Shown piece by piece: positions 1 to 48,676 of a stretch of 48,676 nucleotides of DNA. Below the pieces are notes generated by a model that was not told where the DNA came from, ran no database searches, and was given only the letters and a program-made list of their open reading frames with translations. Source of the stretch: Streptantibioticus parmotrematis. GTDB lineage: Bacteria; Actinomycetota; Actinomycetes; Streptomycetales; Streptomycetaceae. Numbering within the stretch: position 1 is the first letter of the stretch; every line of letters begins with the position of its first letter. The position numbers and the translations under genes were made by a program. Where the stretch lies: positions 1 through 48,676 of the forward strand of contig NZ_JAINVZ010000035.1 of the NCBI RefSeq assembly GCF_019890615.1, in the 5' to 3' direction.

Positions 1-201
1 GTCCAGCGCGAGCAGGACGCAGATGCCCGCGTCGATGCCGATCGGAAAGAAGTAGGCGAAGTCGCCGAATCCCTTCCTGATGGCCAGCGCGCGGACGGCC
101 GCGTAGGAGCCGGCGAAGCCGATGCCGGCGATGACCAGCGCACCCGCGACGACCACCCCGATCAGCATTCGCTGCGCACGACCCGGTCGCATCGAGGCCA
201 T
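1..201 (-). CDS. DUF2637-type membrane protein, N-terminal 67 residues only (cut by window edge)
   Basis: The minus strand is open from an ATG at 201 to the window edge, giving 67 residues. The sequence has a hydrophobic first helix (about residues 13-32, followed by GFAGSYAAVR) and then FGDFAYFFPIGIDAGICVLL. This order is what I know from the N-terminus of actinobacterial DUF2637 proteins, the family of plasmid-spread (Spd-like) membrane proteins. A strong GAGGAGG lies 2-3 bases before this ATG, so a second in-frame ATG at 192 (residue 4) with wider spacing is also possible. The C-terminal part lies outside the window. A second, complete DUF2637 gene is at 20693-22420. The family call is fairly firm; the role in plasmid spread within mycelium is family knowledge only. 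Confidence 0.75.
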   Translation of the reverse strand, partial: MASMRPGRAQRMLIGVVVAGALVIAGIGFAGSYAAVRALAIRKGFGDFAYFFPIGIDAGICVLLALD

Positions 202-698
202 TCCCTCCTCATCAGCCACAGGGACCACAGAATCTCATGGGGCGACCGCTGTTCGAGCGTCGAGGCGGCGTCGTGACGGGATGACGGGCAGTTTCGTGGA
301 GTTCGGTTCTGTGAAGTGCCCAACCGAGCGCCTGGGACCTCATCGGCGTCAGAGTGTTCCCCCAGGCCCTGAGCTGGACGCGCGCCTGGACGTCGTCCTG
401 GTGGTTGTTGTCCGCGGACAACAACCCATTCACTTAGATGGAGAGCCCCGCCAGCGGCCCCTTGGTCATGTATGTAGTTAGCCGTCGGGCTTATGAGCCG
501 CTGGGTGAACGGCGGGTAGTCGGGCGTCGCTTCGTGAGACTCCCCCGACTACCCGCAGCCGAAGGAAGGAGGCAGGACCCCGGGCGCTCGGACGCCGACT
601 GCGCTTGAGTTCGCACCACTGTAGACCATTGCGGTGATCGTTACCAAAGTCACGCACCGGTACTTCACTTCTCTCAGAACGTTAGTAAAGTCCCTTGC
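202..698. other. Intergenic region between the DUF2637 gene and parA
   Basis: About 500 bases without a convincing gene. Short open frames on both strands here have no ribosome-binding site and no recognisable composition. The region must hold the promoters for the leftward DUF2637 gene and the rightward parA. The only clear structure is the perfect inverted repeat at 512-556. The 90 bases before parA are AT-richer than their surroundings and lack a good Shine-Dalgarno sequence. Confidence 0.5.
512..556. terminator. Perfect 13-bp inverted repeat, likely factor-independent terminator or regulatory hairpin
   Basis: GCGGGTAGTCGGG at 512-524 is matched exactly by its reverse complement at 544-556, with a 19-base loop. 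The stem is long and GC-rich and there is no U tract, as is usual for Streptomyces terminators. It lies about 140 bases upstream of parA and could insulate parA from readthrough, or act as an operator. Confidence 0.5.
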
Positions 699-1931
699 AT
701 GACTTCGCCTTCGACCCAGGGCGACCGCGAGAAGGTCGTCTCCAAGCTACCGTCCTGGCTTCGCCAGGAACTCAAGGTCCGTACAGCGCAGTTGCGCATC
801 GACATCCAGGACGCGGTCGAGGCAGGTATCGCGGCCTGGTGCGGGCTGGCCTCCGCCCCTGCATCTGTCGACACATCGGGAGCGGACTCCTTCTCCACCT
901 GGCTGCCCGTCGGCCAGTGGGAAGGCTTCAAGGCCGACTGCAAGACCCGCGGGGTTTCATTGACCCAAGGTCTGGGCCAGGCCGTGCAGTTGTGGCTCGA
1001 CAAGCACCCGGCTCCCGAGGTCCGGCGCCCGTCAGTGGTACGGCGGATCATCGTGTGCAACCAGAAGGGCGGCGTTGGCAAGACCGCCATCACCGCTGGC
1101 ACCGGCGAGGCGCTGGCCGAGGACGACCGGACCCTGTATCCAGTGCAGACGGCGCGCGCATTGGCGGTGTTGTCCGCCGATGCCGCGGCGGGCGAGCGTG
1201 AGGAGCTGCCTGGCCCCGGGCTGCGCGTACTGCTCGTCGACTTCGACCCTCAAGGGCACCTGACCAAGCAGCTGGGCCAGCAACCCCTGGCTATGGGCGA
1301 AGACAGCCTGACCGCCCACATGGCCGGTGAAGGCAAGGGACCCATCCGCGACTTGGTCGTGCCGATCGAGGATGAACGCTTCGGCGACCGCCTGCACCTG
1401 CTGCCGGCATGCACAGACGCATTCCTGCTCGATGTGCGCCTGTCGACCGTAAGGGCCCGGGAAGGCGCCCTGGAGCGCGCACTAGCACCCCTAGAGGAGG
1501 ACTACGACGTCATCCTCATCGACTGCCCGCCGAGCCTGGGACTCAGCATGGACGCGGCCGTCTTCTACGGGCGACGACGCGACGGCGAAGAACCTGGCGC
1601 ATCAGGCGCGCTGATCGTCGTCCAGGCCGAGGACTCCTCCGCCGACGCCTACGACCTGCTGACCCGCCAGATCACCGACCTCCGCGACGACTTGGGCCTG
1701 GACATCGACTACCTCGGCATCGTCGTCAACCTCTACGACGGCCGCCGCGGATACATCGCCACCTCCTCTCTCCAGGCCTGGATCGACATAAGGGATCCCC
1801 GCGTGGTCGCCGTGATCGGCGACCTGAAGGAACAAAAGGAAGCGGTCCGGCTGAAGCGACCGCTGCTGTCGTATGCCCCCCGCTGCGACCAGGCGGTCGC
1901 ACTGCGCGCCCTCGCCCGGGAGATCTCATGA
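699..1931 (+). CDS. parA: ParA-type partition ATPase with tandem N-terminal ribbon-helix-helix-like segments
   Basis: A 410-residue deviant Walker ATPase expected to drive plasmid segregation with the ParB encoded next to it. The ATPase core shows the deviant Walker A motif NQKGGVGKTA at about residue 120, the A' motif LLVDFDPQG and the Walker B motif VILIDCPPS. Two features are unusual. About 105 residues precede the ATPase and contain two similar segments (KLPSWLRQELK... and FSTWLPVGQWEGFK...AVQLWL), each with the strand-helix-helix look of a ribbon-helix-helix DNA-binding unit. In addition, about 33 extra residues separate Walker A from A'. The start at 699 has almost no Shine-Dalgarno sequence, so translation may be leaderless. 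The stop overlaps the parB start (ATGA), so the two are translationally coupled. Confidence 0.93.
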   Translation: MTSPSTQGDREKVVSKLPSWLRQELKVRTAQLRIDIQDAVEAGIAAWCGLASAPASVDTSGADSFSTWLPVGQWEGFKADCKTRGVSLTQGLGQAVQLWLDKHPAPEVRRPSVVRRIIVCNQKGGVGKTAITAGTGEALAEDDRTLYPVQTARALAVLSADAAAGEREELPGPGLRVLLVDFDPQGHLTKQLGQQPLAMGEDSLTAHMAGEGKGPIRDLVVPIEDERFGDRLHLLPACTDAFLLDVRLSTVRAREGALERALAPLEEDYDVILIDCPPSLGLSMDAAVFYGRRRDGEEPGASGALIVVQAEDSSADAYDLLTRQITDLRDDLGLDIDYLGIVVNLYDGRRGYIATSSLQAWIDIRDPRVVAVIGDLKEQKEAVRLKRPLLSYAPRCDQAVALRALAREIS

Positions 1932-2935
1932 GCAAGGCAGACAAGCTCCGCGCCTCGGCTTCCTTCGCTCGGGCCCAGCCCGTCAGCTCCAGGCGCGCGG
2001 CGATCGCAGCAGCCACGGGGGTGGCCACCGACGGTGTGGCACCGCCCACCCAGGTGCCGCGTTCGGCCCTGGCACACAACCCGTTCAACGTGCGCGAGCA
2101 GTTGACCGACCTGGAGGAGACGGCCGCGTCGCTGAAGGAGAAAGGGCAGCTGCAGCCACTGGCAGTCGTCACCCGCGGCGCCTTCCTCGCAGTGCACCCG
2201 GGCCAAGAGGAGGCGATCGGCTCAGCCCAGTACGTTGTCATCGACGGCAACCGGCGCTTGGGCGCGGCCGACTTGGCAGGGATCGAGCGACTGCAGATCT
2301 ACATCAACGACCAGCTCGCTGCTTCCAGCGAGGACATCCTCGAGGCGGCACTGATCGCGAACATTCACCGCGTGGATGTCGCCCCTCTGGACCAGGCCCG
2401 CGCAGTGCAAAGCCTCCTCGCCACACACGGCAGCCAGGAGAAAGTGGCACAGCGCCTGGGCAAGTCCGGCGCGTGGGTCTCGCAAAGACTGGCGCTGCTC
2501 GAGCTGCCGGAGGATCTGCAGGAGAAGGTCGAGGCAGGCGAGCTGAAGGTACGCGACGGCCGTCGGATCGGCCGTCTCCCGGCAGACCAACAGCACGCCG
2601 AGGCCGAGCGAGTCCTTAACCGGGTTAAGGCCCCGCGTGCCCCGCGCAAGGCGGCGCCGGAGCCCGCCAGCGGCGTCTCGCCGGGAGCCGACGGGACAAC
2701 GACCGAACACGCAGCCGGGGAACGCCACTCCCCCACCGTCGCCTTGACTGATCCGGGTGTCCCAGCGCAGGCACCGGCGCCCGAGACCCTTAACCCGGTT
2801 AACGCCGCTCCCGGCATTCCCGTCCAGGACAACGCGTGGCATGACCCCTCTTGGGTGGCGGACCAGGTCCACAAGCGCATGTCGCCAGAGAACCGAGAGC
2901 GTCTCATCGAACTCTTGCTGGCTCCCACTGGCTGA
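1928..2935 (+). CDS. parB: ParB/RepB/Spo0J-family partition protein
   Basis: A 335-residue DNA-binding clamp protein expected to load at parS and work with ParA. The start at 1928 overlaps the parA stop by four bases; the longer upstream open frame reads through parA in a wrong frame and was not used. The ParB N-domain runs from HNPFNVREQ (about residue 50) through YVVIDGNRRLGAA, which is the GxRR CTP-binding motif. A helix-turn-helix follows (EKVAQRLGKSGAWVSQRLAL, about residues 165-185), then a Pro/Ala-rich linker and a short C-terminal dimerisation-like tail (SPENRERLIELLL). Two near-identical palindromes lie inside the linker-coding part and are candidate binding sites. Confidence 0.93.
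   Translation: MSKADKLRASASFARAQPVSSRRAAIAAATGVATDGVAPPTQVPRSALAHNPFNVREQLTDLEETAASLKEKGQLQPLAVVTRGAFLAVHPGQEEAIGSAQYVVIDGNRRLGAADLAGIERLQIYINDQLAASSEDILEAALIANIHRVDVAPLDQARAVQSLLATHGSQEKVAQRLGKSGAWVSQRLALLELPEDLQEKVEAGELKVRDGRRIGRLPADQQHAEAERVLNRVKAPRAPRKAAPEPASGVSPGADGTTTEHAAGERHSPTVALTDPGVPAQAPAPETLNPVNAAPGIPVQDNAWHDPSWVADQVHKRMSPENRERLIELLLAPTG
2614..2630. promoter_or_regulatory. parS: Candidate parS site 1, inside parB
   Basis: CCTTAACCGGGTTAAGG is a perfect palindrome with 8-bp arms and one central base. Its 13-base core recurs in inverted orientation at 2790-2802, and I found no other copy in the window. The AT-rich arms stand out in a very GC-rich gene. It does not match the chromosomal parS (TGTTTCACGTGAAACA). 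The assignment to ParB is inferred from position. Confidence 0.5.
2790..2802. promoter_or_regulatory. parS: Candidate parS site 2, inside parB
   Basis: TTAACCCGGTTAA has 6-bp palindromic arms around one base and is the exact reverse complement of the core of the site at 2614-2630. The two sites are 176 bases apart, both in the linker-coding part of parB, and both are read in the same frame (LNRVK and LNPVN). Confidence 0.5.
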
Positions 2936-2966
2936 ACCGCTCCCCCACATACCGCCAGGGGCCCTT

Positions 2967-3009
2967 GGGGTGGGGTTCCGGTACGGATCGCGTACTGGTA
3001 CCCCACCCC
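2967..3009 (+). terminator. Terminator hairpin after parAB
   Basis: A long inverted repeat about 30 bases after the parB stop. GGGTGGGGTTCCGGTAC pairs with GTACTGGTACCCCACCC with two mismatches and a short loop. The position fits the end of the parAB transcript, and it may also serve the leftward genes that end at 3044. Confidence 0.7.
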
Positions 3010-3043
3010 TCTCATCTGGCTCGGCTCTGCATGCTCCCTCCCC

Positions 3044-3166
3044 TCAATTCACTGTCTTCGCGAGAAGGTCCTGGTCGGCGAGGTGTTCGGCGGTACGGCG
3101 GATGAAGGCTGCGGCCTGTTGCACGCCGATGAGCAGGTCCAGCGGTGGGGGAGTGGCGGTACTCAT
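3044..3166 (-). CDS. Small protein of unknown function (40 aa)
   Basis: A 40-residue frame starting at ATG 3166, with AGGAGG nine bases upstream. It ends shortly before the parB terminator. The sequence begins MSTATPPPLDLLIGV and is predicted helical (QQAAAFIRRTAEHL). Its start overlaps the stop of the upstream small gene (ATGA), which argues that the pair is translated together. I do not recognise a family. Small genes of this kind often sit next to GGDEF-like genes in Streptomyces plasmids, which fits the GGDEF remnant just upstream. Confidence 0.55.
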   Translation of the reverse strand: MSTATPPPLDLLIGVQQAAAFIRRTAEHLADQDLLAKTVN

Positions 3167-3429
3167 GCGGCTCGCCTCCTGGGGGTGTTGAGGGCGGCGC
3201 GCAAGCGGGCGCGGTTGGTGGCGGCCTGCTCCGCCGTGACCGGTTCCCGCTGGCCCGCCGCGATGACGTGCGGGTGGCCGGGGCGGTGGTAGGGGGTGGG
3301 CCGGATGGGGATCAGTTCCAGCTCCAGGCGGGCGAGCGCCTCCTGGCGGCTGCTGTGCCCGTCGCGGGCGGGGGCGGGCAGGTCGTCGACGAACGCGGGC
3401 GGGAAGGGGGTTTGGCTGGTGCGGCTCAT
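3163..3429 (-). CDS. Small protein of unknown function (88 aa), downstream of a broken GGDEF gene
   Basis: Starts at ATG 3429 (MSRTSQTPFPPAF) with GAGGAGGG nine bases upstream; the stop overlaps the next gene by four bases. The protein has a Pro-rich first third and a basic helical C-terminus (EQAATNRARLRAALN). The frame stays open upstream to an ATG at 3552. That extension reads through a GGDEF remnant and the left end of the inserted element, so I prefer the internal start. A hybrid product starting at 3552 (129 aa), whose ATG has GGAGG eight bases upstream, is possible. No family recognised. Confidence 0.55.
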   Translation of the reverse strand: MSRTSQTPFPPAFVDDLPAPARDGHSSRQEALARLELELIPIRPTPYHRPGHPHVIAAGQREPVTAEQAATNRARLRAALNTPRRRAA

Positions 3430-3510
3430 GGGGGAGCCCTCCTCAGCTGGGTTCAGGCCGAGGACGGCGTCGCCGGCCGGGTGGCCCATCGTGTCGTTCA
3501 CGGCCATGAA
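3430..3510 (-). pseudogene. GGDEF-like gene, central fragment left of the insertion
   Basis: The minus strand reads FMAVNDTMGHPAGDAVL, the part of a GGDEF domain that normally follows the DxDxF strand (compare the usual FKxVNDTxGHxxGDxVL). The preceding half of the domain is at 8311-8574 and stops exactly before this point. After GDAVL the expected GGDEF signature is missing and the frame passes into the leader of the next gene, so the 3' end was also lost. This is the remnant of a plasmid pseudo-GGDEF gene interrupted by the element at 3511-8334. Confidence 0.75.
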
Positions 3511-3661
3511 GCGGTTTTCCCGGACTAACTCAGGTGGTGTGTAGGCCGTCATGATGGAGACCTCCATGTGGATGGAGGCGGGGTGCGGCTTTGCTGTGGT
3601 AGATGGGCCGCACCCCGCGTTCTGGACAGGGATTTCTGAGTTGTGACGACAGGGGGAGCGG

Positions 3662-4537
3662 GTGGACATCACTGAGCGCGAGCTGACTGATCCTTGGGAA
3701 GGCGTTCTGTTCGCTCCCGCTCGCGGCAGTGATGTCGGCGTTCTGGTCCTGGCAGGATCCAGCGGGCGCATCGAACGTGAGCGAGCGCGCATCCTCGCTC
3801 AGCAAGGCTTCACAGCTTTGGCGATGCGCTGGTTCGGCGGGCCCGGTCAGTCCCCAGGAATCTGCGAGGTTCCCCTGGAGACCTTCACCGCCGCCGTCGA
3901 CTTCCTCCGACTGGGCGGTGCGCACCGCATCGGAATTCTCGGCACCTCCAAGGGAGCTGAAGCCGCCTTGCTCACAGCGGTGTACGACCCGCGCGTGGAC
4001 GTGGCCATCGCGCTGTCGCCCACCTCGCGGGTCTGGTGCAACGTCGGCCCAGGCCGCGACGGAGAGCACCACCCGTATCGCTCGTCCTGGACCTGGCGGG
4101 AGCGGCCCCTGCCTTTTGTCCCGATGGACGATTCCTGGACTCCCACGGAGCCGGACAGCGGCCCCGTCGCCATCCGCGGATGGTACGAACTGAGTGAGCG
4201 GACCTTCGCCCACTCGCTTTCGCTGGCGGAGATCCCCGTGGAAGCAGCCAGAGCCGATCTGGTCTTGGTCGCGGGCGGCGACGACGCGATGTGGCCGTCG
4301 CTTACCTTCGCTGAACAGATCGCTCAGCGTCGACGCTCTGCCGGGGCGACCGTGCGTCTAATCGCCCGCGACGACGCCGGCCACCGACCACGCCTTCCTG
4401 GCGAGAGCCCGGCATCGGAGTCCCACCACTTCAAGTACGGGGGCACACCTGAAGCTGACGCGCTCCTGGGCAAGGCTGCGTGGCCCCACATCCTCGACTT
4501 GCTCGGCGGCGAAGGCTCACTGGCTCCTGCCGGTTGA
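3662..4537 (+). CDS. Alpha/beta hydrolase, acyl-CoA thioester hydrolase / BAAT C-terminal type
   Basis: A 291-residue protein with the alpha/beta-hydrolase layout. VGVLVLAGSSGRIERERA is an early strand and oxyanion region. GILGTSKGAEAAL carries the nucleophile Ser in GTSKG, the form typical of BAAT and dienelactone-hydrolase relatives. VLVAGGDDAMWPS holds a likely acid Asp, and a late His (AGHRP) could complete the triad. The family acts on acyl-CoA thioesters or acyl esters; the substrate here is unknown. The GTG start at 3662 has GGGGGAG in front. It is the only cargo gene of the element, divergent from the GGDEF remnant and converging on the large recombinase 37 bases away. It may be a detoxification or tolerance gene, which is inference. 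Confidence 0.8.
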   Translation: MDITERELTDPWEGVLFAPARGSDVGVLVLAGSSGRIERERARILAQQGFTALAMRWFGGPGQSPGICEVPLETFTAAVDFLRLGGAHRIGILGTSKGAEAALLTAVYDPRVDVAIALSPTSRVWCNVGPGRDGEHHPYRSSWTWRERPLPFVPMDDSWTPTEPDSGPVAIRGWYELSERTFAHSLSLAEIPVEAARADLVLVAGGDDAMWPSLTFAEQIAQRRRSAGATVRLIARDDAGHRPRLPGESPASESHHFKYGGTPEADALLGKAAWPHILDLLGGEGSLAPAG

Positions 4538-4574
4538 TCTCGAACCAGGCCGAAGGACAGATTCGTATCGGTGA

Positions 4575-6989
4575 TCAAGAGGTCCCCTCTCGGTTCCTGA
4601 TCTGCGGAATCCCGAGATCGGCAACGCGGGTGTCCGAGCGTTTGACCGCCCGGTCGAGGGCCGCGAGTTTGTTGCGCGCGGCATCGAGACTGACCCGGAG
4701 TCCTTCTGCCTCGCCGAGCCAGCCGTGGTCCTTGGCCTCGTCGATGCGGTCGGAGAGGCTGCGGATGATCTCGATGAGACGGCTGCGCTGGGAGGGGTCG
4801 ATCCGCAGCATGGGACAGCGGACGCAGGCGTGTTCGTGTTTGCAGGGCGTCCCGTAGGGGCGCCCGCAGGTGCCCAGCTCGACCTTCCGAAGTGCGAAGT
4901 GGCGCTGGAATTCATGCCATTCCTCGTCCGTCGGCTCGCGGTACTCGGTTTCGGGGCGAAGTGCACGTCGCTGAGCGAGGAAGGATCGGTAGGAGCGGAT
5001 GAGGTCCTCCTGGAAGACGGCCAGGTAGGCCTGGGTGGTGTTCAGGTCTTCGTGGCCGAGGAGCCTGGCCGCGATGTGCACGGGCAGGCCTCCGGTGACT
5101 GCCTCGGTGGCGAACATTCGGCGGAAGTCGTGAGCGGTGTACTTCAACGGCTCGCCGGCGGCGTCCCGCAGGCCGGTGCGGGCCAGGGTGCTGTCCAGCA
5201 GGTTCTGCACTGTCGTGGGGGACATGACTTCGCTGCGGTGCCCCCGTGTCCGGCGCTGGAACAGGTGGGGAAGCTGGGGCCCGAACTCCCGCTCATGAGC
5301 GTCGTAGTAGCTCACCTTCGGGATCGCGCCGCCGTTGGCATTGCGGAGCCGGGTGATGATCGTGGCCAGCACGCTCGCCAGCTCGGGGCTGACCAGCAGC
5401 AGCCGCTCCTGGTCATTCTTCGACGGCACGATCTGAAGGAGAGGAACCAGTTCACCGGTGTCGGCAAGGCGGTAGGAGACCAGGGCCAGGTGCGTGATCT
5501 CCAGCAGTTCCTCCCGGCGAATGCCGGTGTGTCGCAGGGTCTCGATCACCGCCCAGGCCCAGAACGCCTCGTCCTCGCTCTGGAACAGGTCGACGGTCTC
5601 CCCGGTCGACAGGCTCTCGACCAGCACCGCTTCTCCGCGGGCCCGGGGCGCGTATTTCAGGTAGGTCTGGAATACGAAGCGCCGGTAACGGGTGCCCTCG
5701 TGCTCGAACTCTTCGCCGACGGGCACTGACCGTGCCAGAGCCAGCAGCTCTTCCTGATCGTGGCGGTGACGCTCGGCCGTCTCGACCAGGACCAGCAGGT
5801 GCGGCAGCCGCTCGCGGACCCTCTGGTGCATCCTGGCGACGGTCTTGCGGCGGTGCTTTTGCAGGCCGTCGGTCTCTCCGCGGCGAATCGGGCTGGGGAC
5901 CGCGTGCGGCGCCCAGGTCGGGTCCTCCAGCGCCCACTCCTGGATGTCCAGGTAGAAACTGCGGACCTGGACCAGCAGAAGCAGGTAGGTCTTGCGCGGC
6001 CGCGGCGCGGTTCGGCGCTTGGTGACGTACTTCGCGCGTTCCTTCCATGCCGTTGCAACGTCTTCGGGAAGGTGCAGGCTGTCGACCTCGGGGTGATGCT
6101 GCTCGATGTCCGCCCAGAACGTGCTGGCGAGCATGCCGAGCAGGGCAAGGAACGAGGCGTAGTCCAGGCTGGGCCGGCGCTCGTCGAGATAGCGGACAAG
6201 AGCGTCACGAACCGGCCGACAGCGAAGGTGGTAGCTGTCGACGAGTTCGGCCGTCGGCCTCTGCCCGCGATGCAGGAACTGCTTGTAGGTGGTGTTCTGC
6301 GGCAGGACCCCGATGCCCCGCATCAGGTCCCAGGCCGGGACAATGCCGTGCGGGACGAGTCCGTTCTTGGCCAGGCCCCATGAGCGGAAATCCTCGAAGT
6401 CCCGGCCGGTGATCTGGTCCAGGTCGCGGCCGGTGTGCAGGACCAGCTTCGCGAGCACGTTCAAACCCTGCTCCCGGCGGCGCTCGGGCATCCGCCGAGC
6501 GATCTCCTGCTCAACGACCCGGGCGAACAGCTCGGGCTGAACCGTCTGGCGGGTGTCCCGGAAGAGGGTGCGCGAGTTAACCACGGCCAGAAGGTCGTGA
6601 CTGGGCAGGACCACCCGGTTCACGAGCAGGCTCCCCAGACCGGCAGTGTTGACGGCCCGCCGACGGTCCCTCGCGGCGTCCGACCCCGGAGGCAGGACAT
6701 CCGCCCAGGCCAGTCCGGCGTTTGCGTCGGCGGCGATCCACCGTTCTTGCCACCCTTCGCCTGGGTGGGACTCCAGCCATTCCAGGATGTTGCGTGTCCC
6801 GGCGATCCGGTCGCGGCATCGGGCTGCGGGGTAGCCCATATCTTGCGCGTGGTCGGCGATCAAGGTGACCACCTCGTCCAAGGACAGGTGGTCCGCGCGC
6901 CCAGCGCGGGTCGGCTCTCGTTCGGGCTCAGCGTGTTCCGTGACCGTCTGGGGGCCGGGGACCGGCAAAGCGGTCGAAGTGGCGGTCAC
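4575..6989 (-). CDS. Large tyrosine recombinase (TnpB-like), 804 aa
   Basis: A phage-integrase-type recombinase. The catalytic residues are visible in the last third: Arg in TLRHTGIRREELLEI, then AHDFRRMFA (the HxxR box), LLGHEDLNTTQ, and Tyr in AYLAVF. After the catalytic domain is a Cys/His-rich tail (CGRPYGTPCKHEHACVRCPML) and a helical C-terminus, which I associate with the large partner of paired actinobacterial recombinases. The length exceeds Tn554 TnpB (about 630 residues) because of a long N-terminal arm. The GTG start at 6989 overlaps the stop of the upstream recombinase (GTGA), so both are made together. It probably performs one of the strand exchanges needed for element movement. 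Confidence 0.9.
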   Translation of the reverse strand: MTATSTALPVPGPQTVTEHAEPEREPTRAGRADHLSLDEVVTLIADHAQDMGYPAARCRDRIAGTRNILEWLESHPGEGWQERWIAADANAGLAWADVLPPGSDAARDRRRAVNTAGLGSLLVNRVVLPSHDLLAVVNSRTLFRDTRQTVQPELFARVVEQEIARRMPERRREQGLNVLAKLVLHTGRDLDQITGRDFEDFRSWGLAKNGLVPHGIVPAWDLMRGIGVLPQNTTYKQFLHRGQRPTAELVDSYHLRCRPVRDALVRYLDERRPSLDYASFLALLGMLASTFWADIEQHHPEVDSLHLPEDVATAWKERAKYVTKRRTAPRPRKTYLLLLVQVRSFYLDIQEWALEDPTWAPHAVPSPIRRGETDGLQKHRRKTVARMHQRVRERLPHLLVLVETAERHRHDQEELLALARSVPVGEEFEHEGTRYRRFVFQTYLKYAPRARGEAVLVESLSTGETVDLFQSEDEAFWAWAVIETLRHTGIRREELLEITHLALVSYRLADTGELVPLLQIVPSKNDQERLLLVSPELASVLATIITRLRNANGGAIPKVSYYDAHEREFGPQLPHLFQRRTRGHRSEVMSPTTVQNLLDSTLARTGLRDAAGEPLKYTAHDFRRMFATEAVTGGLPVHIAARLLGHEDLNTTQAYLAVFQEDLIRSYRSFLAQRRALRPETEYREPTDEEWHEFQRHFALRKVELGTCGRPYGTPCKHEHACVRCPMLRIDPSQRSRLIEIIRSLSDRIDEAKDHGWLGEAEGLRVSLDAARNKLAALDRAVKRSDTRVADLGIPQIRNREGTS

Positions 6990-8239
6990 TTCAGGTCTCC
7001 TCCCAGCAGCACGGCCAGGTCGGCGGCGTCGTAGCCGACGCCACCAGGTTCCGGCTGGGGTGCCGCAGCGGGTTCAGCGCGGTCCGCGAGGTAGCGGCGG
7101 ACCTTGCGGAGAACCTCGTGATCGTCTTCGACGAGGTAGATCTGTGTCGTGGTGAGATGGGCGTGTCCGAGGATGACCTGGACGTCTCGCAGAGACAGCT
7201 TGTGCGAGCGGATCATCCGCAAGGCACTCGTGTGCCGCAGGTCGTGCATGGTCCAGTTGGTGCCCAAGGCGTCGTTCGCCCTTCGCAGCACTGCCCGCAG
7301 GGCGTCGTAGGTCAATGGGCGGTGGGCCAGCCCGTCCGGTGTGCGCTCGCGGCGCCGCAGGGTCAACCAGATCGGATCGCCAGGGCTCAGCTTGCCCAGC
7401 TCGTCGAGATAGAGCCGCAGCCAGACGAAGGCCTCAGCGCTGGCTGGCAGCCACTGCATCGCCCCTGAGCCCTTGCGCCGGACCTGAACCAGTTGGTCGC
7501 CCCAGTCCAGATCGACACCCCGGATGCCGAGCAGCTCGCTGGCGCGGGCGGCCGTGCTGACCGCCAGGGCGAGGATCGCCCGGTCCCGGTTCGAGTTCAT
7601 CGCCGCGAACAGGTCGTTCCACCGCTCATCGGGCATCGCCCGCGGTTTCTGCCGGGGCAGCTTCGGGTTGTAACGAAGGCGGCCCTCCGGCCGGAACGGC
7701 TCAAGGGGATTGTGATGTGCGTTCGCCCGCCGGCCCCGGACACGGTCCCGCCGCACCGGGTTGATCAGCGGGCCCTGCCCGACATCGATCACGTATTCAT
7801 AGAAACACCGCAGCACCGCGTTGCTGTGCCGGATCGTCCGGGCGCTGTACCGGTCTCCGGGATAGGCCTTGCGCGTGATCGGGTTGACCTGCCCCGCCAA
7901 CCCCGCGGACTTCGTCCTCGGCGCACGCCGCTGCTTGTCGGCCTGGCCCATCCACAGCACGAAATCACGCACGTCGTCCGACGTGGCTCGGTCCCACGAG
8001 ACATCGATCGCAACGAGGAAACGCCACCATCGGTGCAGGTCAAACGCGTAACTGCGGACACTGCCTGCGGAATGGCCTCGGCCCATGAAGTCGCGCAGGA
8101 AGCGCTGGATCGGCTCCACCGGACGGCCTTCATGGTCCACGACCACGTACGGAATCACTTCACCGGTGGGCACGACACGACCCCACCGGGCAAGACGAAT
8201 CGACTGGAGGTCACGGTGGACCCCTCCGAACGACGGCAT
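6986..8239 (-). CDS. Tyrosine recombinase (TnpA-like), 417 aa
   Basis: The first gene of the recombinase pair, transcribed from the right end of the element. It has an N-terminal SAM-like core-binding domain (GHSAGSVRSYAFDLHRWW, about residue 55). The catalytic domain has Arg in TAARASELLGIRG, MHDLRHTSALR, ILGHAHLTTTQ, and the nucleophile Tyr in IYLVED. The ATG at 8239 is preceded by AGGAGGAG. The start codon lies inside one arm of an inverted repeat (8237-8266), with the ribosome-binding site in the loop. The gene ends in a GTGA overlap with the larger recombinase. All catalytic positions are present, so it is probably active. Confidence 0.92.
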   Translation of the reverse strand: MPSFGGVHRDLQSIRLARWGRVVPTGEVIPYVVVDHEGRPVEPIQRFLRDFMGRGHSAGSVRSYAFDLHRWWRFLVAIDVSWDRATSDDVRDFVLWMGQADKQRRAPRTKSAGLAGQVNPITRKAYPGDRYSARTIRHSNAVLRCFYEYVIDVGQGPLINPVRRDRVRGRRANAHHNPLEPFRPEGRLRYNPKLPRQKPRAMPDERWNDLFAAMNSNRDRAILALAVSTAARASELLGIRGVDLDWGDQLVQVRRKGSGAMQWLPASAEAFVWLRLYLDELGKLSPGDPIWLTLRRRERTPDGLAHRPLTYDALRAVLRRANDALGTNWTMHDLRHTSALRMIRSHKLSLRDVQVILGHAHLTTTQIYLVEDDHEVLRKVRRYLADRAEPAAAPQPEPGGVGYDAADLAVLLGGDLK

Positions 8240-8266
8240 ACAGCTCCTCCTCCAAATGGCTGTATG
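8237..8266 (-). promoter_or_regulatory. Inverted repeat around the recombinase start codon
   Basis: CATACAGC (8237-8244) and GCTGTATG (8259-8266) are perfect 8-bp arms. The left arm contains the start codon of the 417-aa recombinase and the loop contains its AGGAGGAG. Folding of the mRNA would pair the start codon. It could also be a protein-binding operator. Confidence 0.45.
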
Positions 8267-8310
8267 ACTCGTACCGTCGCCCCCATCAACTCCACTTCCG
8301 ACACACCGAG

Positions 8311-8574
8311 TTACTCACCGCTAGTCCGGTCAACATGGTCGGCGTCGACCATGACCAGCACCGTGTGGTCGCCGTGCCGGGCGAGGATGCCGCGGGCGCG
8401 GGCGGTGTAGGCGTCGCGGCGCAGCAGTCCGGTCAGCGGGTCCTTCCGCGTGACGGCGAGATGCTTGTGGAGCGTGACGGCGTGCACCGCCCAGCCGGTG
8501 AGCGGTAAGGCGGCGGTCGTCACCAGGAGGGTGCGCGGGCCGATTCGGCCCCGGGGGTGCAGGACGGAGTCCAT
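8311..8574 (-). pseudogene. GGDEF-like gene, 5' part, truncated by the inserted element
   Basis: Reads from ATG 8574 (MDSVLHPRGRIGPR, with AGGGAGA upstream) through one hydrophobic segment (TLLVTTAALPLTGWAV) into the start of a GGDEF fold: RKDPLTGLLRRDAYTARA and HTVLVMVDADH. After DADH the frame enters the element and stops seven codons later. The expected continuation is at 3510 on the other side of the element. Streptomyces plasmids often carry such short, degenerate GGDEF-like membrane proteins; diguanylate cyclase activity is unlikely even for the intact form. Confidence 0.75.
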
Positions 8575-8666
8575 ACTGAGGGTCTCCCTCTCGTCTCGTA
8601 CGGGTTGGGTGGGCCCGGGGCGGTCGACGTGGTTACCAGGCCGATGGCGACCGTCCCGGGGCAGAA

Positions 8667-8972
8667 CTACATCTCGAAGTCGCCGTCGTCGGTGCGGGTC
8701 CAGCTGGGGTTGTTCCAGCGGTCGGCCGTCGCGGCGGGCCAGTCGAGCTCCCAGCCGGGCCGGTAGCCGCAGGCTCCCCAGCCATCCGGCCGCCCGTGGG
8801 GGATCTCCCGTCCGGCCGCCGCCGCGGCGCGTGCCGCGTCGTAGACCTCGTGTGCGATCCGTACGGCGGCGCTTCGGCTGTCGGCGCGGCCGGTGAAGAT
8901 GTGCACGCCGTTCAGGCCGGGCTGACCGGTGCGGTGTATCGGGACGTCGACCTCGAAGTAGGGCAGGGGCAT
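8667..8972 (-). CDS. Plasmid-type hypothetical protein (101 aa)
   Basis: The frame begins MPLPYFEVDVPIH at ATG 8972, nine bases after GAGAGGAG. An ATG three codons earlier (8981) lies directly on the Shine-Dalgarno sequence and is less likely. The protein has no membrane segment. A central Ala-rich helix (AAVRIAHEVYDAARAAAAAG) is flanked by an N-terminal strand-rich part with RTGQPGLNGVHIF and a Trp-rich C-terminus (GWELDWPAATADRW). It lies 92 bases upstream of the broken GGDEF gene on the same strand, so the two were probably one transcription unit. I do not recognise a named family. Confidence 0.7.
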   Translation of the reverse strand: MPLPYFEVDVPIHRTGQPGLNGVHIFTGRADSRSAAVRIAHEVYDAARAAAAAGREIPHGRPDGWGACGYRPGWELDWPAATADRWNNPSWTRTDDGDFEM

Positions 8973-9080
8973 GACGTCCATCTCCTCTCGCTGTCCGTGC
9001 GTTGAGGGGCCACTGCGACCGCCCCGGCCCGCGGGTGCGGGGCGGGGGCGGCACAGAGTGCGCTCAACTCAGGCGCGGGA

Positions 9081-9386
9081 TCAGCTGGCCGTCTCGATGC
9101 CGTCGCGCAGGTGGGCGCGCGCCTGGGCCAGCAGCGAGCGCTGGTCGCCGTCCACGCCGGTCAAGGCGTCGTTGAGGTAGCTGGCCGCGCGGTCCAGGTC
9201 CTCGCTGGCGTCCTGCCAGGCGCGGATACTGGAGGAGCCGAGGACGTCGCGGACCTCTTCGACCAGGTCGATGAAGGCGTTCGGGGTGTCATCGCGCTGC
9301 GCCTGGTCGCCGATGAGGGCGGCGAGGTCGGTGGCGAAGCAGTCGCGGAGCGCGGCGAAGGTGTCGGTCCTGGTCTGGACGGCCAT
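9081..9386 (-). CDS. Hypothetical protein (101 aa), acidic and helical
   Basis: Starts MAVQTRTDTFAALRDCF at ATG 9386 with AGGAG seven bases upstream; the frame is open further upstream but with poor coding composition. The product is acidic and almost entirely helical (LIDLVEEVRDVLGSS, LDRAASYLNDALTG), with one Cys and no membrane segment. It belongs to the leftward series of small genes that continues to 10846. No family recognised; a DNA-mimic or adaptor role would be a guess. Confidence 0.68.
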   Translation of the reverse strand: MAVQTRTDTFAALRDCFATDLAALIGDQAQRDDTPNAFIDLVEEVRDVLGSSSIRAWQDASEDLDRAASYLNDALTGVDGDQRSLLAQARAHLRDGIETAS

Positions 9387-9399
9387 GAGGGGGCTCCTG

Positions 9400-9609
9400 T
9401 CAGAAGTCGAGCCGGATCGTGATGGGGGTGCGGCGGTCGCCGTAGTCACGGCGGGGGTTGTGGACGGTCCGGCGGTGCGCTGCCAGGCCTGAGCCCCCGC
9501 TCTGGATCGGGAGGTGGCAGTCCGGGCAGCCGCTGAACCATTCATCGCCGGGCGGGAGGTCGGCCGGGGTGAGCGGATGGGGGTGCGGACCGTCGGCGGT
9601 CCGGCTCAC
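9400..9609 (-). CDS. Small C2H2-like zinc-finger protein (69 aa)
   Basis: GTG start at 9609 overlaps the stop of the upstream gene (GTGA). The middle reads CPDCHLP...AAHRRTVH, a Cys-x2-Cys followed by a pair of His with spacing close to a C2H2 finger, and is therefore a probable zinc site. The basic C-terminus (NPRRDYGDRRTPITI) could contact nucleic acid. It is the second of two neighbouring small Cys/His proteins in an overlapping chain with the P-loop kinase gene, so the three are probably one translational unit. Confidence 0.68.
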   Translation of the reverse strand: MSRTADGPHPHPLTPADLPPGDEWFSGCPDCHLPIQSGGSGLAAHRRTVHNPRRDYGDRRTPITIRLDF

Positions 9610-9872
9610 CGGCCCTCGCCCCCGGCCGGTTGCCGGTCGGCGAGCGCCAGGAGCTCCACGGCGAGTTCCGGCGCGGACAGGACGGTGCGCAGGATCGAGG
9701 TGATCCCGTCGCGCTCGATGGGGTTCAGCCGGTCCCACACGGCGTGGGCGTCACCGTGGGCGCCGACAACCTTGAGGTAGTCGGCCTCGGTGTGGGCGGT
9801 GTGCTGGGCGCCGCACCGCCCGCACCGGAAGTCGGCCTGGTCCCAGCCGCGCACAGGGGACTTGGCGCTCAT
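9606..9872 (-). CDS. Small protein with a Cys-x2-Cys zinc-ribbon half-site (88 aa)
   Basis: Starts at ATG 9872, overlapping the kinase stop (ATGA), and ends in a GTGA overlap with the next gene. The N-terminal third has RCGRCGAQHTAH, one CxxC with two nearby His, a possible zinc site. The rest is helical (DGITSILRTVLSAPELAVELLALADRQ broken by a turn). The chain of overlaps with genes on both sides is the best evidence that it is real. Function unknown. Confidence 0.7.
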   Translation of the reverse strand: MSAKSPVRGWDQADFRCGRCGAQHTAHTEADYLKVVGAHGDAHAVWDRLNPIERDGITSILRTVLSAPELAVELLALADRQPAGGEGR

Positions 9873-10846
9873 TCGCTGATCGCCTCCAGGGCCTGCGCCT
9901 CGAGGTCGGCGCGGCCCTCGGGGTCGTCGTCCTGGAGGGCGTGGTCGTCGGCCTCAAGGTCGACGCCGTCGCCGTGGACGGTGCAGACGATGTCCGGGTC
10001 GTTGTCCATGGCGCCGGTCAGCGCCCGGAACAGGCAGCTGACGCTGTAGGCCGGCGCCCACGCCTGCCCGTCGCACTCCGGGTCGAAGGGGCACGGCAGC
10101 AAGATGTCGAAGCCGAAGTCGCCCTCGCCGTCGACGTCTTCGCGCAGCGCGAGGGTGAGGTACTGCTGTCCGAGGCGGATCTCCGCGACGCGGTCCCGGC
10201 CGGTCACCAGGTCCGAGCCCGGCCGCCACCGCCACAACGGCAGGATCTCCGGGCCGAAGAAGCGGCGGGCCAGCCACAGGTCGCCCAAGCTGCTGCCGTC
10301 GCGCCCGAGGTCGGCCTCCCGCTCCTGCGAGAGCCGCTTCAGGAACGGCTCCAGGCGGTACAGGGCGTCAGCGAAGACCACCGTGTTGAAGCCTTCGGCC
10401 GCGAGCCGCTGATGGGAAGCGACCATGGCCTGATGCTGGGAGCGGACGACGTCCTCGGGTATGCGCCGGTTGGCCGACCGCATGCCCTGGCGCTCCAGGC
10501 AGACCGGCAGCGGTGTGGCGACGATGACCGCGACGGTCGGCATGCCGTGCCGCTTGGCGGCCGTCACCAGTTCCACCCGCACGGACCGTTCGACGTTGGA
10601 GGCGTCGATGACCGTGTTGAGCTTGCGGGCCATCCGGCGCTCCAGGATCAGCTTGAGGGCGTCGGTGGCGTCGCCGGTGGCGCCCTGGTCGCCGGGGTCG
10701 TCGCTGACCGTGCCGCGCAGGCCGTCGAGGGAGAGGACCTGGGAGGCCGGCCAGGTGCGGGCCAGCGTGGACTTGCCCGAGCCGGAGGCCCCGATCAGCA
10801 CGATCAGCCCGTTCTCGGGCAGGTCCGGGTATAGCACCGAGGTCAT
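9869..10846 (-). CDS. P-loop kinase, polynucleotide-kinase/zeta-toxin-like, with C-terminal extension (325 aa)
   Basis: The N-terminal half is a P-loop kinase: LIVLIGASGSGKSTLA (Walker A, about residue 15), a strand ending LSLDGLR, a lid-like VIDASNVERSVR, and the basic stretch RSANRRIPEDVV. This order matches the kinase domain of polynucleotide-kinase-like and predicted AAA/zeta-type kinases. From about residue 185 the C-terminal half is different and acidic, with ALREDVDGEGDFGFDILLPCPF and PAYSVSCLFRALTG. It does not look like a zeta-toxin partner, and no antitoxin is seen. It opens an overlapping chain of three genes. Substrate unknown; nucleic-acid or nucleotide phosphorylation is inferred. 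Confidence 0.75.
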   Translation of the reverse strand: MTSVLYPDLPENGLIVLIGASGSGKSTLARTWPASQVLSLDGLRGTVSDDPGDQGATGDATDALKLILERRMARKLNTVIDASNVERSVRVELVTAAKRHGMPTVAVIVATPLPVCLERQGMRSANRRIPEDVVRSQHQAMVASHQRLAAEGFNTVVFADALYRLEPFLKRLSQEREADLGRDGSSLGDLWLARRFFGPEILPLWRWRPGSDLVTGRDRVAEIRLGQQYLTLALREDVDGEGDFGFDILLPCPFDPECDGQAWAPAYSVSCLFRALTGAMDNDPDIVCTVHGDGVDLEADDHALQDDDPEGRADLEAQALEAISE

Positions 10847-10994
10847 ACGAGATCTCCTTGCGGGTCGAGGGAGCGGGCAGCCCAGGTCAGGCGGCCGGGG
10901 TTCATGACAGGGGTCGCTTCCGTATCGCGGGGTGGGGGGGGTGGGCCGGGGCGCCCGGGCCTCCGCGGTGTGCGGGGCCCGGGCGCCGGTGGTG

Positions 10995-11414
10995 TCACCA
11001 CAGGCGCCCGGAGGTCTCGTGCCACTCGGGTTCCGCGCCGTTGCCGACCGGCTTGACCACGCCTTTCGTGCCGACGTCGCCGTCCTGGTAGTGCAGCTCC
11101 CCGTCGAAGTCGTGGGCTTCGCTCATCCACGCGGACAGGGCCACGAGTCGGTCGTTGATCGAGAACGAGTAGATCTCAGGGTCGTTCACCCGCAAGTGCT
11201 TGATCGTCTTCGGGCGCCCCTGCTCGTCGGTTCCGCTGTCGGGATCGGGCACGAACACCCACGCCTCGCGTTCGGCCAGGGCCGTCAGCTCGCCCTCCGA
11301 AATGCCGTGAGGGGCGACGTGGAAATCTCCGTCTTCGGTCAGCTCCCACAGCAGCGCGAGCGGGACGGGTGGGCACAGCTCGACGGTTCCCTCGATGCTG
11401 AAGTCGACGGCCAT
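10995..11414 (-). CDS. Hypothetical protein (139 aa)
   Basis: Starts MAVDFSIEGTVELC at ATG 11414 with AGGAGGAAAC in front. Acidic, mixed alpha/beta, with no membrane segment and no Cys pair. VPLALLWELTEDGDFHVAPHGISEGELTAL suggests a compact N-terminal domain; WHETSGRLW ends the protein. About 150 bases of G-rich, apparently noncoding sequence follow before the kinase gene. No family recognised. Confidence 0.68.
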   Translation of the reverse strand: MAVDFSIEGTVELCPPVPLALLWELTEDGDFHVAPHGISEGELTALAEREAWVFVPDPDSGTDEQGRPKTIKHLRVNDPEIYSFSINDRLVALSAWMSEAHDFDGELHYQDGDVGTKGVVKPVGNGAEPEWHETSGRLW

Positions 11415-11534
11415 GTTTCCTCCTGGTGGGGGTCTGGGGATCCGGGCCCGGTGTTCATCCGGGCCCTGTTGTCTGTCGGGTGAGGAGGTCGTCTCAAGCC
11501 CGCTGCGGGGGTTGAGCCGGGGCGAGCACGTTCG

Positions 11535-12173
11535 TCAGGCCTCCAGCGCCAAGAGCGTGTGGTTCCTGCGGTCAGCGGCGGAGTGCTGGGTGAGGTACTG
11601 GCGGATCTGGTCGAGGGTGGCGATGTCGACCAGATCGCCGTTCGCTGCCGCCAGCGTGAACCGCGACGTGATGCCGTAGGTGTCGTGTCCACAGCGGTGG
11701 TGGAGCATCACCCCGGGGGCGATGTAGAAGGCCGCAGTGCCATCTTCGTAACCGGTCCAGCGCTGCGCATCGCGCAGGTAGCTCTCGCCGTAGTCGATGC
11801 CGTAGGACCTGCATGCGGCTCGGAAAGCCGCGTCGGCCACAACAGCGTCGGTGAGCTGCGCCAGTCCCTCTGCTGTGGAGCCGGGTGCCGCTGGCGCGAT
11901 GTGGAGGCGGTCGGGGTGGGAGTAGCGGGCGGCGCTGACGCGCTTACGGATCGGAACGAGAAGGGAGCTGACCGCGGCTTCGACGGCGAGCGCGCTCATC
12001 AAGGCGAGCGCCCCGATAGCGCCGATACGGACATGGCTGGACCATGTGGTGGGGAGGTCGACGTTGGCCAGGCAGGCTCCGAAGGCGCCGCCGGCCAACG
12101 CCGCGCAGATGCTGATTCCCGTGTCGAGGGAGTCGAACAGGCTGATCAGCGTGTGACGGACAGAAGATCGCAT
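11535..12173 (-). CDS. Membrane-anchored hypothetical protein (212 aa)
   Basis: The first 80 residues contain two hydrophobic helices (ISICAALAGGAFGACLANV and IGAIGALALMSALAVEAA). A basic cytoplasmic-looking turn (PIRKRVSAARYSHPDR) follows, then a soluble C-terminal domain of about 120 residues with DSYGIDYGE-like and GVMLHHRCGHDTYGITSRF sequences. The C-terminal domain has no known motif I can name. It ends TLLALEA at 11535. It is probably an inner-membrane protein with a cytosolic domain; membrane proteins of this size are common in conjugative Streptomyces elements. Start at ATG 12173. Confidence 0.68.
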   Translation of the reverse strand: MRSSVRHTLISLFDSLDTGISICAALAGGAFGACLANVDLPTTWSSHVRIGAIGALALMSALAVEAAVSSLLVPIRKRVSAARYSHPDRLHIAPAAPGSTAEGLAQLTDAVVADAAFRAACRSYGIDYGESYLRDAQRWTGYEDGTAAFYIAPGVMLHHRCGHDTYGITSRFTLAAANGDLVDIATLDQIRQYLTQHSAADRRNHTLLALEA

Positions 12174-12249
12174 GTGGGACCTCCGTGGGTTTCGAGGGGC
12201 GGGCGCCCGGCCGAAGGAGACCGGGAGCCCGGGGCTTGGTGGCGGTGGG

Positions 12250-12645
12250 TCAGGCGGCCAGGTGATGCTCGGCCGGGGGAGCGGTGTAGCTGTCGGGGTC
12301 CGCTGGCGTGCCGTCGTAGCACTCGAGGCAAGCGCCCAGGGTTCGGAGCGGGAGGCACTGGTGGTAGCGCCGCGAGCAGACGGGGCACCGCTGCCGGGCT
12401 TCCATGGCGCGGTCGAGCGCCGCTTCCTTCGCGTAGCTCATCGGCAACTTCGGCACCGCCAGGTCGACGCGATACAGCCACGCCCAGCGGGTCCCGCCCC
12501 GGCAGGTGATCCGGCCGACGGGCTCGTGGCCTCCGGGACGTAGTCCCATGGCGCGTAACTGACGACGGGTGGCCAGGCCTGTGGGCGCCTGCTTCCACGT
12601 GAACTCCGGGAAGGTTCCGTCGTCGTACAGGTCAGTGCCGAGCAC
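12250..12645 (-). CDS. RRQRL-type zinc-binding plasmid protein (131 aa)
   Basis: The N-terminal half contains ATRRQLRAMGLRPGG, close to the RRQRL motif that names a family of small zinc-binding proteins found in actinomycete integrative and conjugative elements. The C-terminal half has RCPVCSRRYHQC and GACLECYDG, a four-Cys zinc site of the CxxC...CxxC form. Family knowledge links it to mobile elements but not to a defined activity; a nucleic-acid contact is likely. The GTG start at 12645 has a weak Shine-Dalgarno sequence. Confidence 0.8.
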   Translation of the reverse strand: MLGTDLYDDGTFPEFTWKQAPTGLATRRQLRAMGLRPGGHEPVGRITCRGGTRWAWLYRVDLAVPKLPMSYAKEAALDRAMEARQRCPVCSRRYHQCLPLRTLGACLECYDGTPADPDSYTAPPAEHHLAA

Positions 12646-12671
12646 TCCCTAGTCCGCGTCCTGGCGGTCCA

Positions 12672-12785
12672 TCACTGGCTCCAGGCGGAAGGCAGTCGAC
12701 CGGGACGGTGCCGGTAGCGGGGCCGGGGGCCCGGGTGACGCGGGCGCGGACGACCAATGCGGCGGCGCGGGCGCGGAACGATCAC
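12672..12785 (-). CDS. Arg/Pro-rich microprotein (37 aa)
   Basis: GTG start at 12785 directly behind a good GGAGGAACTC ribosome-binding site, placed just after the hairpin at 12813-12852. The product is extremely basic (IVPRPRRRIGRPRPRHPGPR...) and ends SAWSQ. The stop overlaps an ATG for a seven-codon frame (TGATG), and the RRQRL gene follows 26 bases later. It could be a real nucleic-acid-binding peptide, a leader that tunes translation of the next gene, or an accident of GC-rich sequence. Confidence 0.35.
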   Translation of the reverse strand: MIVPRPRRRIGRPRPRHPGPRPRYRHRPGRLPSAWSQ

Positions 12786-12812
12786 GAGTTCCTCCAGGCT
12801 GAGAAGTAGGGG

Positions 12813-12852
12813 CGCCCAACGCCCCGCCGGGGCGTCTGCGGGGCGCTGGGCG
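12813..12852 (-). terminator. Strong hairpin
   Basis: CGCCCAACGCCCCGC (12813-12827) pairs with GCGGGGCGCTGGGCG (12838-12852) with one mismatch and a short loop. An alternative nested stem (GCCCCGCCGGGGC) is also present. It probably ends leftward transcription from the 13221-13976 gene or acts as an attenuator for the genes after it. Confidence 0.6.
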
Positions 12853-13220
12853 AGGTTGGCCAGATTCCGTGGTGTCGGCCGGGACTTGGCGAGTCGCCGA
12901 CCGTGCCGTAGCTCGGCTTTGCGGCGTAAAGACCGGTGAGCGGTCGGGTGAAGAGCGGTGAGCTTCTCGGTAGAGGACACGGCAGTCCCTTTCTGGTGAC
13001 CTGCCAGCGACCTTCGACGTGGCCCCTTGCTCAACTGCTTGCTCAAATGCGCATCGATGCAGATCAACCGCTTGCGCTCCCGAATGTCACCGATCCGAGT
13101 GAGTCGCGTGCAACCGGCGACGGGTTGCCTTCCGGCTTCGGGGCCCATGCCGGGGGTGGTAGCTGCCGCGTACGACGATGGCTTGTCCGGCGGGCGTTGG
13201 CGCCACCCGGCAATGTGCTG

Positions 13221-13976
13221 TCAGTGCAGTGCGACGGCGAGTGCGGCGAGCGGTACGGCCGCGATGCACAGCTGCACGGCCGCCCTCAAGTAGCGGTACT
13301 TGCGGAGTGCGATGCGCGACAGGGTGACGATGCGCGCGGCGCGGTCGTCCGTGGCGAGGGCGGCACGCACCTCGGCGGGGGACAGGCGAGCCCAGTGTGG
13401 GAATGCCCGGTCGACGCCGCCCCCGAGACGGGGCCGGACGGCGAGCAGCAGGACGACGGCAGCGGCGGCCAGGTCGAGGGCGGCGAGCGCGGCGCACGCC
13501 AGTGCCGGGACGCCGTCGTGGACGGTGATCTGAGCGAGGCCTGCCAGCCCAGCGCCGACGAACGCCAGCAGCATCGAGGCTTTGCCGTCGGTGCGCCCGA
13601 TCTCGGCGGCTACGTTGGTCAACTCGCTGTCCAGCACGGTGTTGTCCGGTGCGCTGGCGGGCGGCGCGGGCGAGGTGTCGCCGTGGTGGTGGCAGGGTGT
13701 TAGGCACACGCTGCACAGGTCGGTGCGGATCCGGTTGCGGCGTGGGTCCCAGGGGGTGCAGTGGGTGAGCTGGCGGCGGTCGGCGCCGGTGACGGTGATG
13801 GCCCAGGACATTGGGTGGCCGAGTGCGGTGCGGGCGGCCTGTCCGAAGTGGATCGCGTCCACGCGGTAGATGTGCCCGCGGGCGTCCTGGTAGACGGCGC
13901 CGGGCTGGCGGGGGCCGACGCGGCGCCGGTGGGCACGGACGGCGGCTTCTTCGGATAACGGGGTCGCAGTGGGCAC
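13221..13976 (-). CDS. Pycsar-effector-like (PycTM) membrane protein with a plasmid-specific N-terminal domain (251 aa)
   Basis: The C-terminal 140 residues match the PycTM effector layout as I know it. The helix NVAAEIGRTDGKASMLLAFVGAGLAGL forms a first membrane segment, a second follows (LACAALAALDLAAAAVVLLL), then IVTLSRIALRKYRYLRAAVQL leads into a last hydrophobic helix. PycTM proteins damage the membrane when a cyclic pyrimidine nucleotide is made during phage infection. No cyclase gene is visible nearby, so this may be an orphan. The N-terminal 90 residues (GPRQPGAVYQDARGHIYRV...) resemble the 112-aa protein at 24180-24518 and end in a CxxC/CHHH patch. The stop is followed by no close gene. 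Confidence 0.7.
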   Translation of the reverse strand: MPTATPLSEEAAVRAHRRRVGPRQPGAVYQDARGHIYRVDAIHFGQAARTALGHPMSWAITVTGADRRQLTHCTPWDPRRNRIRTDLCSVCLTPCHHHGDTSPAPPASAPDNTVLDSELTNVAAEIGRTDGKASMLLAFVGAGLAGLAQITVHDGVPALACAALAALDLAAAAVVLLLAVRPRLGGGVDRAFPHWARLSPAEVRAALATDDRAARIVTLSRIALRKYRYLRAAVQLCIAAVPLAALAVALH

Positions 13977-14253
13977 GGAGTATCTCCTTCAGCTGAAGTA
14001 CTGGTTGGCTGTGTCAACGAGGGCGTCGGCAGCGCGGTGCGCCTCCGTGCGGGCTGCTTCGAGGGGGCAGGTCGGACGCTTCCCGCATGGCGTAGGTGGC
14101 GGCGGCCGCCTCGCGGGCGGGACCGGCCAGGCCGGGTGTCAAGAGCGCCGGTGCCGGTCGTGCTGGGGGTGGTCGTTGATGGGCTTGTCGTTGGCGGGCA
14201 CGGTCAGGCGTCTCCTTCGCGAAGGCGGGTGGTGGTGTGGTGACGGGGTGGGG
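13977..14253. other. Gap with traces of a broken small gene
   Basis: On the minus strand a GTG near 14204 behind GAAGGAGA opens a 20-codon frame (MPANDKPINDHPQHD). After its stop, coding-like sequence continues in other frames (AREAAAATYAMREASDLP and then EAARTEAHRAADALVDTANQYFS ending near 13992). This looks like one small gene broken by two frameshifts, but it is too short to be sure. Confidence 0.3.
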
Positions 14254-14787
14254 TTACAGACCGCGGGCGTCGGCGAGGCAGGCGGCCTGGTCGACCATGC
14301 GGACCGGCACCCGGCTGCTGCTGAACGCGTCGTTGAAGCTGGGCACGGAGTCGACGGCGCCGCAATGACGGCGGATCGCGTCCAGGAGCACGCTGACCGC
14401 GTCGCGCTCCAGCCCGGCGTCGCCGCCGGCCTCGGTGCGGATCGCGCCGAGCAGGCAGACGGCGCCCTGGTCGTCGACCAGGGCGCCGGTGCACCAGCCG
14501 CCGGTCAGCAGCCGCTGGTGGGCGCGTTGCAGCAGCGCGGCGACCGGTGTGCGGTACGGGGCCGGGAGCAGGGCGGGCGGGTGGGGGAGTGGGGCGGTGA
14601 CCACGTCGGCCAGGACGACGGGCGGGGTCGCCAGGTGGGCGGTGTTGACCTCGTAGGCGACGGCGGCTTCATCCAGCCGCATCGTCATCGCGACGGTGGT
14701 GAACGCCATGCGCTCCTCGAGGGACAGATCTGTCGGCGGTGGTGTCGTGGTGGTGTTGGCGGGTGGGCTGGGGGAGGGCTGCGGCAT
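14254..14787 (-). CDS. DUF6197-like protein (177 aa)
   Basis: After a Pro/Thr-rich start (MPQPSPSPPANTTTT), the body reads LQRAHQRLLTGGWCTGALVDDQGAVCLLGAI. This is the sequence I associate with DUF6197, a small family frequent in Streptomyces and its mobile elements and phages. It is cytoplasmic and partly helical, with several Cys that are not in CxxC pairs. The role is unknown for the family. About 90 bases separate its start from the 3' end of the transfer translocase gene on the same strand, so it may be the distal gene of that operon. Confidence 0.62.
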   Translation of the reverse strand: MPQPSPSPPANTTTTPPPTDLSLEERMAFTTVAMTMRLDEAAVAYEVNTAHLATPPVVLADVVTAPLPHPPALLPAPYRTPVAALLQRAHQRLLTGGWCTGALVDDQGAVCLLGAIRTEAGGDAGLERDAVSVLLDAIRRHCGAVDSVPSFNDAFSSSRVPVRMVDQAACLADARGL

Positions 14788-14877
14788 CGGGGGCTCCGTG
14801 GGTATGGGGAAGGGCGCCGCCGGTCAGGTGTCCGGCGGCGCCCTTCGGCGTCGACAGGACGTCGTGCAGCGCGTGGT

Positions 14878-16998
14878 TCAGGCGTTGTTGAGGGACTTGA
14901 TGGCTTCCAGGGCCTGGCGGGCGGAGGTGACCTTCTGCGTACCGCGGCCGCCGTGCTGGCCCCCGCCCTTGTTGCCCTTTCCGCTGCGGCGGCGGCGTCC
15001 GTCGCCATCGCCGTCGTCGTCGGGCTCGGGCCAGAACTCGCCGGGACGCATGGGCTCGTTCCAGTCGAACCACAGGCCGCGCTTGTCCAGCTCCGCGATC
15101 TCGTAGTCGGTGAGCCGGTTGACCTGCTCGGGGAAGAGGTCAGCGAGGTCGGTGTCGAAGTCCGCGTATAGCGACCGCATCAGCACCGCGCGACCGTTGT
15201 CGAGGACGATGATCGCGACGCCGCCCGTGCTGACACCGTTCTCCGGGTCGGCCTCGCCGCGCATGGCCCGCTCAATGACCGAGCCCTCGCTGCGGGAGTA
15301 GCGGGCCGGGATCGTCGGCACCTCATACGGGTTCTCCATGGTGCCCTCGGCGGCCTTGCGGGTGGCACCGGGATTGCCCATGTTGAAGATCACGGGCCGT
15401 GAGTTCTGCCGCATGTTGTTCTTCATCTCGGTGGAGAACCCGTCGTCCGCGAACGGCGACTGACCAGCGGGGTTGAAGCCAACGCCATACTTGAGCCCGG
15501 TGACGGTCAGGTCATCGCCGGTCTCCTGGATGACCGTGCCGAACTGGGGGTCCTTGGCAGCGGTCATGTACTCGTCGGCGTAGACGTTCAGCTGCCGGTA
15601 CGGGCAGCGCGGATCACCCGGCTTGTAGTCGTGCGGCTGCCCGTCGTGCGGCCAGGGCATTTCCGCGCGGATCTCGCACAGCGCCTTCGCCGCCCGCAAC
15701 TGGCGGGCCATCCACAGCGCGTTCGAGCCCTGCCGGTCGATGAACCGGCTCAGCACGGTGGTCTTCTCGTCCTTGCGGACGGTCGACAGCCACACCACAT
15801 GGCCGGCCAAAGACTGCGCGGCCATGTTGATCGCAAAGAACTGGGTCTTGCCCGACCGGCTGACTCCGAGGATCAGGCCGTGGCATGCGGCGTTCTTGTC
15901 GTGCTGGTGGACGAAGTTGCGCACCGGCTGGCCGGTGATGGTGAACCCGCACACGTACATGCCCTTCGCGTCCGGGGTGAGCAGCTCCCGGGTCGCGGGG
16001 AAGACCGCGCTCAGCGGCGGGGTGTCGAAGACGCTGATCAGGAACTCCGAGCCGTCGATGAGGACGAACACGCACGAGTCGTCCTCGGGCAGCTCCAGGG
16101 CGCGGCAGACTTTCGCCAGGTCGACGCGCGGCGTCTCGGTCGGGTCGGCCATCCGCGCCCGGTAGAACGACACCTTGCGGTCGTTGTCGCGGGACTTGCC
16201 CACCAGCACCGAGCCGGGGGCGCCGCCCTTCGGCGCGCCGACCCGGTCCGCCCACCGCTGCTCATCGGTCGGCTTCCTGCGGCGGCGGGCGCCCGCGTCG
16301 GGGGTGAGGTGGGCCTCCAGCCAGCCCGGGCCGCCCTGCCGACCGGGCTGAGCGGCAACGGGGGCCAGGGCGACGTCGGTCTCCGGGATATCGAACGCGG
16401 CAGCGACGTGCGCCTGGGTCAGGCCGCTGATGGGCCGTCCGGTCTCGGCCGAGCACAGCAGCAGCGTCAGATCATGCCGCATGCCCTCGTGCCGGGAGGC
16501 CTTGACGATGTGGGTGCGAGCGGGTGCTCCGGCGCGCTCCCACAGGGTGCGCGTGTCGCGGGTGAGCTGGTCCGCGCCGTCGTCCGGCCGCACCGGCGCT
16601 ACCGGTTCGGGGGCGGCCTCGAGCTGGGGGAGCGGGCCGTGGGCGGGTCGGTGGCGGCGGGCCAGGCGGGAGAACGGCAGCACCAGGAGGCCGGCGCCCG
16701 CCCATCCTGCGGCGAGCAGCCCGTCGAGCCACCACGGGCCCCAGCCGGGCGTGTTGCGGGCGACGACTTCCACCGCGGCCGCCAGCACCAGCGGACACCA
16801 GCGCAGGATGCGCGGCCCAGCACCGAGTTCGTTGGCGCGTGCGGCGAGCACCATGCCCACGGTGCCCGCGGCGCCGGCCAGTTCGATGACGGTGTTGACG
16901 GGACTGTTGGGGTACAGGTTCGGGGCCACGGCCAGCACCGGCGCGGCGAGCGTGTAGGCGGCGCGCTCCAGCACGACACCGCGCGGTGTGACAGACAC
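14878..16998 (-). CDS. traB: FtsK/TraB-type conjugative DNA translocase (706 aa)
   Basis: The single-protein DNA pump that moves double-stranded plasmid DNA between Streptomyces hyphae. The N-terminus has membrane helices within about residues 15-110 (TLAAPVLAVAPNLYPNSP, GTVGMVLAARA, LVLAAAVEVV). A helical and basic linker follows, then a RecA-like motor with Walker A GVSRSGKTQFF at about residue 380 and a Walker-B-like NVYADEYMTAAKD. The C-terminus is Asp- and Gly-rich and ends in a short helix (ARQALEAIKSLNNA), where TraB proteins carry their DNA-recognition domain. The GTG start at 16998 has GGAG seven bases upstream; the longer frame to 17046 lacks this. The upstream genes at 17096-19712 are probably co-transcribed. 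Confidence 0.85.
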   Translation of the reverse strand: MSVTPRGVVLERAAYTLAAPVLAVAPNLYPNSPVNTVIELAGAAGTVGMVLAARANELGAGPRILRWCPLVLAAAVEVVARNTPGWGPWWLDGLLAAGWAGAGLLVLPFSRLARRHRPAHGPLPQLEAAPEPVAPVRPDDGADQLTRDTRTLWERAGAPARTHIVKASRHEGMRHDLTLLLCSAETGRPISGLTQAHVAAAFDIPETDVALAPVAAQPGRQGGPGWLEAHLTPDAGARRRRKPTDEQRWADRVGAPKGGAPGSVLVGKSRDNDRKVSFYRARMADPTETPRVDLAKVCRALELPEDDSCVFVLIDGSEFLISVFDTPPLSAVFPATRELLTPDAKGMYVCGFTITGQPVRNFVHQHDKNAACHGLILGVSRSGKTQFFAINMAAQSLAGHVVWLSTVRKDEKTTVLSRFIDRQGSNALWMARQLRAAKALCEIRAEMPWPHDGQPHDYKPGDPRCPYRQLNVYADEYMTAAKDPQFGTVIQETGDDLTVTGLKYGVGFNPAGQSPFADDGFSTEMKNNMRQNSRPVIFNMGNPGATRKAAEGTMENPYEVPTIPARYSRSEGSVIERAMRGEADPENGVSTGGVAIIVLDNGRAVLMRSLYADFDTDLADLFPEQVNRLTDYEIAELDKRGLWFDWNEPMRPGEFWPEPDDDGDGDGRRRRSGKGNKGGGQHGGRGTQKVTSARQALEAIKSLNNA

Positions 16999-17095
16999 CA
17001 GCTGCTCCTTCAGGAACGGGAACGGGACGGGCGGCCCGCGATCCACGCGGGCCGCCCGGGGCGGATCGAGGGGTTGTGCCGGGGTGCGGGCGAGG

Positions 17096-17506
17096 TCAGC
17101 GGATGAAGAAGCCGGGCTTGGGCGTCTTCTCCCGCCGGTTGGAGCGGATCTCGTCCAGCCGCCCGTAGAGCTTCGCGTGCGAGCCCTTGACCTGGAAGGT
17201 GTGGCCTGCGGTGTCCTGTGTGATGGCCCGCAGGCGGCCGACCTGGGCGGCGGCGCCGCCGAGGGCCTCGGCGACGTGCTCCGTCAGGACGACGAACTTG
17301 CCGTCGAGGCCAGCGTGCTCGATGTCGTCGCCCACGCTCGTGGTGTGGTCCGCGGTGGCCTTCATCCGCTTCCTGAGCGCCTCGAGGTCGTCGGCGGCCT
17401 CGTCCAGGCGCTGCCCGAGCCGGGACAGCTTCGCCTGGACGGCCTTGTAGCGGTTGTCACCGGCCGCGGCCGCACCACCGGTGTAGGGAACGATGTCACT
17501 GCTCAT
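17096..17506 (-). CDS. Coiled-coil conjugation accessory protein (136 aa)
   Basis: Begins MSSDIVPYTGG at ATG 17506. Heptad-like helices fill most of the protein (KAVQAKLSRLGQRLDEAADDL, LEALRKRMKATADHTT), followed by GLDGKFVVLTEHVAEALGGAAAQVGRL and a basic tail (SNRREKTPKPGFFIR). Small proteins of this kind stand next to the FtsK-like translocase in many Streptomyces conjugative elements and are annotated there as transfer proteins, from memory. It lies 97 bases upstream of the translocase start and 10 bases downstream of the Gly/Arg-rich gene, so all three appear to be one unit. It is probably an oligomeric partner of the motor. Confidence 0.68.
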   Translation of the reverse strand: MSSDIVPYTGGAAAAGDNRYKAVQAKLSRLGQRLDEAADDLEALRKRMKATADHTTSVGDDIEHAGLDGKFVVLTEHVAEALGGAAAQVGRLRAITQDTAGHTFQVKGSHAKLYGRLDEIRSNRREKTPKPGFFIR

Positions 17507-17516
17507 CAGGGGCTCC

Positions 17517-19712
17517 TCAGTCGTGGTGGGCGGCGGCGGAGACGGTCTTCAGCCCGGCCTCCTCCTTGGCGTTCATGTCCTCGCCGTAGACGCGGGCGAC
17601 CATCGTGGCCGCCACCTTGGCCGCCTCTCGCGCTGCCTCGCACTCCTCCGCGCAGCGCCGCGCCTGCTTCTGCATGCGGCCCGCGGCCTCGGACAGCTCC
17701 GCGATCTGCTCGGTCACCGCCGCGGTGACGTTGTGGTCGTCGGCCAGGTCGTCGGCCATCTCCTTCAACGCGGCGCCGATCTGGCCAAGTTGCTCAGCCA
17801 TGGTCTCGGCCTGGTCCTGATCGGCGATCGCCTTCAGGGCGATGTTCGACATCTCCACCAGGTAGCCGTCGAACGTGATGTCCGTCTGGTGCTGCGCTTG
17901 CATGCTCACACTGCTCCCTTCTGTGCTGGTCTGCCGGTCGCTGCCTCGGCCGGGCTCCCGGCTGGCACCGGGCTGCCTCTCCGGGGCGTCGGGCTCCGGT
18001 TCCCGGCTGGTGCCGGGCCGTTGGGTGTGTGACTCCGGTGCGGGCGGCAGGCCCTTGACGCCGGTTGTCACGGCGGCGGGATCATCGGGGATGATCACCG
18101 CGTCCTCGATGTCCTCCCCGCCCCCACCGGAGGGCGAGGGGTGGGTGGGGCGGTCGGGCCACTCCACCGTCGGACCGGAATCGTCCGGACCGAACGGGTC
18201 GCCGGGCGGTGCGTCAGCCTTCGTGCGGCGGCTGCCACGCGGGCGGCGGACCCGCCGCCGCTTGCTCTTGCCCGAGCCGCTGGACGCGCCGCTGCCGCCC
18301 GGCGGAGACTCGCCCGGAGTATCCGGGCCGCCCCCTCCTGCGGGAGCGTCAGACGCGCCGCCAGACTGCTCCTTGCCGGCCTCCCCGCCCTTGCCATCCC
18401 CCGGCTCGGGTTTGTCCTTGCCGAGGTCGACCTTCTCCGGACCGTCCTTGTCGGCCGCGTCCGCGCGCCGCTTGTCCCACCGCCGCTGCGCTTCTTCCGC
18501 GATCGCCTCCCCGAGCGTGGTCCGGTCCTCGGCTTCCTTGCGGGCGCGCACCTTCTCGCGCTTCGCCCGGCGCGCCGCATCGCGCTCCTGGCGCCGCTCC
18601 TGGCGTCGCGCCTTACGGGCCGCGTCCCGCTCGTCCCGGGCGGCATCCTTGCGGGTCCGCTTGCGGTCCCAGCCCGCCACGCGGTCACCGAGCCGGGCCT
18701 CATGCGTGGCACCCCGCCGCTCCAGACGCGCGGCCTGCCGCGCCGCCGCCCGCTCCTGACGACCCCGCGCCCGCTCCACCCGCGGACTGGTCCCACCACC
18801 GCCGGCACCACGGCCACCACCACCGGCACCCGAGCCCCGACCACCGCCGGAACCACGGCCGTTGCCGTTCCTGCTCCCGCCTCCCGCGCCGCGGCCGCCA
18901 CCCGTACCGGGACCACGGCCACCACCACCGGCACCACGACCGCCACCAGAACCGTTGCCACGACCGCCGCCGGCACCTGAGGCGGGCTTGGTGCCGCCAC
19001 CGGAACCGCGGCCACCACCGGCGCCGCCGCTACGGCCGCCACCGGTCCCACGCGCACCGCCGCCGCTGCCACGGCTGCCGCTTCCCGAGGTGGGCTTGGC
19101 GCCTCCTGCGGGACCACGGCCGCCTCCACCGCGGCCGCCACCAGTGGCGCCGCTACGGCCACCCGAGCCGCGCGAGCCGCCACCGCTGCCAGTGCGGGAC
19201 GGCTTGACGCCGCCCTTGTCCGGCACCGCACCCGAACCCGCCGCCGCCTTGGCCTGGCGCAGTTTCGCATTGTGCTTCGCCATCGCGGTGTGGTGCTCGG
19301 TACGCGTCTGCAAAAGCGCCGCTTTCCGGGCGATCTCCGCCTCACGCAGCGGCATTTCCGCATCATGCAGCGACTGGCGGATACCAATACGGTGCTCGAT
19401 CCAGTCCCCGAGACGATCCGCGAGAGACCGGTGGTTCACATACTCGCCGTCACTTTCGAATTCATCCTCAGAATCCGGTTCTTCCGGTATCCCCTCGGAG
19501 CGCAATGCGTCCGCCGGATCCGGCGCGCCCGGAATCCTCGGCAATTCCATAGTGGTTTCCGTATCGGATTCCGGCGGAGTGTCGCCGGAATCCGTATCAG
19601 CGGGCGGGGTGTAGAACATGCCGCTGATATCAGGGGCGTTGGGAACAGTCCCGGAGTTGGGACGCCTGGCGAGATGAACGACGTTGCCTTCGCCGTTTTC
19701 ATCGTCTGCCAT
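17517..19712 (-). CDS. Large Gly/Arg-rich disordered protein with helical C-terminus (731 aa), transfer operon
   Basis: ATG 19712 (MADDENGEGNVVHLARRPN) has GGAGGGAGG in front; the longer open frame reads terminator sequence and was not used. Four parts are visible. First, an acidic N-terminus of about 110 residues. Second, a helical stretch (DWIEHRIGIRQSLHDAEMPL...). Third, about 160 residues made almost only of Gly, Arg, Ser and Ala in RGSGGG/GGGRG repeats, followed by an Arg/Ala/Glu charged helix and a second Pro/Gly/Ser-rich linker. Fourth, a helical C-terminal domain from MQAQHQTDITFDGY to SAAAHHD with a regular coiled-coil look. No catalytic motif is seen. Its place directly upstream of the coiled-coil and translocase genes suggests a scaffold of the transfer apparatus; the RG-rich part could bind DNA or RNA. 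Confidence 0.78.
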   Translation of the reverse strand: MADDENGEGNVVHLARRPNSGTVPNAPDISGMFYTPPADTDSGDTPPESDTETTMELPRIPGAPDPADALRSEGIPEEPDSEDEFESDGEYVNHRSLADRLGDWIEHRIGIRQSLHDAEMPLREAEIARKAALLQTRTEHHTAMAKHNAKLRQAKAAAGSGAVPDKGGVKPSRTGSGGGSRGSGGRSGATGGGRGGGGRGPAGGAKPTSGSGSRGSGGGARGTGGGRSGGAGGGRGSGGGTKPASGAGGGRGNGSGGGRGAGGGGRGPGTGGGRGAGGGSRNGNGRGSGGGRGSGAGGGGRGAGGGGTSPRVERARGRQERAAARQAARLERRGATHEARLGDRVAGWDRKRTRKDAARDERDAARKARRQERRQERDAARRAKREKVRARKEAEDRTTLGEAIAEEAQRRWDKRRADAADKDGPEKVDLGKDKPEPGDGKGGEAGKEQSGGASDAPAGGGGPDTPGESPPGGSGASSGSGKSKRRRVRRPRGSRRTKADAPPGDPFGPDDSGPTVEWPDRPTHPSPSGGGGEDIEDAVIIPDDPAAVTTGVKGLPPAPESHTQRPGTSREPEPDAPERQPGASREPGRGSDRQTSTEGSSVSMQAQHQTDITFDGYLVEMSNIALKAIADQDQAETMAEQLGQIGAALKEMADDLADDHNVTAAVTEQIAELSEAAGRMQKQARRCAEECEAAREAAKVAATMVARVYGEDMNAKEEAGLKTVSAAAHHD

Positions 19713-19770
19713 GTCCGCCTCCCTCCTTCCGTGGAGCTTGACAAGGGATCGCCGCCTCGCGTACACGCGT

Positions 19771-19807
19771 GCGCGGCACGCGCGGTACGCGTCTCGCGCG
19801 GCACGCG
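19771..19807. promoter_or_regulatory. Direct repeat GCGCGGCACGCG, candidate operator of the transfer unit
   Basis: GCGCGGCACGCG occurs at 19771-19782 and 19796-19807, 25 bases apart. ACGCGT-type palindromes lie between and beside the copies (19760-19808). The cluster sits between the terminator at 19819 and the 19712 start, where the promoter of the 19712-to-14878 unit should be. Confidence 0.4.
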
Positions 19808-19818
19808 TTGGGAGACGC

Positions 19819-19853
19819 CGAAGGGCCGCCCTCGCGTCGAGGACGGCCCTTCG
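19819..19853 (-). terminator. Terminator after the 19864-20094 gene
   Basis: CGAAGGGCCGCCCTCG pairs with CGAGGACGGCCCTTCG (one mismatch, 3-base loop), starting 11 bases after the stop of the leftward gene. A compact, very stable hairpin in the right place. Confidence 0.78.
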
Positions 19854-19863
19854 TGCGTCGTGG

Positions 19864-20094
19864 TCAGTTGTGGCGGCGGTAGACGTTCTCCAGCGCCAGG
19901 GCCACATCCCGGATGAACCCGAGTTCACCGGAACGGAATGCCTGCGTGCCCCGGATATTCATCAGCCGAAGCCAGTAGTAGAACATTCCGAGTTCCTCGC
20001 CGTGAGCAGTCACCATTTCGGTTCTGATTTTCTGCTCATGCTGGGCCCGGTTGAACTGCTTGCGCTCAACCCGGGTGAGCGGGCGGCCTGTCAC
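19864..20094 (-). CDS. Small hypothetical protein (76 aa)
   Basis: ATG 20094 overlaps the stop of the upstream gene (ATGA). The product starts basic (MTGRPLTRVERKQFNRAQHEQK), and then MVTAHGEELGMFYYWLRLMNIRGTQ and FIRDVALALENVYRRHN form two helices. It is followed directly by a terminator, so it is the last gene of the 22-20 kb unit. It is predicted to be soluble. Unlike its neighbours, the first half has moderate GC and uses AT-ending codons, which may mean a different origin. No family recognised. Confidence 0.68.
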   Translation of the reverse strand: MTGRPLTRVERKQFNRAQHEQKIRTEMVTAHGEELGMFYYWLRLMNIRGTQAFRSGELGFIRDVALALENVYRRHN

Positions 20095-20573
20095 GCGGAC
20101 TCCCGGCGGTCCTCGAGGTCGTAAATCGACCTGGGACCACCATACCCGGATTTCTGACCGACGGAACCTTGCTGCGGCACCGAATGCGGCGCGCCGCCCG
20201 CTTTGAGTGCCTTCTTTCGCTGATTCTCCAAGCGCTTTTCCTTCCTGGCCTTTCCGGTATTCACGACCGTCTCGTCGTGGGCGCGCCGCTTGTACGCGGA
20301 TTTCTCCAGCCCTTCGGTGAGGGAATTCAGATCCCGCAGGACGGCATTCAGGGACTTCTCTACCGGCAGGGCCCGCATGCGGGCGTGGTACCAGCGGTCA
20401 CCGTCCACGTGGACGCCGCGGCAGTGCACGCGGGTCTCGTCCCGGAGCGTCTCCAGGTGCCCGCGCACGTCCAGCAGCACCCGCTGGATGTCGGCGAGGT
20501 AGCGGGCGTAGGCGTCGGGGTTCTGCGCCACGTCGCGCAACGGCGCAGCCCCGTTCGGGTCGTTGGTGTTCAC
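20091..20573 (-). CDS. Hypothetical helical protein (160 aa)
   Basis: ATG 20573 (MNTNDPNGAAPLRDVAQN) with GGAGGAGTT in front. The middle is helical (RYLADIQRVLLDVRGHLETLRDE) and contains GVHVDGDRWYHARMRA. The C-terminal third is basic (KARKEKRLENQRKKALKAGG) and then disordered. It is coupled to the following 76-aa gene by a four-base overlap. The basic tail suggests nucleic-acid binding or membrane-surface contact. Probably a transfer accessory protein, based on its place between the DUF2637 gene and the Gly/Arg-rich gene. Confidence 0.65.
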   Translation of the reverse strand: MNTNDPNGAAPLRDVAQNPDAYARYLADIQRVLLDVRGHLETLRDETRVHCRGVHVDGDRWYHARMRALPVEKSLNAVLRDLNSLTEGLEKSAYKRRAHDETVVNTGKARKEKRLENQRKKALKAGGAPHSVPQQGSVGQKSGYGGPRSIYDLEDRRESA

Positions 20574-20692
20574 GGCGGGAACTCCTCCTGGTGTACTGGG
20601 GATTGCTGTGGACTGCTTCCGGCAGTCGCAGCGGGGGCCAGCCCGGTTCGGTCGGGCTGGCCCTCACTGGTGTGTGCCGGACGAGGGGCAGG

Positions 20693-22420
20693 TCAGGGGC
20701 GGTAGCCGTCGGCGAGCAGGATGGCGGCCTCCTGGCGGTACTCCGAGGCCGTGCCGGGCGACGCGACCGCCAGCTCGGCCTGAATGTCGGCCAGCGGCAG
20801 CCGGTCGGCGTCGCCGCCGACCCCGAGGATCATCCGGGCGACCCGGCGGACCGCCCGCTCGCGCGGCTTGAGCTTCGCCACGTCCTCGATTTCGACCGCG
20901 CGCCGCTCTACTTCGGCGGCGGCGAGCCGGGTTTCGGCAGCGGCGTACTCGGTTTCGGCTTCACGCTTGCGGGCCGCCTGCGTGGTCGCGTCGGCGGTCG
21001 CCTTGCGCTCGTTCTCCTGCGCCGCGAGCCGGTCGGCTTCGGCAGCGCGGCGACGGGTTTCGGCAGCAGCCCGCTCCGTTTCGGCGGCAGCGCGGTCGGC
21101 TTCGGCAGCACGCTGCCGGGCCTCCGCGATCTCCGCCGTCTCGATGGCTTGAGCCTCCGCCGCCGCGACCCGGTCGGCCTCCGCCGCGAGCCTCCGCTTC
21201 TCGGCCGCCTGGCGCTCCAGTTCCGCCGCGCGAACGTCCGCCGCAGCCCTGGCCTCGCGCTCCTGGGCCTCCTTGCGCTCCGCCTCGGCCTCGCGGGCGC
21301 GGGCTTCGGCGACCACCGCGTTGTCCAGGGCCTGCTGCTCCAGCTCAGCAGCCCGCTCCGCAGCGCTGACCCGGGCACGGGCGTGGGCTCGGGCCTGGCC
21401 GGTCTGCCCGTCGATCTGCGCGCGGACCGTCTCCACCTCGCCCTTGGCGCGCAGCCGCTCGGCCTCGGCCTGGGACTTGGCGATCTCGCTGCGCGTCTCC
21501 GCGTCCAGGCGGCGCCGCTCGGCTTCCTCCTGCCGCTCCTGGGCTGCTCGCTCCTGCTCATCGGGCATGGCCAGGGCCTGGGCGACGGTGTAGCCGTAGG
21601 GGGCCATCGTCATCGGCAGCAGCTCGTCCTCGTCGGCCTCCGACAGATCGCCGTCGTGCTTGCGCTTGAGCCACAGCTCGTAGGCGATCAGCTCCTGGTC
21701 CCGGCGGATCATCTCCGGGTAGGAGGTGACGCCCCACAGGCGCATCCGGCGGAAGATCCTGCCTGTGGCGACCGGGGCGAGGATCCACCGCAGCCACGGA
21801 ATCGCCTCGCGTTCGGGCTGGTCAGGCCGTACCACGCGGTCGATCGCGGTACGCCCCAGCTCGACCACCACGATGAACAGCACCGGCACGACGCCGTGGG
21901 CGCCGGCGGCGACGTAGTCCAGCAGCCGCCAGGACCCCGCCGGGGCTCCGGACGCCGCGTTGACCACGACGGTGGTGGCGGTCAACAGCCAGACCGGATA
22001 GCGGATCCAGCCGATGGGGCGCTTGAGCCACGCCATCAGGAGGTCGACCGCGATCATGACCATGATGCCGACGTCGACGCCGACCGCGAACAGGCGCCCC
22101 TGCCACAGCGAGGAGAACCGCAGCTGGCGGGAGGCGAACACGGCGACGTGCTCGAACGACAAGTACAGGCCGATGCCCGCGAGAGCGAGCGCCGCGAGCA
22201 CGATCAGGACGGCGGTCCGCACCTGCGAGAGGGTCAGCCGCGCAGCAGCTCCGGTCCCAGCAGATCCCGGAACCGGCTCATCGTCCTGGTTCCGCTTAGG
22301 CGTCTGCGAAACCGCGTCCGGTGCATCCGAAACGCGCTCCGGTGATCCCGAAACAGTGGGCGGTGCCTCCGAAACGGGGCGGTCAGGCGAGGCCGGACGG
22401 GGCAGATCAGTGATCGTCAT
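20693..22420 (-). CDS. DUF2637 membrane protein with long coiled coil (Spd-like), 575 aa
   Basis: ATG 22420 (MTITDLPRPASPDRP) with GGAG seven bases upstream. The first 60 residues include four 7-residue repeats of the V-S-x-x-P type, encoded by 21-bp DNA repeats. The DUF2637 domain follows, with four membrane helices (LIVLAALALAGIGLYLSFEHVAVF, VGVDVGIMVMIAVDLLMAW, VWLLTATTVVVNAASG, GVVPVLFIVVVELGRTA). Next come about 250 residues of Ala/Glu/Arg heptads, a long cytoplasmic coiled coil, and a compact C-terminal domain (KPRERAVRRVARMILGVGGDADRLPLADIQ) that could bind DNA. Proteins of this shape are associated with intramycelial plasmid spread (Spd proteins); this is family inference. Confidence 0.82.
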   Translation of the reverse strand: MTITDLPRPASPDRPVSEAPPTVSGSPERVSDAPDAVSQTPKRNQDDEPVPGSAGTGAAARLTLSQVRTAVLIVLAALALAGIGLYLSFEHVAVFASRQLRFSSLWQGRLFAVGVDVGIMVMIAVDLLMAWLKRPIGWIRYPVWLLTATTVVVNAASGAPAGSWRLLDYVAAGAHGVVPVLFIVVVELGRTAIDRVVRPDQPEREAIPWLRWILAPVATGRIFRRMRLWGVTSYPEMIRRDQELIAYELWLKRKHDGDLSEADEDELLPMTMAPYGYTVAQALAMPDEQERAAQERQEEAERRRLDAETRSEIAKSQAEAERLRAKGEVETVRAQIDGQTGQARAHARARVSAAERAAELEQQALDNAVVAEARAREAEAERKEAQEREARAAADVRAAELERQAAEKRRLAAEADRVAAAEAQAIETAEIAEARQRAAEADRAAAETERAAAETRRRAAEADRLAAQENERKATADATTQAARKREAETEYAAAETRLAAAEVERRAVEIEDVAKLKPRERAVRRVARMILGVGGDADRLPLADIQAELAVASPGTASEYRQEAAILLADGYRP

Positions 22421-22544
22421 CACGAGTCTCCACGAGGACGGTTGAGGACGGGCGCGGAACGAAACCCGGTGCGCCCGAAACGGAACCCCGGGCCGCCGAA
22501 ACGACGGCCGGTACTCCCGGAACCGGGAGCGGCGGACACGAAAC
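22308..22544. repeat. 21-bp iteron-like repeats on both sides of the DUF2637 start codon
   Basis: The pentamer GAAAC (plus strand) recurs in strict 21-bp register at 22308, 22329, 22350 and 22371 inside the gene. Upstream of its start it recurs at 22477, 22498, 22519 (degenerate, GGAAC) and 22540, with one extra copy at 22461. On the coding strand the unit reads GTTTCGG, then about three bases, then CACCGG. A spacing of exactly two helical turns and continuation outside the coding region indicate protein-binding DNA rather than only a peptide repeat. Confidence 0.65.
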
Positions 22545-22551
22545 GAGCCCG

Positions 22552-23061
22552 TCAGACGGACGCGCGCGGTGCCGGAACCGGCACGGCCCGGTCGGCCGCG
22601 CGCGACAGCCTGACGATGTGCCACCCGGACAGGGCGACCGGTGGCACGTCAGAGGAGACCGGGCCGTAGCCGGACCAGCCGTCCGGGTCCGCACCCTCAC
22701 GCTCAGCCGCGGCCCGCGCCGCACCATGGGTCAGGTGCGCGCTGTGATAGCGCCCGTCGCACAGCAACACGAAGTAGACGGAGGCACGAAGCTCGTCCGC
22801 CAGGCGCTGCGCGTCGGCACGGTAGTGGTCGGCGTCGGCGCGGGCCTCGGCAAGGTCGGCGACCAGACGCTCGATGGCCAGGTCGTCGCGGCGCTCCCGC
22901 GCGTGGGAGAACTCTTCGGCGACGCGCGCCTTCTCCTCCGCCTGGAGCCGGGCTTCGTTGTACCGCTCGGCTTCGGCGGTCAGCGTCTCAATACAGGCCT
23001 GCGTCATGCTCAGTTCGGTGTGCAGGGCCAGGAGGCGGGCCGTGCGGATGATGCGGAACAT
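22552..23061 (-). CDS. Coiled-coil hypothetical protein (169 aa)
   Basis: ATG 23061 (MFRIIRTARLLALHTEL). Residues 15-95 form a long helix with heptad character (ETLTAEAERYNEARLQAEEKA..., LADLAEARADADHY). The C-terminal 70 residues are a separate domain: YFVLLCDGRYHSAHLTHGAARAAAEREGADPDGWSGYGP, then WHIVRLSR. The hydrophobic N-terminal dozen residues could dip into the membrane but are too short for a full anchor. It precedes the 21-bp repeat region and the DUF2637 gene on the same strand and is probably in the same operon. No family recognised. Confidence 0.7.
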   Translation of the reverse strand: MFRIIRTARLLALHTELSMTQACIETLTAEAERYNEARLQAEEKARVAEEFSHARERRDDLAIERLVADLAEARADADHYRADAQRLADELRASVYFVLLCDGRYHSAHLTHGAARAAAEREGADPDGWSGYGPVSSDVPPVALSGWHIVRLSRAADRAVPVPAPRASV

Positions 23062-23070
23062 GCTGCTCCT

Positions 23071-23268
23071 CTAGTTGGCGCGGCTGGGCGCGACGATGCC
23101 GGTCCGTCCGGACTCCTCGAGCCAGCGCTGGGCGTCGGCGCGGTCGTGCGCGCTGACGAGCTGGGCAAGGCCGTCGTCGGTCAGCGCGAACGCGGACCAC
23201 TGCGCATGCGCGTCGGCTTCGGCCTGGGCGGCGGCGATCTGGCTGGTAAGCCAGGCGGGCAGGGCCAT
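23071..23268 (-). CDS. Small hypothetical protein (65 aa)
   Basis: ATG 23268 (MALPAWLTSQIAAAQAEAD) with GAGAGGAG in front. The first half is an Ala-rich helix, then FALTDDGLAQLVSAHDRADAQRWLEESG. It is soluble and acidic. It ends nine bases before the start of the coiled-coil gene, so the two are surely co-transcribed. A longer upstream frame lacks coding composition. Function unknown. Confidence 0.65.
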   Translation of the reverse strand: MALPAWLTSQIAAAQAEADAHAQWSAFALTDDGLAQLVSAHDRADAQRWLEESGRTGIVAPSRAN

Positions 23269-23377
23269 GGGGAACTCCTCTCGGCGGCCGGGCTGTCCGG
23301 CTCCCCGTCGCCGCCCGACCCGGCCCGCCGTGGCGAAAGGCGGTCGGTGCGGGCGGCTCAGGCAACCGCCAGACCGT

Positions 23378-23605
23378 TCAGGCCGCCGTGACGACGGTCC
23401 GGTGCGGGGCGATGACCTGCCCGTCGGGCAGCAGTTCACCGGTGTCCTCGAAGAGCAGGACCGCGTTGCACAGCAGGCTCCAGCCCTGCTCCGGCACCGC
23501 GGCGATGACGCGGGCGGCGTCGCGATCCGGACTGTCTGCGGCCGGGCATCGCGGCTCGTGCCGGCACAGCGAAGTGGACAAACGGGCGGTGGTCGTTGAT
23601 GCCAT
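23378..23605 (-). CDS. DUF5999-family small protein (75 aa)
   Basis: ATG 23605 (MASTTTARLSTSL) with GGGAG six bases upstream. The body reads CRHEPRCPAADSPDRDAA, then PEQGWSLLCNAVLLFEDTGELLPDG and IAPHRTV. This is the almost invariant pattern of DUF5999, a very common Streptomyces family of about 65-70 residues with conserved Cys/His at the N-terminus. The longer-than-usual N-terminus suggests the start could be a few codons further in. Function is not known for the family; it often lies next to regulators, here a WhiB protein 69 bases upstream. Confidence 0.82.
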   Translation of the reverse strand: MASTTTARLSTSLCRHEPRCPAADSPDRDAARVIAAVPEQGWSLLCNAVLLFEDTGELLPDGQVIAPHRTVVTAA

Positions 23606-23674
23606 GGGCACTCCCGGCAGAAGAGAAGGTGCCGGGCCGCAGGGCGCGACCCGGCTGGGTGATGGCGAACTGCG

Positions 23675-24004
23675 TCACTGGGAGACGGCGCGGGCGCGGT
23701 CGCGGGAGGCGCGACGCCGCATCGAGCGACGCTCGGCCTCCGCCAGGCCGCCCCACACCCCGCTGGTCTCGCCTGTGTCCAGGGCCCACTGCAGGCAGCG
23801 CTCCATGACAGGGCAGCGGCGGCAGACGGCCTTCGCCTCGTCGATCTGCAGCAGCGCGGGGCCGGCGTTGCCGATCGGGAAGAACAACTCGGGGTCCTCG
23901 TCACGACAGCCAGCCGAGTCCCGCCAGTCGCGGGGGCGCGCGGCGGTCGACGGAGCGTGCGTGGACGAGATGTAGGTGGCGCGGGCAACTGTGCGGGGTG
24001 GCAT
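23675..24004 (-). CDS. WhiB-family iron-sulfur regulator (109 aa)
   Basis: Starts MPPRTVARATYIS at ATG 24004 with GGAGG six bases upstream. WhiB signature: DWRDSAGCRDEDPELFFPIG (first Cys), then AVCRRCPVMERCLQWAL (Cys-x2-Cys-x5-Cys), then the turn GVWGGLAEAERRSMRRR with a basic C-terminus. The four Cys bind a [4Fe-4S] cluster in this family, and the GVWGG turn contacts the RNA polymerase sigma factor. All four are present, so it should be functional. Plasmid-borne WhiB genes are common in actinomycetes; here it may adjust transfer or host gene expression. Confidence 0.93.
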   Translation of the reverse strand: MPPRTVARATYISSTHAPSTAARPRDWRDSAGCRDEDPELFFPIGNAGPALLQIDEAKAVCRRCPVMERCLQWALDTGETSGVWGGLAEAERRSMRRRASRDRARAVSQ

Positions 24005-24078
24005 CGGGTCCTCCACTGCGAAGAGGGCAGCCCCGAGGAGCGGGATCTCCTCGGGGCTGCGGGTGGTGGGGCGCGGAG

Positions 24079-24180
24079 TCAGCGTCCGCGTCGATCCTCC
24101 GAGCGGCCATTGGCCTCCCGGACCTTGCGCGACAGCTCCGCGCGTTCCTCGTCGGTCAGGCGGGTCGTCAGCACGACCAT
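24079..24180 (-). CDS. Short helical protein (33 aa)
   Basis: ATG 24180 overlaps the stop of the upstream gene by one base (TGATG) and has CCGGAGG immediately upstream. Product MVVLTTRLTDEERAELSRKVREANG plus a basic tail: one amphipathic helix, very charged. The coupling to the upstream gene supports translation. Too short to assign. Confidence 0.5.
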   Translation of the reverse strand: MVVLTTRLTDEERAELSRKVREANGRSEDRRGR

Positions 24181-24518
24181 CACCTCCGGACGGCGCTGCG
24201 GTGCGCCTGGTCGGCCGGACGGACGAGGCGGTCGGAAGAGGTCCACACGCTGCCGACGGCGAACGGCTGCCCGTTGGCCTGGAACACATCCCGGATGATC
24301 ACGGCCCACTGGGCGCAGCGGCGGCCCAGGAGTTCGCGGGCCCGCTGCGGGTCGCGCACCACGGCCAGGACCTCGAACGCGCCGTCCGTGTTCTGGTAGA
24401 TCGCCCCCGGCTCCCGGGGGCCGATCTGCTCCTCGATCACGCGCCGCAGCGCCTCGGAGGTGACGGCGTCGGGTACGGCCTCGGGGGGCGGGGCCGGGTA
24501 TGTCATGCTGGCGGGCAC
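24180..24518 (-). CDS. Plasmid protein sharing a domain with the PycTM-like protein (112 aa)
   Basis: ATG 24518 or 24506 (MPASMTYPAPPPEA). The core GPREPGAIYQNTDGAFEVLAVVRDPQRARELL...WAVIIRDVFQANGQ resembles GPRQPGAVYQDARGHIYRVDAIHF...WAITVTGADRRQ in the N-terminal domain of the 13221-13976 protein. This is therefore a free-standing version of that small strand-rich domain. The domain ends with a basic tail (DQAHRSAVRR). No activity is known to me. It is translationally coupled to the 33-aa gene that follows. Confidence 0.7.
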   Translation of the reverse strand: MPASMTYPAPPPEAVPDAVTSEALRRVIEEQIGPREPGAIYQNTDGAFEVLAVVRDPQRARELLGRRCAQWAVIIRDVFQANGQPFAVGSVWTSSDRLVRPADQAHRSAVRR

Positions 24519-24645
24519 AGGTCCTCCTACGGTCCTGGACAGCCCCGGAGGGTCTCAAGTCGCCGGGGCTGTCGTATGTGAACTCTGCTGTGGGAGCGGG
24601 CTGTCCAGACGAGCAACCGCCGCGGCTCTTCGTGCGAGGTGCCGG

Positions 24646-24972
24646 TCAGGCGTCCCGGGTGCTGGGCCGGTAGGCGTGCCGGGGGTGGTCGTCGGCGAAC
24701 AACGTCCATCGGCGGTCCTCGGCCTCGGTGAGGTGTTCGCCGACCTCCACCTTCACGGGGCAGGCCGGGTCCGGGCAGCGGTAGCGGTGAGTACGGGAGT
24801 AGCGGACCACGGAGTGCCAGCCGGTCAGCAGGACCGAGCAGACCGCGGAGCCGTACACGGCCGCAGTGGGCAGCGGAACGTGAGCGGCACTCAGCCCCCA
24901 GCCGTTCGCAGCCCCCAGTACGCCGGTTACGAAAGCGCCGGTCATGGCCACAGCGGGCGAGATGGAACGCAC
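24646..24972 (-). CDS. Small membrane protein with C-terminal Cys pair (108 aa)
   Basis: GTG 24972 with GGAGG seven bases upstream (MRSISPAVAMTGAFVTG); the ATG at 25020 would add a weakly coding leader. Two hydrophobic stretches (AVAMTGAFVTGVLGAANGWGL and AAVYGSAVCSVLLTGWHSVV) are followed by a hydrophilic tail with YRCPDPACPVKVEV, a Cys-x4-Cys that could bind metal, and YRPSTRDA at the end. It looks like a two-helix membrane protein with a cytosolic tail. No family recognised. Confidence 0.65.
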   Translation of the reverse strand: MRSISPAVAMTGAFVTGVLGAANGWGLSAAHVPLPTAAVYGSAVCSVLLTGWHSVVRYSRTHRYRCPDPACPVKVEVGEHLTEAEDRRWTLFADDHPRHAYRPSTRDA

Positions 24973-25069
24973 TGAATTCCTCCGGTAAAAGAAGGAGCGT
25001 GCCCACACGGTGTCGGGCACACTCCCAGGTCGGGACCCCTGGATGCGGGGCGGTTCAGCGAGTTTCGGG

Positions 25070-25858
25070 TCAACGACGAGGTCGCAGAGGGGAGAGGGGG
25101 ACCGCGGGGCTCTCCGACGGTGCGCCGCCGTCCGGCCGCTCAGCCCGGCGGGCGTCAGCGGTCATCACCTTTGGGAGCACCTTCTGCCAGTCGGCCCGCC
25201 GCTGACGGGTCCGCTGCCGCGCCTCGTCCCGCTCGCGCTCGGGATCGTCCTGGATCTCGGCGAGCAGCTGCCGCGCGCGCTGACGGCGAGGATCGGCTTC
25301 CTGCTCCCGAAGCCGCAGGTAGAGGGTGGCGAGACGCTCGCCGTCGGGGCAGCGCAGTCGCTCGCCGCTGCGACTGGTGGCCTCGCCGGAGCAGGCCGCG
25401 CACCGCTGACGGTGGACGTGGAGCGCCTGCTCGGCCGTCCTCGCCGTCCGAACGGCCGCCTCGATCTGGCTGACGGCGGGCGGCCTCGGCGTCTTCGGCT
25501 TCCGCAGCACCTTCGTCGCGCGGCGCGCCGTACTCGGCACGGACTCCAGCAGCTCGGTGCGCCATCGGCCGGGCGCGATATCGATGACGACCCGGCGGTT
25601 GCTACCGGCCGAGCAGCGGCGCGGGTTGGCGGTGCCAGCCCTCCGGTCGTGGTGCGGGACCAGCTTGGCGGTGCTCTGCACGTTGGTGATGGGGCACCAG
25701 GTCTTGCAATCCGGGCAGACCAGGTGCTCCTTGCCCGGGCACAGGTCGATCTGGGTGATCTTGAGGGTGGAAATGGTGATCGGCGGCCGGGGGTTGATGT
25801 TCCCGGTGCGCGTCTTGCGTCGCCGCTTGCGGGCTACCGGCGTCTCGGTCGGGGTCAC
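25070..25858 (-). CDS. Zinc-finger-containing plasmid protein (262 aa), first gene of the leftward transfer region
   Basis: GTG 25858 with AAGGAG in front. The N-terminus is basic (ARKRRRKTRTGN). Zinc-site candidates are HLVCPDCKTWCP with later Cys (RRCSAGSN), and RCAACSGEATSRSGERLRCPDG. The C-terminal 90 residues form a highly charged Arg/Glu helix (QRARQLLAEIQDDPERERDEARQRTRQRR). This is consistent with a nucleic-acid-binding protein with two zinc ribbons and a coiled coil. As the first gene after the operator cluster at 26073-26185, it should be among those most directly controlled by the GntR regulator. Confidence 0.7.
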   Translation of the reverse strand: MTPTETPVARKRRRKTRTGNINPRPPITISTLKITQIDLCPGKEHLVCPDCKTWCPITNVQSTAKLVPHHDRRAGTANPRRCSAGSNRRVVIDIAPGRWRTELLESVPSTARRATKVLRKPKTPRPPAVSQIEAAVRTARTAEQALHVHRQRCAACSGEATSRSGERLRCPDGERLATLYLRLREQEADPRRQRARQLLAEIQDDPERERDEARQRTRQRRADWQKVLPKVMTADARRAERPDGGAPSESPAVPLSPLRPRR

Positions 25859-26226
25859 GAGGAACTCCTTCGTGCGGGAGAACAGCGGGCGTCGCGGTGT
25901 CCTCTCCGTCCGCCAGGCCGCCGGAGGTCCGGCGCGCATCCTGACGGTCGGGCAGCACATCGCTGCCAAGTCGCCCCGGGGGATTTGGTCGAGCTATCGA
26001 CCCCAGGCGCCCCGAAGACGGGACGGCGACTCTTCGAGCAGTACAGATACGTAGCCCTTGATCGACAGAGCGTTAGAGCTATCGTTATCGACTAGTAGAG
26101 ACCATGTGGGCCGCGGAGTCAATACCGATAGCTCTAGTCGTGTCCGGTGGTTGTACGGGGGCGCCGACCCCTGATAGAGCTAGCCCTACACTCCTGAGTG
26201 AGGGATGCTTTTGAAAGGTGCCTTCG
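25859..26226. other. Divergent control region between the transfer genes and the GntR gene
   Basis: About 370 bases. The left half is G/C-rich without structure I can name. The right half (26040-26200) is clearly AT-richer and holds three copies of a TAGAGCTA-type motif. Promoters for the leftward transfer genes and for the GntR gene must lie here. Confidence 0.6.
26073..26185. promoter_or_regulatory. Operator cluster, three TAGAGCTA-type sites
   Basis: TTAGAGCTATCG is at 26073-26084. Its inverted copy CGATAGCTCTAG is at 26126-26137, sharing 11 bases (TAGAGCTATCG). A third, GATAGAGCTAGCC, is at 26173-26185. They lie 42-154 bases before the GntR start, where an autoregulating HutC-type repressor that also shuts off the divergent genes should bind. 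Confidence 0.65.
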
Positions 26227-27015
26227 ATGCCCGTGTCGTACCGCGACATCGCCGCTGACCTGCGGCAGCAGATCAGCGAGGGGCGGCTCTTGCCCGGCGA
26301 TAAGTTGCCGATGCTCACGGAGCTTCAGGCCAAGTACGGTGCCGGCTACCAGACGGTGCGGTCGGCCATCAACCTTCTGGAGCAGGAGGGTCTCGTGATC
26401 GCGGTGCGCCGCCGAGGGACGATCGTTCGCGAGCGCCCGGAGAAGAGACGCATCGTCCGATCGCGGCAGGTGTTCCGTGACGACCTTGGCTACTTCTTTG
26501 ACCCGACGGCTCAGCCCTGGGTCGCCATCCAGCAGCCCACAATCCGCTGGGGCACCGTCCCCGCAGACCTGGCATCGGCTCTTGACGTCGAGGTCGGCGA
26601 CGAGGTCTTGATTCGTCATCGTGTGATGGGCGATCAGGAGTCACGACAGGCTATGCAGTTGGCGACGAGCTACCTGCCCGGCGATCTCGTCCGCGGGACC
26701 CAACTGGCAGAAGCTGATACCGGCCCCGGCGGAATCTACGACCGGCTGGAGGAGATGGGGCACCGCCCACTGAGATGGTCCGAGTCCGTCACCGCTTGCA
26801 TGCCCTCACCCGAAGAAGCCGAAGCGCTCGGTCTGCCGGCCGACATCGGTGTTCCACTGCTGCGACTACTCCGAACCACCACCTCGCCTACCGGTCGGGT
26901 CGTGGAAGTGAACGACACCCGCATGTCCGCAGAGCGTTTCGAGATCGGCTACGACATCAGGCGCAGTCCAAGCGCACGGCTGTCCGATACAGAAGACGGA
27001 GCAGACCAGCCCTGA
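26227..27015 (+). CDS. GntR/HutC-family repressor, likely transfer regulator (262 aa)
   Basis: ATG 26227 (MPVSYRDIAADLRQQIS) with GAAAGG eight bases upstream; the in-frame GTG at 26218 is too close to the ribosome-binding site. Residues 1-70 are a GntR winged helix-turn-helix (GDKLPMLTELQAKYGAGYQTVRSAINLLEQEGL, then RRRGTIVRER). Residues 90-240 are a UTRA effector domain (GDEVLIRHRVMG, ATSYLPGDL, GGIYDRLEEMGHRP, VVEVNDTRMSAERFEI). Repressors of this type (KorSA, KorA/TraR group) silence the toxic translocase gene in Streptomyces conjugative elements. Position and the operator cluster upstream fit that role. Its natural ligand is unknown. Confidence 0.9.
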   Translation: MPVSYRDIAADLRQQISEGRLLPGDKLPMLTELQAKYGAGYQTVRSAINLLEQEGLVIAVRRRGTIVRERPEKRRIVRSRQVFRDDLGYFFDPTAQPWVAIQQPTIRWGTVPADLASALDVEVGDEVLIRHRVMGDQESRQAMQLATSYLPGDLVRGTQLAEADTGPGGIYDRLEEMGHRPLRWSESVTACMPSPEEAEALGLPADIGVPLLRLLRTTTSPTGRVVEVNDTRMSAERFEIGYDIRRSPSARLSDTEDGADQP

Positions 27016-27172
27016 GCAAGCAGGACCATGCAGAGCTACGTTGAAGCGGTTTAGGGGCGCACGAAGGTGGCGTCTGGATGGAATCCGGGCTGGTGACGAC
27101 ACGTCAAGCACAGGAAGCCTCGGGGGTTGGTGGAGCGGTACAGTGACCCCCAGCGTTGATCAAAAAGAGAAT

Positions 27173-27204
27173 GCCCCCGCGACCTTAGGCAAGTCGGGGG
27201 GGGC
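27173..27204 (+). terminator. Terminator-like stem after the GntR gene
   Basis: GCCCCCGCGACCT pairs imperfectly with AAGTCGGGGGGGGC about 160 bases after the GntR stop. C-rich and G-rich arms of this kind are a common Streptomyces terminator form. Confidence 0.5.
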
Positions 27205-27320
27205 GGGGCCAACGGACCATTCGCACTTCGGGTCCTGAGGCCGGTGCCGAGCACCCTTTTACCGGAAAGGAAGGTGCGCGACGTTGATCAGAGTACCCGT
27301 TCCCGGGTGCACACACACCG

Positions 27321-27367
27321 CACCCCGCCGTAGGTCCAGCAGTCGCTGCTGGGCCCACGGCGGGGTG
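27321..27367. repeat. 22-bp inverted repeat (hairpin)
   Basis: The left arm 27321-27342 begins CACCCCGCCGTAGG; the right arm 27346-27367 ends CACGGCGGGGTG. 20 of 22 positions pair, with a three-base loop. It is not next to a gene end in either direction, so it may be an origin structure as well as a terminator. Confidence 0.6.
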
Positions 27368-27914
27368 TTCGTGCTGTCTGAAGGCGTCCCGAACCGCACC
27401 TTGGGTGAGGGGGTCGGGATGACGTAGCCGTCTGGGGCGGCGCCCGCACGCGGGTCTTCGTGCCGCCCCGGGTCGCTCAGCTGTCAGGTGCCTGCGAAAC
27501 ACCTGGGCTGGCGCCCGTCTGCCACCGGGAGGGCTTGGGAGAGCCCCCCGAAGGGATTGTTCGTCCGGTTGGGAGCCGGCTGAACGGTCCGTTCTTGGTT
27601 CGCCAGAACCGCGAGGTCCATAGAGGGCCTCAGCCGTCAGGCACGAGGCCCTCACGACTGGAGTCATTGTGCATGACGTTTTTCCGGGCCGCCAGTCTCG
27701 GCATGCCCGATTGACGCGTATTGGCCTGTCTCGTCCGCCACAGTGCCGGGCGTCGGGCCTGTTTATCGTTCAACAGCACCAGGACGGCGCTACTCCGTTC
27801 GGGTACGGCCGTGCGCCGGGAACTCGGGATTTCCGAGGCAATGTTTCGGGATCCGTCACGAACAGCGGCCGCGATGTGCTTGATCCGTTCGTGAGAGCAC
27901 TGATGCCGATCGAG

Positions 27915-28027
27915 TTGTCCACAGGAGACGTCGGCCGGAGCGGGCCGATCCCGTGTGCCGGGAGACGATGCGAGGTTTCTGCCCCCCGGGCGGGAGCCGC
28001 GACGTCCCGCGCTCTGTCCACAGGAGA
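27915..28027. promoter_or_regulatory. DnaA-box-like direct repeats
   Basis: TTGTCCACA at 27915-27923 equals the Streptomyces DnaA-box consensus. The 13-base string TGTCCACAGGAGA at 27916-27928 recurs exactly at 28015-28027 (preceded by C), 99 bases away. Both lie just upstream of the rep gene. Confidence 0.55.
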
Positions 28028-28198
28028 TCGGGCTCAAGGTCAGGCCATGAACACGACATTGAGCCGTCTTCGGGTGGCCCGGTGAACGGCGCGGCGGCGC
28101 CGGCCGCTGTCGAGAGGCGCGTGCCCGGGCCGCGCCGTGGCCGAGAAGCGGAGGGCCACGCCGTTGTTCGCGCCCGTGAGACCGCGGAGCGGGGTGCG

Positions 28199-30436
28199 GT
28201 GCCGATCGTGACCCGGTTTCCGGCGGCGTGGCTCGCCTCGCTGACAGGGGACTGCATCCGGGTGGTGACCACGGTGCGGGACTACGGCCGCAAGTCGGGG
28301 GAGTGCTGGGCCTCGGACCAGACGATCGCCGACCGGCTGGGCCTGTCGCGCGGTGGTGTGAACCGCATGATCCGCAAGGCGGAGGCGTTAGGGCTCGTGG
28401 GCTCGTCGTACTACCCGCGAACGGGTACGCGTTCGCGGCAGGTGAGGCCCCTCCGCGAGGATGAACTCGCGGTGTGCGTGTCGGCGCGGGCGCGCGCCGA
28501 CTTGGCGGGGACCCGTTTCAAGGTCTACTCGGCCTTGTCGGTCCGGGAGCACCTGGGGGAACCGACTTCGTTGGCGCAGTTGTCGCGGATGTGCGGGATC
28601 ACTGTGGAGACAGCGCGGGTGGTCGCGGCTGAGCTGGTCGCGGACGGCTGGGTGGAGCGCCAGGGGAAGGGTGGCGGGGCGTTCCAGTACGTCGTGCACG
28701 CCGTGCCGGTGGCGGGGGTGGCGACGCAGTTGTCGTTGTTCCCGCAGCCGCAGCAGTCGGCCCGGCCCGCGGACGAGGAGACCGGGACCGGGAGCGACAG
28801 GAGCGAGGTCGAGGCGGGGTTCTGCTCGGGGCAACTGGCGCTGGTCGATCCGGCGTTGACCCCCCTCGAGCTGGTGACAGCTACCCCCTTGGATTCGGTG
28901 ACAGCACCCCCCCTTGATCTGGTCGCACAAACAGGCAACCTTGATCAGGATCTTGTGAATAGGCAGGTGGCAGGGGGTTGCTGTTCCCGCGAAGCGGAAA
29001 GGTCCGTAGCGCGTGAGCGCGCGGGCTCGCGCGAGGAGCAGCACCGTGCCGGCGCCAGCTCGCGTGAGCCATTGGTGACGGTGAGCCCGCTGCGTGGGGA
29101 ACAGCAAAAGGAGTCCTCCGCCGAGCAGCAGCGGGGTAATCGACGCGGCGGCAAGGAGGTTGTTGCCCGGCCATCAACCGCGGGGCACCACCATCGGAGC
29201 GCGACGTTCCCCGATGATGTTCGTCTTCGGGTGGCTCTGGCTCCGGTCGCGGGGCTGTGGGGGCGGTTGTCGGGCTGGCAGCAGGACCAGGTCGAGTCGG
29301 CGGCGAAGGCGGAACTCGTACGGCTGGCCGCTGTGCTGCCGCAACCGGACTTCGCGGCGCAGCTACTGGCCGACCGGCTCGCCGACCGACTGAACGAGGC
29401 CGGCGGCGAAGTACTGGTACGCAGCCCCTACGGCTGGCTCACCCACCGCGGTCTACCACGCCGGTCCGCCTGCACCGACGTACGCTGCGACGACGGCATC
29501 CGGCTGGACACCCGTAGGGACTGCGAGATGTGCGCCAACGTCATCCACCTGCGACGCGCCGGTCGCGCGGCGATCACCGCGCAGGTCGACCGAGACTTCC
29601 CGGGGCTGAATCCTCACCAGCGCCGACAGATCGCCGAGGAACGGCTGCGCCGCAGGACGGCGCAGGAGGCCGAGGACCTCGCCCGGCGCAAGGCGCAGGC
29701 CGCTGTCGAACAGTCCCGTGCCAAGACGGCCACCGCGCAGCTCCGAGCCGACGCCGAGGACGCCGAACGAGTTCGACGCGCGCGACCGTGCGCCGACTGC
29801 GGCATGCCCGGGGCGGCAGGGTTGTGCCCCACGTGCGGAGAGAAGCGCACCACCGAGACGACCATCCGCCAAGCCTCGGTGGTGGCGGCCGCAGGCTGGT
29901 CCGACGCCACCGACCGGCACGACATCGATGCGGTCATCCGCGAAGCCGAGGCCACGGTCCGCGCAGGAATCGCCGAAGCGCAGGCGCAGTTGAGCTGCGC
30001 GGGAGAGCCGGTGAGCGAGCACGTCCTCGCCGTTGCCGGCCGCCTGGCCGCTCAGAACGCCGCCGACGACTGCGAGCGCTCCGCTGTGTCGAGCTTGGCG
30101 CGCAGCCCGGAAGCCGAGACCGAAGCGGCCCTCGCGTACGAGGCAACGATGCGCTCGGCCCACCGCTACCCCACCCGGGCCGCCGCGAGCGACGCCGCGG
30201 CCGAGGCGGCGGAACAAGCGCGCCAACGCACCGCCCGACACCTGCTGGACCGGCGCATCACCGAGATCCTCGCTGCCCGCTCCACACGCCAGGAGCTCAT
30301 CGGCATCCGGCCCGGCTCCTGGACGTGCAGCGACTGCGGCCGGACCTCACAGCGCACACCGCCGCAGTCCGGACGATGCCTCAGCTGCGAACTCACCCAC
30401 CACAACACCCCGACCAGCCAAGGAGCTCCAGCGTGA
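28199..30436 (+). CDS. Winged-helix replication initiator-like protein with zinc ribbons (745 aa)
   Basis: Two winged helix-turn-helix segments occupy the N-terminal 170 residues: SDQTIADRLGLSRGGVNRMIRKAEALGL, and SLAQLSRMCGITVETARVVAAELV followed by GWVERQG. A long variable part follows (its DNA carries 24-bp repeats), then a helical middle and three Cys clusters (CTDVRC...CEMC, CADCGMPGAAGLCPTC, CSDCGRT...CLSC) resembling zinc ribbons. Linear Streptomyces plasmids of the pSLA2 type use a DNA-binding Rep with internal iterons together with a DnaB-like helicase; both parts occur here, the helicase at 37242. The GTG start at 28199 is a choice; the frame is open to 27953 and a GTG at 28082 is possible. 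Confidence 0.68.
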   Translation: MPIVTRFPAAWLASLTGDCIRVVTTVRDYGRKSGECWASDQTIADRLGLSRGGVNRMIRKAEALGLVGSSYYPRTGTRSRQVRPLREDELAVCVSARARADLAGTRFKVYSALSVREHLGEPTSLAQLSRMCGITVETARVVAAELVADGWVERQGKGGGAFQYVVHAVPVAGVATQLSLFPQPQQSARPADEETGTGSDRSEVEAGFCSGQLALVDPALTPLELVTATPLDSVTAPPLDLVAQTGNLDQDLVNRQVAGGCCSREAERSVARERAGSREEQHRAGASSREPLVTVSPLRGEQQKESSAEQQRGNRRGGKEVVARPSTAGHHHRSATFPDDVRLRVALAPVAGLWGRLSGWQQDQVESAAKAELVRLAAVLPQPDFAAQLLADRLADRLNEAGGEVLVRSPYGWLTHRGLPRRSACTDVRCDDGIRLDTRRDCEMCANVIHLRRAGRAAITAQVDRDFPGLNPHQRRQIAEERLRRRTAQEAEDLARRKAQAAVEQSRAKTATAQLRADAEDAERVRRARPCADCGMPGAAGLCPTCGEKRTTETTIRQASVVAAAGWSDATDRHDIDAVIREAEATVRAGIAEAQAQLSCAGEPVSEHVLAVAGRLAAQNAADDCERSAVSSLARSPEAETEAALAYEATMRSAHRYPTRAAASDAAAEAAEQARQRTARHLLDRRITEILAARSTRQELIGIRPGSWTCSDCGRTSQRTPPQSGRCLSCELTHHNTPTSQGAPA
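28868..28945 (+). repeat. 24-bp direct repeats inside rep
   Basis: GGTGACAGC at 28873 and 28897 and GGTCGCACA at 28921 lie in exact 24-bp register, each preceded by a TTGGAT/TTGATC-like or TCGAGCT stretch and the first two followed by C runs. They encode an eight-residue repeat (LVTATPLD, SVTAPPLD, LVAQTGNLD). Iterons inside the rep coding sequence would match the pSLA2-type origin. Confidence 0.5.
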
Positions 30437-30573
30437 AGCCGCGCCGACCGGCCAGCTCGACGTGCCCCGGCACCCCCCGAGTTACCCGGACACACGGGAC
30501 TTGAGCCGATCCTCGGCATACGGTGATCACCGTCACGGCCACCACCCGAGACCAAGATCATGGAGGGAAACCG

Positions 30574-31125
30574 ATGATGTTACAACTGCGAACCGGCAAC
30601 CGGATGGCGGCCCTGACCGTCGTCCTGGCCGGCGTGCTCACCGCCTGCGGTACGCACACAGCGAGCGCGCCGCCACCCAGCCCGGCAGCCACCACCACCT
30701 CGGCCGACCCGGAAGCGAGCGCGAAGGCGGCCGTCCTACAGGTCTACCGCGACATGTGGGACGCGGAAGACCGCGCCTACGCAACCGGCCAGATGAACGC
30801 TGACGTGCAGAAATACGCCACCGACAAGGCGTTGACCGACATCAAACTGACGGTGATCTACTACCAGGACTACGGGTCGGTCATGAAGGGCGAGCCTGTA
30901 CTGTCGCCGCGCGTCACCACGATCCAGACGAAGACCGATCCGTACACCGCGACGATCACCGACTGCGTGGACAGCAGCCACTACATCGAGGTCAACGCCA
31001 AGACTGGCAAGCCCGTTCCAGTCACGGGCGGATCCCACCGACACGTGGTCACCTCCACGGCCCGTACCGTCGGCGGCGTCTGGATGATCCTCAGCTCCGT
31101 CATCGACCGGAAGCGGACATGCTGA
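30574..31125 (+). CDS. Exported lipoprotein (183 aa)
   Basis: ATG 30574 behind GGAGGGAAACCG (MMLQLRTGNRMAALTVV). The signal peptide ends in the lipobox LTAC, so Cys becomes the lipidated first residue. A Thr/Ser/Pro linker follows, then a domain of about 130 residues (AAVLQVYRDMWDAEDRAYATG, later DCVDSSHYIEVN, then VGGVWMILSSVI) that has the feel of an NTF2-like fold. Similar lipoproteins occur in Streptomyces plasmids and secretion loci next to a secreted partner. The stop overlaps the next gene by seven bases, so the pair is coupled. Confidence 0.75.
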   Translation: MMLQLRTGNRMAALTVVLAGVLTACGTHTASAPPPSPAATTTSADPEASAKAAVLQVYRDMWDAEDRAYATGQMNADVQKYATDKALTDIKLTVIYYQDYGSVMKGEPVLSPRVTTIQTKTDPYTATITDCVDSSHYIEVNAKTGKPVPVTGGSHRHVVTSTARTVGGVWMILSSVIDRKRTC

Positions 31126-32072
31126 CCGCGCCGCTGGCCGTCGCCGCGACCGTCGTGGGCTTGCTCCTCACCACCGCTCCAGGCGCTTACGCCGACTCCG
31201 GGGGCGGCGGCAGTGTCGTCTGTCCGCCGGAGAAACTCGACTGCCGAGTGACCGCCACCGGCCCTGGCACCTCCTCATCAGGGTCCGCCGGGCACAGCGG
31301 TAGTTCCAGTCGAGGCGGGTCCGTTCCGGCGTGCAAAATCGAAGGCGCCGCCGTCCCGTGCCACCGCGACGACATCGGCGACTTCAACCCCTCTGACGCC
31401 TGCTACTGGGCTCCGCTGTCGCCGCAGCCTCCGGCCGGTGACCCCCTGTGGCGCCTCGCCACCGGCCTGCCCGCGGACTGGAAGCCCGGCCCGAACCAGG
31501 GCGAGTTGTACAACGTGGTGTGCCCTGGGGCCGGGCGCGAGGTTGATGGTGGGACGTTCTGGTCGGCGAGGCCGCCTGCGCAGGCCGGGCCGGACCTGGC
31601 CGCCCTGGCGCGGCAGGCGGTGAGCAGGATGCGGCTCGCGCCGCCGGCCATCGGTATCGATCCGCAGCCGTCCGGGATGGGGCTGGTGGGGATGCCGGTG
31701 TGGATGTGGAACAAGCCCGGGGCGACCACGACCGGCCCGGCGTCGGCGAGTGCGTCGGCGGGAGGGGTGACGGTCACCGCGACCGCCACGGTCGCGAACG
31801 TGACGTGGTCGATGGGCGACGGTAAGACCGTGGTGTGCACGAGCCCCGGTGAGCCCTACCAGGCTTCGTATGGTAAGGCGATGTCGCCGACCTGCGGGTA
31901 CATGTACCAGCAGACCAGCGCCGATCAGCCCGGCGGCAAGTACCACGTCACCGCCACCACGACCTGGAACGTCCACTGGGCCGGTGCCGGTCAGGAAGGC
32001 GACCTCACCGTCACCCGCGGCCCCGCAGCTGTGGACATCGCGATCGGCGAAGCTCAGGTCCTCGGCTCTTGA
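31119..32072 (+). CDS. Secreted Cys-containing protein (317 aa)
   Basis: ATG 31119 overlaps the lipoprotein stop. Signal peptide: APLAVAATVVGLLLTTAPGAYA, cleavage likely after AYA. The mature part starts with a Gly/Ser-rich region, then CKIEGAAVPCHRDD and CYWAPLSPQPPAGDP. The second half is strand-rich with Thr/Ala repeats (VTVTATATVANVTWSMGDGKTVVC, then YHVTATTTWNVHWAG), like an Ig or PKD-type extracellular domain. Cys are paired in number, as expected for an exported protein. Together with the lipoprotein it could form a surface complex at the site of mating or act in surface exclusion; that is inference. Confidence 0.78.
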   Translation: MLTAPLAVAATVVGLLLTTAPGAYADSGGGGSVVCPPEKLDCRVTATGPGTSSSGSAGHSGSSSRGGSVPACKIEGAAVPCHRDDIGDFNPSDACYWAPLSPQPPAGDPLWRLATGLPADWKPGPNQGELYNVVCPGAGREVDGGTFWSARPPAQAGPDLAALARQAVSRMRLAPPAIGIDPQPSGMGLVGMPVWMWNKPGATTTGPASASASAGGVTVTATATVANVTWSMGDGKTVVCTSPGEPYQASYGKAMSPTCGYMYQQTSADQPGGKYHVTATTTWNVHWAGAGQEGDLTVTRGPAAVDIAIGEAQVLGS

Positions 32073-32151
32073 AAGAGCTTCTGCACCCGCAACTGACTCA
32101 CCGTTCCCTGCGGCCGCGCCCGGCCGCTGGGCACCCGCATTGGAGCGCCCG

Positions 32152-32895
32152 TTGCCCTACGAGGCCCGCGATCTGAACCTGACCGATCCGACGAAGGGTT
32201 ACCTGCACTTCGTCCTGTACACCGAGGCACGCCTCGGCGTCGCCACGTCGTCGCTGAACGCCGAGCTGGACATCGAGGCGCAGCAGACCGTGACACCTCA
32301 CTTCCAGGAGTGGCTGAGCAGGCTGGTGCCTTGCGAGCCGAACGCGATGCACTGCACCCTCGTGACACCGATGGACATCCCGACCCTGTTCCTCCCATGC
32401 GCCACGCAGGACAAGGGAAACCCGTCGGCCGCCGAAGCTGGCTGCACGTGCCGCAAGACCTTCTATGACCCCCAGTTCGGGCTGCCCGTCGTCGCCGAAC
32501 ACTTCAAACACACGGGTACCGGCGGCACGGATCAATGGAGCTACCAGACTTACGCTCCGCTCGAACTGCGCCCCGACGACAGCTTCAGCCGCTTTCACAC
32601 CGGCCGCGGCCTGTTCTGGGCCCGGACGGAAAAGGGCGACCTTTCGATACTTCCGCAGCGCCGCGCCCTGGGTTACAACCTCGGGTACAACGGCGGCGGC
32701 CCGCACGCTCTGGCCGCCTACCTCACCCAGGTCGCCACCACCGACGGGCAGAACACGACCGCCGGCGCCCAGTACGAGGACGCGCACCCGGCGATCCTCG
32801 CGTGGACGCAGAGCAGCGCGGCGGACCGTGGCACGAACGAACTGTCCCTCAGCGACCTCGAGGCCATGATGGCGAGCTGGCCTCAAGACCGCTGA
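32152..32895 (+). CDS. Hypothetical protein (247 aa), start uncertain
   Basis: I chose the TTG at 32152, six bases after GGAG; the frame is open back to 31849 but that part overlaps the previous gene. The product has YEARDLNLTDPTKGYLHFVLYTEARLGV, a Cys cluster (CEPNAMHC, CATQDKG, GCTCRKTF), and ends SLSDLEAMMASWPQDR. It has no signal peptide with this start. The acidic, strand/helix mixed sequence and the Cys/His content could mean a metal site. It is followed at once by a perfect hairpin, so it ends the 30.5-32.9 kb unit. No family recognised. Confidence 0.6.
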   Translation: MPYEARDLNLTDPTKGYLHFVLYTEARLGVATSSLNAELDIEAQQTVTPHFQEWLSRLVPCEPNAMHCTLVTPMDIPTLFLPCATQDKGNPSAAEAGCTCRKTFYDPQFGLPVVAEHFKHTGTGGTDQWSYQTYAPLELRPDDSFSRFHTGRGLFWARTEKGDLSILPQRRALGYNLGYNGGGPHALAAYLTQVATTDGQNTTAGAQYEDAHPAILAWTQSSAADRGTNELSLSDLEAMMASWPQDR

Positions 32896-32896
32896 C

Positions 32897-32939
32897 CGTG
32901 CCGACGCCCACTGACCTGATGCCCGTGGGCGTCGGCACG
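32897..32939 (+). terminator. Perfect 15-bp terminator hairpin
   Basis: CGTGCCGACGCCCAC (32897-32911) and its exact complement GTGGGCGTCGGCACG (32925-32939), two bases after the stop codon at 32895. Confidence 0.82.
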
Positions 32940-32995
32940 TTCGGACCGGAGATTGTGCCGTCTCCCACGGGACGACGGGCGAAGTCACCGGGGCC

Positions 32996-33032
32996 GTCTC
33001 CGGGGACGTGGCCCGCCCGGGTCCCCGGAGAC
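32996..33032 (+). terminator. Second perfect hairpin, 12-bp arms
   Basis: GTCTCCGGGGAC (32996-33007) and GTCCCCGGAGAC (33021-33032). A tandem second terminator 57 bases after the first, or the control element of the small gene that starts at 33087. Confidence 0.6.
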
Positions 33033-33086
33033 GACGGAGACAGTGAGGGTGCAGGGGAAGCGATCCACCCAGGCACGGAGGCCCCG

Positions 33087-33383
33087 ATGGTCCGCCCGAC
33101 CCCGCACCCCTTGCCGGAGCAGCGCGAGCGCCTGGAGCAGATCGTTGACGCGATCCGGCTACGGATGGCGCTGTACCCGTCGCAGAAGCCGCCGTCCGTT
33201 CAGCGCCGCTCCCGATCACGGCAGCTCTGCGGTTCGCCGACATGGTGTGCGCGAGGTGCGCGCGAGACAAGTCCCGGTGCCCCCGCAAGCGGGGCAGGAG
33301 TACGACCGGGGCCGCCCCTCGCTCCTGCCGTCACCGGTCTCCAGACCGCCCCGTCTGGTAGGACGACGTCGACCTCCCAGTGA
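33087..33383 (+). CDS. Small protein of unknown function (98 aa), possibly frameshifted
   Basis: ATG 33087 behind GGAGGCCCCG. The first 40 residues have good coding character (LPEQRERLEQIVDAIRLRMALYPSQKPP). After about 33210 a different frame looks better (PITAALRFADMVCARCARDKSRCPRKRG, with a Cys-x2-Cys...Cys site). One frameshift would join the helical start to this zinc-like end, so the gene may be broken. The listed end is the stop of the frame that starts at 33087. Confidence 0.42.
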   Translation: MVRPTPHPLPEQRERLEQIVDAIRLRMALYPSQKPPSVQRRSRSRQLCGSPTWCARGARETSPGAPASGAGVRPGPPLAPAVTGLQTAPSGRTTSTSQ

Positions 33384-33549
33384 GACAGGTCAGCGGGAAG
33401 CTGAACGGCATGGATTCAGCCACTGTTCGTAAATTGCCCGGCAGGTCTGGGACAGCTGCGAGTACGGTCGATCAGTTTGACGGCTGACGGCGGCAGCCGA
33501 CGGGAAGTGCCGGTCGGCGTGTCATCGCATCGCGGTGGGGGGTGGTTCG

Positions 33550-34093
33550 ATGGGCAGAACCGAGCAGGAAATCGAGAAGCAGTTCGCGCAGCTTCGGCAG
33601 AAGGTAAAGCTCGCCATGCCGAGGTACTCAAGCACGACGTCGACGACGACCAGTTCGCGGTGGCGTACGACCAGCTGATGAACGTCACTGGCGAACTGGT
33701 GGAGTTCGAGGCGACGATCCCTGAGCGTCTGGCCGCTCCCGATCGCCAGCGCAGCGAACGCATCGTGATGTGGTCCTGGCGTGCCCAGGCCGTCGTCGCA
33801 GCGGTGCTGATCGCGCTCGTCTTCATCCTCGACCGGTCGTGGTGGTGGCTGATCCTGCTGCTCCCGCACTTCGCGGAACCGTGGCCGGCTGCTTCCAAAA
33901 GGTCGACGCGGAAAACCACCGCGACCGCCGGGCCGGAGCCATCGCCCTGCACGTGGCCGCGCTCCTGGTGGCACTCATCAGCCTGAGCCTGATCAGCCGG
34001 TGGTTCCTGTTCGCCGTCGCCGTCCTCTGGTTGTTCGTCGCCGGTTGCAACGGGGAGGGTGCGGACACGGGTGAGAGGGGGGCACGGCGATGA
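33550..34093 (+). pseudogene. Membrane protein gene with two frameshifts
   Basis: Starts at ATG 33550 (MGRTEQEIEKQFAQLRQK). The coding trace then moves to a second frame (EVLKHDVDDDQFAVAYDQLMNVTGELVEF... and a hydrophobic helix AVVAAVLIALVFILDRSWWWLILLL). Near 33870 it moves to a third frame (GCFQKVDAENHRDRRAGAIALHVAALLVALISLSLISRWFLFAVAVLWLF). The pieces join into one plausible protein of about 180 residues with a helical cytosolic start and two pairs of membrane helices. The breaks are real indels, or sequencing errors limited to this stretch. The stop overlaps the next gene (ATGA). Confidence 0.62.
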
Positions 34094-35042
34094 GCGGCGA
34101 CTACAGCTACCAGGTTCACCGCCTGGAGAGCCAGAACGACGAGATAGAGCACGAGCTGCGCTCGAAGCTGGGAGACGTCGAAGACCTCGACTACGAGCTG
34201 CACGACATCCGCGGCGACATCCGCAGCGTCGAGGACGATCTCAGCAGCGTCAGCAGCAACCTCAGCGAACTCGACGACGACTTACGCAACCACATCCGGG
34301 ACACCGGGCAGGCCCTGAAACGGCTGACCGGCCGCGTCCAGGCCCTCGAGGCCCATCTCCTCGCCGCGGGCGGCGCGCCCCACGCCGACCTCGACACCCT
34401 CGACCCCCAATGGAAGAAACTTGCCAGAACCGCCAACCACGGCTGGCACGTGCGCTCCGGCCTGCTCAGTCCTCACCAACGCGACATACACCACAGCCAC
34501 ATCCGGGAGCACAACCACGCACTCCAACAGCGTGACGAGCACCGGGTGAAGGCAGTGGAAGCCGCCCGGACCCTGGCCAGCCAACCGCCTACGTCACGCG
34601 AGTTCCAACAGGCTTCACGGATTTCGCCACCTCCCGCAGCCTGGCGGAGCACAACGAGCAACGCGCCCACCAACTGGCCGACCGCGCCGCGACCGCCCAG
34701 AAGGTCCTCGACCAGGACGACGTGCTGCGCCAGGCGAAAGCATCGCTGATCGAACAAGGCGACAAGGCGCAGAAGAAACGGACCTGGCACCTGCGCAGCC
34801 GTCTGGCCGAGGTGATCCGCGACCGCGCCCTGCTGCCCATGTGGTTTGTCACCGTGCTCGGCCCCGTGCCGCCAGCACACAAAACGCAAGAGTGGATCGA
34901 TCTCGCCACCGAGATCCTGGCCTACCGGATCACCTACCAGATCACCGACCAGGTCGTCGCGCTTGATCTCGCTCCCGACGGGGACGTACCGCGTCGCACC
35001 CAGTGGTATAGAGAACTCACCGCAGGCCTGCGCCGTTGGTAA
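34090..35042 (+). pseudogene. Coiled-coil protein gene with one frameshift
   Basis: From ATG 34090 the frame encodes a strongly charged coiled coil (MSGDYSYQVHRLESQNDEIEHEL..., VEDDLSSVSSNLSELDDDLRNHI), then HGWHVRSGLLSPHQRDIHHSHI. Near 34600 the coding trace moves to the frame ending at 35042 (TSRSLAEHNEQRAHQLADRAATAQKVLDQDD, KAQKKRTWHLRSRLAEVI, PPAHKTQEWIDLATEILAYRITYQITD). Joined, it would be about 316 residues and mostly helical. As it stands it is split into a 219-aa product with a scrambled tail and an untranslated rest. It is coupled to the broken membrane-protein gene before it. Confidence 0.62.
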
Positions 35043-35433
35043 AAGCGGCTGCGGTGGCCTCCGCGTCTTGGGGGCGAATCACTGTCCAGTCGCCCGAGCG
35101 GCCGGTGCCCAGACGCTCGCCGATGCCTGCGAGGGCTTCGCGCAGGCGCACCTGCACGTCGTGGTTCTGGCCGCCTCGGGACGGCTACGGATCGCCATCG
35201 CGGGTGCTGGGGGCGCTCTGGCCCGGTTCTGTGGCTGTCTTCCACAGTTAGGTGGGCCAGGTGCGGAGGAGGTTGGCGGTGGTGGCTGCTGTGCTGTGGT
35301 CGGTGCGTAGGTGGTCGACGAGGGCGGTGATGTGGTGGGGTGCGGGTTTGACGTGTCGGCCGCTGTCGGGGTGCTGGCGCTCCACCGGGTGAGGAGGTGC
35401 CGGTCGATGAGGCTCGGTCGGTGGGAGAATCAC
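35017..35433 (-). pseudogene. Possible remnant of a minus-strand gene with two in-frame stops
   Basis: One minus-strand frame is open from 35433 to 35017 except for TAA at 35248-35250 and TAG at 35185-35187. The last segment reads VQVRLREALAGIGERL and WTVIRPQDAEATAAAF, which looks like true protein sequence. It overlaps the 3' end of the previous pseudogene by 26 bases. The remaining bases up to 35504 hold nothing I can name except a promoter and ribosome-binding site for the next gene. Weak evidence; it may be two short unrelated frames. Confidence 0.25.
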
Positions 35434-35504
35434 CGTCTATCCAACAAGTTCTTCGGGCGGGGCGGACGTGATACGCGCCCGGCCTTGACAGGAGGAGGTG
35501 TTCG

Positions 35505-36503
35505 TTGGCCGACGTGAGGGTCCGTTGTCCGAGCTGTCCTGATCACCCTGTGCTCAACGCGCCCGAGGACACTGATACCCGCAAGTGCATCCGCTGCCAG
35601 GGCGATCACCGCTGGCTGTCTGAACCTCATCCGAGCGATCACCTGTGCGGGGTATGCCGGAGCGAGTGCCCGGTCTGCCACGCGCCCAACGGGCCCGGGA
35701 AGAGCGGTGTTTGCCGGGACTGCTCGCGTCAGTGCCGGCGTTGCGGGGGCACGGTGCCTGAGCGTGAAGCCGAGGTGGAGACCGTCGCACCACGACCCGG
35801 TAGTTCCCGAACCCGGCTCCGGTTTTCCGCGACCTGGTCGCGGACCCTGTGTGACCGGTGCCTGCAGGGGTTCCGTAACGAGGAGGAGCAAGTCCTTGCC
35901 GCATTTCCCGCGAAGCTGCTGCGGGCCTGCGGCGGTCACCCCCCTCACGCGGTCTACGAGGTGCGCCGTCAGCTCTCCAGCGGCGTGAAGGTCCACCGGC
36001 TGGTCGACCGGGTCGAACGCCGCTGGTCCCTGGGATGGGCCCACCGGCCCTTGAGGCGGGAAGCCGACGAGGAGACAACCGCCTACGAACCGGCCGACGT
36101 TGCCCTGTGGCTCGTCGCTCCCACCGCCTGCCGGGGCGGGTGCGAAGACGGCTGGGATCCCAGCAACCCGGACCGGCCCTGCGCCACCTGCCAGCCCCGT
36201 ACACCGCACCGGCCCATCGTCGAGCGCAGCGAGACTGCTGCCGACATGGCCGCCACGGCCCGCCAGGCGGCGCGCGCGGCCAAGTCGGCCACCACGCCAG
36301 GAGAGTATGTTCCGGCCGATTCCACCGAGGACGCGGACGTCCGCGTGCGACGCGTTCACGCCTTGATAGAGCAGAAGCGGACCCGGAAGGCGACCGAGCG
36401 CCGGCCCGAAATCAGCATCGCGGAAGAGCAGGCAGACCCTGTGTGGGCCGCCGCACTGCAACGTGCACGCCGGGAGCGCCGCCGCCCGCTTGACGGCTCA
36501 TGA
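35505..36503 (+). CDS. Multi-zinc-ribbon protein (332 aa)
   Basis: TTG 35505 behind GGAGGAGG (MADVRVRCPSCPDHP). At least six Cys-x2-Cys pairs stand in the first 120 residues (CPSC, CIRC, CGVC, CPVC, CRDC, CRRC, CDRC), and two more later (CRGGC, CATC). This gives three or four zinc sites of the ribbon or LIM/RING-like kind. The middle (LAAFPAKLLRACGG, VHRLVDRVERRWSLGWAHRPL) and C-terminus (Arg/Ala-rich helices, RARRERRRPL) are basic and helical. It is probably DNA- or RNA-binding. It is the first gene of a rightward unit with the DciA-like and DnaB-like genes, so a role in replication is likely but not shown. Confidence 0.75.
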   Translation: MADVRVRCPSCPDHPVLNAPEDTDTRKCIRCQGDHRWLSEPHPSDHLCGVCRSECPVCHAPNGPGKSGVCRDCSRQCRRCGGTVPEREAEVETVAPRPGSSRTRLRFSATWSRTLCDRCLQGFRNEEEQVLAAFPAKLLRACGGHPPHAVYEVRRQLSSGVKVHRLVDRVERRWSLGWAHRPLRREADEETTAYEPADVALWLVAPTACRGGCEDGWDPSNPDRPCATCQPRTPHRPIVERSETAADMAATARQAARAAKSATTPGEYVPADSTEDADVRVRRVHALIEQKRTRKATERRPEISIAEEQADPVWAAALQRARRERRRPLDGS

Positions 36504-36552
36504 TCTCGTCAGCGCCGACGCTGGCCCCGATGCCGCACCGCCCTGGAGACGT

Positions 36553-37173
36553 ATGGTGAGTCCAATGCCCCCGAAGGGGCGCGACCTTGCGCTGATCGCG
36601 TTGCGCGCAGCACGCGAGAGCGCTGGTCGCAGAGCGGTCCACCCCGGCCGAGCGCCGGTTGACAACCGGCCGCTGTTCAGCCGCAGCAATCCTCAGCTGA
36701 TCGGCCAGCTCATCTGCGAGATGATCGAAAGCCGCGGATGGGCGAGCGCAGATCCGCTGACCGCCTGGTGGCGTACAGCCGTCGATCACGTAATCGCTGA
36801 GCACGCCGAACCAACGGCGTTCGATCCGGTGGCTGGCAATCTCGTGGTGCGCGCAGACTCAATCGCCTGGGCCACCCAGCTGCGCCTGCTGGCCCCCCAA
36901 CTCGTCGAACGCCTCACAACCCCGCCAGGCGGATCCTCCGTGCGCACCATCACCATCTACGGTCCGAAACGCGGCACATATCAGCAAGTGCTGCCGCAAC
37001 TTCCGTCGGGCGCCCGCGCACCCGAGCGGCGGGCCGTGGCTGAGCCTCCGGTGGACGCCGCCATCGAAGCAGCCCGTGCACGGCAAGCGCACTCGGCAAT
37101 CCGCGAGCCAGTCCGGGAGTTCGCCCAGGCCCGAAGCCTTCTGGCTTCTGGACGAGGCCATAGGCCGTGGTGA
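36553..37173 (+). CDS. DciA/DUF721-like helicase-loader candidate (206 aa)
   Basis: ATG 36553 behind CTGGAGACGT. The N-terminus is basic (PPKGRDLALIALRAARESAGRR). The core matches the DUF721/DciA pattern: WWRTAVDHVIAEHAEPTAFDPVAGNLVVRADSIAWATQLRLLAPQLVERL, here broken only for description, i.e. Trp-x-x-Val...Ile-Ala-x-His, a Leu-x-Val strand, then Ser-x-x-Trp-Ala-x-Gln-Leu. DciA proteins load or stimulate the DnaB replicative helicase in bacteria lacking DnaC. The next gene, 68 bases downstream, is a DnaB-type helicase, so the context strongly supports the assignment. The C-terminus is extended and Ala/Arg-rich. The start could also be ATG 36565. Confidence 0.75.
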   Translation: MVSPMPPKGRDLALIALRAARESAGRRAVHPGRAPVDNRPLFSRSNPQLIGQLICEMIESRGWASADPLTAWWRTAVDHVIAEHAEPTAFDPVAGNLVVRADSIAWATQLRLLAPQLVERLTTPPGGSSVRTITIYGPKRGTYQQVLPQLPSGARAPERRAVAEPPVDAAIEAARARQAHSAIREPVREFAQARSLLASGRGHRPW

Positions 37174-37241
37174 CGCGTTGACCGCGCCTTTGCTACGCCG
37201 TAGGCCGCCGACCGAGACCGCACACGACATAGGAGGCTCAT

Positions 37242-38573
37242 GTGGCTGATGACGGCCAGTCACTCCACGATATCTCGGCAGAGAAGAACGTCTTGCGCGC
37301 CATGCTGCTTTCACCGGCGGTTGTCGCTGATGTTGTGGAAATCTTGCACGGCTCTGATTTCTACCGTCCTGCCCACGACCTGATTTACACCTCACTCCTG
37401 GCCTTGTACGCGCGAAACGAGCGCGGAGACATCTCAGCCCTCACTGCGCTCTTGACGGAACAGCAACTGGAAAGCGCAGGAGGAGCCGATTACCTCCACT
37501 CGCTGCTCGAAAGCACATCGAAAGGTAAACATAGTTGGCGCAGGGACGCCCAACGTATCCAGAAGCTTTCCGTCGTAAGGCGCACTCAGGCTGCCGCGGT
37601 CCACATCGAGGGGATGGTCAGCGACGCGACCACCGAGAACCTCGATCGCATCGCAGACGAAGCGCAGGCAGAAATCTTCGCCGCGACCACCCGCCACGCA
37701 GGCATACCGCCAGCCCTCGCGATCGCAGAAGTCCTCGACGGCACTCTGGATCAACTGGAGGCCCTTGCCAGCACTGCGGGAGCGAACCCGGGCGTACCGA
37801 CTGGGTTCGACGATCTCGACGCACTCACCGGAGGAGGGCTCCATCCCGGTCACCTCGTGGTCATCGCCGGTCGGCCAGCCATGGGCAAGACCACCCTTGC
37901 TCTGGACTTCCTGCGCAGCGCAAGCATCACCCACGGTCTCCCGGCGGCTCTGTTCACCCTGGAATCGAACCGGCACGAAATCGCCATGCGGGTGTGCAGC
38001 GCCGAATCCCGAGTCGCACTTCACCACATGCGCTCCGGCAACATGACGGAAGATGACTGGACCCGACTGGCAAGGAAAATGCCGGACATCTCGGCAGCCC
38101 CTCTCTATATCCAGGACGGAGCGTACGGAACATTTGTTGACCTGCGCCCCCAGTGTCGGCGACTGGTCGCCCAGCGCGATGTACGTCTAATCGTGATCGA
38201 TGGATTGCACACTCTCACCTACGGCACTCGGCCCTTCGCCTCCCGCTACGAAGAAGTATCCGAGATCTCGCGATGCCTCAAGTTGCTCGCCAAGGAACTC
38301 GGCGTCACAGTCGTCGCCACGTCCCAGCTCAACCGCGGCCCCGAACAACGCGTGGACAAAAAGCCCCTGCTGTCAGATCTGAGAGACTCCGGTGCTCTGG
38401 AGGATAATGCAGATCTAGCTATCCTCATTCACCGGGAGGACGCCTATGATAAGGAAAGTCCTCGAGCGGGTGAGGCTGACCTCATTGTTGCAAAGCACCG
38501 GAACGGCCCAACGGCAACAATTACCGTGGCTGCACAAAATCACTATTCAAGGTACGTGGAAATTGCGCGGTAG
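37242..38573 (+). CDS. DnaB-type replicative helicase (443 aa)
   Basis: GTG 37242 behind AGGAGGCTCAT. The N-terminal domain begins SLHDISAEKNVLRAMLLSPAVVADVVEIL, as in DnaB. The RecA-like motor has Walker A GRPAMGKTTLAL (about residue 210), FTLESNRHEIAMR, Walker B LIVIDGLHTL, VVATSQLNRGPEQR and the DnaB-specific LSDLRDSGALEDNADL with HRED. Length and motifs are complete, so it should be active. With the winged-helix Rep it mirrors the two-gene replication system of linear Streptomyces plasmids such as pSLA2. The last 300 bases before 38573 are AT-richer than the rest of the window, which may reflect a different history. Confidence 0.92.
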   Translation: MADDGQSLHDISAEKNVLRAMLLSPAVVADVVEILHGSDFYRPAHDLIYTSLLALYARNERGDISALTALLTEQQLESAGGADYLHSLLESTSKGKHSWRRDAQRIQKLSVVRRTQAAAVHIEGMVSDATTENLDRIADEAQAEIFAATTRHAGIPPALAIAEVLDGTLDQLEALASTAGANPGVPTGFDDLDALTGGGLHPGHLVVIAGRPAMGKTTLALDFLRSASITHGLPAALFTLESNRHEIAMRVCSAESRVALHHMRSGNMTEDDWTRLARKMPDISAAPLYIQDGAYGTFVDLRPQCRRLVAQRDVRLIVIDGLHTLTYGTRPFASRYEEVSEISRCLKLLAKELGVTVVATSQLNRGPEQRVDKKPLLSDLRDSGALEDNADLAILIHREDAYDKESPRAGEADLIVAKHRNGPTATITVAAQNHYSRYVEIAR

Positions 38574-38866
38574 GTCATCTGACTCCTGTAGCGTCTAAAA
38601 TTCCGTGTCATCTTCTCGGTCGTCGCCTCATATCGACGTTATGTCGCAGGTCGGCGGTGTGTATCGAACGAGGGTACTGAGCAAGTGACACGGCTCGCGC
38701 GAATGCCCAGGGCACAGACGTGGCAGATGACACAACCCGCGACAACCTGCAATCCTGTTCGTCCCGCGCCTTCCCGCCCACAGACGAGCCGTTGTGCGTC
38801 ATGATGGAAGCGGCCCATGAACACCGCATCCTTCGAACATCCCGGGGCCGCGAGTAGAAGGACACC
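38574..38866. other. Intergenic region upstream of the DprA-like gene
   Basis: About 290 bases. It should hold the promoter of the DprA-ComF pair. One short rightward frame (38720-38857) is listed separately. No strong hairpin was found after the helicase gene. Confidence 0.45.
38720..38857 (+). CDS. Doubtful short frame (45 aa)
   Basis: GTG 38720 (MADDTTRDNLQSCSSRAF) with AGGG seven bases upstream, ending nine bases before the DprA-like gene. Composition is coding-like (TDEPLCVMMEAAHEHRILR). The tight spacing to the next gene supports it, but nothing else does. It could be a leader peptide. Confidence 0.3.
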   Translation: MADDTTRDNLQSCSSRAFPPTDEPLCVMMEAAHEHRILRTSRGRE

Positions 38867-39835
38867 TTGATGACCATCGACATCACCACGCGTCAGCACG
38901 ACCTGCTCACACTGTGCGCACTGCGCGCCGGCAACGCTTGTGTCGACTGGAGCCTGATCGCCCGCAACGCCGTGGGTCCCGACGGCCTCGCGGACCTCCT
39001 GGACGGCCGACTTCGCGAGGACTCGCGCGCCGCCTCCAAGAACCGGCCCGTGCTTCAGCGGGCCCTCTCCGAAGGCCTAGACTCCGCTCGCGCGCGCGTC
39101 GACGACGAATTGACGGCAGCCGAGAAGGTGGGTGCCCGCCTGGTGACCGTCCTCGATGAGGACTACCCGGCAAACCTGCGTCTGATCGGCAACCTCCCGC
39201 CGTTCCTGTTCTACCGCGGTGAACTCGACCGCCGCGACGCCCGCTCGATCGCCGTCGTCGGAACCCGCACGGCCACGGAGGACGGACTGCGGCGGGCTGC
39301 CCGGATGGCCCGCGAGCTGATCGACCACGACGTCGTGATCGCCAGCGGTCTCGCCAAGGGCATCGACGCCGCTGCCCACCAAGCCACCCTCGACGCGGGC
39401 GGCCGGACCTTCGCCGTCATGGGCACCGGCATCGCGGCCCCCGTTTACCCCGCCGAGAACCGCCCGCTTGCGAAAGCCATCCTTGCCGCCGACGGCGCCT
39501 TGCTGAGCCAGTTCTGGCCCACCAGCGGACCAGCGAAGTACACCTTCCCGCGCCGCAACGTCGTCACCTCCGGCACCACCTTGGGCAGCGTCGTCATCGA
39601 GGCCTCCCACACCTCCGGGGCCAAAATGCAGGCGCGTATTGCCGCTGAGCACGGAAAACTCGTCTTCTTGATCAAGTCGCTCGCGGATACTCAAGGCTGG
39701 GCGGCGGCGATGCTCGCCGACAACCGCGCGATCCTGGTCACCCGTTCCAGCGATATCACCGAACGTCTCAGCCGGGCCGCCGACGTCCAGCGCGCCGGAC
39801 AGCAGCGCCAGCAGCTCGTCCTGGCCGGCCTGTGA
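38867..39835 (+). CDS. DprA/Smf-like protein (322 aa)
   Basis: ATG 38867 or 38870. A helical N-terminal domain of about 110 residues is followed by LVTVLDEDYPANLRLIGNLPPFLFYRGEL and the DprA Rossmann fold: SIAVVGTRTATEDG, VIASGLAKGIDAAAHQATLDAGG, FAVMGTGIAAPVYPAENRPLAKAI, YTFPRRNVVTSGTTLGSVVIEA, TSGAKMQARIAAEHG. Canonical DprA loads RecA on single-stranded DNA in transformation. This one departs from the usual VFAVPG strand (LVFLIKSLADTQGW) and lacks the extra C-terminal winged helix. DprA is a member of the SLOG superfamily, which includes nucleotide sensors. It overlaps the ComF-like gene (GTGA), so the two proteins are made together. Confidence 0.88.
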   Translation: MMTIDITTRQHDLLTLCALRAGNACVDWSLIARNAVGPDGLADLLDGRLREDSRAASKNRPVLQRALSEGLDSARARVDDELTAAEKVGARLVTVLDEDYPANLRLIGNLPPFLFYRGELDRRDARSIAVVGTRTATEDGLRRAARMARELIDHDVVIASGLAKGIDAAAHQATLDAGGRTFAVMGTGIAAPVYPAENRPLAKAILAADGALLSQFWPTSGPAKYTFPRRNVVTSGTTLGSVVIEASHTSGAKMQARIAAEHGKLVFLIKSLADTQGWAAAMLADNRAILVTRSSDITERLSRAADVQRAGQQRQQLVLAGL

Positions 39836-40575
39836 CGACAAACGTCCCGGAACCAGCGGGTTTTCCCAACTGCCCCGTCTGCGCCTACCTCGCTAATGGC
39901 ACAGCCCGCTTGTGCTCCGAGTGCGCCGGACGCACCCTCCAGCCCCTCGCCGACCACCACTGTCCCGTCTGCTCGCAGCTGGTCGTGCCCGGCCGGTCGT
40001 GCGCCAACCGCTTATGTGCGCTGCCAGTGGCTCAGCGCGGGTTCTCCCGGGTTGATGCCATAGCGGTCTACTCAGGAGCGTTGCGCTACAAGATCCAAAG
40101 ACTGAAATATGAGGGTGTGCGTGGTTGGGCGCTCATCTTCGGACGCCTCCTCATCGGCTGGATGGAAACACATCCTGAGCGGATGCAGGGCGTCGATCAC
40201 GTTGTGGGCAACCCCACTCACACCGGTCGTCAGCCCCTCCAGCACATCGAGGCGATCATGGACGCCGCCTACGCAGAGGACGTGACCCGTACCTTTCCAC
40301 TGAGCCCCCCGGGTCGGCACCGCCTCGTGAAAGCTGCGGAAACCCCTCGCTCTGCTACGAAACCCCTCGACGCCAAGCGGGCGGCCGGAGCCGCGCACGC
40401 CGCCGCCGTCACCTGGGCTGGCGACCTGCACGACCTCAAGGGCGCCACGATCCTCCTCGTCGACGACATCCTCACCAGCGGGTCCACCCTCCAGCACGTC
40501 GCGCTCCGGCTCCGGGCATACGGTGCTGCGGATGTTCGCGGCCTCGTCCTCGCACGCGTCCCTTGGAGTGGATAG
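39832..40575 (+). CDS. ComF-like phosphoribosyltransferase (247 aa)
   Basis: GTG 39832 overlaps the DprA-like stop. The N-terminal zinc part has CPVCAYLANGTARLCSEC and CPVCSQLVVPGRSCANRLC. RVDAIAVYSGALRYKIQRLKYEGVRGW is the ComF hallmark region. The PRTase loop is ILLVDDILTSGSTL (about residue 205), with both Asp and TSGST intact, so PRPP or a related nucleotide should bind. ComF acts in DNA uptake in competent bacteria, with unclear chemistry. Coupling to a DprA-like protein on a plasmid is notable because both are competence proteins and no uptake machinery is present. Confidence 0.88.
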   Translation: MTTNVPEPAGFPNCPVCAYLANGTARLCSECAGRTLQPLADHHCPVCSQLVVPGRSCANRLCALPVAQRGFSRVDAIAVYSGALRYKIQRLKYEGVRGWALIFGRLLIGWMETHPERMQGVDHVVGNPTHTGRQPLQHIEAIMDAAYAEDVTRTFPLSPPGRHRLVKAAETPRSATKPLDAKRAAGAAHAAAVTWAGDLHDLKGATILLVDDILTSGSTLQHVALRLRAYGAADVRGLVLARVPWSG

Positions 40576-40666
40576 CCCGCACGCGGTTCCCGCCGTCACG
40601 AACCGCAGCGCGTCGTGTTCGTCCCCCACCGCCACAGCTCACCTGCCTTAGTGTGGCGCTGACGTC

Positions 40667-40681
40667 GCGGTCAGTGACCGC
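40667..40681. promoter_or_regulatory. Perfect palindrome upstream of the SNF2 gene
   Basis: GCGGTCAGTGACCGC has 7-bp arms around one base. It lies 25 bases before the GTG start of the SNF2 gene, between the ComF-like gene and it. It could be an operator overlapping a promoter or the leader. Confidence 0.4.
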
Positions 40682-40705
40682 AGGGCCGTGCGTGAAAGGA
40701 AAACT

Positions 40706-43700
40706 GTGGGCGTGGGTTCTGCTGCGACGGCCGGAGTTCGCATGGCCGCAGGCCTGGACGTCGCCGCCTTGAATGCTGAGCGGTGGCACGAGCATCTGAA
40801 GGGACTCGTTGGCGAGGCCGCCGACCTCTCCATGGTCCGCGATGCCATCCGGCGGTGCCGCGCGAAGGTACTGACGGTCCGCGACATGCGGCTGATCCTG
40901 CTCGCCACCGCGGATGACCCAGCGTGGGAGCCAGCCCGGCACGCGGTGATCGCTTTCCTCGAAGACCGCCTCGATGTGGCCCGCCAGATCCTGGTCTCAC
41001 ACGCGCAGGTGGAGGTGTGGCCCGTACCTCGCTTCGAGGAAGGCACCGAACGCACGCAGCACGAGGGCGCGTTGATCGCGGCGAGAGCGGTGATCGGGCC
41101 TCTAGACCGTCCGGTCACCGGGCCGACGGTGCGGGCCCGCACCAGCCGGGAGGCCCAGGATCGGGCCGCGCTCGCGCTGCTGGCGCGGATTGCTGGCGTT
41201 CCCCGGACCGGCGAGAGCGCGGCTGCCGAACGGCTGGCCCTGCCCGGCATGCCGACCGAGATCTTCGAGAACCGACTGGCACGGGCGATCGCGGACTGCC
41301 GACATCCCGATGACGAGTTGGCGCACGAGGCGATGGGCCGCGCTCGGTCAGGTCGGCTCCGGCATCGCGATATGTATCTGCTGCTGCTGTCCGCACACGG
41401 CCAGGCTTGGGCGAGACTGCGGAAGGCCGCCCTGGAACGAGCCGCCGCCATGCCCCCGGCGCCAGCACGGCTGCTGCACTGGCACGGCGAGCACCACGGC
41501 AACGAGCAGGCCCTCACCTACAACGAGGAACTCGACCCGAGCGGCCGCACGATCGTGCGCGCAACGTTCCAGGTGGGCCGTACCTGGCAGGGCCCGGCCC
41601 GGTCGGCGTGGGCACGTAAAGCGGCCCGCCACTACGCCGCCACCGCGCTGCTCGCACAGGTAGCAGGGCTGCCCGAGCCGTCGATCGAGGTGGACGACAA
41701 GCCGGCAGAGGCAGTGCGGATCGCGGTGCCTGAACCGGGTCAGGATCCGGTGAAGTACCTGAACAAGTACTGCCAGAAGGAGGTGATCACCAAGCCGGAG
41801 GCGCAGATGCGCAACCTCGGCACGCGCGTGGAGTGCACCTACTCCTGCCAGCATCGGGAGTCTGGACCACAGGTCAGCGCGACCGCCGTCGCGGCGGACA
41901 AGGCCACCGCCCGCCAGGCGGCGGCCATGAAGCTGCTGCGCAAACTCGCGGACGTCGAATGTACTGCGCTCCGCGCGGCAGTGCCGCCGAGCCCGACGCC
42001 GACCGGGCGGGTGCCCACCCAGACCGTCGCAGTGCCGCCCCCGCTGCCCCGGCCGGCCACCGCGCCGACCAATCCACCGGCCCCGCTTGCGCCCCCGGCC
42101 CGGGTGTCGGCGCCCGTGCGGCTGTCACCGCACGGCACGACAGCGGAGGCGCTGCTGCGGGAAGCGATCGCGGCAGGGGCCGTGGTCACCTTCCGGCCCC
42201 CAGCGCGCCAGGAGCCGGCCGGATGGTCGGTACACGGCAGCAGCCGCGTCGTGCTGCCCCAGGCCGACCTGCCGCCACCGATCGAAGCCGACGCCGAACC
42301 GGGCAGCGGCGCTAAGTGGCGGGTACCGGTGGCCGTCGCTCTGCCGGCGATCCACCGCACGGCCGCAGGCGCCAGCCCTGCCGCGGTGTTCTGGCAGCGC
42401 GCCGTGCACCTGGTCCTGCAGCTCCTGCGCGCCAGGCTGCTCTACCCCGCGCTCGACGCGGACAACCTTCCGGTGTGGCGCCTCGGCCCGGTCCCCGCGG
42501 CCGCCGAAGCCGCGCTCGAAGCACTCGCGAACGCCGCCCCGAAGGATGCTGTGCCACCGGGTGCCGACGCCCGAGAGGTTCTCGTGGCATGCGGCGACGC
42601 GATCGCCGACGCTCTCACGCGCACCCCCGCTGGCGACCTCCTGCTCGGCCCCGGACCCTGGACCGAGCAGGCACCGACCAGGCTGACAACGAAGCTCCAA
42701 CGGTCCGTTGCCGACTGGCTTGATGAGGTCGAGGACCACGTCGACGGCGGCCCGACCCCTCTGCTGGTCGTCTGGATCCAGACACCGGCCGACGACCTGG
42801 CCGCCGTCGGCCGACTGACCGCCCACCTCCACCTGGCCCCCGTCGGCACCGACCCGGCAGACGAGTCCGCGGTCAAGGCGGCCGATGAGGTGTGGTCCGG
42901 CCGCGCGTTGCTGGGTGGCGAAGGGAAGGCCGTGGTCAGGCCACGAGTGCGCCGGGCCCTGCGGCGTGCAGCCCGAACCTGCCCGGCCCTGGCCGGGCTG
43001 GCCGAACAAGAGCGACCCTGCTCGTGCACCTTTCACCCCACAGCCGTGGAGGCACTGCTGGAGCAGGAAGACAACCTGCTCCAAGCCGGGGTGGCACTGG
43101 TGTGGCCCGAGGGCCTGCGCACCGCGTTGTCAGCGTCCGCGGTCATCGACACCGCCTCCGGCACGACACCCGGGCCGGGGGAGCGGCCGCGGTTCAGCGT
43201 GACGGACCTACTGGACTTCCGGTGGCAGATCGCCCTGGACGGCGTCGAGCTGACCGAGCAGGAGATGGACGCGCTCGCCGAAGCCGCCCGCCCCCTGGTA
43301 CGCGTGCGCGGCCGATGGGTGCTGGCCGATCCCGTCCTGCGACGCCGGGCTCGCCACCGCCTGCTCGGACAGCTGCCCGGCACCCAGGCGTTGGCCGCCG
43401 CGCTGACCGGCACCGTCACCCTCGACGGCACCGACGTGCCCTGCCGACCCGACGGCACCCTCGCGGACCTCGTCAGCATGCTGCGCCACGGCGAACACCA
43501 CCCGCAGCCCGTACCCGTGCCAACCCAGGTCACCGCGACGTTGCGCGACTACCAGCGCCGGGCCCTGACCTGGCTGGCACACACCACCGGCTGCGGCTTC
43601 GGCGCGCTCCTGGCCGACGACATGGGCCTGGGCAAGACCCTGACCGCGCTCGCGTTCACCTGCCACCACCAGCAGCACACACCCGGACCCACCCTCGTGA

Positions 43701-44959
43701 TCTGCCCCGCCTCGCTGGTCGCCACCTGGTGCCGCGAGGCTACCCGCTTCACGTCCGGCCTGCCCGTCGTCGCCTACCACGGCCCTGAACGCCACCGTGT
43801 CCTGGACAACCTCGACGACACCAGCGTGGTGGTCACCACTTACGGCCTGCTGCGACGCGACCACCAGCGGCTCGCCGATCAGCACTGGGCCCTGGTCATC
43901 GCGGACGAGGCCCAGCACGCGAAGAACTGCACGTCCGCGACGGCCCGGTCTTTGCGCGCCCTGTCCTCCACCAGCCGCCTGGCGATCACCGGCACCCCGG
44001 TAGAAAACAACCTGTCCGAGCTGCGCGCACTGCTGGACTGGGCCAACCCCGGACTGCTCGGCACCGAGAAGGAATTCCGGGCGCGCTGGGCCACCGCAGT
44101 GGAGAAGGACCCGCACGGCGAGAAGGCCGCCCAGCTCACCCGACTCATCGCCCCGTTCCTGCTGCGCCGCCGCAAGACCGACCCGGGTATCGCCCCCGAA
44201 CTGCCGGCGAAGATCGACCAACCGCGGCCCGTGCAGCTGACGAAGGAACAAGCGGGCCTGTACGAGGCCCTGGTGCGCGAGACCCTGGAACAGATCCGGA
44301 CAACCGCCGGGATCGAGCGCTCCGGCCTGGTGTTCAAACTGCTGACCGCCCTCAAGCAGATCACCAACCACCCAGCCCATTACCTACGCGAAGCACCTCC
44401 CACCGTCGACGAAGTGCCCGCGTTCACCGCACGATCCGCCAAAACCACCGCTCTCACCGAGCTGCTGGAGATCATCCGCGAACGCGGCGAGTGCGCGCTG
44501 GTCTTCACCAGCTACGTCGCCATGGGCCACCTGTTGACCACACACCTGGCCCATCTCGGATACCAGCCGCTTTTCCTCCACGGCACCACGACCCTGACAG
44601 AGCGCCAGCGCATGGTCGACGCCTTCCAGACCGGTCGCCACCCGGCGATGATCCTCTCCCTCAAAGCGGCCGGCACCGGCCTCACCCTCACCCGCGCCAC
44701 CCACGTCATCCACTACGACCGCAGCTGGAACGCCGCAGTCGAGGACCAGGCGACCGACCGCGCGCACCGCATCGGACAACACCGCACCGTCACCGTCCAC
44801 CGCCTGATCACCGAGCACACCGTCGAAGACCGCATCGACGAACTCCTCACCCGCAAACGCGCCCTCGCCGACGCCGTCCTGACCGGCGGCGACCGAGCCC
44901 TCACTCAGCTGACAGACCGCGAACTCGCCGACCTTGTCACCCTGGGAGCCCGCCTATGA
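40706..44959 (+). CDS. dsRBD-like repeats fused to a SNF2-family helicase (1417 aa)
   Basis: GTG 40706 with AAAGGA six bases upstream. C-terminal motor from about residue 945: DYQRRALTWL, LLADDMGLGKTLTA (Walker A), VIADEAQHAKN (DEAQ box), ITGTPVENNLSELR, then VFTSYVAMGHL, LKAAGTGLTLTRATHV and DRAHRIGQ, all SNF2 motifs. The N-terminus is unusual. A helical unit with CRAKVLTVRDMRLILL recurs as ARSGRLRHRDMYLLLL. Each is followed by a segment resembling a double-stranded-RNA-binding domain (about 92-166 and 252-324), and a third such segment follows (347-417, PVKYLNKYCQKE...KATARQAAAMKLLRKL). A Pro-rich linker joins this to the middle part. Likely nucleic-acid remodelling; RNA or RNA-DNA recognition is inferred. 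It overlaps the SWIM gene (ATGA). Confidence 0.88.
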   Translation: MGVGSAATAGVRMAAGLDVAALNAERWHEHLKGLVGEAADLSMVRDAIRRCRAKVLTVRDMRLILLATADDPAWEPARHAVIAFLEDRLDVARQILVSHAQVEVWPVPRFEEGTERTQHEGALIAARAVIGPLDRPVTGPTVRARTSREAQDRAALALLARIAGVPRTGESAAAERLALPGMPTEIFENRLARAIADCRHPDDELAHEAMGRARSGRLRHRDMYLLLLSAHGQAWARLRKAALERAAAMPPAPARLLHWHGEHHGNEQALTYNEELDPSGRTIVRATFQVGRTWQGPARSAWARKAARHYAATALLAQVAGLPEPSIEVDDKPAEAVRIAVPEPGQDPVKYLNKYCQKEVITKPEAQMRNLGTRVECTYSCQHRESGPQVSATAVAADKATARQAAAMKLLRKLADVECTALRAAVPPSPTPTGRVPTQTVAVPPPLPRPATAPTNPPAPLAPPARVSAPVRLSPHGTTAEALLREAIAAGAVVTFRPPARQEPAGWSVHGSSRVVLPQADLPPPIEADAEPGSGAKWRVPVAVALPAIHRTAAGASPAAVFWQRAVHLVLQLLRARLLYPALDADNLPVWRLGPVPAAAEAALEALANAAPKDAVPPGADAREVLVACGDAIADALTRTPAGDLLLGPGPWTEQAPTRLTTKLQRSVADWLDEVEDHVDGGPTPLLVVWIQTPADDLAAVGRLTAHLHLAPVGTDPADESAVKAADEVWSGRALLGGEGKAVVRPRVRRALRRAARTCPALAGLAEQERPCSCTFHPTAVEALLEQEDNLLQAGVALVWPEGLRTALSASAVIDTASGTTPGPGERPRFSVTDLLDFRWQIALDGVELTEQEMDALAEAARPLVRVRGRWVLADPVLRRRARHRLLGQLPGTQALAAALTGTVTLDGTDVPCRPDGTLADLVSMLRHGEHHPQPVPVPTQVTATLRDYQRRALTWLAHTTGCGFGALLADDMGLGKTLTALAFTCHHQQHTPGPTLVICPASLVATWCREATRFTSGLPVVAYHGPERHRVLDNLDDTSVVVTTYGLLRRDHQRLADQHWALVIADEAQHAKNCTSATARSLRALSSTSRLAITGTPVENNLSELRALLDWANPGLLGTEKEFRARWATAVEKDPHGEKAAQLTRLIAPFLLRRRKTDPGIAPELPAKIDQPRPVQLTKEQAGLYEALVRETLEQIRTTAGIERSGLVFKLLTALKQITNHPAHYLREAPPTVDEVPAFTARSAKTTALTELLEIIRERGECALVFTSYVAMGHLLTTHLAHLGYQPLFLHGTTTLTERQRMVDAFQTGRHPAMILSLKAAGTGLTLTRATHVIHYDRSWNAAVEDQATDRAHRIGQHRTVTVHRLITEHTVEDRIDELLTRKRALADAVLTGGDRALTQLTDRELADLVTLGARL

Positions 44960-46209
44960 CCCTCCGACCCTCCACCGCCGGATGGGCCCACGGCCTGGCC
45001 GCCACCCTCCTCAGCCAGGCCGTGCACGACACCACGCTCTGGACAACCGCACGTCACCTGGCCGCCGACGGCACAGCAGGACCACTGAACATCAACAAGG
45101 GCTCCGCCACCGTGAAGTTCTTCCTGCCCGACGGCCGCCACTGCCGCCCGCGCCTGGTCGTCACCGAACTGACCGACACGGACTGGGACCGCGTCGAAGC
45201 AGCGATCACCGCCCGCCCCGACGCCGCCGAACTCGCCGGCACCAATGCCATCAGCGACCAATTCGCCGACCCGGCCGCCACCGGCGGCATCCCCATCCTC
45301 CCCACCGCGCACGACATCTCCCACACCTGCGACTGCACCCCCACTGCAGCGGCCTCGCCCTGCCCGCACAGCCTCGCCGTCGGACTCCTCCTCGCGGACC
45401 GGATCCGCACCGCACCCGCACCCCTGTTCACCCTCCGCGGCCGCCCCCACCAGAACCTGAAGAATCGACTCCGCAACAGCCCTCCTCCACCAGGCCCCGG
45501 CACCCTGCACAGCGCCGCACCGGTCATCCCGGCGACACGCCACCCACACGCCTCCACGCCACCAGAACCGGAAGCCCTGCCCACCGTTGCGATTCCCGAG
45601 CCGGTCGACCTCGACCTGACCAGCGCTCAGCCAGCACTGCAGCCCGCGAAACTCACACCGCCCCCTGCACCACTGCCGCATCTGGATCAACTCACCCTGC
45701 TCGCAGCTGACACCGCCCACCGAGCCGCTCGACTCCTGGACCAGGGCGAGCCACCATTGTGCGAGGACCCCGCCGGCGACCTCGCCCGCTTCACGTCGCT
45801 CCCGCACGGGGCCGATTACCGGCAGACGGCCATGGACCACCTCGGCCTGGCCGCCATCGACATGGGCCACCTCCAACTCGCCTACACCTATGGCGGCCCC
45901 GGCGGCACTGCCGCCTACCTCGAACCGTTCCACCTCGAGCACGACGCCCTCGCCGACGCCCAGACAGCCATCCAACCGCACCGCCCCGCCCCAACCGCCC
46001 CCATCGAATACGCCGAGAACCGCCTCACCGACCGCGCGGCCGGCGTCCAGCTGCGCTACGGACCCGACGGACGCTGGCACCCCTACCGCGCCCCCTACGG
46101 CCCCTGGCGGCCCGTCCCGGGCCCCTCGTCCGATCCCGCCCAGGCCTACCGCGCCGCGCGCACCGCCGCCCGCAACAACCTCGCCAGAAAAGGCCGAACT
46201 GCCCGATAA
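44956..46209 (+). CDS. SWIM zinc-finger protein (417 aa)
   Basis: ATG 44956 overlaps the SNF2 stop by four bases; the much longer upstream frame runs through the SNF2 gene in a wrong frame. The SWIM finger reads HTCDCTPTAAASPCPHSLAVGLLL (Cys-x-Cys...Cys-x-His). The N-terminus (WAHGLAATLLSQAVHD, SATVKFFLPDGRHCRPRL) precedes it as in other SWIM proteins. A Pro-rich linker and a C-terminal domain of about 150 residues follow, with MDHLGLAAIDMGHLQLAYTYGGPGGTAAYLEPF. SWIM proteins pair with SNF2 helicases in many bacteria, consistent with direct partnership here. The Tyr/Pro-rich end (WHPYRAPYGPWRPVPG) is unassigned. Confidence 0.85.
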   Translation: MTLRPSTAGWAHGLAATLLSQAVHDTTLWTTARHLAADGTAGPLNINKGSATVKFFLPDGRHCRPRLVVTELTDTDWDRVEAAITARPDAAELAGTNAISDQFADPAATGGIPILPTAHDISHTCDCTPTAAASPCPHSLAVGLLLADRIRTAPAPLFTLRGRPHQNLKNRLRNSPPPPGPGTLHSAAPVIPATRHPHASTPPEPEALPTVAIPEPVDLDLTSAQPALQPAKLTPPPAPLPHLDQLTLLAADTAHRAARLLDQGEPPLCEDPAGDLARFTSLPHGADYRQTAMDHLGLAAIDMGHLQLAYTYGGPGGTAAYLEPFHLEHDALADAQTAIQPHRPAPTAPIEYAENRLTDRAAGVQLRYGPDGRWHPYRAPYGPWRPVPGPSSDPAQAYRAARTAARNNLARKGRTAR

Positions 46210-46373
46210 GCTCCAAGCGGCCTGTAGCTCAGGCCAGGTGGCCACGCGCCCGCTGCCAAGGTCGCGCGCCACACTGCTGCCGCTTCTGCTGATTACAGGA
46301 GCGGACGCACTGATCCCAGCTGTGGCAGCAGCGCGATCAACCTCGCTGACACGAGGTGCGGGCGACCCGCCGA
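46210..46373. other. Short gap after the SWIM gene
   Basis: No gene or clear terminator. The rightward operon ends here and the next candidate genes are on the other strand. Confidence 0.4.
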
Positions 46374-46748
46374 CTAGGAAACGACGGATCGCCCGCTACA
46401 ACCCTCACCGCTCACACGGTCGCTGGGTGCCTTTGCCGCGGAGGTGGGGTTGAGCGCCCGGTGGTGACGGCGGGCGACGGTGGCTGTCCCGATGAGGAGC
46501 CCGTCAGGGGCGAAGTGCCGTGGTGCGAGGTGCCTTTCGAGGGCGGGGAGGTAGTTCCAGCGCACGGAAGGGTGGGCGGAGTGGGCGTAGTGGTGGAGGT
46601 CGCCGTAGGGGAGCCAGGTGGTGGCGGCGATGGCCGCGAGGGTGCGGTTGCGCGGGTACAGGCGCAGGCAGCGGCCGGCTTCGACCTGGGCGGAGGTGCC
46701 GGTGCGCTGCTCAGGATCGAACCAGGTGTGCTCCACCAGCAAGGACAT
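46374..46748 (-). CDS. Doubtful hypothetical protein (124 aa), possibly the body of a frameshifted gene
   Basis: ATG 46748 (MSLLVEHTWFDPEQRTG). The sequence has protein-like character (RCLRLYPRNRTLAAIAATTWLPYGDLHHYAHSAHPSVRWNYLPAL). The neighbouring frame just upstream, starting at 46813 (MPRRIQSTNELVLARRRGA), would give a better start if one frameshift is assumed near 46755. No ribosome-binding site of note. Function unknown; a decayed remnant is likely. Confidence 0.38.
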   Translation of the reverse strand: MSLLVEHTWFDPEQRTGTSAQVEAGRCLRLYPRNRTLAAIAATTWLPYGDLHHYAHSAHPSVRWNYLPALERHLAPRHFAPDGLLIGTATVARRHHRALNPTSAAKAPSDRVSGEGCSGRSVVS

Positions 46749-46836
46749 CCAGGCGCGGCGCCCCGCCGGCGGGCGAGAACCAGTTCGTTCGTGCTCTGGA
46801 TACGGCGGGGCATGTCGTCATTACTGTGCTGCGGGG

Positions 46837-47103
46837 TCAGCGGGCGAGCGCTCCCGTCAGGCTGGTGCGGTAGCCGTCCTCGTCCATCAGCATGACGCCG
46901 AACAGATCGGGGTGGTCCAGCTCGACGGGGGTGAAGGTGCCCTGCCCTCGAGCACGGCGACCTTGTCCAGTCGGGGTGCAGCGCTTGGCCAGGTGTGAAG
47001 CATCCAGGCTCCAGATTCGTACCGGCCAGGGCGGGTTACCAGGTGTGTGGGATTGGTGGTTCGCGGGCTGATGCGGAGCCGTGCCGGTAAGGTCGCCGGT
47101 CAT
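46837..47103 (-). CDS. Doubtful hypothetical protein (88 aa)
   Basis: The start at 47103 overlaps the start region of the divergent peptidase gene. The C-terminal half has coding character (PVELDHPDLFGVMLMDEDGYRTSLTGALAR); the first half is Pro/Thr/His-rich and weak. A shorter product from about 47020 (VRIWSLDASHLAKRC...) is possible. It could be the 3' remnant of a longer gene. No family recognised. Confidence 0.3.
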   Translation of the reverse strand: MTGDLTGTAPHQPANHQSHTPGNPPWPVRIWSLDASHLAKRCTPTGQGRRARGQGTFTPVELDHPDLFGVMLMDEDGYRTSLTGALAR

Positions 47104-47959
47104 GAAGGGGAAGCCAGTGCCGTGGGGTTGGTGGGTGCCACGGACCGTGGTGCCGCTGATGGCGTGCGCGGTGGAGGTCGCTCGATTGCGTCACGGTCCA
47201 GCTTCGGGCGTGTGGGCAGCGGCGGTCATCACGGCCGTGGTCGTGGCGGGGTTGAACGTGGCGGCCTTGCAGGGCGCTGTCTGGGCCGGCCTGGTGGGGC
47301 GGCAGATGACCTGGTCCGCGTATCTGCGGCTTGCGGAGCTGGCCGAGGGTGGCCCAGTGGTCCAGGACGCTCAATTCCTCGCCCGGTCGATGCGCCGGGT
47401 CGAAGAGCGTGTGGAGAGCTTCGTGCGAGAGACGGACCTCGAGCACGTCTCGCTGGCTGTCACGGGGGGACGGATCGGCTCCTGGCACGAAGCGGGCTCG
47501 ATGCGTTCCGGCCGCAACGGGCATGTGGCTCTGGGCTACTTCTGGCTGTGTCCCGAACACAGCGCTGCTTTGCCGTACATCGTGGAACACGAACTGGCGC
47601 ACCTGCGCCGAAACGACTCGCGAGTGCACCTGCTCCTCACCTCGATCCGCGCCGGTTGCATCGTGCTGTGCCTCGGCCTTCTCCCGATCCTTCCGGCGCT
47701 CCTCGTTGTGGGGCTCCTCGCCGTGTCAATCCTCGGTCACGCGTGGTGGACCGAGCTGGCATGTGACCGTGCGGCCGCGGTGCGGTGCGGCCGTGACGTC
47801 GCAGTCGGCGCGTGGAAGCTTGACTTGAACCAGATGCGCCAACTCCCGCTGTTAAGGCGGGCGTTCTCTTCGGCAGTGGCGATGTGCACCCACCCTCCGG
47901 CGGCCGTGCGCCTGTGGTGGGCCCGCAAATCCCCTGACCTGCCGATTTCTGCGTCATGA
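47102..47959 (+). CDS. Membrane zinc metallopeptidase, M48/M56-like (285 aa)
   Basis: ATG 47102 (MKGKPVPWGWWVPRTVVPLM); an in-frame GTG at 47081 would add seven residues. Membrane helices: VVPLMACAVEVARL, AAVITAVVVAGLNVAALQGAVWAGL, and after the active site CIVLCLGLLPILPALLVVGLLAVSILG. The zinc motif HELAH is in YIVEHELAHLRRNDSRVHL, and the third ligand is probably Glu in WWTELACDRAAAVRCG. HExxH between membrane spans and a downstream E-x-x-x-D are typical of M48 (HtpX/Ste24) and M56 (BlaR1) peptidases. No BlaI-type repressor is next to it. Substrate unknown; it may process membrane or exported proteins. Confidence 0.78.
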   Translation: MKGKPVPWGWWVPRTVVPLMACAVEVARLRHGPASGVWAAAVITAVVVAGLNVAALQGAVWAGLVGRQMTWSAYLRLAELAEGGPVVQDAQFLARSMRRVEERVESFVRETDLEHVSLAVTGGRIGSWHEAGSMRSGRNGHVALGYFWLCPEHSAALPYIVEHELAHLRRNDSRVHLLLTSIRAGCIVLCLGLLPILPALLVVGLLAVSILGHAWWTELACDRAAAVRCGRDVAVGAWKLDLNQMRQLPLLRRAFSSAVAMCTHPPAAVRLWWARKSPDLPISAS

Positions 47960-48055
47960 GAGTTGACCCACACCCACAAAGCACGTCTTAGCCCCGTGCG
48001 TGAGGTCCGACGGCGCCCCAGGCGAATGGAAGCTCACGGAAAGCCTTGCCCGACG

Positions 48056-48676
48056 TCATCGTGTCGGTTGCCAGTAGCCCGAGAGCTCCTGGAAGTGGAG
48101 GGTGGCGGGTTGGTCGTCGTGTTCGGTGCCCGTGGGGTCGGTGCCGGTCCACACGAGATGGACCTCGGCCTGTCTGGGTGCGGTGGCGCGGGCGATGGCG
48201 GCCTGGATACGGACGTGGGTGTAGAGCCAGTGGGTGTCGGCGCCCTGGAAGTAGGCGGGCCAGGTGCTTCGTCCGGTGCCGGTGGTCTGGGCGAGCCACA
48301 CGGCGCGGGCTAGCGCAGTGAGCTGCTGTTCGAGCCTCGTGGGAAGGTTGCGTGGGCTGCTGGCTTCGAGGACCCGTTGGATCGCCGGGTCACCGGCGGG
48401 CCCGTCGTCCAGGAGCGTCCGTCCCGGACCGGAGCTGGAACCGGATGCCGCCGCGGCCGCCGCGGCGGATACCGTCGGCTGTGGGACGGTTGACGAGCCG
48501 GAGGGGACCGTGTGCGGGATCGAACTCGGTGACGGCTGGGGCGGTACCCGCGCAGTTGCCGCTGCAGGGCGAGTCGCCGGTACGGGCGCGACAGGGGCGC
48601 GAAGCGCCTCGGTGATCGTGGCGATACCGGTGATGGCCAGCAGGACCGAGGCGCCCGCGAGTGCGAGCCCGGTGGT
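48056..48676 (-). CDS. Exported or membrane-anchored protein, C-terminal part (N-terminus outside window)
   Basis: The minus strand is open from the window edge at 48676 to the stop at 48056, 206 residues without the true start. It begins in a hydrophobic helix (GLALAGASVLLAITGIATI), followed by about 80 residues of Pro/Ala/Ser/Thr (an extracellular-type linker). A soluble domain follows: NLPTRLEQQLTALARAVWLAQTTG, WPAYFQGADTHWLYTHVRIQ, EVHLVWTGTDPTG, TLHFQELSGYWQPTR. A single anchor, a flexible linker and a globular domain suggest a protein facing outside the cell. It converges on the metallopeptidase gene. The fold is not recognised. Confidence 0.65.
   Translation of the reverse strand, partial: TTGLALAGASVLLAITGIATITEALRAPVAPVPATRPAAATARVPPQPSPSSIPHTVPSGSSTVPQPTVSAAAAAAASGSSSGPGRTLLDDGPAGDPAIQRVLEASSPRNLPTRLEQQLTALARAVWLAQTTGTGRSTWPAYFQGADTHWLYTHVRIQAAIARATAPRQAEVHLVWTGTDPTGTEHDDQPATLHFQELSGYWQPTR

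Follow-up and report, generated by a model that had tools for sequence, protein, structure and literature searches.

Do the four large genes that run in the same direction near one end of a contig of Streptantibioticus parmotrematis, encoding a DprA-like protein, a ComF-like phosphoribosyltransferase (PRTase), an SNF2 protein and a SWIM protein, constitute a single system, as the sequence-only reading of this DNA had proposed? The evidence described below favors, with a probability of about 0.75, two independent, translationally coupled cassettes that adjoin by chance, namely, a ShosTA-type dprA–comF pair and a dsRBD-bearing snf2–swim pair.

Organization of the locus

The window, that is, the whole 48,676-bp stretch analyzed here, is an entire draft contig. 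All four ORFs are located on the + strand: the dprA-like ORF at 38867-39835, with a TTG start and an in-frame ATG at 38870; the comF-like ORF at 39832-40575, which overlaps dprA by GTGA; the snf2 ORF at 40688-44959, encoding an N-terminal dsRBD array followed by DUF3670 and the SNF2 motor; and the swim ORF at 44956-46209, which overlaps snf2 by ATGA. For snf2, the GTG at 40706, preceded by AAAGG, is a likelier start than 40688. The description of the genes as two coupled, co-directional pairs therefore holds, and the 112 bp between ComF and SNF2 imply that coupling of translation does not extend from one pair to the other. Neither promoters nor terminators gave a signal (1 promoter-like site vs a mean of 0.5 in shuffles; 3 terminator-like sites, all on the − strand, vs a mean of 4.4), and an Rfam search of the stretch yielded no matches.

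The contig, previously taken for a plasmid outright, is likely one: it encodes ParA, DciA-like and DnaB proteins and two overlapping tyrosine recombinases (Pfam), whereas no terminal overlap or inverted ends were found in the 48,676 bp.

The DprA–ComF pair

The DprA-like protein contains the DNA_processg_A domain (aa 86-278; Pfam E 7.7e-57), with no match to a C-terminal winged helix. In PADLOC, it matches ShosA, the corresponding component of ShosTA, with 211 bits (E 5.7e-63), and its NCBIfam dprA score, 178.6, is below the cut-off of 191.15. We predict from these matches that it is a ShosA-type antitoxin. Among PDB entries, the true DprA 3uqz (E 2e-33) is a better match than ShosA 9vzo (E 9e-19), an observation that counts against the ShosTA assignment.

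The ComF-like protein combines a PRTase domain (Pfam Pribosyltran, E 1.3e-8) with a zinc ribbon of four cysteine pairs, CPVC, CSEC, CPVC and CANRLC (39871..40017, +; DZR_2 E 2.8e-4, under the Pfam cut-off), and a PRPP-binding motif, ILLVDDILTSGS (40450..40485, +). The DD pair of this motif is retained in 29 of 30 aligned ORFs downstream of DprA, window included, these being ORFs chosen by position and length behind DprA; the sole row that lacks it (L027) was probably taken in the wrong frame. The alignment leaves out the chromosomal DprA locus L002; L019 and L038, where an ORF of this kind was lacking; three disrupted copies (L020, L021 and L029); and the same-place repeats L001 and L030-L033. 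The PADLOC match to ShosT is weak (31.5 bits, E 3.9e-8) and confined to the PRPP half, with PsyrT at E 3.3e-6; GntX (E 5e-10) and ComF (E 6.8e-7) are about as good as ShosT, both far under cut-off, the NCBIfam comF score being 29.4 vs a cut-off of 233.55. In a profile search against the PDB (A8), ShosT 8zvb (E 2.6e-4) comes behind PRPP synthetases (1e-5). This weak likeness, limited to the PRPP half and paralleled by GntX and ComF, also counts against the ShosTA assignment, as does the length of 247 aa, well short of the 432 aa of solved ShosT. An AlphaFold model of ComF alone (pLDDT 41.4) was set aside. The protein is predicted to be a ShosT-type toxin with a double zinc ribbon and is, at best, a divergent member of ShosT.

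The two genes are consistently linked. Among the matches listed, ComF adjoins DprA on all 24 plasmids with a full-length ComF and is directly adjacent to 24 of the 25 plasmid DprAs with at least 60% identity (60 of 235 records listed in one search). A full-length ComF without a neighboring DprA sequence was found neither in the plasmid listing nor in the genome scan (best 4-6 candidates per genome). In genome G022, comF is intact, whereas the dprA next to it was recovered over aa 164-322 only; this sits poorly with a strict antitoxin, although G022 is a draft genome. Similar DprA–PRTase pairs with other neighbors reside on plasmids of Pseudonocardia, Mycobacterium and Rhodococcus; 3 of the 35 phage records examined, all of temperate phages (Gordonia phages Vasanti and Bosnia, Burkholderia phage Mana), carry such a pair near an integrase; PADLOC ShosT matches 11 of 12 PRTases from such pairs. 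Scans of viral contigs yielded two distant loci for DprA and no matches for ComF.

A DprA+PRTase pair protects against T7 and lambda, and DprA homologs have been assigned an antitoxin role (both PMC9122126); ShosTA is described as often plasmid-encoded in Actinobacteria (PMC10482375), and PMC12593503 cites Pu et al. 2025 as the primary paper on its mechanism. Homology, the intact PRPP motif, the conserved gene pair and the mobile contexts taken together, dprA–comF is best read as a ShosTA-type toxin–antitoxin pair, with toxicity, neutralization and trigger presumed by analogy with characterized relatives. The ComF PRTase would act as the toxin, using PRPP and expectedly disturbing nucleotide pools and damaging DNA; the DprA-like protein would be the co-translated antitoxin that restrains it; and phage infection or plasmid loss might tip the balance between the two, with abortive infection and/or plasmid stabilization as the outcome.

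Linking the pair to plasmid DNA processing (ssDNA protection, RecA loading, transfer or uptake) rather than to toxin–antitoxin function is unlikely to be correct. The family names and folds fit such a role, as do the greater proximity to true DprA among solved structures and the CoiA-like genes close to the pair on two other plasmids (Embleya and S. venezuelae). Against it, the top models of the defence library are ShosA and ShosT, DprA falls below its equivalog cut-off, and the phage-borne pairs lie near integrases. A competence role proper was rejected on the equivalog scores of both proteins and the lack of uptake genes, none of which Pfam detected among the 28 window ORFs examined. Thus, the sequence-only reading was right that uptake genes are missing and that the pair suits a defence type better than a competence type, with the ShosA and ShosT models matching best and the dprA and comF cut-offs missed, but not in offering it as a new system, because defence by DprA–PRTase pairs has been published before, as has the preference of ShosTA for plasmids in Actinobacteria (PMC10482375 for the latter). 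What is new on this side is the zinc-ribbon ShosT variant.

The SNF2–SWIM pair

The SNF2 protein matches Pfam SNF2-rel_dom (E 1.5e-60), DUF3670 and Helicase_C, with intact motor motifs (DDMGLGKT at aa 977, DEAQ at aa 1073, DRAHRIGQ at aa 1357). Pfam run on this protein alone finds no dsRBD. Nevertheless, the dsRBDs that had been read from the sequence are real and present in three copies: the AlphaFold model (pLDDT 88.6) contains three alpha-beta-beta-beta-alpha folds ahead of the motor, all encoded on the + strand, and both fold search and profiles concur. The first fold (40967..41200, aa 94-171) superimposes on DRB3 dsRBD2 (VIA Z 10.0, 2.0 A over 72 residues), and its profile matches the second repeat (E 1.3e-12). 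The second (41453..41668, aa 256-327) resembles HYL1 (Z 9.0, 1.8 A over 68 residues); on its own, its sequence profile has no significant match among PDB dsRBDs, and it lacks sequence support outside its own family. The third (41732..41965, aa 349-426) resembles DCL4 dsRBD2 (Z 10.7, 2.0 A over 77 residues), its profile matches TARBP2 (E 3.5e-12 for the whole chain, 2.6e-5 for its best single domain), and Pfam dsrm matches 7 of 10 rows with E values no higher than 1 (the strongest 2.2e-7), the window's own row being among those without it. The VIA rows bear mainly on the third fold, the first two being supported by fewer rows and the model; accordingly, dsrm is recognized by fold and profile, with sequence support from repeat 3 and mainly structural support for repeats 1 and 2. 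The basic residue that opens helix 2 is invariant, K in repeat 3 and R in repeat 2.

The SWIM protein has no match in Pfam, PADLOC or NCBIfam. Its signature, CxC-x8-CxH (45328-45369, +; aa 125-138), is nonetheless invariant at C, C, C and H in all 11 rows, window included, and the protein has a conserved C-terminal region. The gene lies directly 3' of SNF2 in 9 plasmid loci.

To date, the dsRBD–SNF2 combination is known from plasmids of streptomycetes and from draft contigs; dsRBDs occur in none of the five chromosomal SNF2 homologs checked, and a viral-contig scan with the array returned no matches. Related dsRBDs are fused to an RNB ribonuclease in two loci, which provides an RNA link for the SNF2 dsRBDs. 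A class-wide search added four matches with dsrm (one under the cut-off), with neither SNF2 nor RNB detected by Pfam in the called ORFs. The open-licence PMC literature yielded no paper describing a dsRBD–SNF2 protein from bacteria, and the architecture is new.

The predicted domains, the intact motor motifs and the gene pairing are compatible with a tentative scheme, possible but on balance improbable, in which the dsRBDs would anchor the SNF2 translocase on structured RNA, the likeliest sites being transcription or R-loop complexes on the replicon, with the SWIM protein serving as a zinc-binding adaptor during nucleoprotein remodeling. A somewhat stronger contender, still short of an even chance, is that the pair is a plasmid replication or repair accessory whose dsRBDs mediate protein contacts or dimerization rather than RNA binding. 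The DnaB and DciA-like genes upstream in the window fit such an accessory, as does the DciA gene that precedes SNF2 by about 5 kb on pFRL6, although neither DciA nor DnaB was detected beside the other SNF2 loci, where most flanks span 2.5 kb only. Several of the best structural matches are protein-contact dsRBDs; such folds can serve protein contacts only, which counts against RNA binding. Conversely, the junction of related dsRBDs with the RNB ribonuclease and the invariant basic residue noted above argue against an accessory of this kind.

One system or two cassettes

The order dprA–comF–snf2–swim was seen only in the window. Among the matches listed (60 of 235 and 60 of 520 records in two of the searches), 12 further plasmids have matches to both ComF and SWIM; on none of them do the pairs adjoin, and their order, strand and spacing vary. 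No SNF2 or SWIM match was found around DprA in any of the 20 other DprA-bearing genomes out of 394 (6.9-19.5 kb around DprA, some stretches stopping 1-3 kb from ComF at a contig end; best 4-6 candidates per genome scored, one scan listing stronger places only). Conversely, the closest SNF2–SWIM relatives are devoid of DprA–ComF: among the matches listed, six plasmids with the closest SNF2 carry SNF2–SWIM with no close DprA and no ComF match, and at least two GTDB loci carry SNF2–SWIM with no DprA or ComF within 10 kb, a lower bound given that the contig scan used two short peptide patterns.

The two pairs share genomes above chance (6/21 vs 21/394, P 3.5e-4, or 0.0019 without the window's genome; phylogeny uncorrected, with the SWIM cut-off set at the best 21 genomes after the list was seen), so a looser tie between them is possible. 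They also lie somewhat near each other on plasmids that carry both (combined P 0.016, phylogeny uncorrected; one record per backbone, 5 of 8 rows, chosen after the data were seen, with SNF2 lacking a SWIM match in two of the five, Embleya NBC_00896 and NBC_01724). The distance is 2.2-17.5 kb on the S. liliifuscus, NBC_00073, nojiriensis, avidinii and F2 plasmids, four of them apparently sharing a single backbone, and in Embleya NBC_00896, SNF2 is about 11 kb from DprA–ComF. This sharing and proximity, the adjacency and common direction in the window, and the SNF2 motors of ZorD, DpdE and DrmD would suit one defence system in which a DprA/PRTase sensor-effector is joined by a dsRBD–SNF2–SWIM arm for nucleic-acid recognition and remodeling; the absence of a conserved order and the separate occurrence of the pairs make this very unlikely, and the four-gene module was rejected. 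The sequence-only reading had named independent occurrence of the pairs, with no excess co-occurrence, as the result that would speak against it: the pairs do stand independently, whereas the excess is there.

The tempting four-gene "new defence system" is thus unsupported, half of it being assigned to a kind of toxin–antitoxin pair already known, here in a variant whose toxin bears a zinc ribbon. Beyond the two-cassette reading, it is conceivable, if rather doubtful, that streptomycete plasmids carry an RNA-directed, chromatin-remodeler-like machine (dsRBD–SNF2 with SWIM) as part of a dsRNA-recognition toolkit, with related dsRBDs also on the RNB ribonuclease, and that this machine here backs a ShosTA-type suicide pair. 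The double-stranded or structured RNAs recognized would then be sense–antisense transcripts, R-loops or phage RNA, and a bacterial SNF2 remodeler would be steered by structured RNA.

Comparison with known systems

ShosTA and the P2-hotspot DprA+PRTase pair, with their cousins RqlHI and PsyrTA, share with the pair described here a DprA-like protein beside a PRTase with an intact PRPP motif, carriage by plasmids and phages, and the ShosA and ShosT HMM matches. Unlike the solved ShosT of 432 aa, ComF has 247 aa, a double zinc ribbon and a weak ShosT score; furthermore, dprA comes first here and is coupled by a 4-nt overlap.

The defence helicases ZorD, DpdE and DrmD share the SNF2 motor, but the PADLOC matches (within aa ~920-1420) cover this generic part only, and membership was rejected on this ground. 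No Zorya, DISARM or Dpd partners are present among the 17 window proteins run through PADLOC; Zorya type I was likewise dismissed, with a motor-only ZorD match, no ZorA or ZorB among these 17 proteins and no nuclease domain by Pfam.

The SNF2–SWIM pair is a cousin of the chromosomal SCO1167/SCO6262 helicase pair (NCBIfam NF058637). The DUF3670-SNF2 part (aa 544-1419) covers nearly the whole of this model (937 bits, under the 1200-bit cut-off), and a SWIM-like gene lies downstream in the loci checked; in contrast, the SNF2 protein of the window has about 540 additional N-terminal residues with three dsRBD folds. The RNB ribonucleases with C-terminal dsRBDs (L064, on a 273-kb contig, and L084, on a streptomycete plasmid) have dsRBDs related by profile, but their catalytic part is an RNA exonuclease domain, with no SNF2 motor. 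The odd part of this locus is an SNF2 motor from a bacterium that bears three dsRBD folds, relatives of which are fused to an RNA exonuclease.

Organization of the locus and the replicon

Four open reading frames (ORFs) at 38867-46209 run in the same direction and encode, in order, a DprA-like protein (38867-39835), a ComF-like protein (39832-40575), an SNF2 protein (40688-44959) and a SWIM protein (44956-46209). A GTGA overlap links the first two genes and an ATGA overlap the last two, in agreement with the earlier description of two coupled pairs. Because 112 bp separate comF from snf2 and AAAGG precedes the GTG at 40706, there is no translational coupling between the two pairs.

The window is a complete draft contig of 48,676 bp, on which neither terminal overlap nor inverted ends were found. 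Its plasmid-like genes encode ParA (699-1931), a DciA-like protein (36463-37173), DnaB (37242-38573) and two overlapping, tandem tyrosine recombinases of 804 and 417 aa (4575-8239, reverse strand) that are perhaps an integration or resolution module. The reverse strand also encodes a PycTM-like membrane protein of the Pycsar effector type (13221-13976; Pfam E = 1.1e-15, PADLOC PycTM 1.1e-11), with no cyclase partner recognized among the neighbours scanned, and a P-loop kinase (9869-10846) that over aa 9-160 is similar to the bacterial Pnkp kinase domain (NCBIfam E = 2.7e-37), shows a weak likeness to zeta toxins and overlaps a small ORF (9606-9872) by 4 nt. Two further reverse-strand proteins of 722 and 803 aa (14878-17046 and 17517-19928) have no match in Pfam, NCBIfam or PADLOC.

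Relationship between the two pairs

The sequence-only reading joined the four genes into one module. The pairs indeed share genomes more often than expected: DprA is present in 6 of the 21 genomes with the strongest SWIM matches (P = 3.5e-4, or 0.0019 without the window's own genome, with kinship ignored and the cut-off at the best 21 genomes chosen after the data were seen) and in 3 of the 9 genomes matched by a dsRBD query (P = 0.009, or 0.059 without the own genome, kinship again ignored). SWIM matches also occur in 12 of the 24 DprA-ComF plasmids, 7 of these 12 being the very similar plasmids of the S. cellulosae/althioticus group. On shared plasmids, the gaps between the pairs are slightly on the short side (P = 0.016 when 5 backbones are combined, ignoring kinship and with one record per backbone, also a choice made after the data were seen), the smallest being 2.2 kb, and order and orientation vary. 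The S. liliifuscus plasmid has snf2-swim, three genes, dprA-comF and an M48 protease gene, and the 29.7-kb NBC_00829 plasmid has a SWIM remnant ahead of dprA-comF, with an M48 gene further on; one plasmid backbone thus does carry both pairs in one region. The window encodes a relative of these annotated M48 metalloproteases (47081-47959, forward strand), itself with sub-threshold Pfam matches only (ADP_ribosyl_GH, Peptidase_M56).

The order dprA-comF-snf2-swim was seen in the window alone among the plasmids and genomes searched. In the 20 other genomes with DprA, the 6.9-19.5 kb surrounding that gene gave no SNF2 or SWIM match at E = 1e-5, the search being limited in G206, G085 and G022, where the contig ends just 1-3 kb behind ComF. 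Among the matches listed (the best 60 of 520 SNF2 records and the best 60 of 235 DprA records), neither a DprA at 54% identity or above nor any ComF match occurs on the six plasmids whose SNF2 is closest (55-66% identity), and two SNF2 loci from GTDB genomes have neither DprA nor ComF within 10 kb. A joint four-gene system, for which there is no good evidence, is accordingly rejected. We read the co-occurrence as a sign that both pairs reside on large plasmids of streptomycetes, although a loose functional tie between them may exist.

The SNF2-SWIM pair and its predicted dsRBD array

The N-terminal part of the SNF2 protein (1423 aa) contains three predicted dsRBD units (aa 94-171, 256-327 and 349-426), so that the dsRBD noted earlier is upheld as a fold. 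A ten-row profile of repeat 3 finds TARBP2 (E = 3.5e-12 for the whole chain and 2.6e-5 for its best single domain), followed by Loquacious, Staufen and MLE; with a limit of E = 1, 7 of the 10 rows match Pfam dsrm (2.2e-7 at best), and the best match of the window's own row is DSRM_DHX29 at 0.025. Repeat 1 matches repeat 2 (E = 1.3e-12), and both show a weak relationship to repeat 3; repeat 2 alone retrieved no dsRBD from the PDB at significant E. AlphaFold (three rows; pLDDT 88.6, pTM 0.74) predicts three alpha-beta-beta-beta-alpha units, with TARBP2, Loqs, R2D2 and Dicer entries as the top Foldseek matches (best E = 4.2e-5) and VIA-align Z scores of 10.0 (2.0 A over 72 residues), 9.0 (1.8 A over 68) and 10.7 (2.0 A over 77) for units 1, 2 and 3, respectively.

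Likeness of modelled folds does not by itself establish RNA binding. RNA is favoured as the ligand because related dsRBDs follow the RNB domain in RNB-family ribonucleases of G068 (a related genome; L064:40-1743) and a plasmid of Streptomyces sp. NBC_00582 (L084:2466-4292); in G068, about 34 kb separate this gene from a dsRBD-SNF2 gene on one contig. Among the matches listed, the array occurs in at least 19 plasmid records (18 Streptomyces, one Embleya), represented by 18 SNF2 loci and one RNB ribonuclease gene. A 77-aa dsRBD query matched 9 of 388 related genomes, where the contigs concerned are 16 to 614 kb long, and a narrow pattern scan of GTDB genomes yielded at least 2 dsRBD-SNF2 loci. 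No dsRBD was found in any of the five chromosomal SNF2 loci checked, their likeness to the window's protein starting at aa 497-564. We found no description of a Streptomyces dsRBD-SNF2 protein in the open-licence PMC literature.

The SNF2 motor motifs are present, and aa 544-1419 match the NCBI SCO1167/SCO6262 family with 937 bits against a cut-off of 1200. The SWIM gene directly follows SNF2 in 9 plasmid loci, and its C, C, C, H signature is invariant in 11 of 11 rows; in Embleya locus L052, the annotation gives just a 390-bp ORF after SNF2. SWIM-like matches, mostly weak, in 229 of 394 related genomes (best 4-6 candidates scored per genome) fit a pair that is common on chromosomes. We describe the window's pair as a putative SNF2-SWIM remodeller with a predicted triple dsRBD array, for which RNA-steered remodelling would be the most interesting reading. 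Elsewhere in the window, an 827-aa protein (27953-30436, forward strand) with winged-helix matches and no NCBIfam family, possibly a plasmid replication or regulatory protein, is 34-36% identical to stretches near SNF2-SWIM in loci L053 and L055.

The dprA-comF pair and its known relatives

A tblastn search of 72,556 plasmids gave DprA matches in 235 records, with at least 60% identity in 25 among the best 60 of these, and ComF matches in 25, near full length in 24. DprA directly adjoins ComF in all 24; the remaining ComF match is a 37-aa piece alone, and plasmid P9-2B-2 has a close DprA (80%) without ComF. More distant DprA-PRTase pairs reside on Pseudonocardia, Mycobacterium and Rhodococcus plasmids and, near integrases, in the three phages inspected of 35 phage records (Gordonia phages Vasanti and Bosnia, Burkholderia phage Mana). 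CoiA-like 'competence' genes lie near dprA-comF on Embleya (L007:11687-12991) and S. venezuelae (L041:2914-4479) plasmids.

Among the 394 related genomes (DprA counted to E = 1e-40, ComF to 1e-20, best 4-6 candidates scored per genome), DprA is present in 21, ComF in 18 and both in 14. The matched stretches span just 93-113 residues in the 4 ComF-only genomes. In 5 of the 7 genomes with DprA alone, the downstream-ORF alignment shows an ORF with a PRPP motif behind DprA; in G167 none was seen, and G117 was counted on neither side. In G085 and G145, comF is in pieces and dprA incomplete or broken; G022, where an intact comF follows a dprA represented by aa 164-322 only, is an exception to the antitoxin logic.

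DprA matches PADLOC ShosA with 211 bits (E = 5.7e-63) and falls under the NCBI dprA cut-off (178.6 vs 191.15); in the PDB, its top match is a true DprA (3uqz, E = 2e-33), with the solved ShosA (9vzo) at 9e-19. ComF matches ShosT with 31.5 bits (E = 3.9e-8) and, against the NCBI comF and GntX models, scores far under their cut-offs; ShosT is matched by 11 of 12 PRTases from DprA-PRTase pairs (best E = 1.2e-41). A 12-row PRTase profile weakly finds the solved ShosT (8zvb/9w2p, E = 2.6e-4), behind PRPP synthetases at 1e-5. The PRPP motif of ComF is intact, 29 of the 30 downstream ORFs in the alignment retain its DD pair, and four cysteine pairs are also present in the window's ComF. From these sequence matches, we classify the pair as a putative ShosTA-type toxin-antitoxin.

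The antitoxins of shosTA, syrTA and rqlHI are described as DprA homologues, and a DprA-PRTase pair as protective against T7 and lambda (PMC9122126); the RqlH PRTase domain is reported to be genotoxic when RqlI is missing (PMC4670107). In Actinobacteria, ShosTA is said to tend to a plasmid location (PMC10482375). Pu et al. 2025, as summarized in PMC12593503, present ShosT as a phosphoribosyl transferase and pyrophosphatase that disturbs purine metabolism, with DNA duplications, and ShosA as a DNA-binding protein, the trigger being T7 Gp0.7; a differing view places ShosTA among systems activated by phage ssDNA-binding protein (PMC10732053). Given this literature, the dprA-comF pair, suspected earlier to be part of a new defence system, is better regarded as a divergent member of the known ShosTA kind, with a likely role in defence and/or plasmid maintenance.
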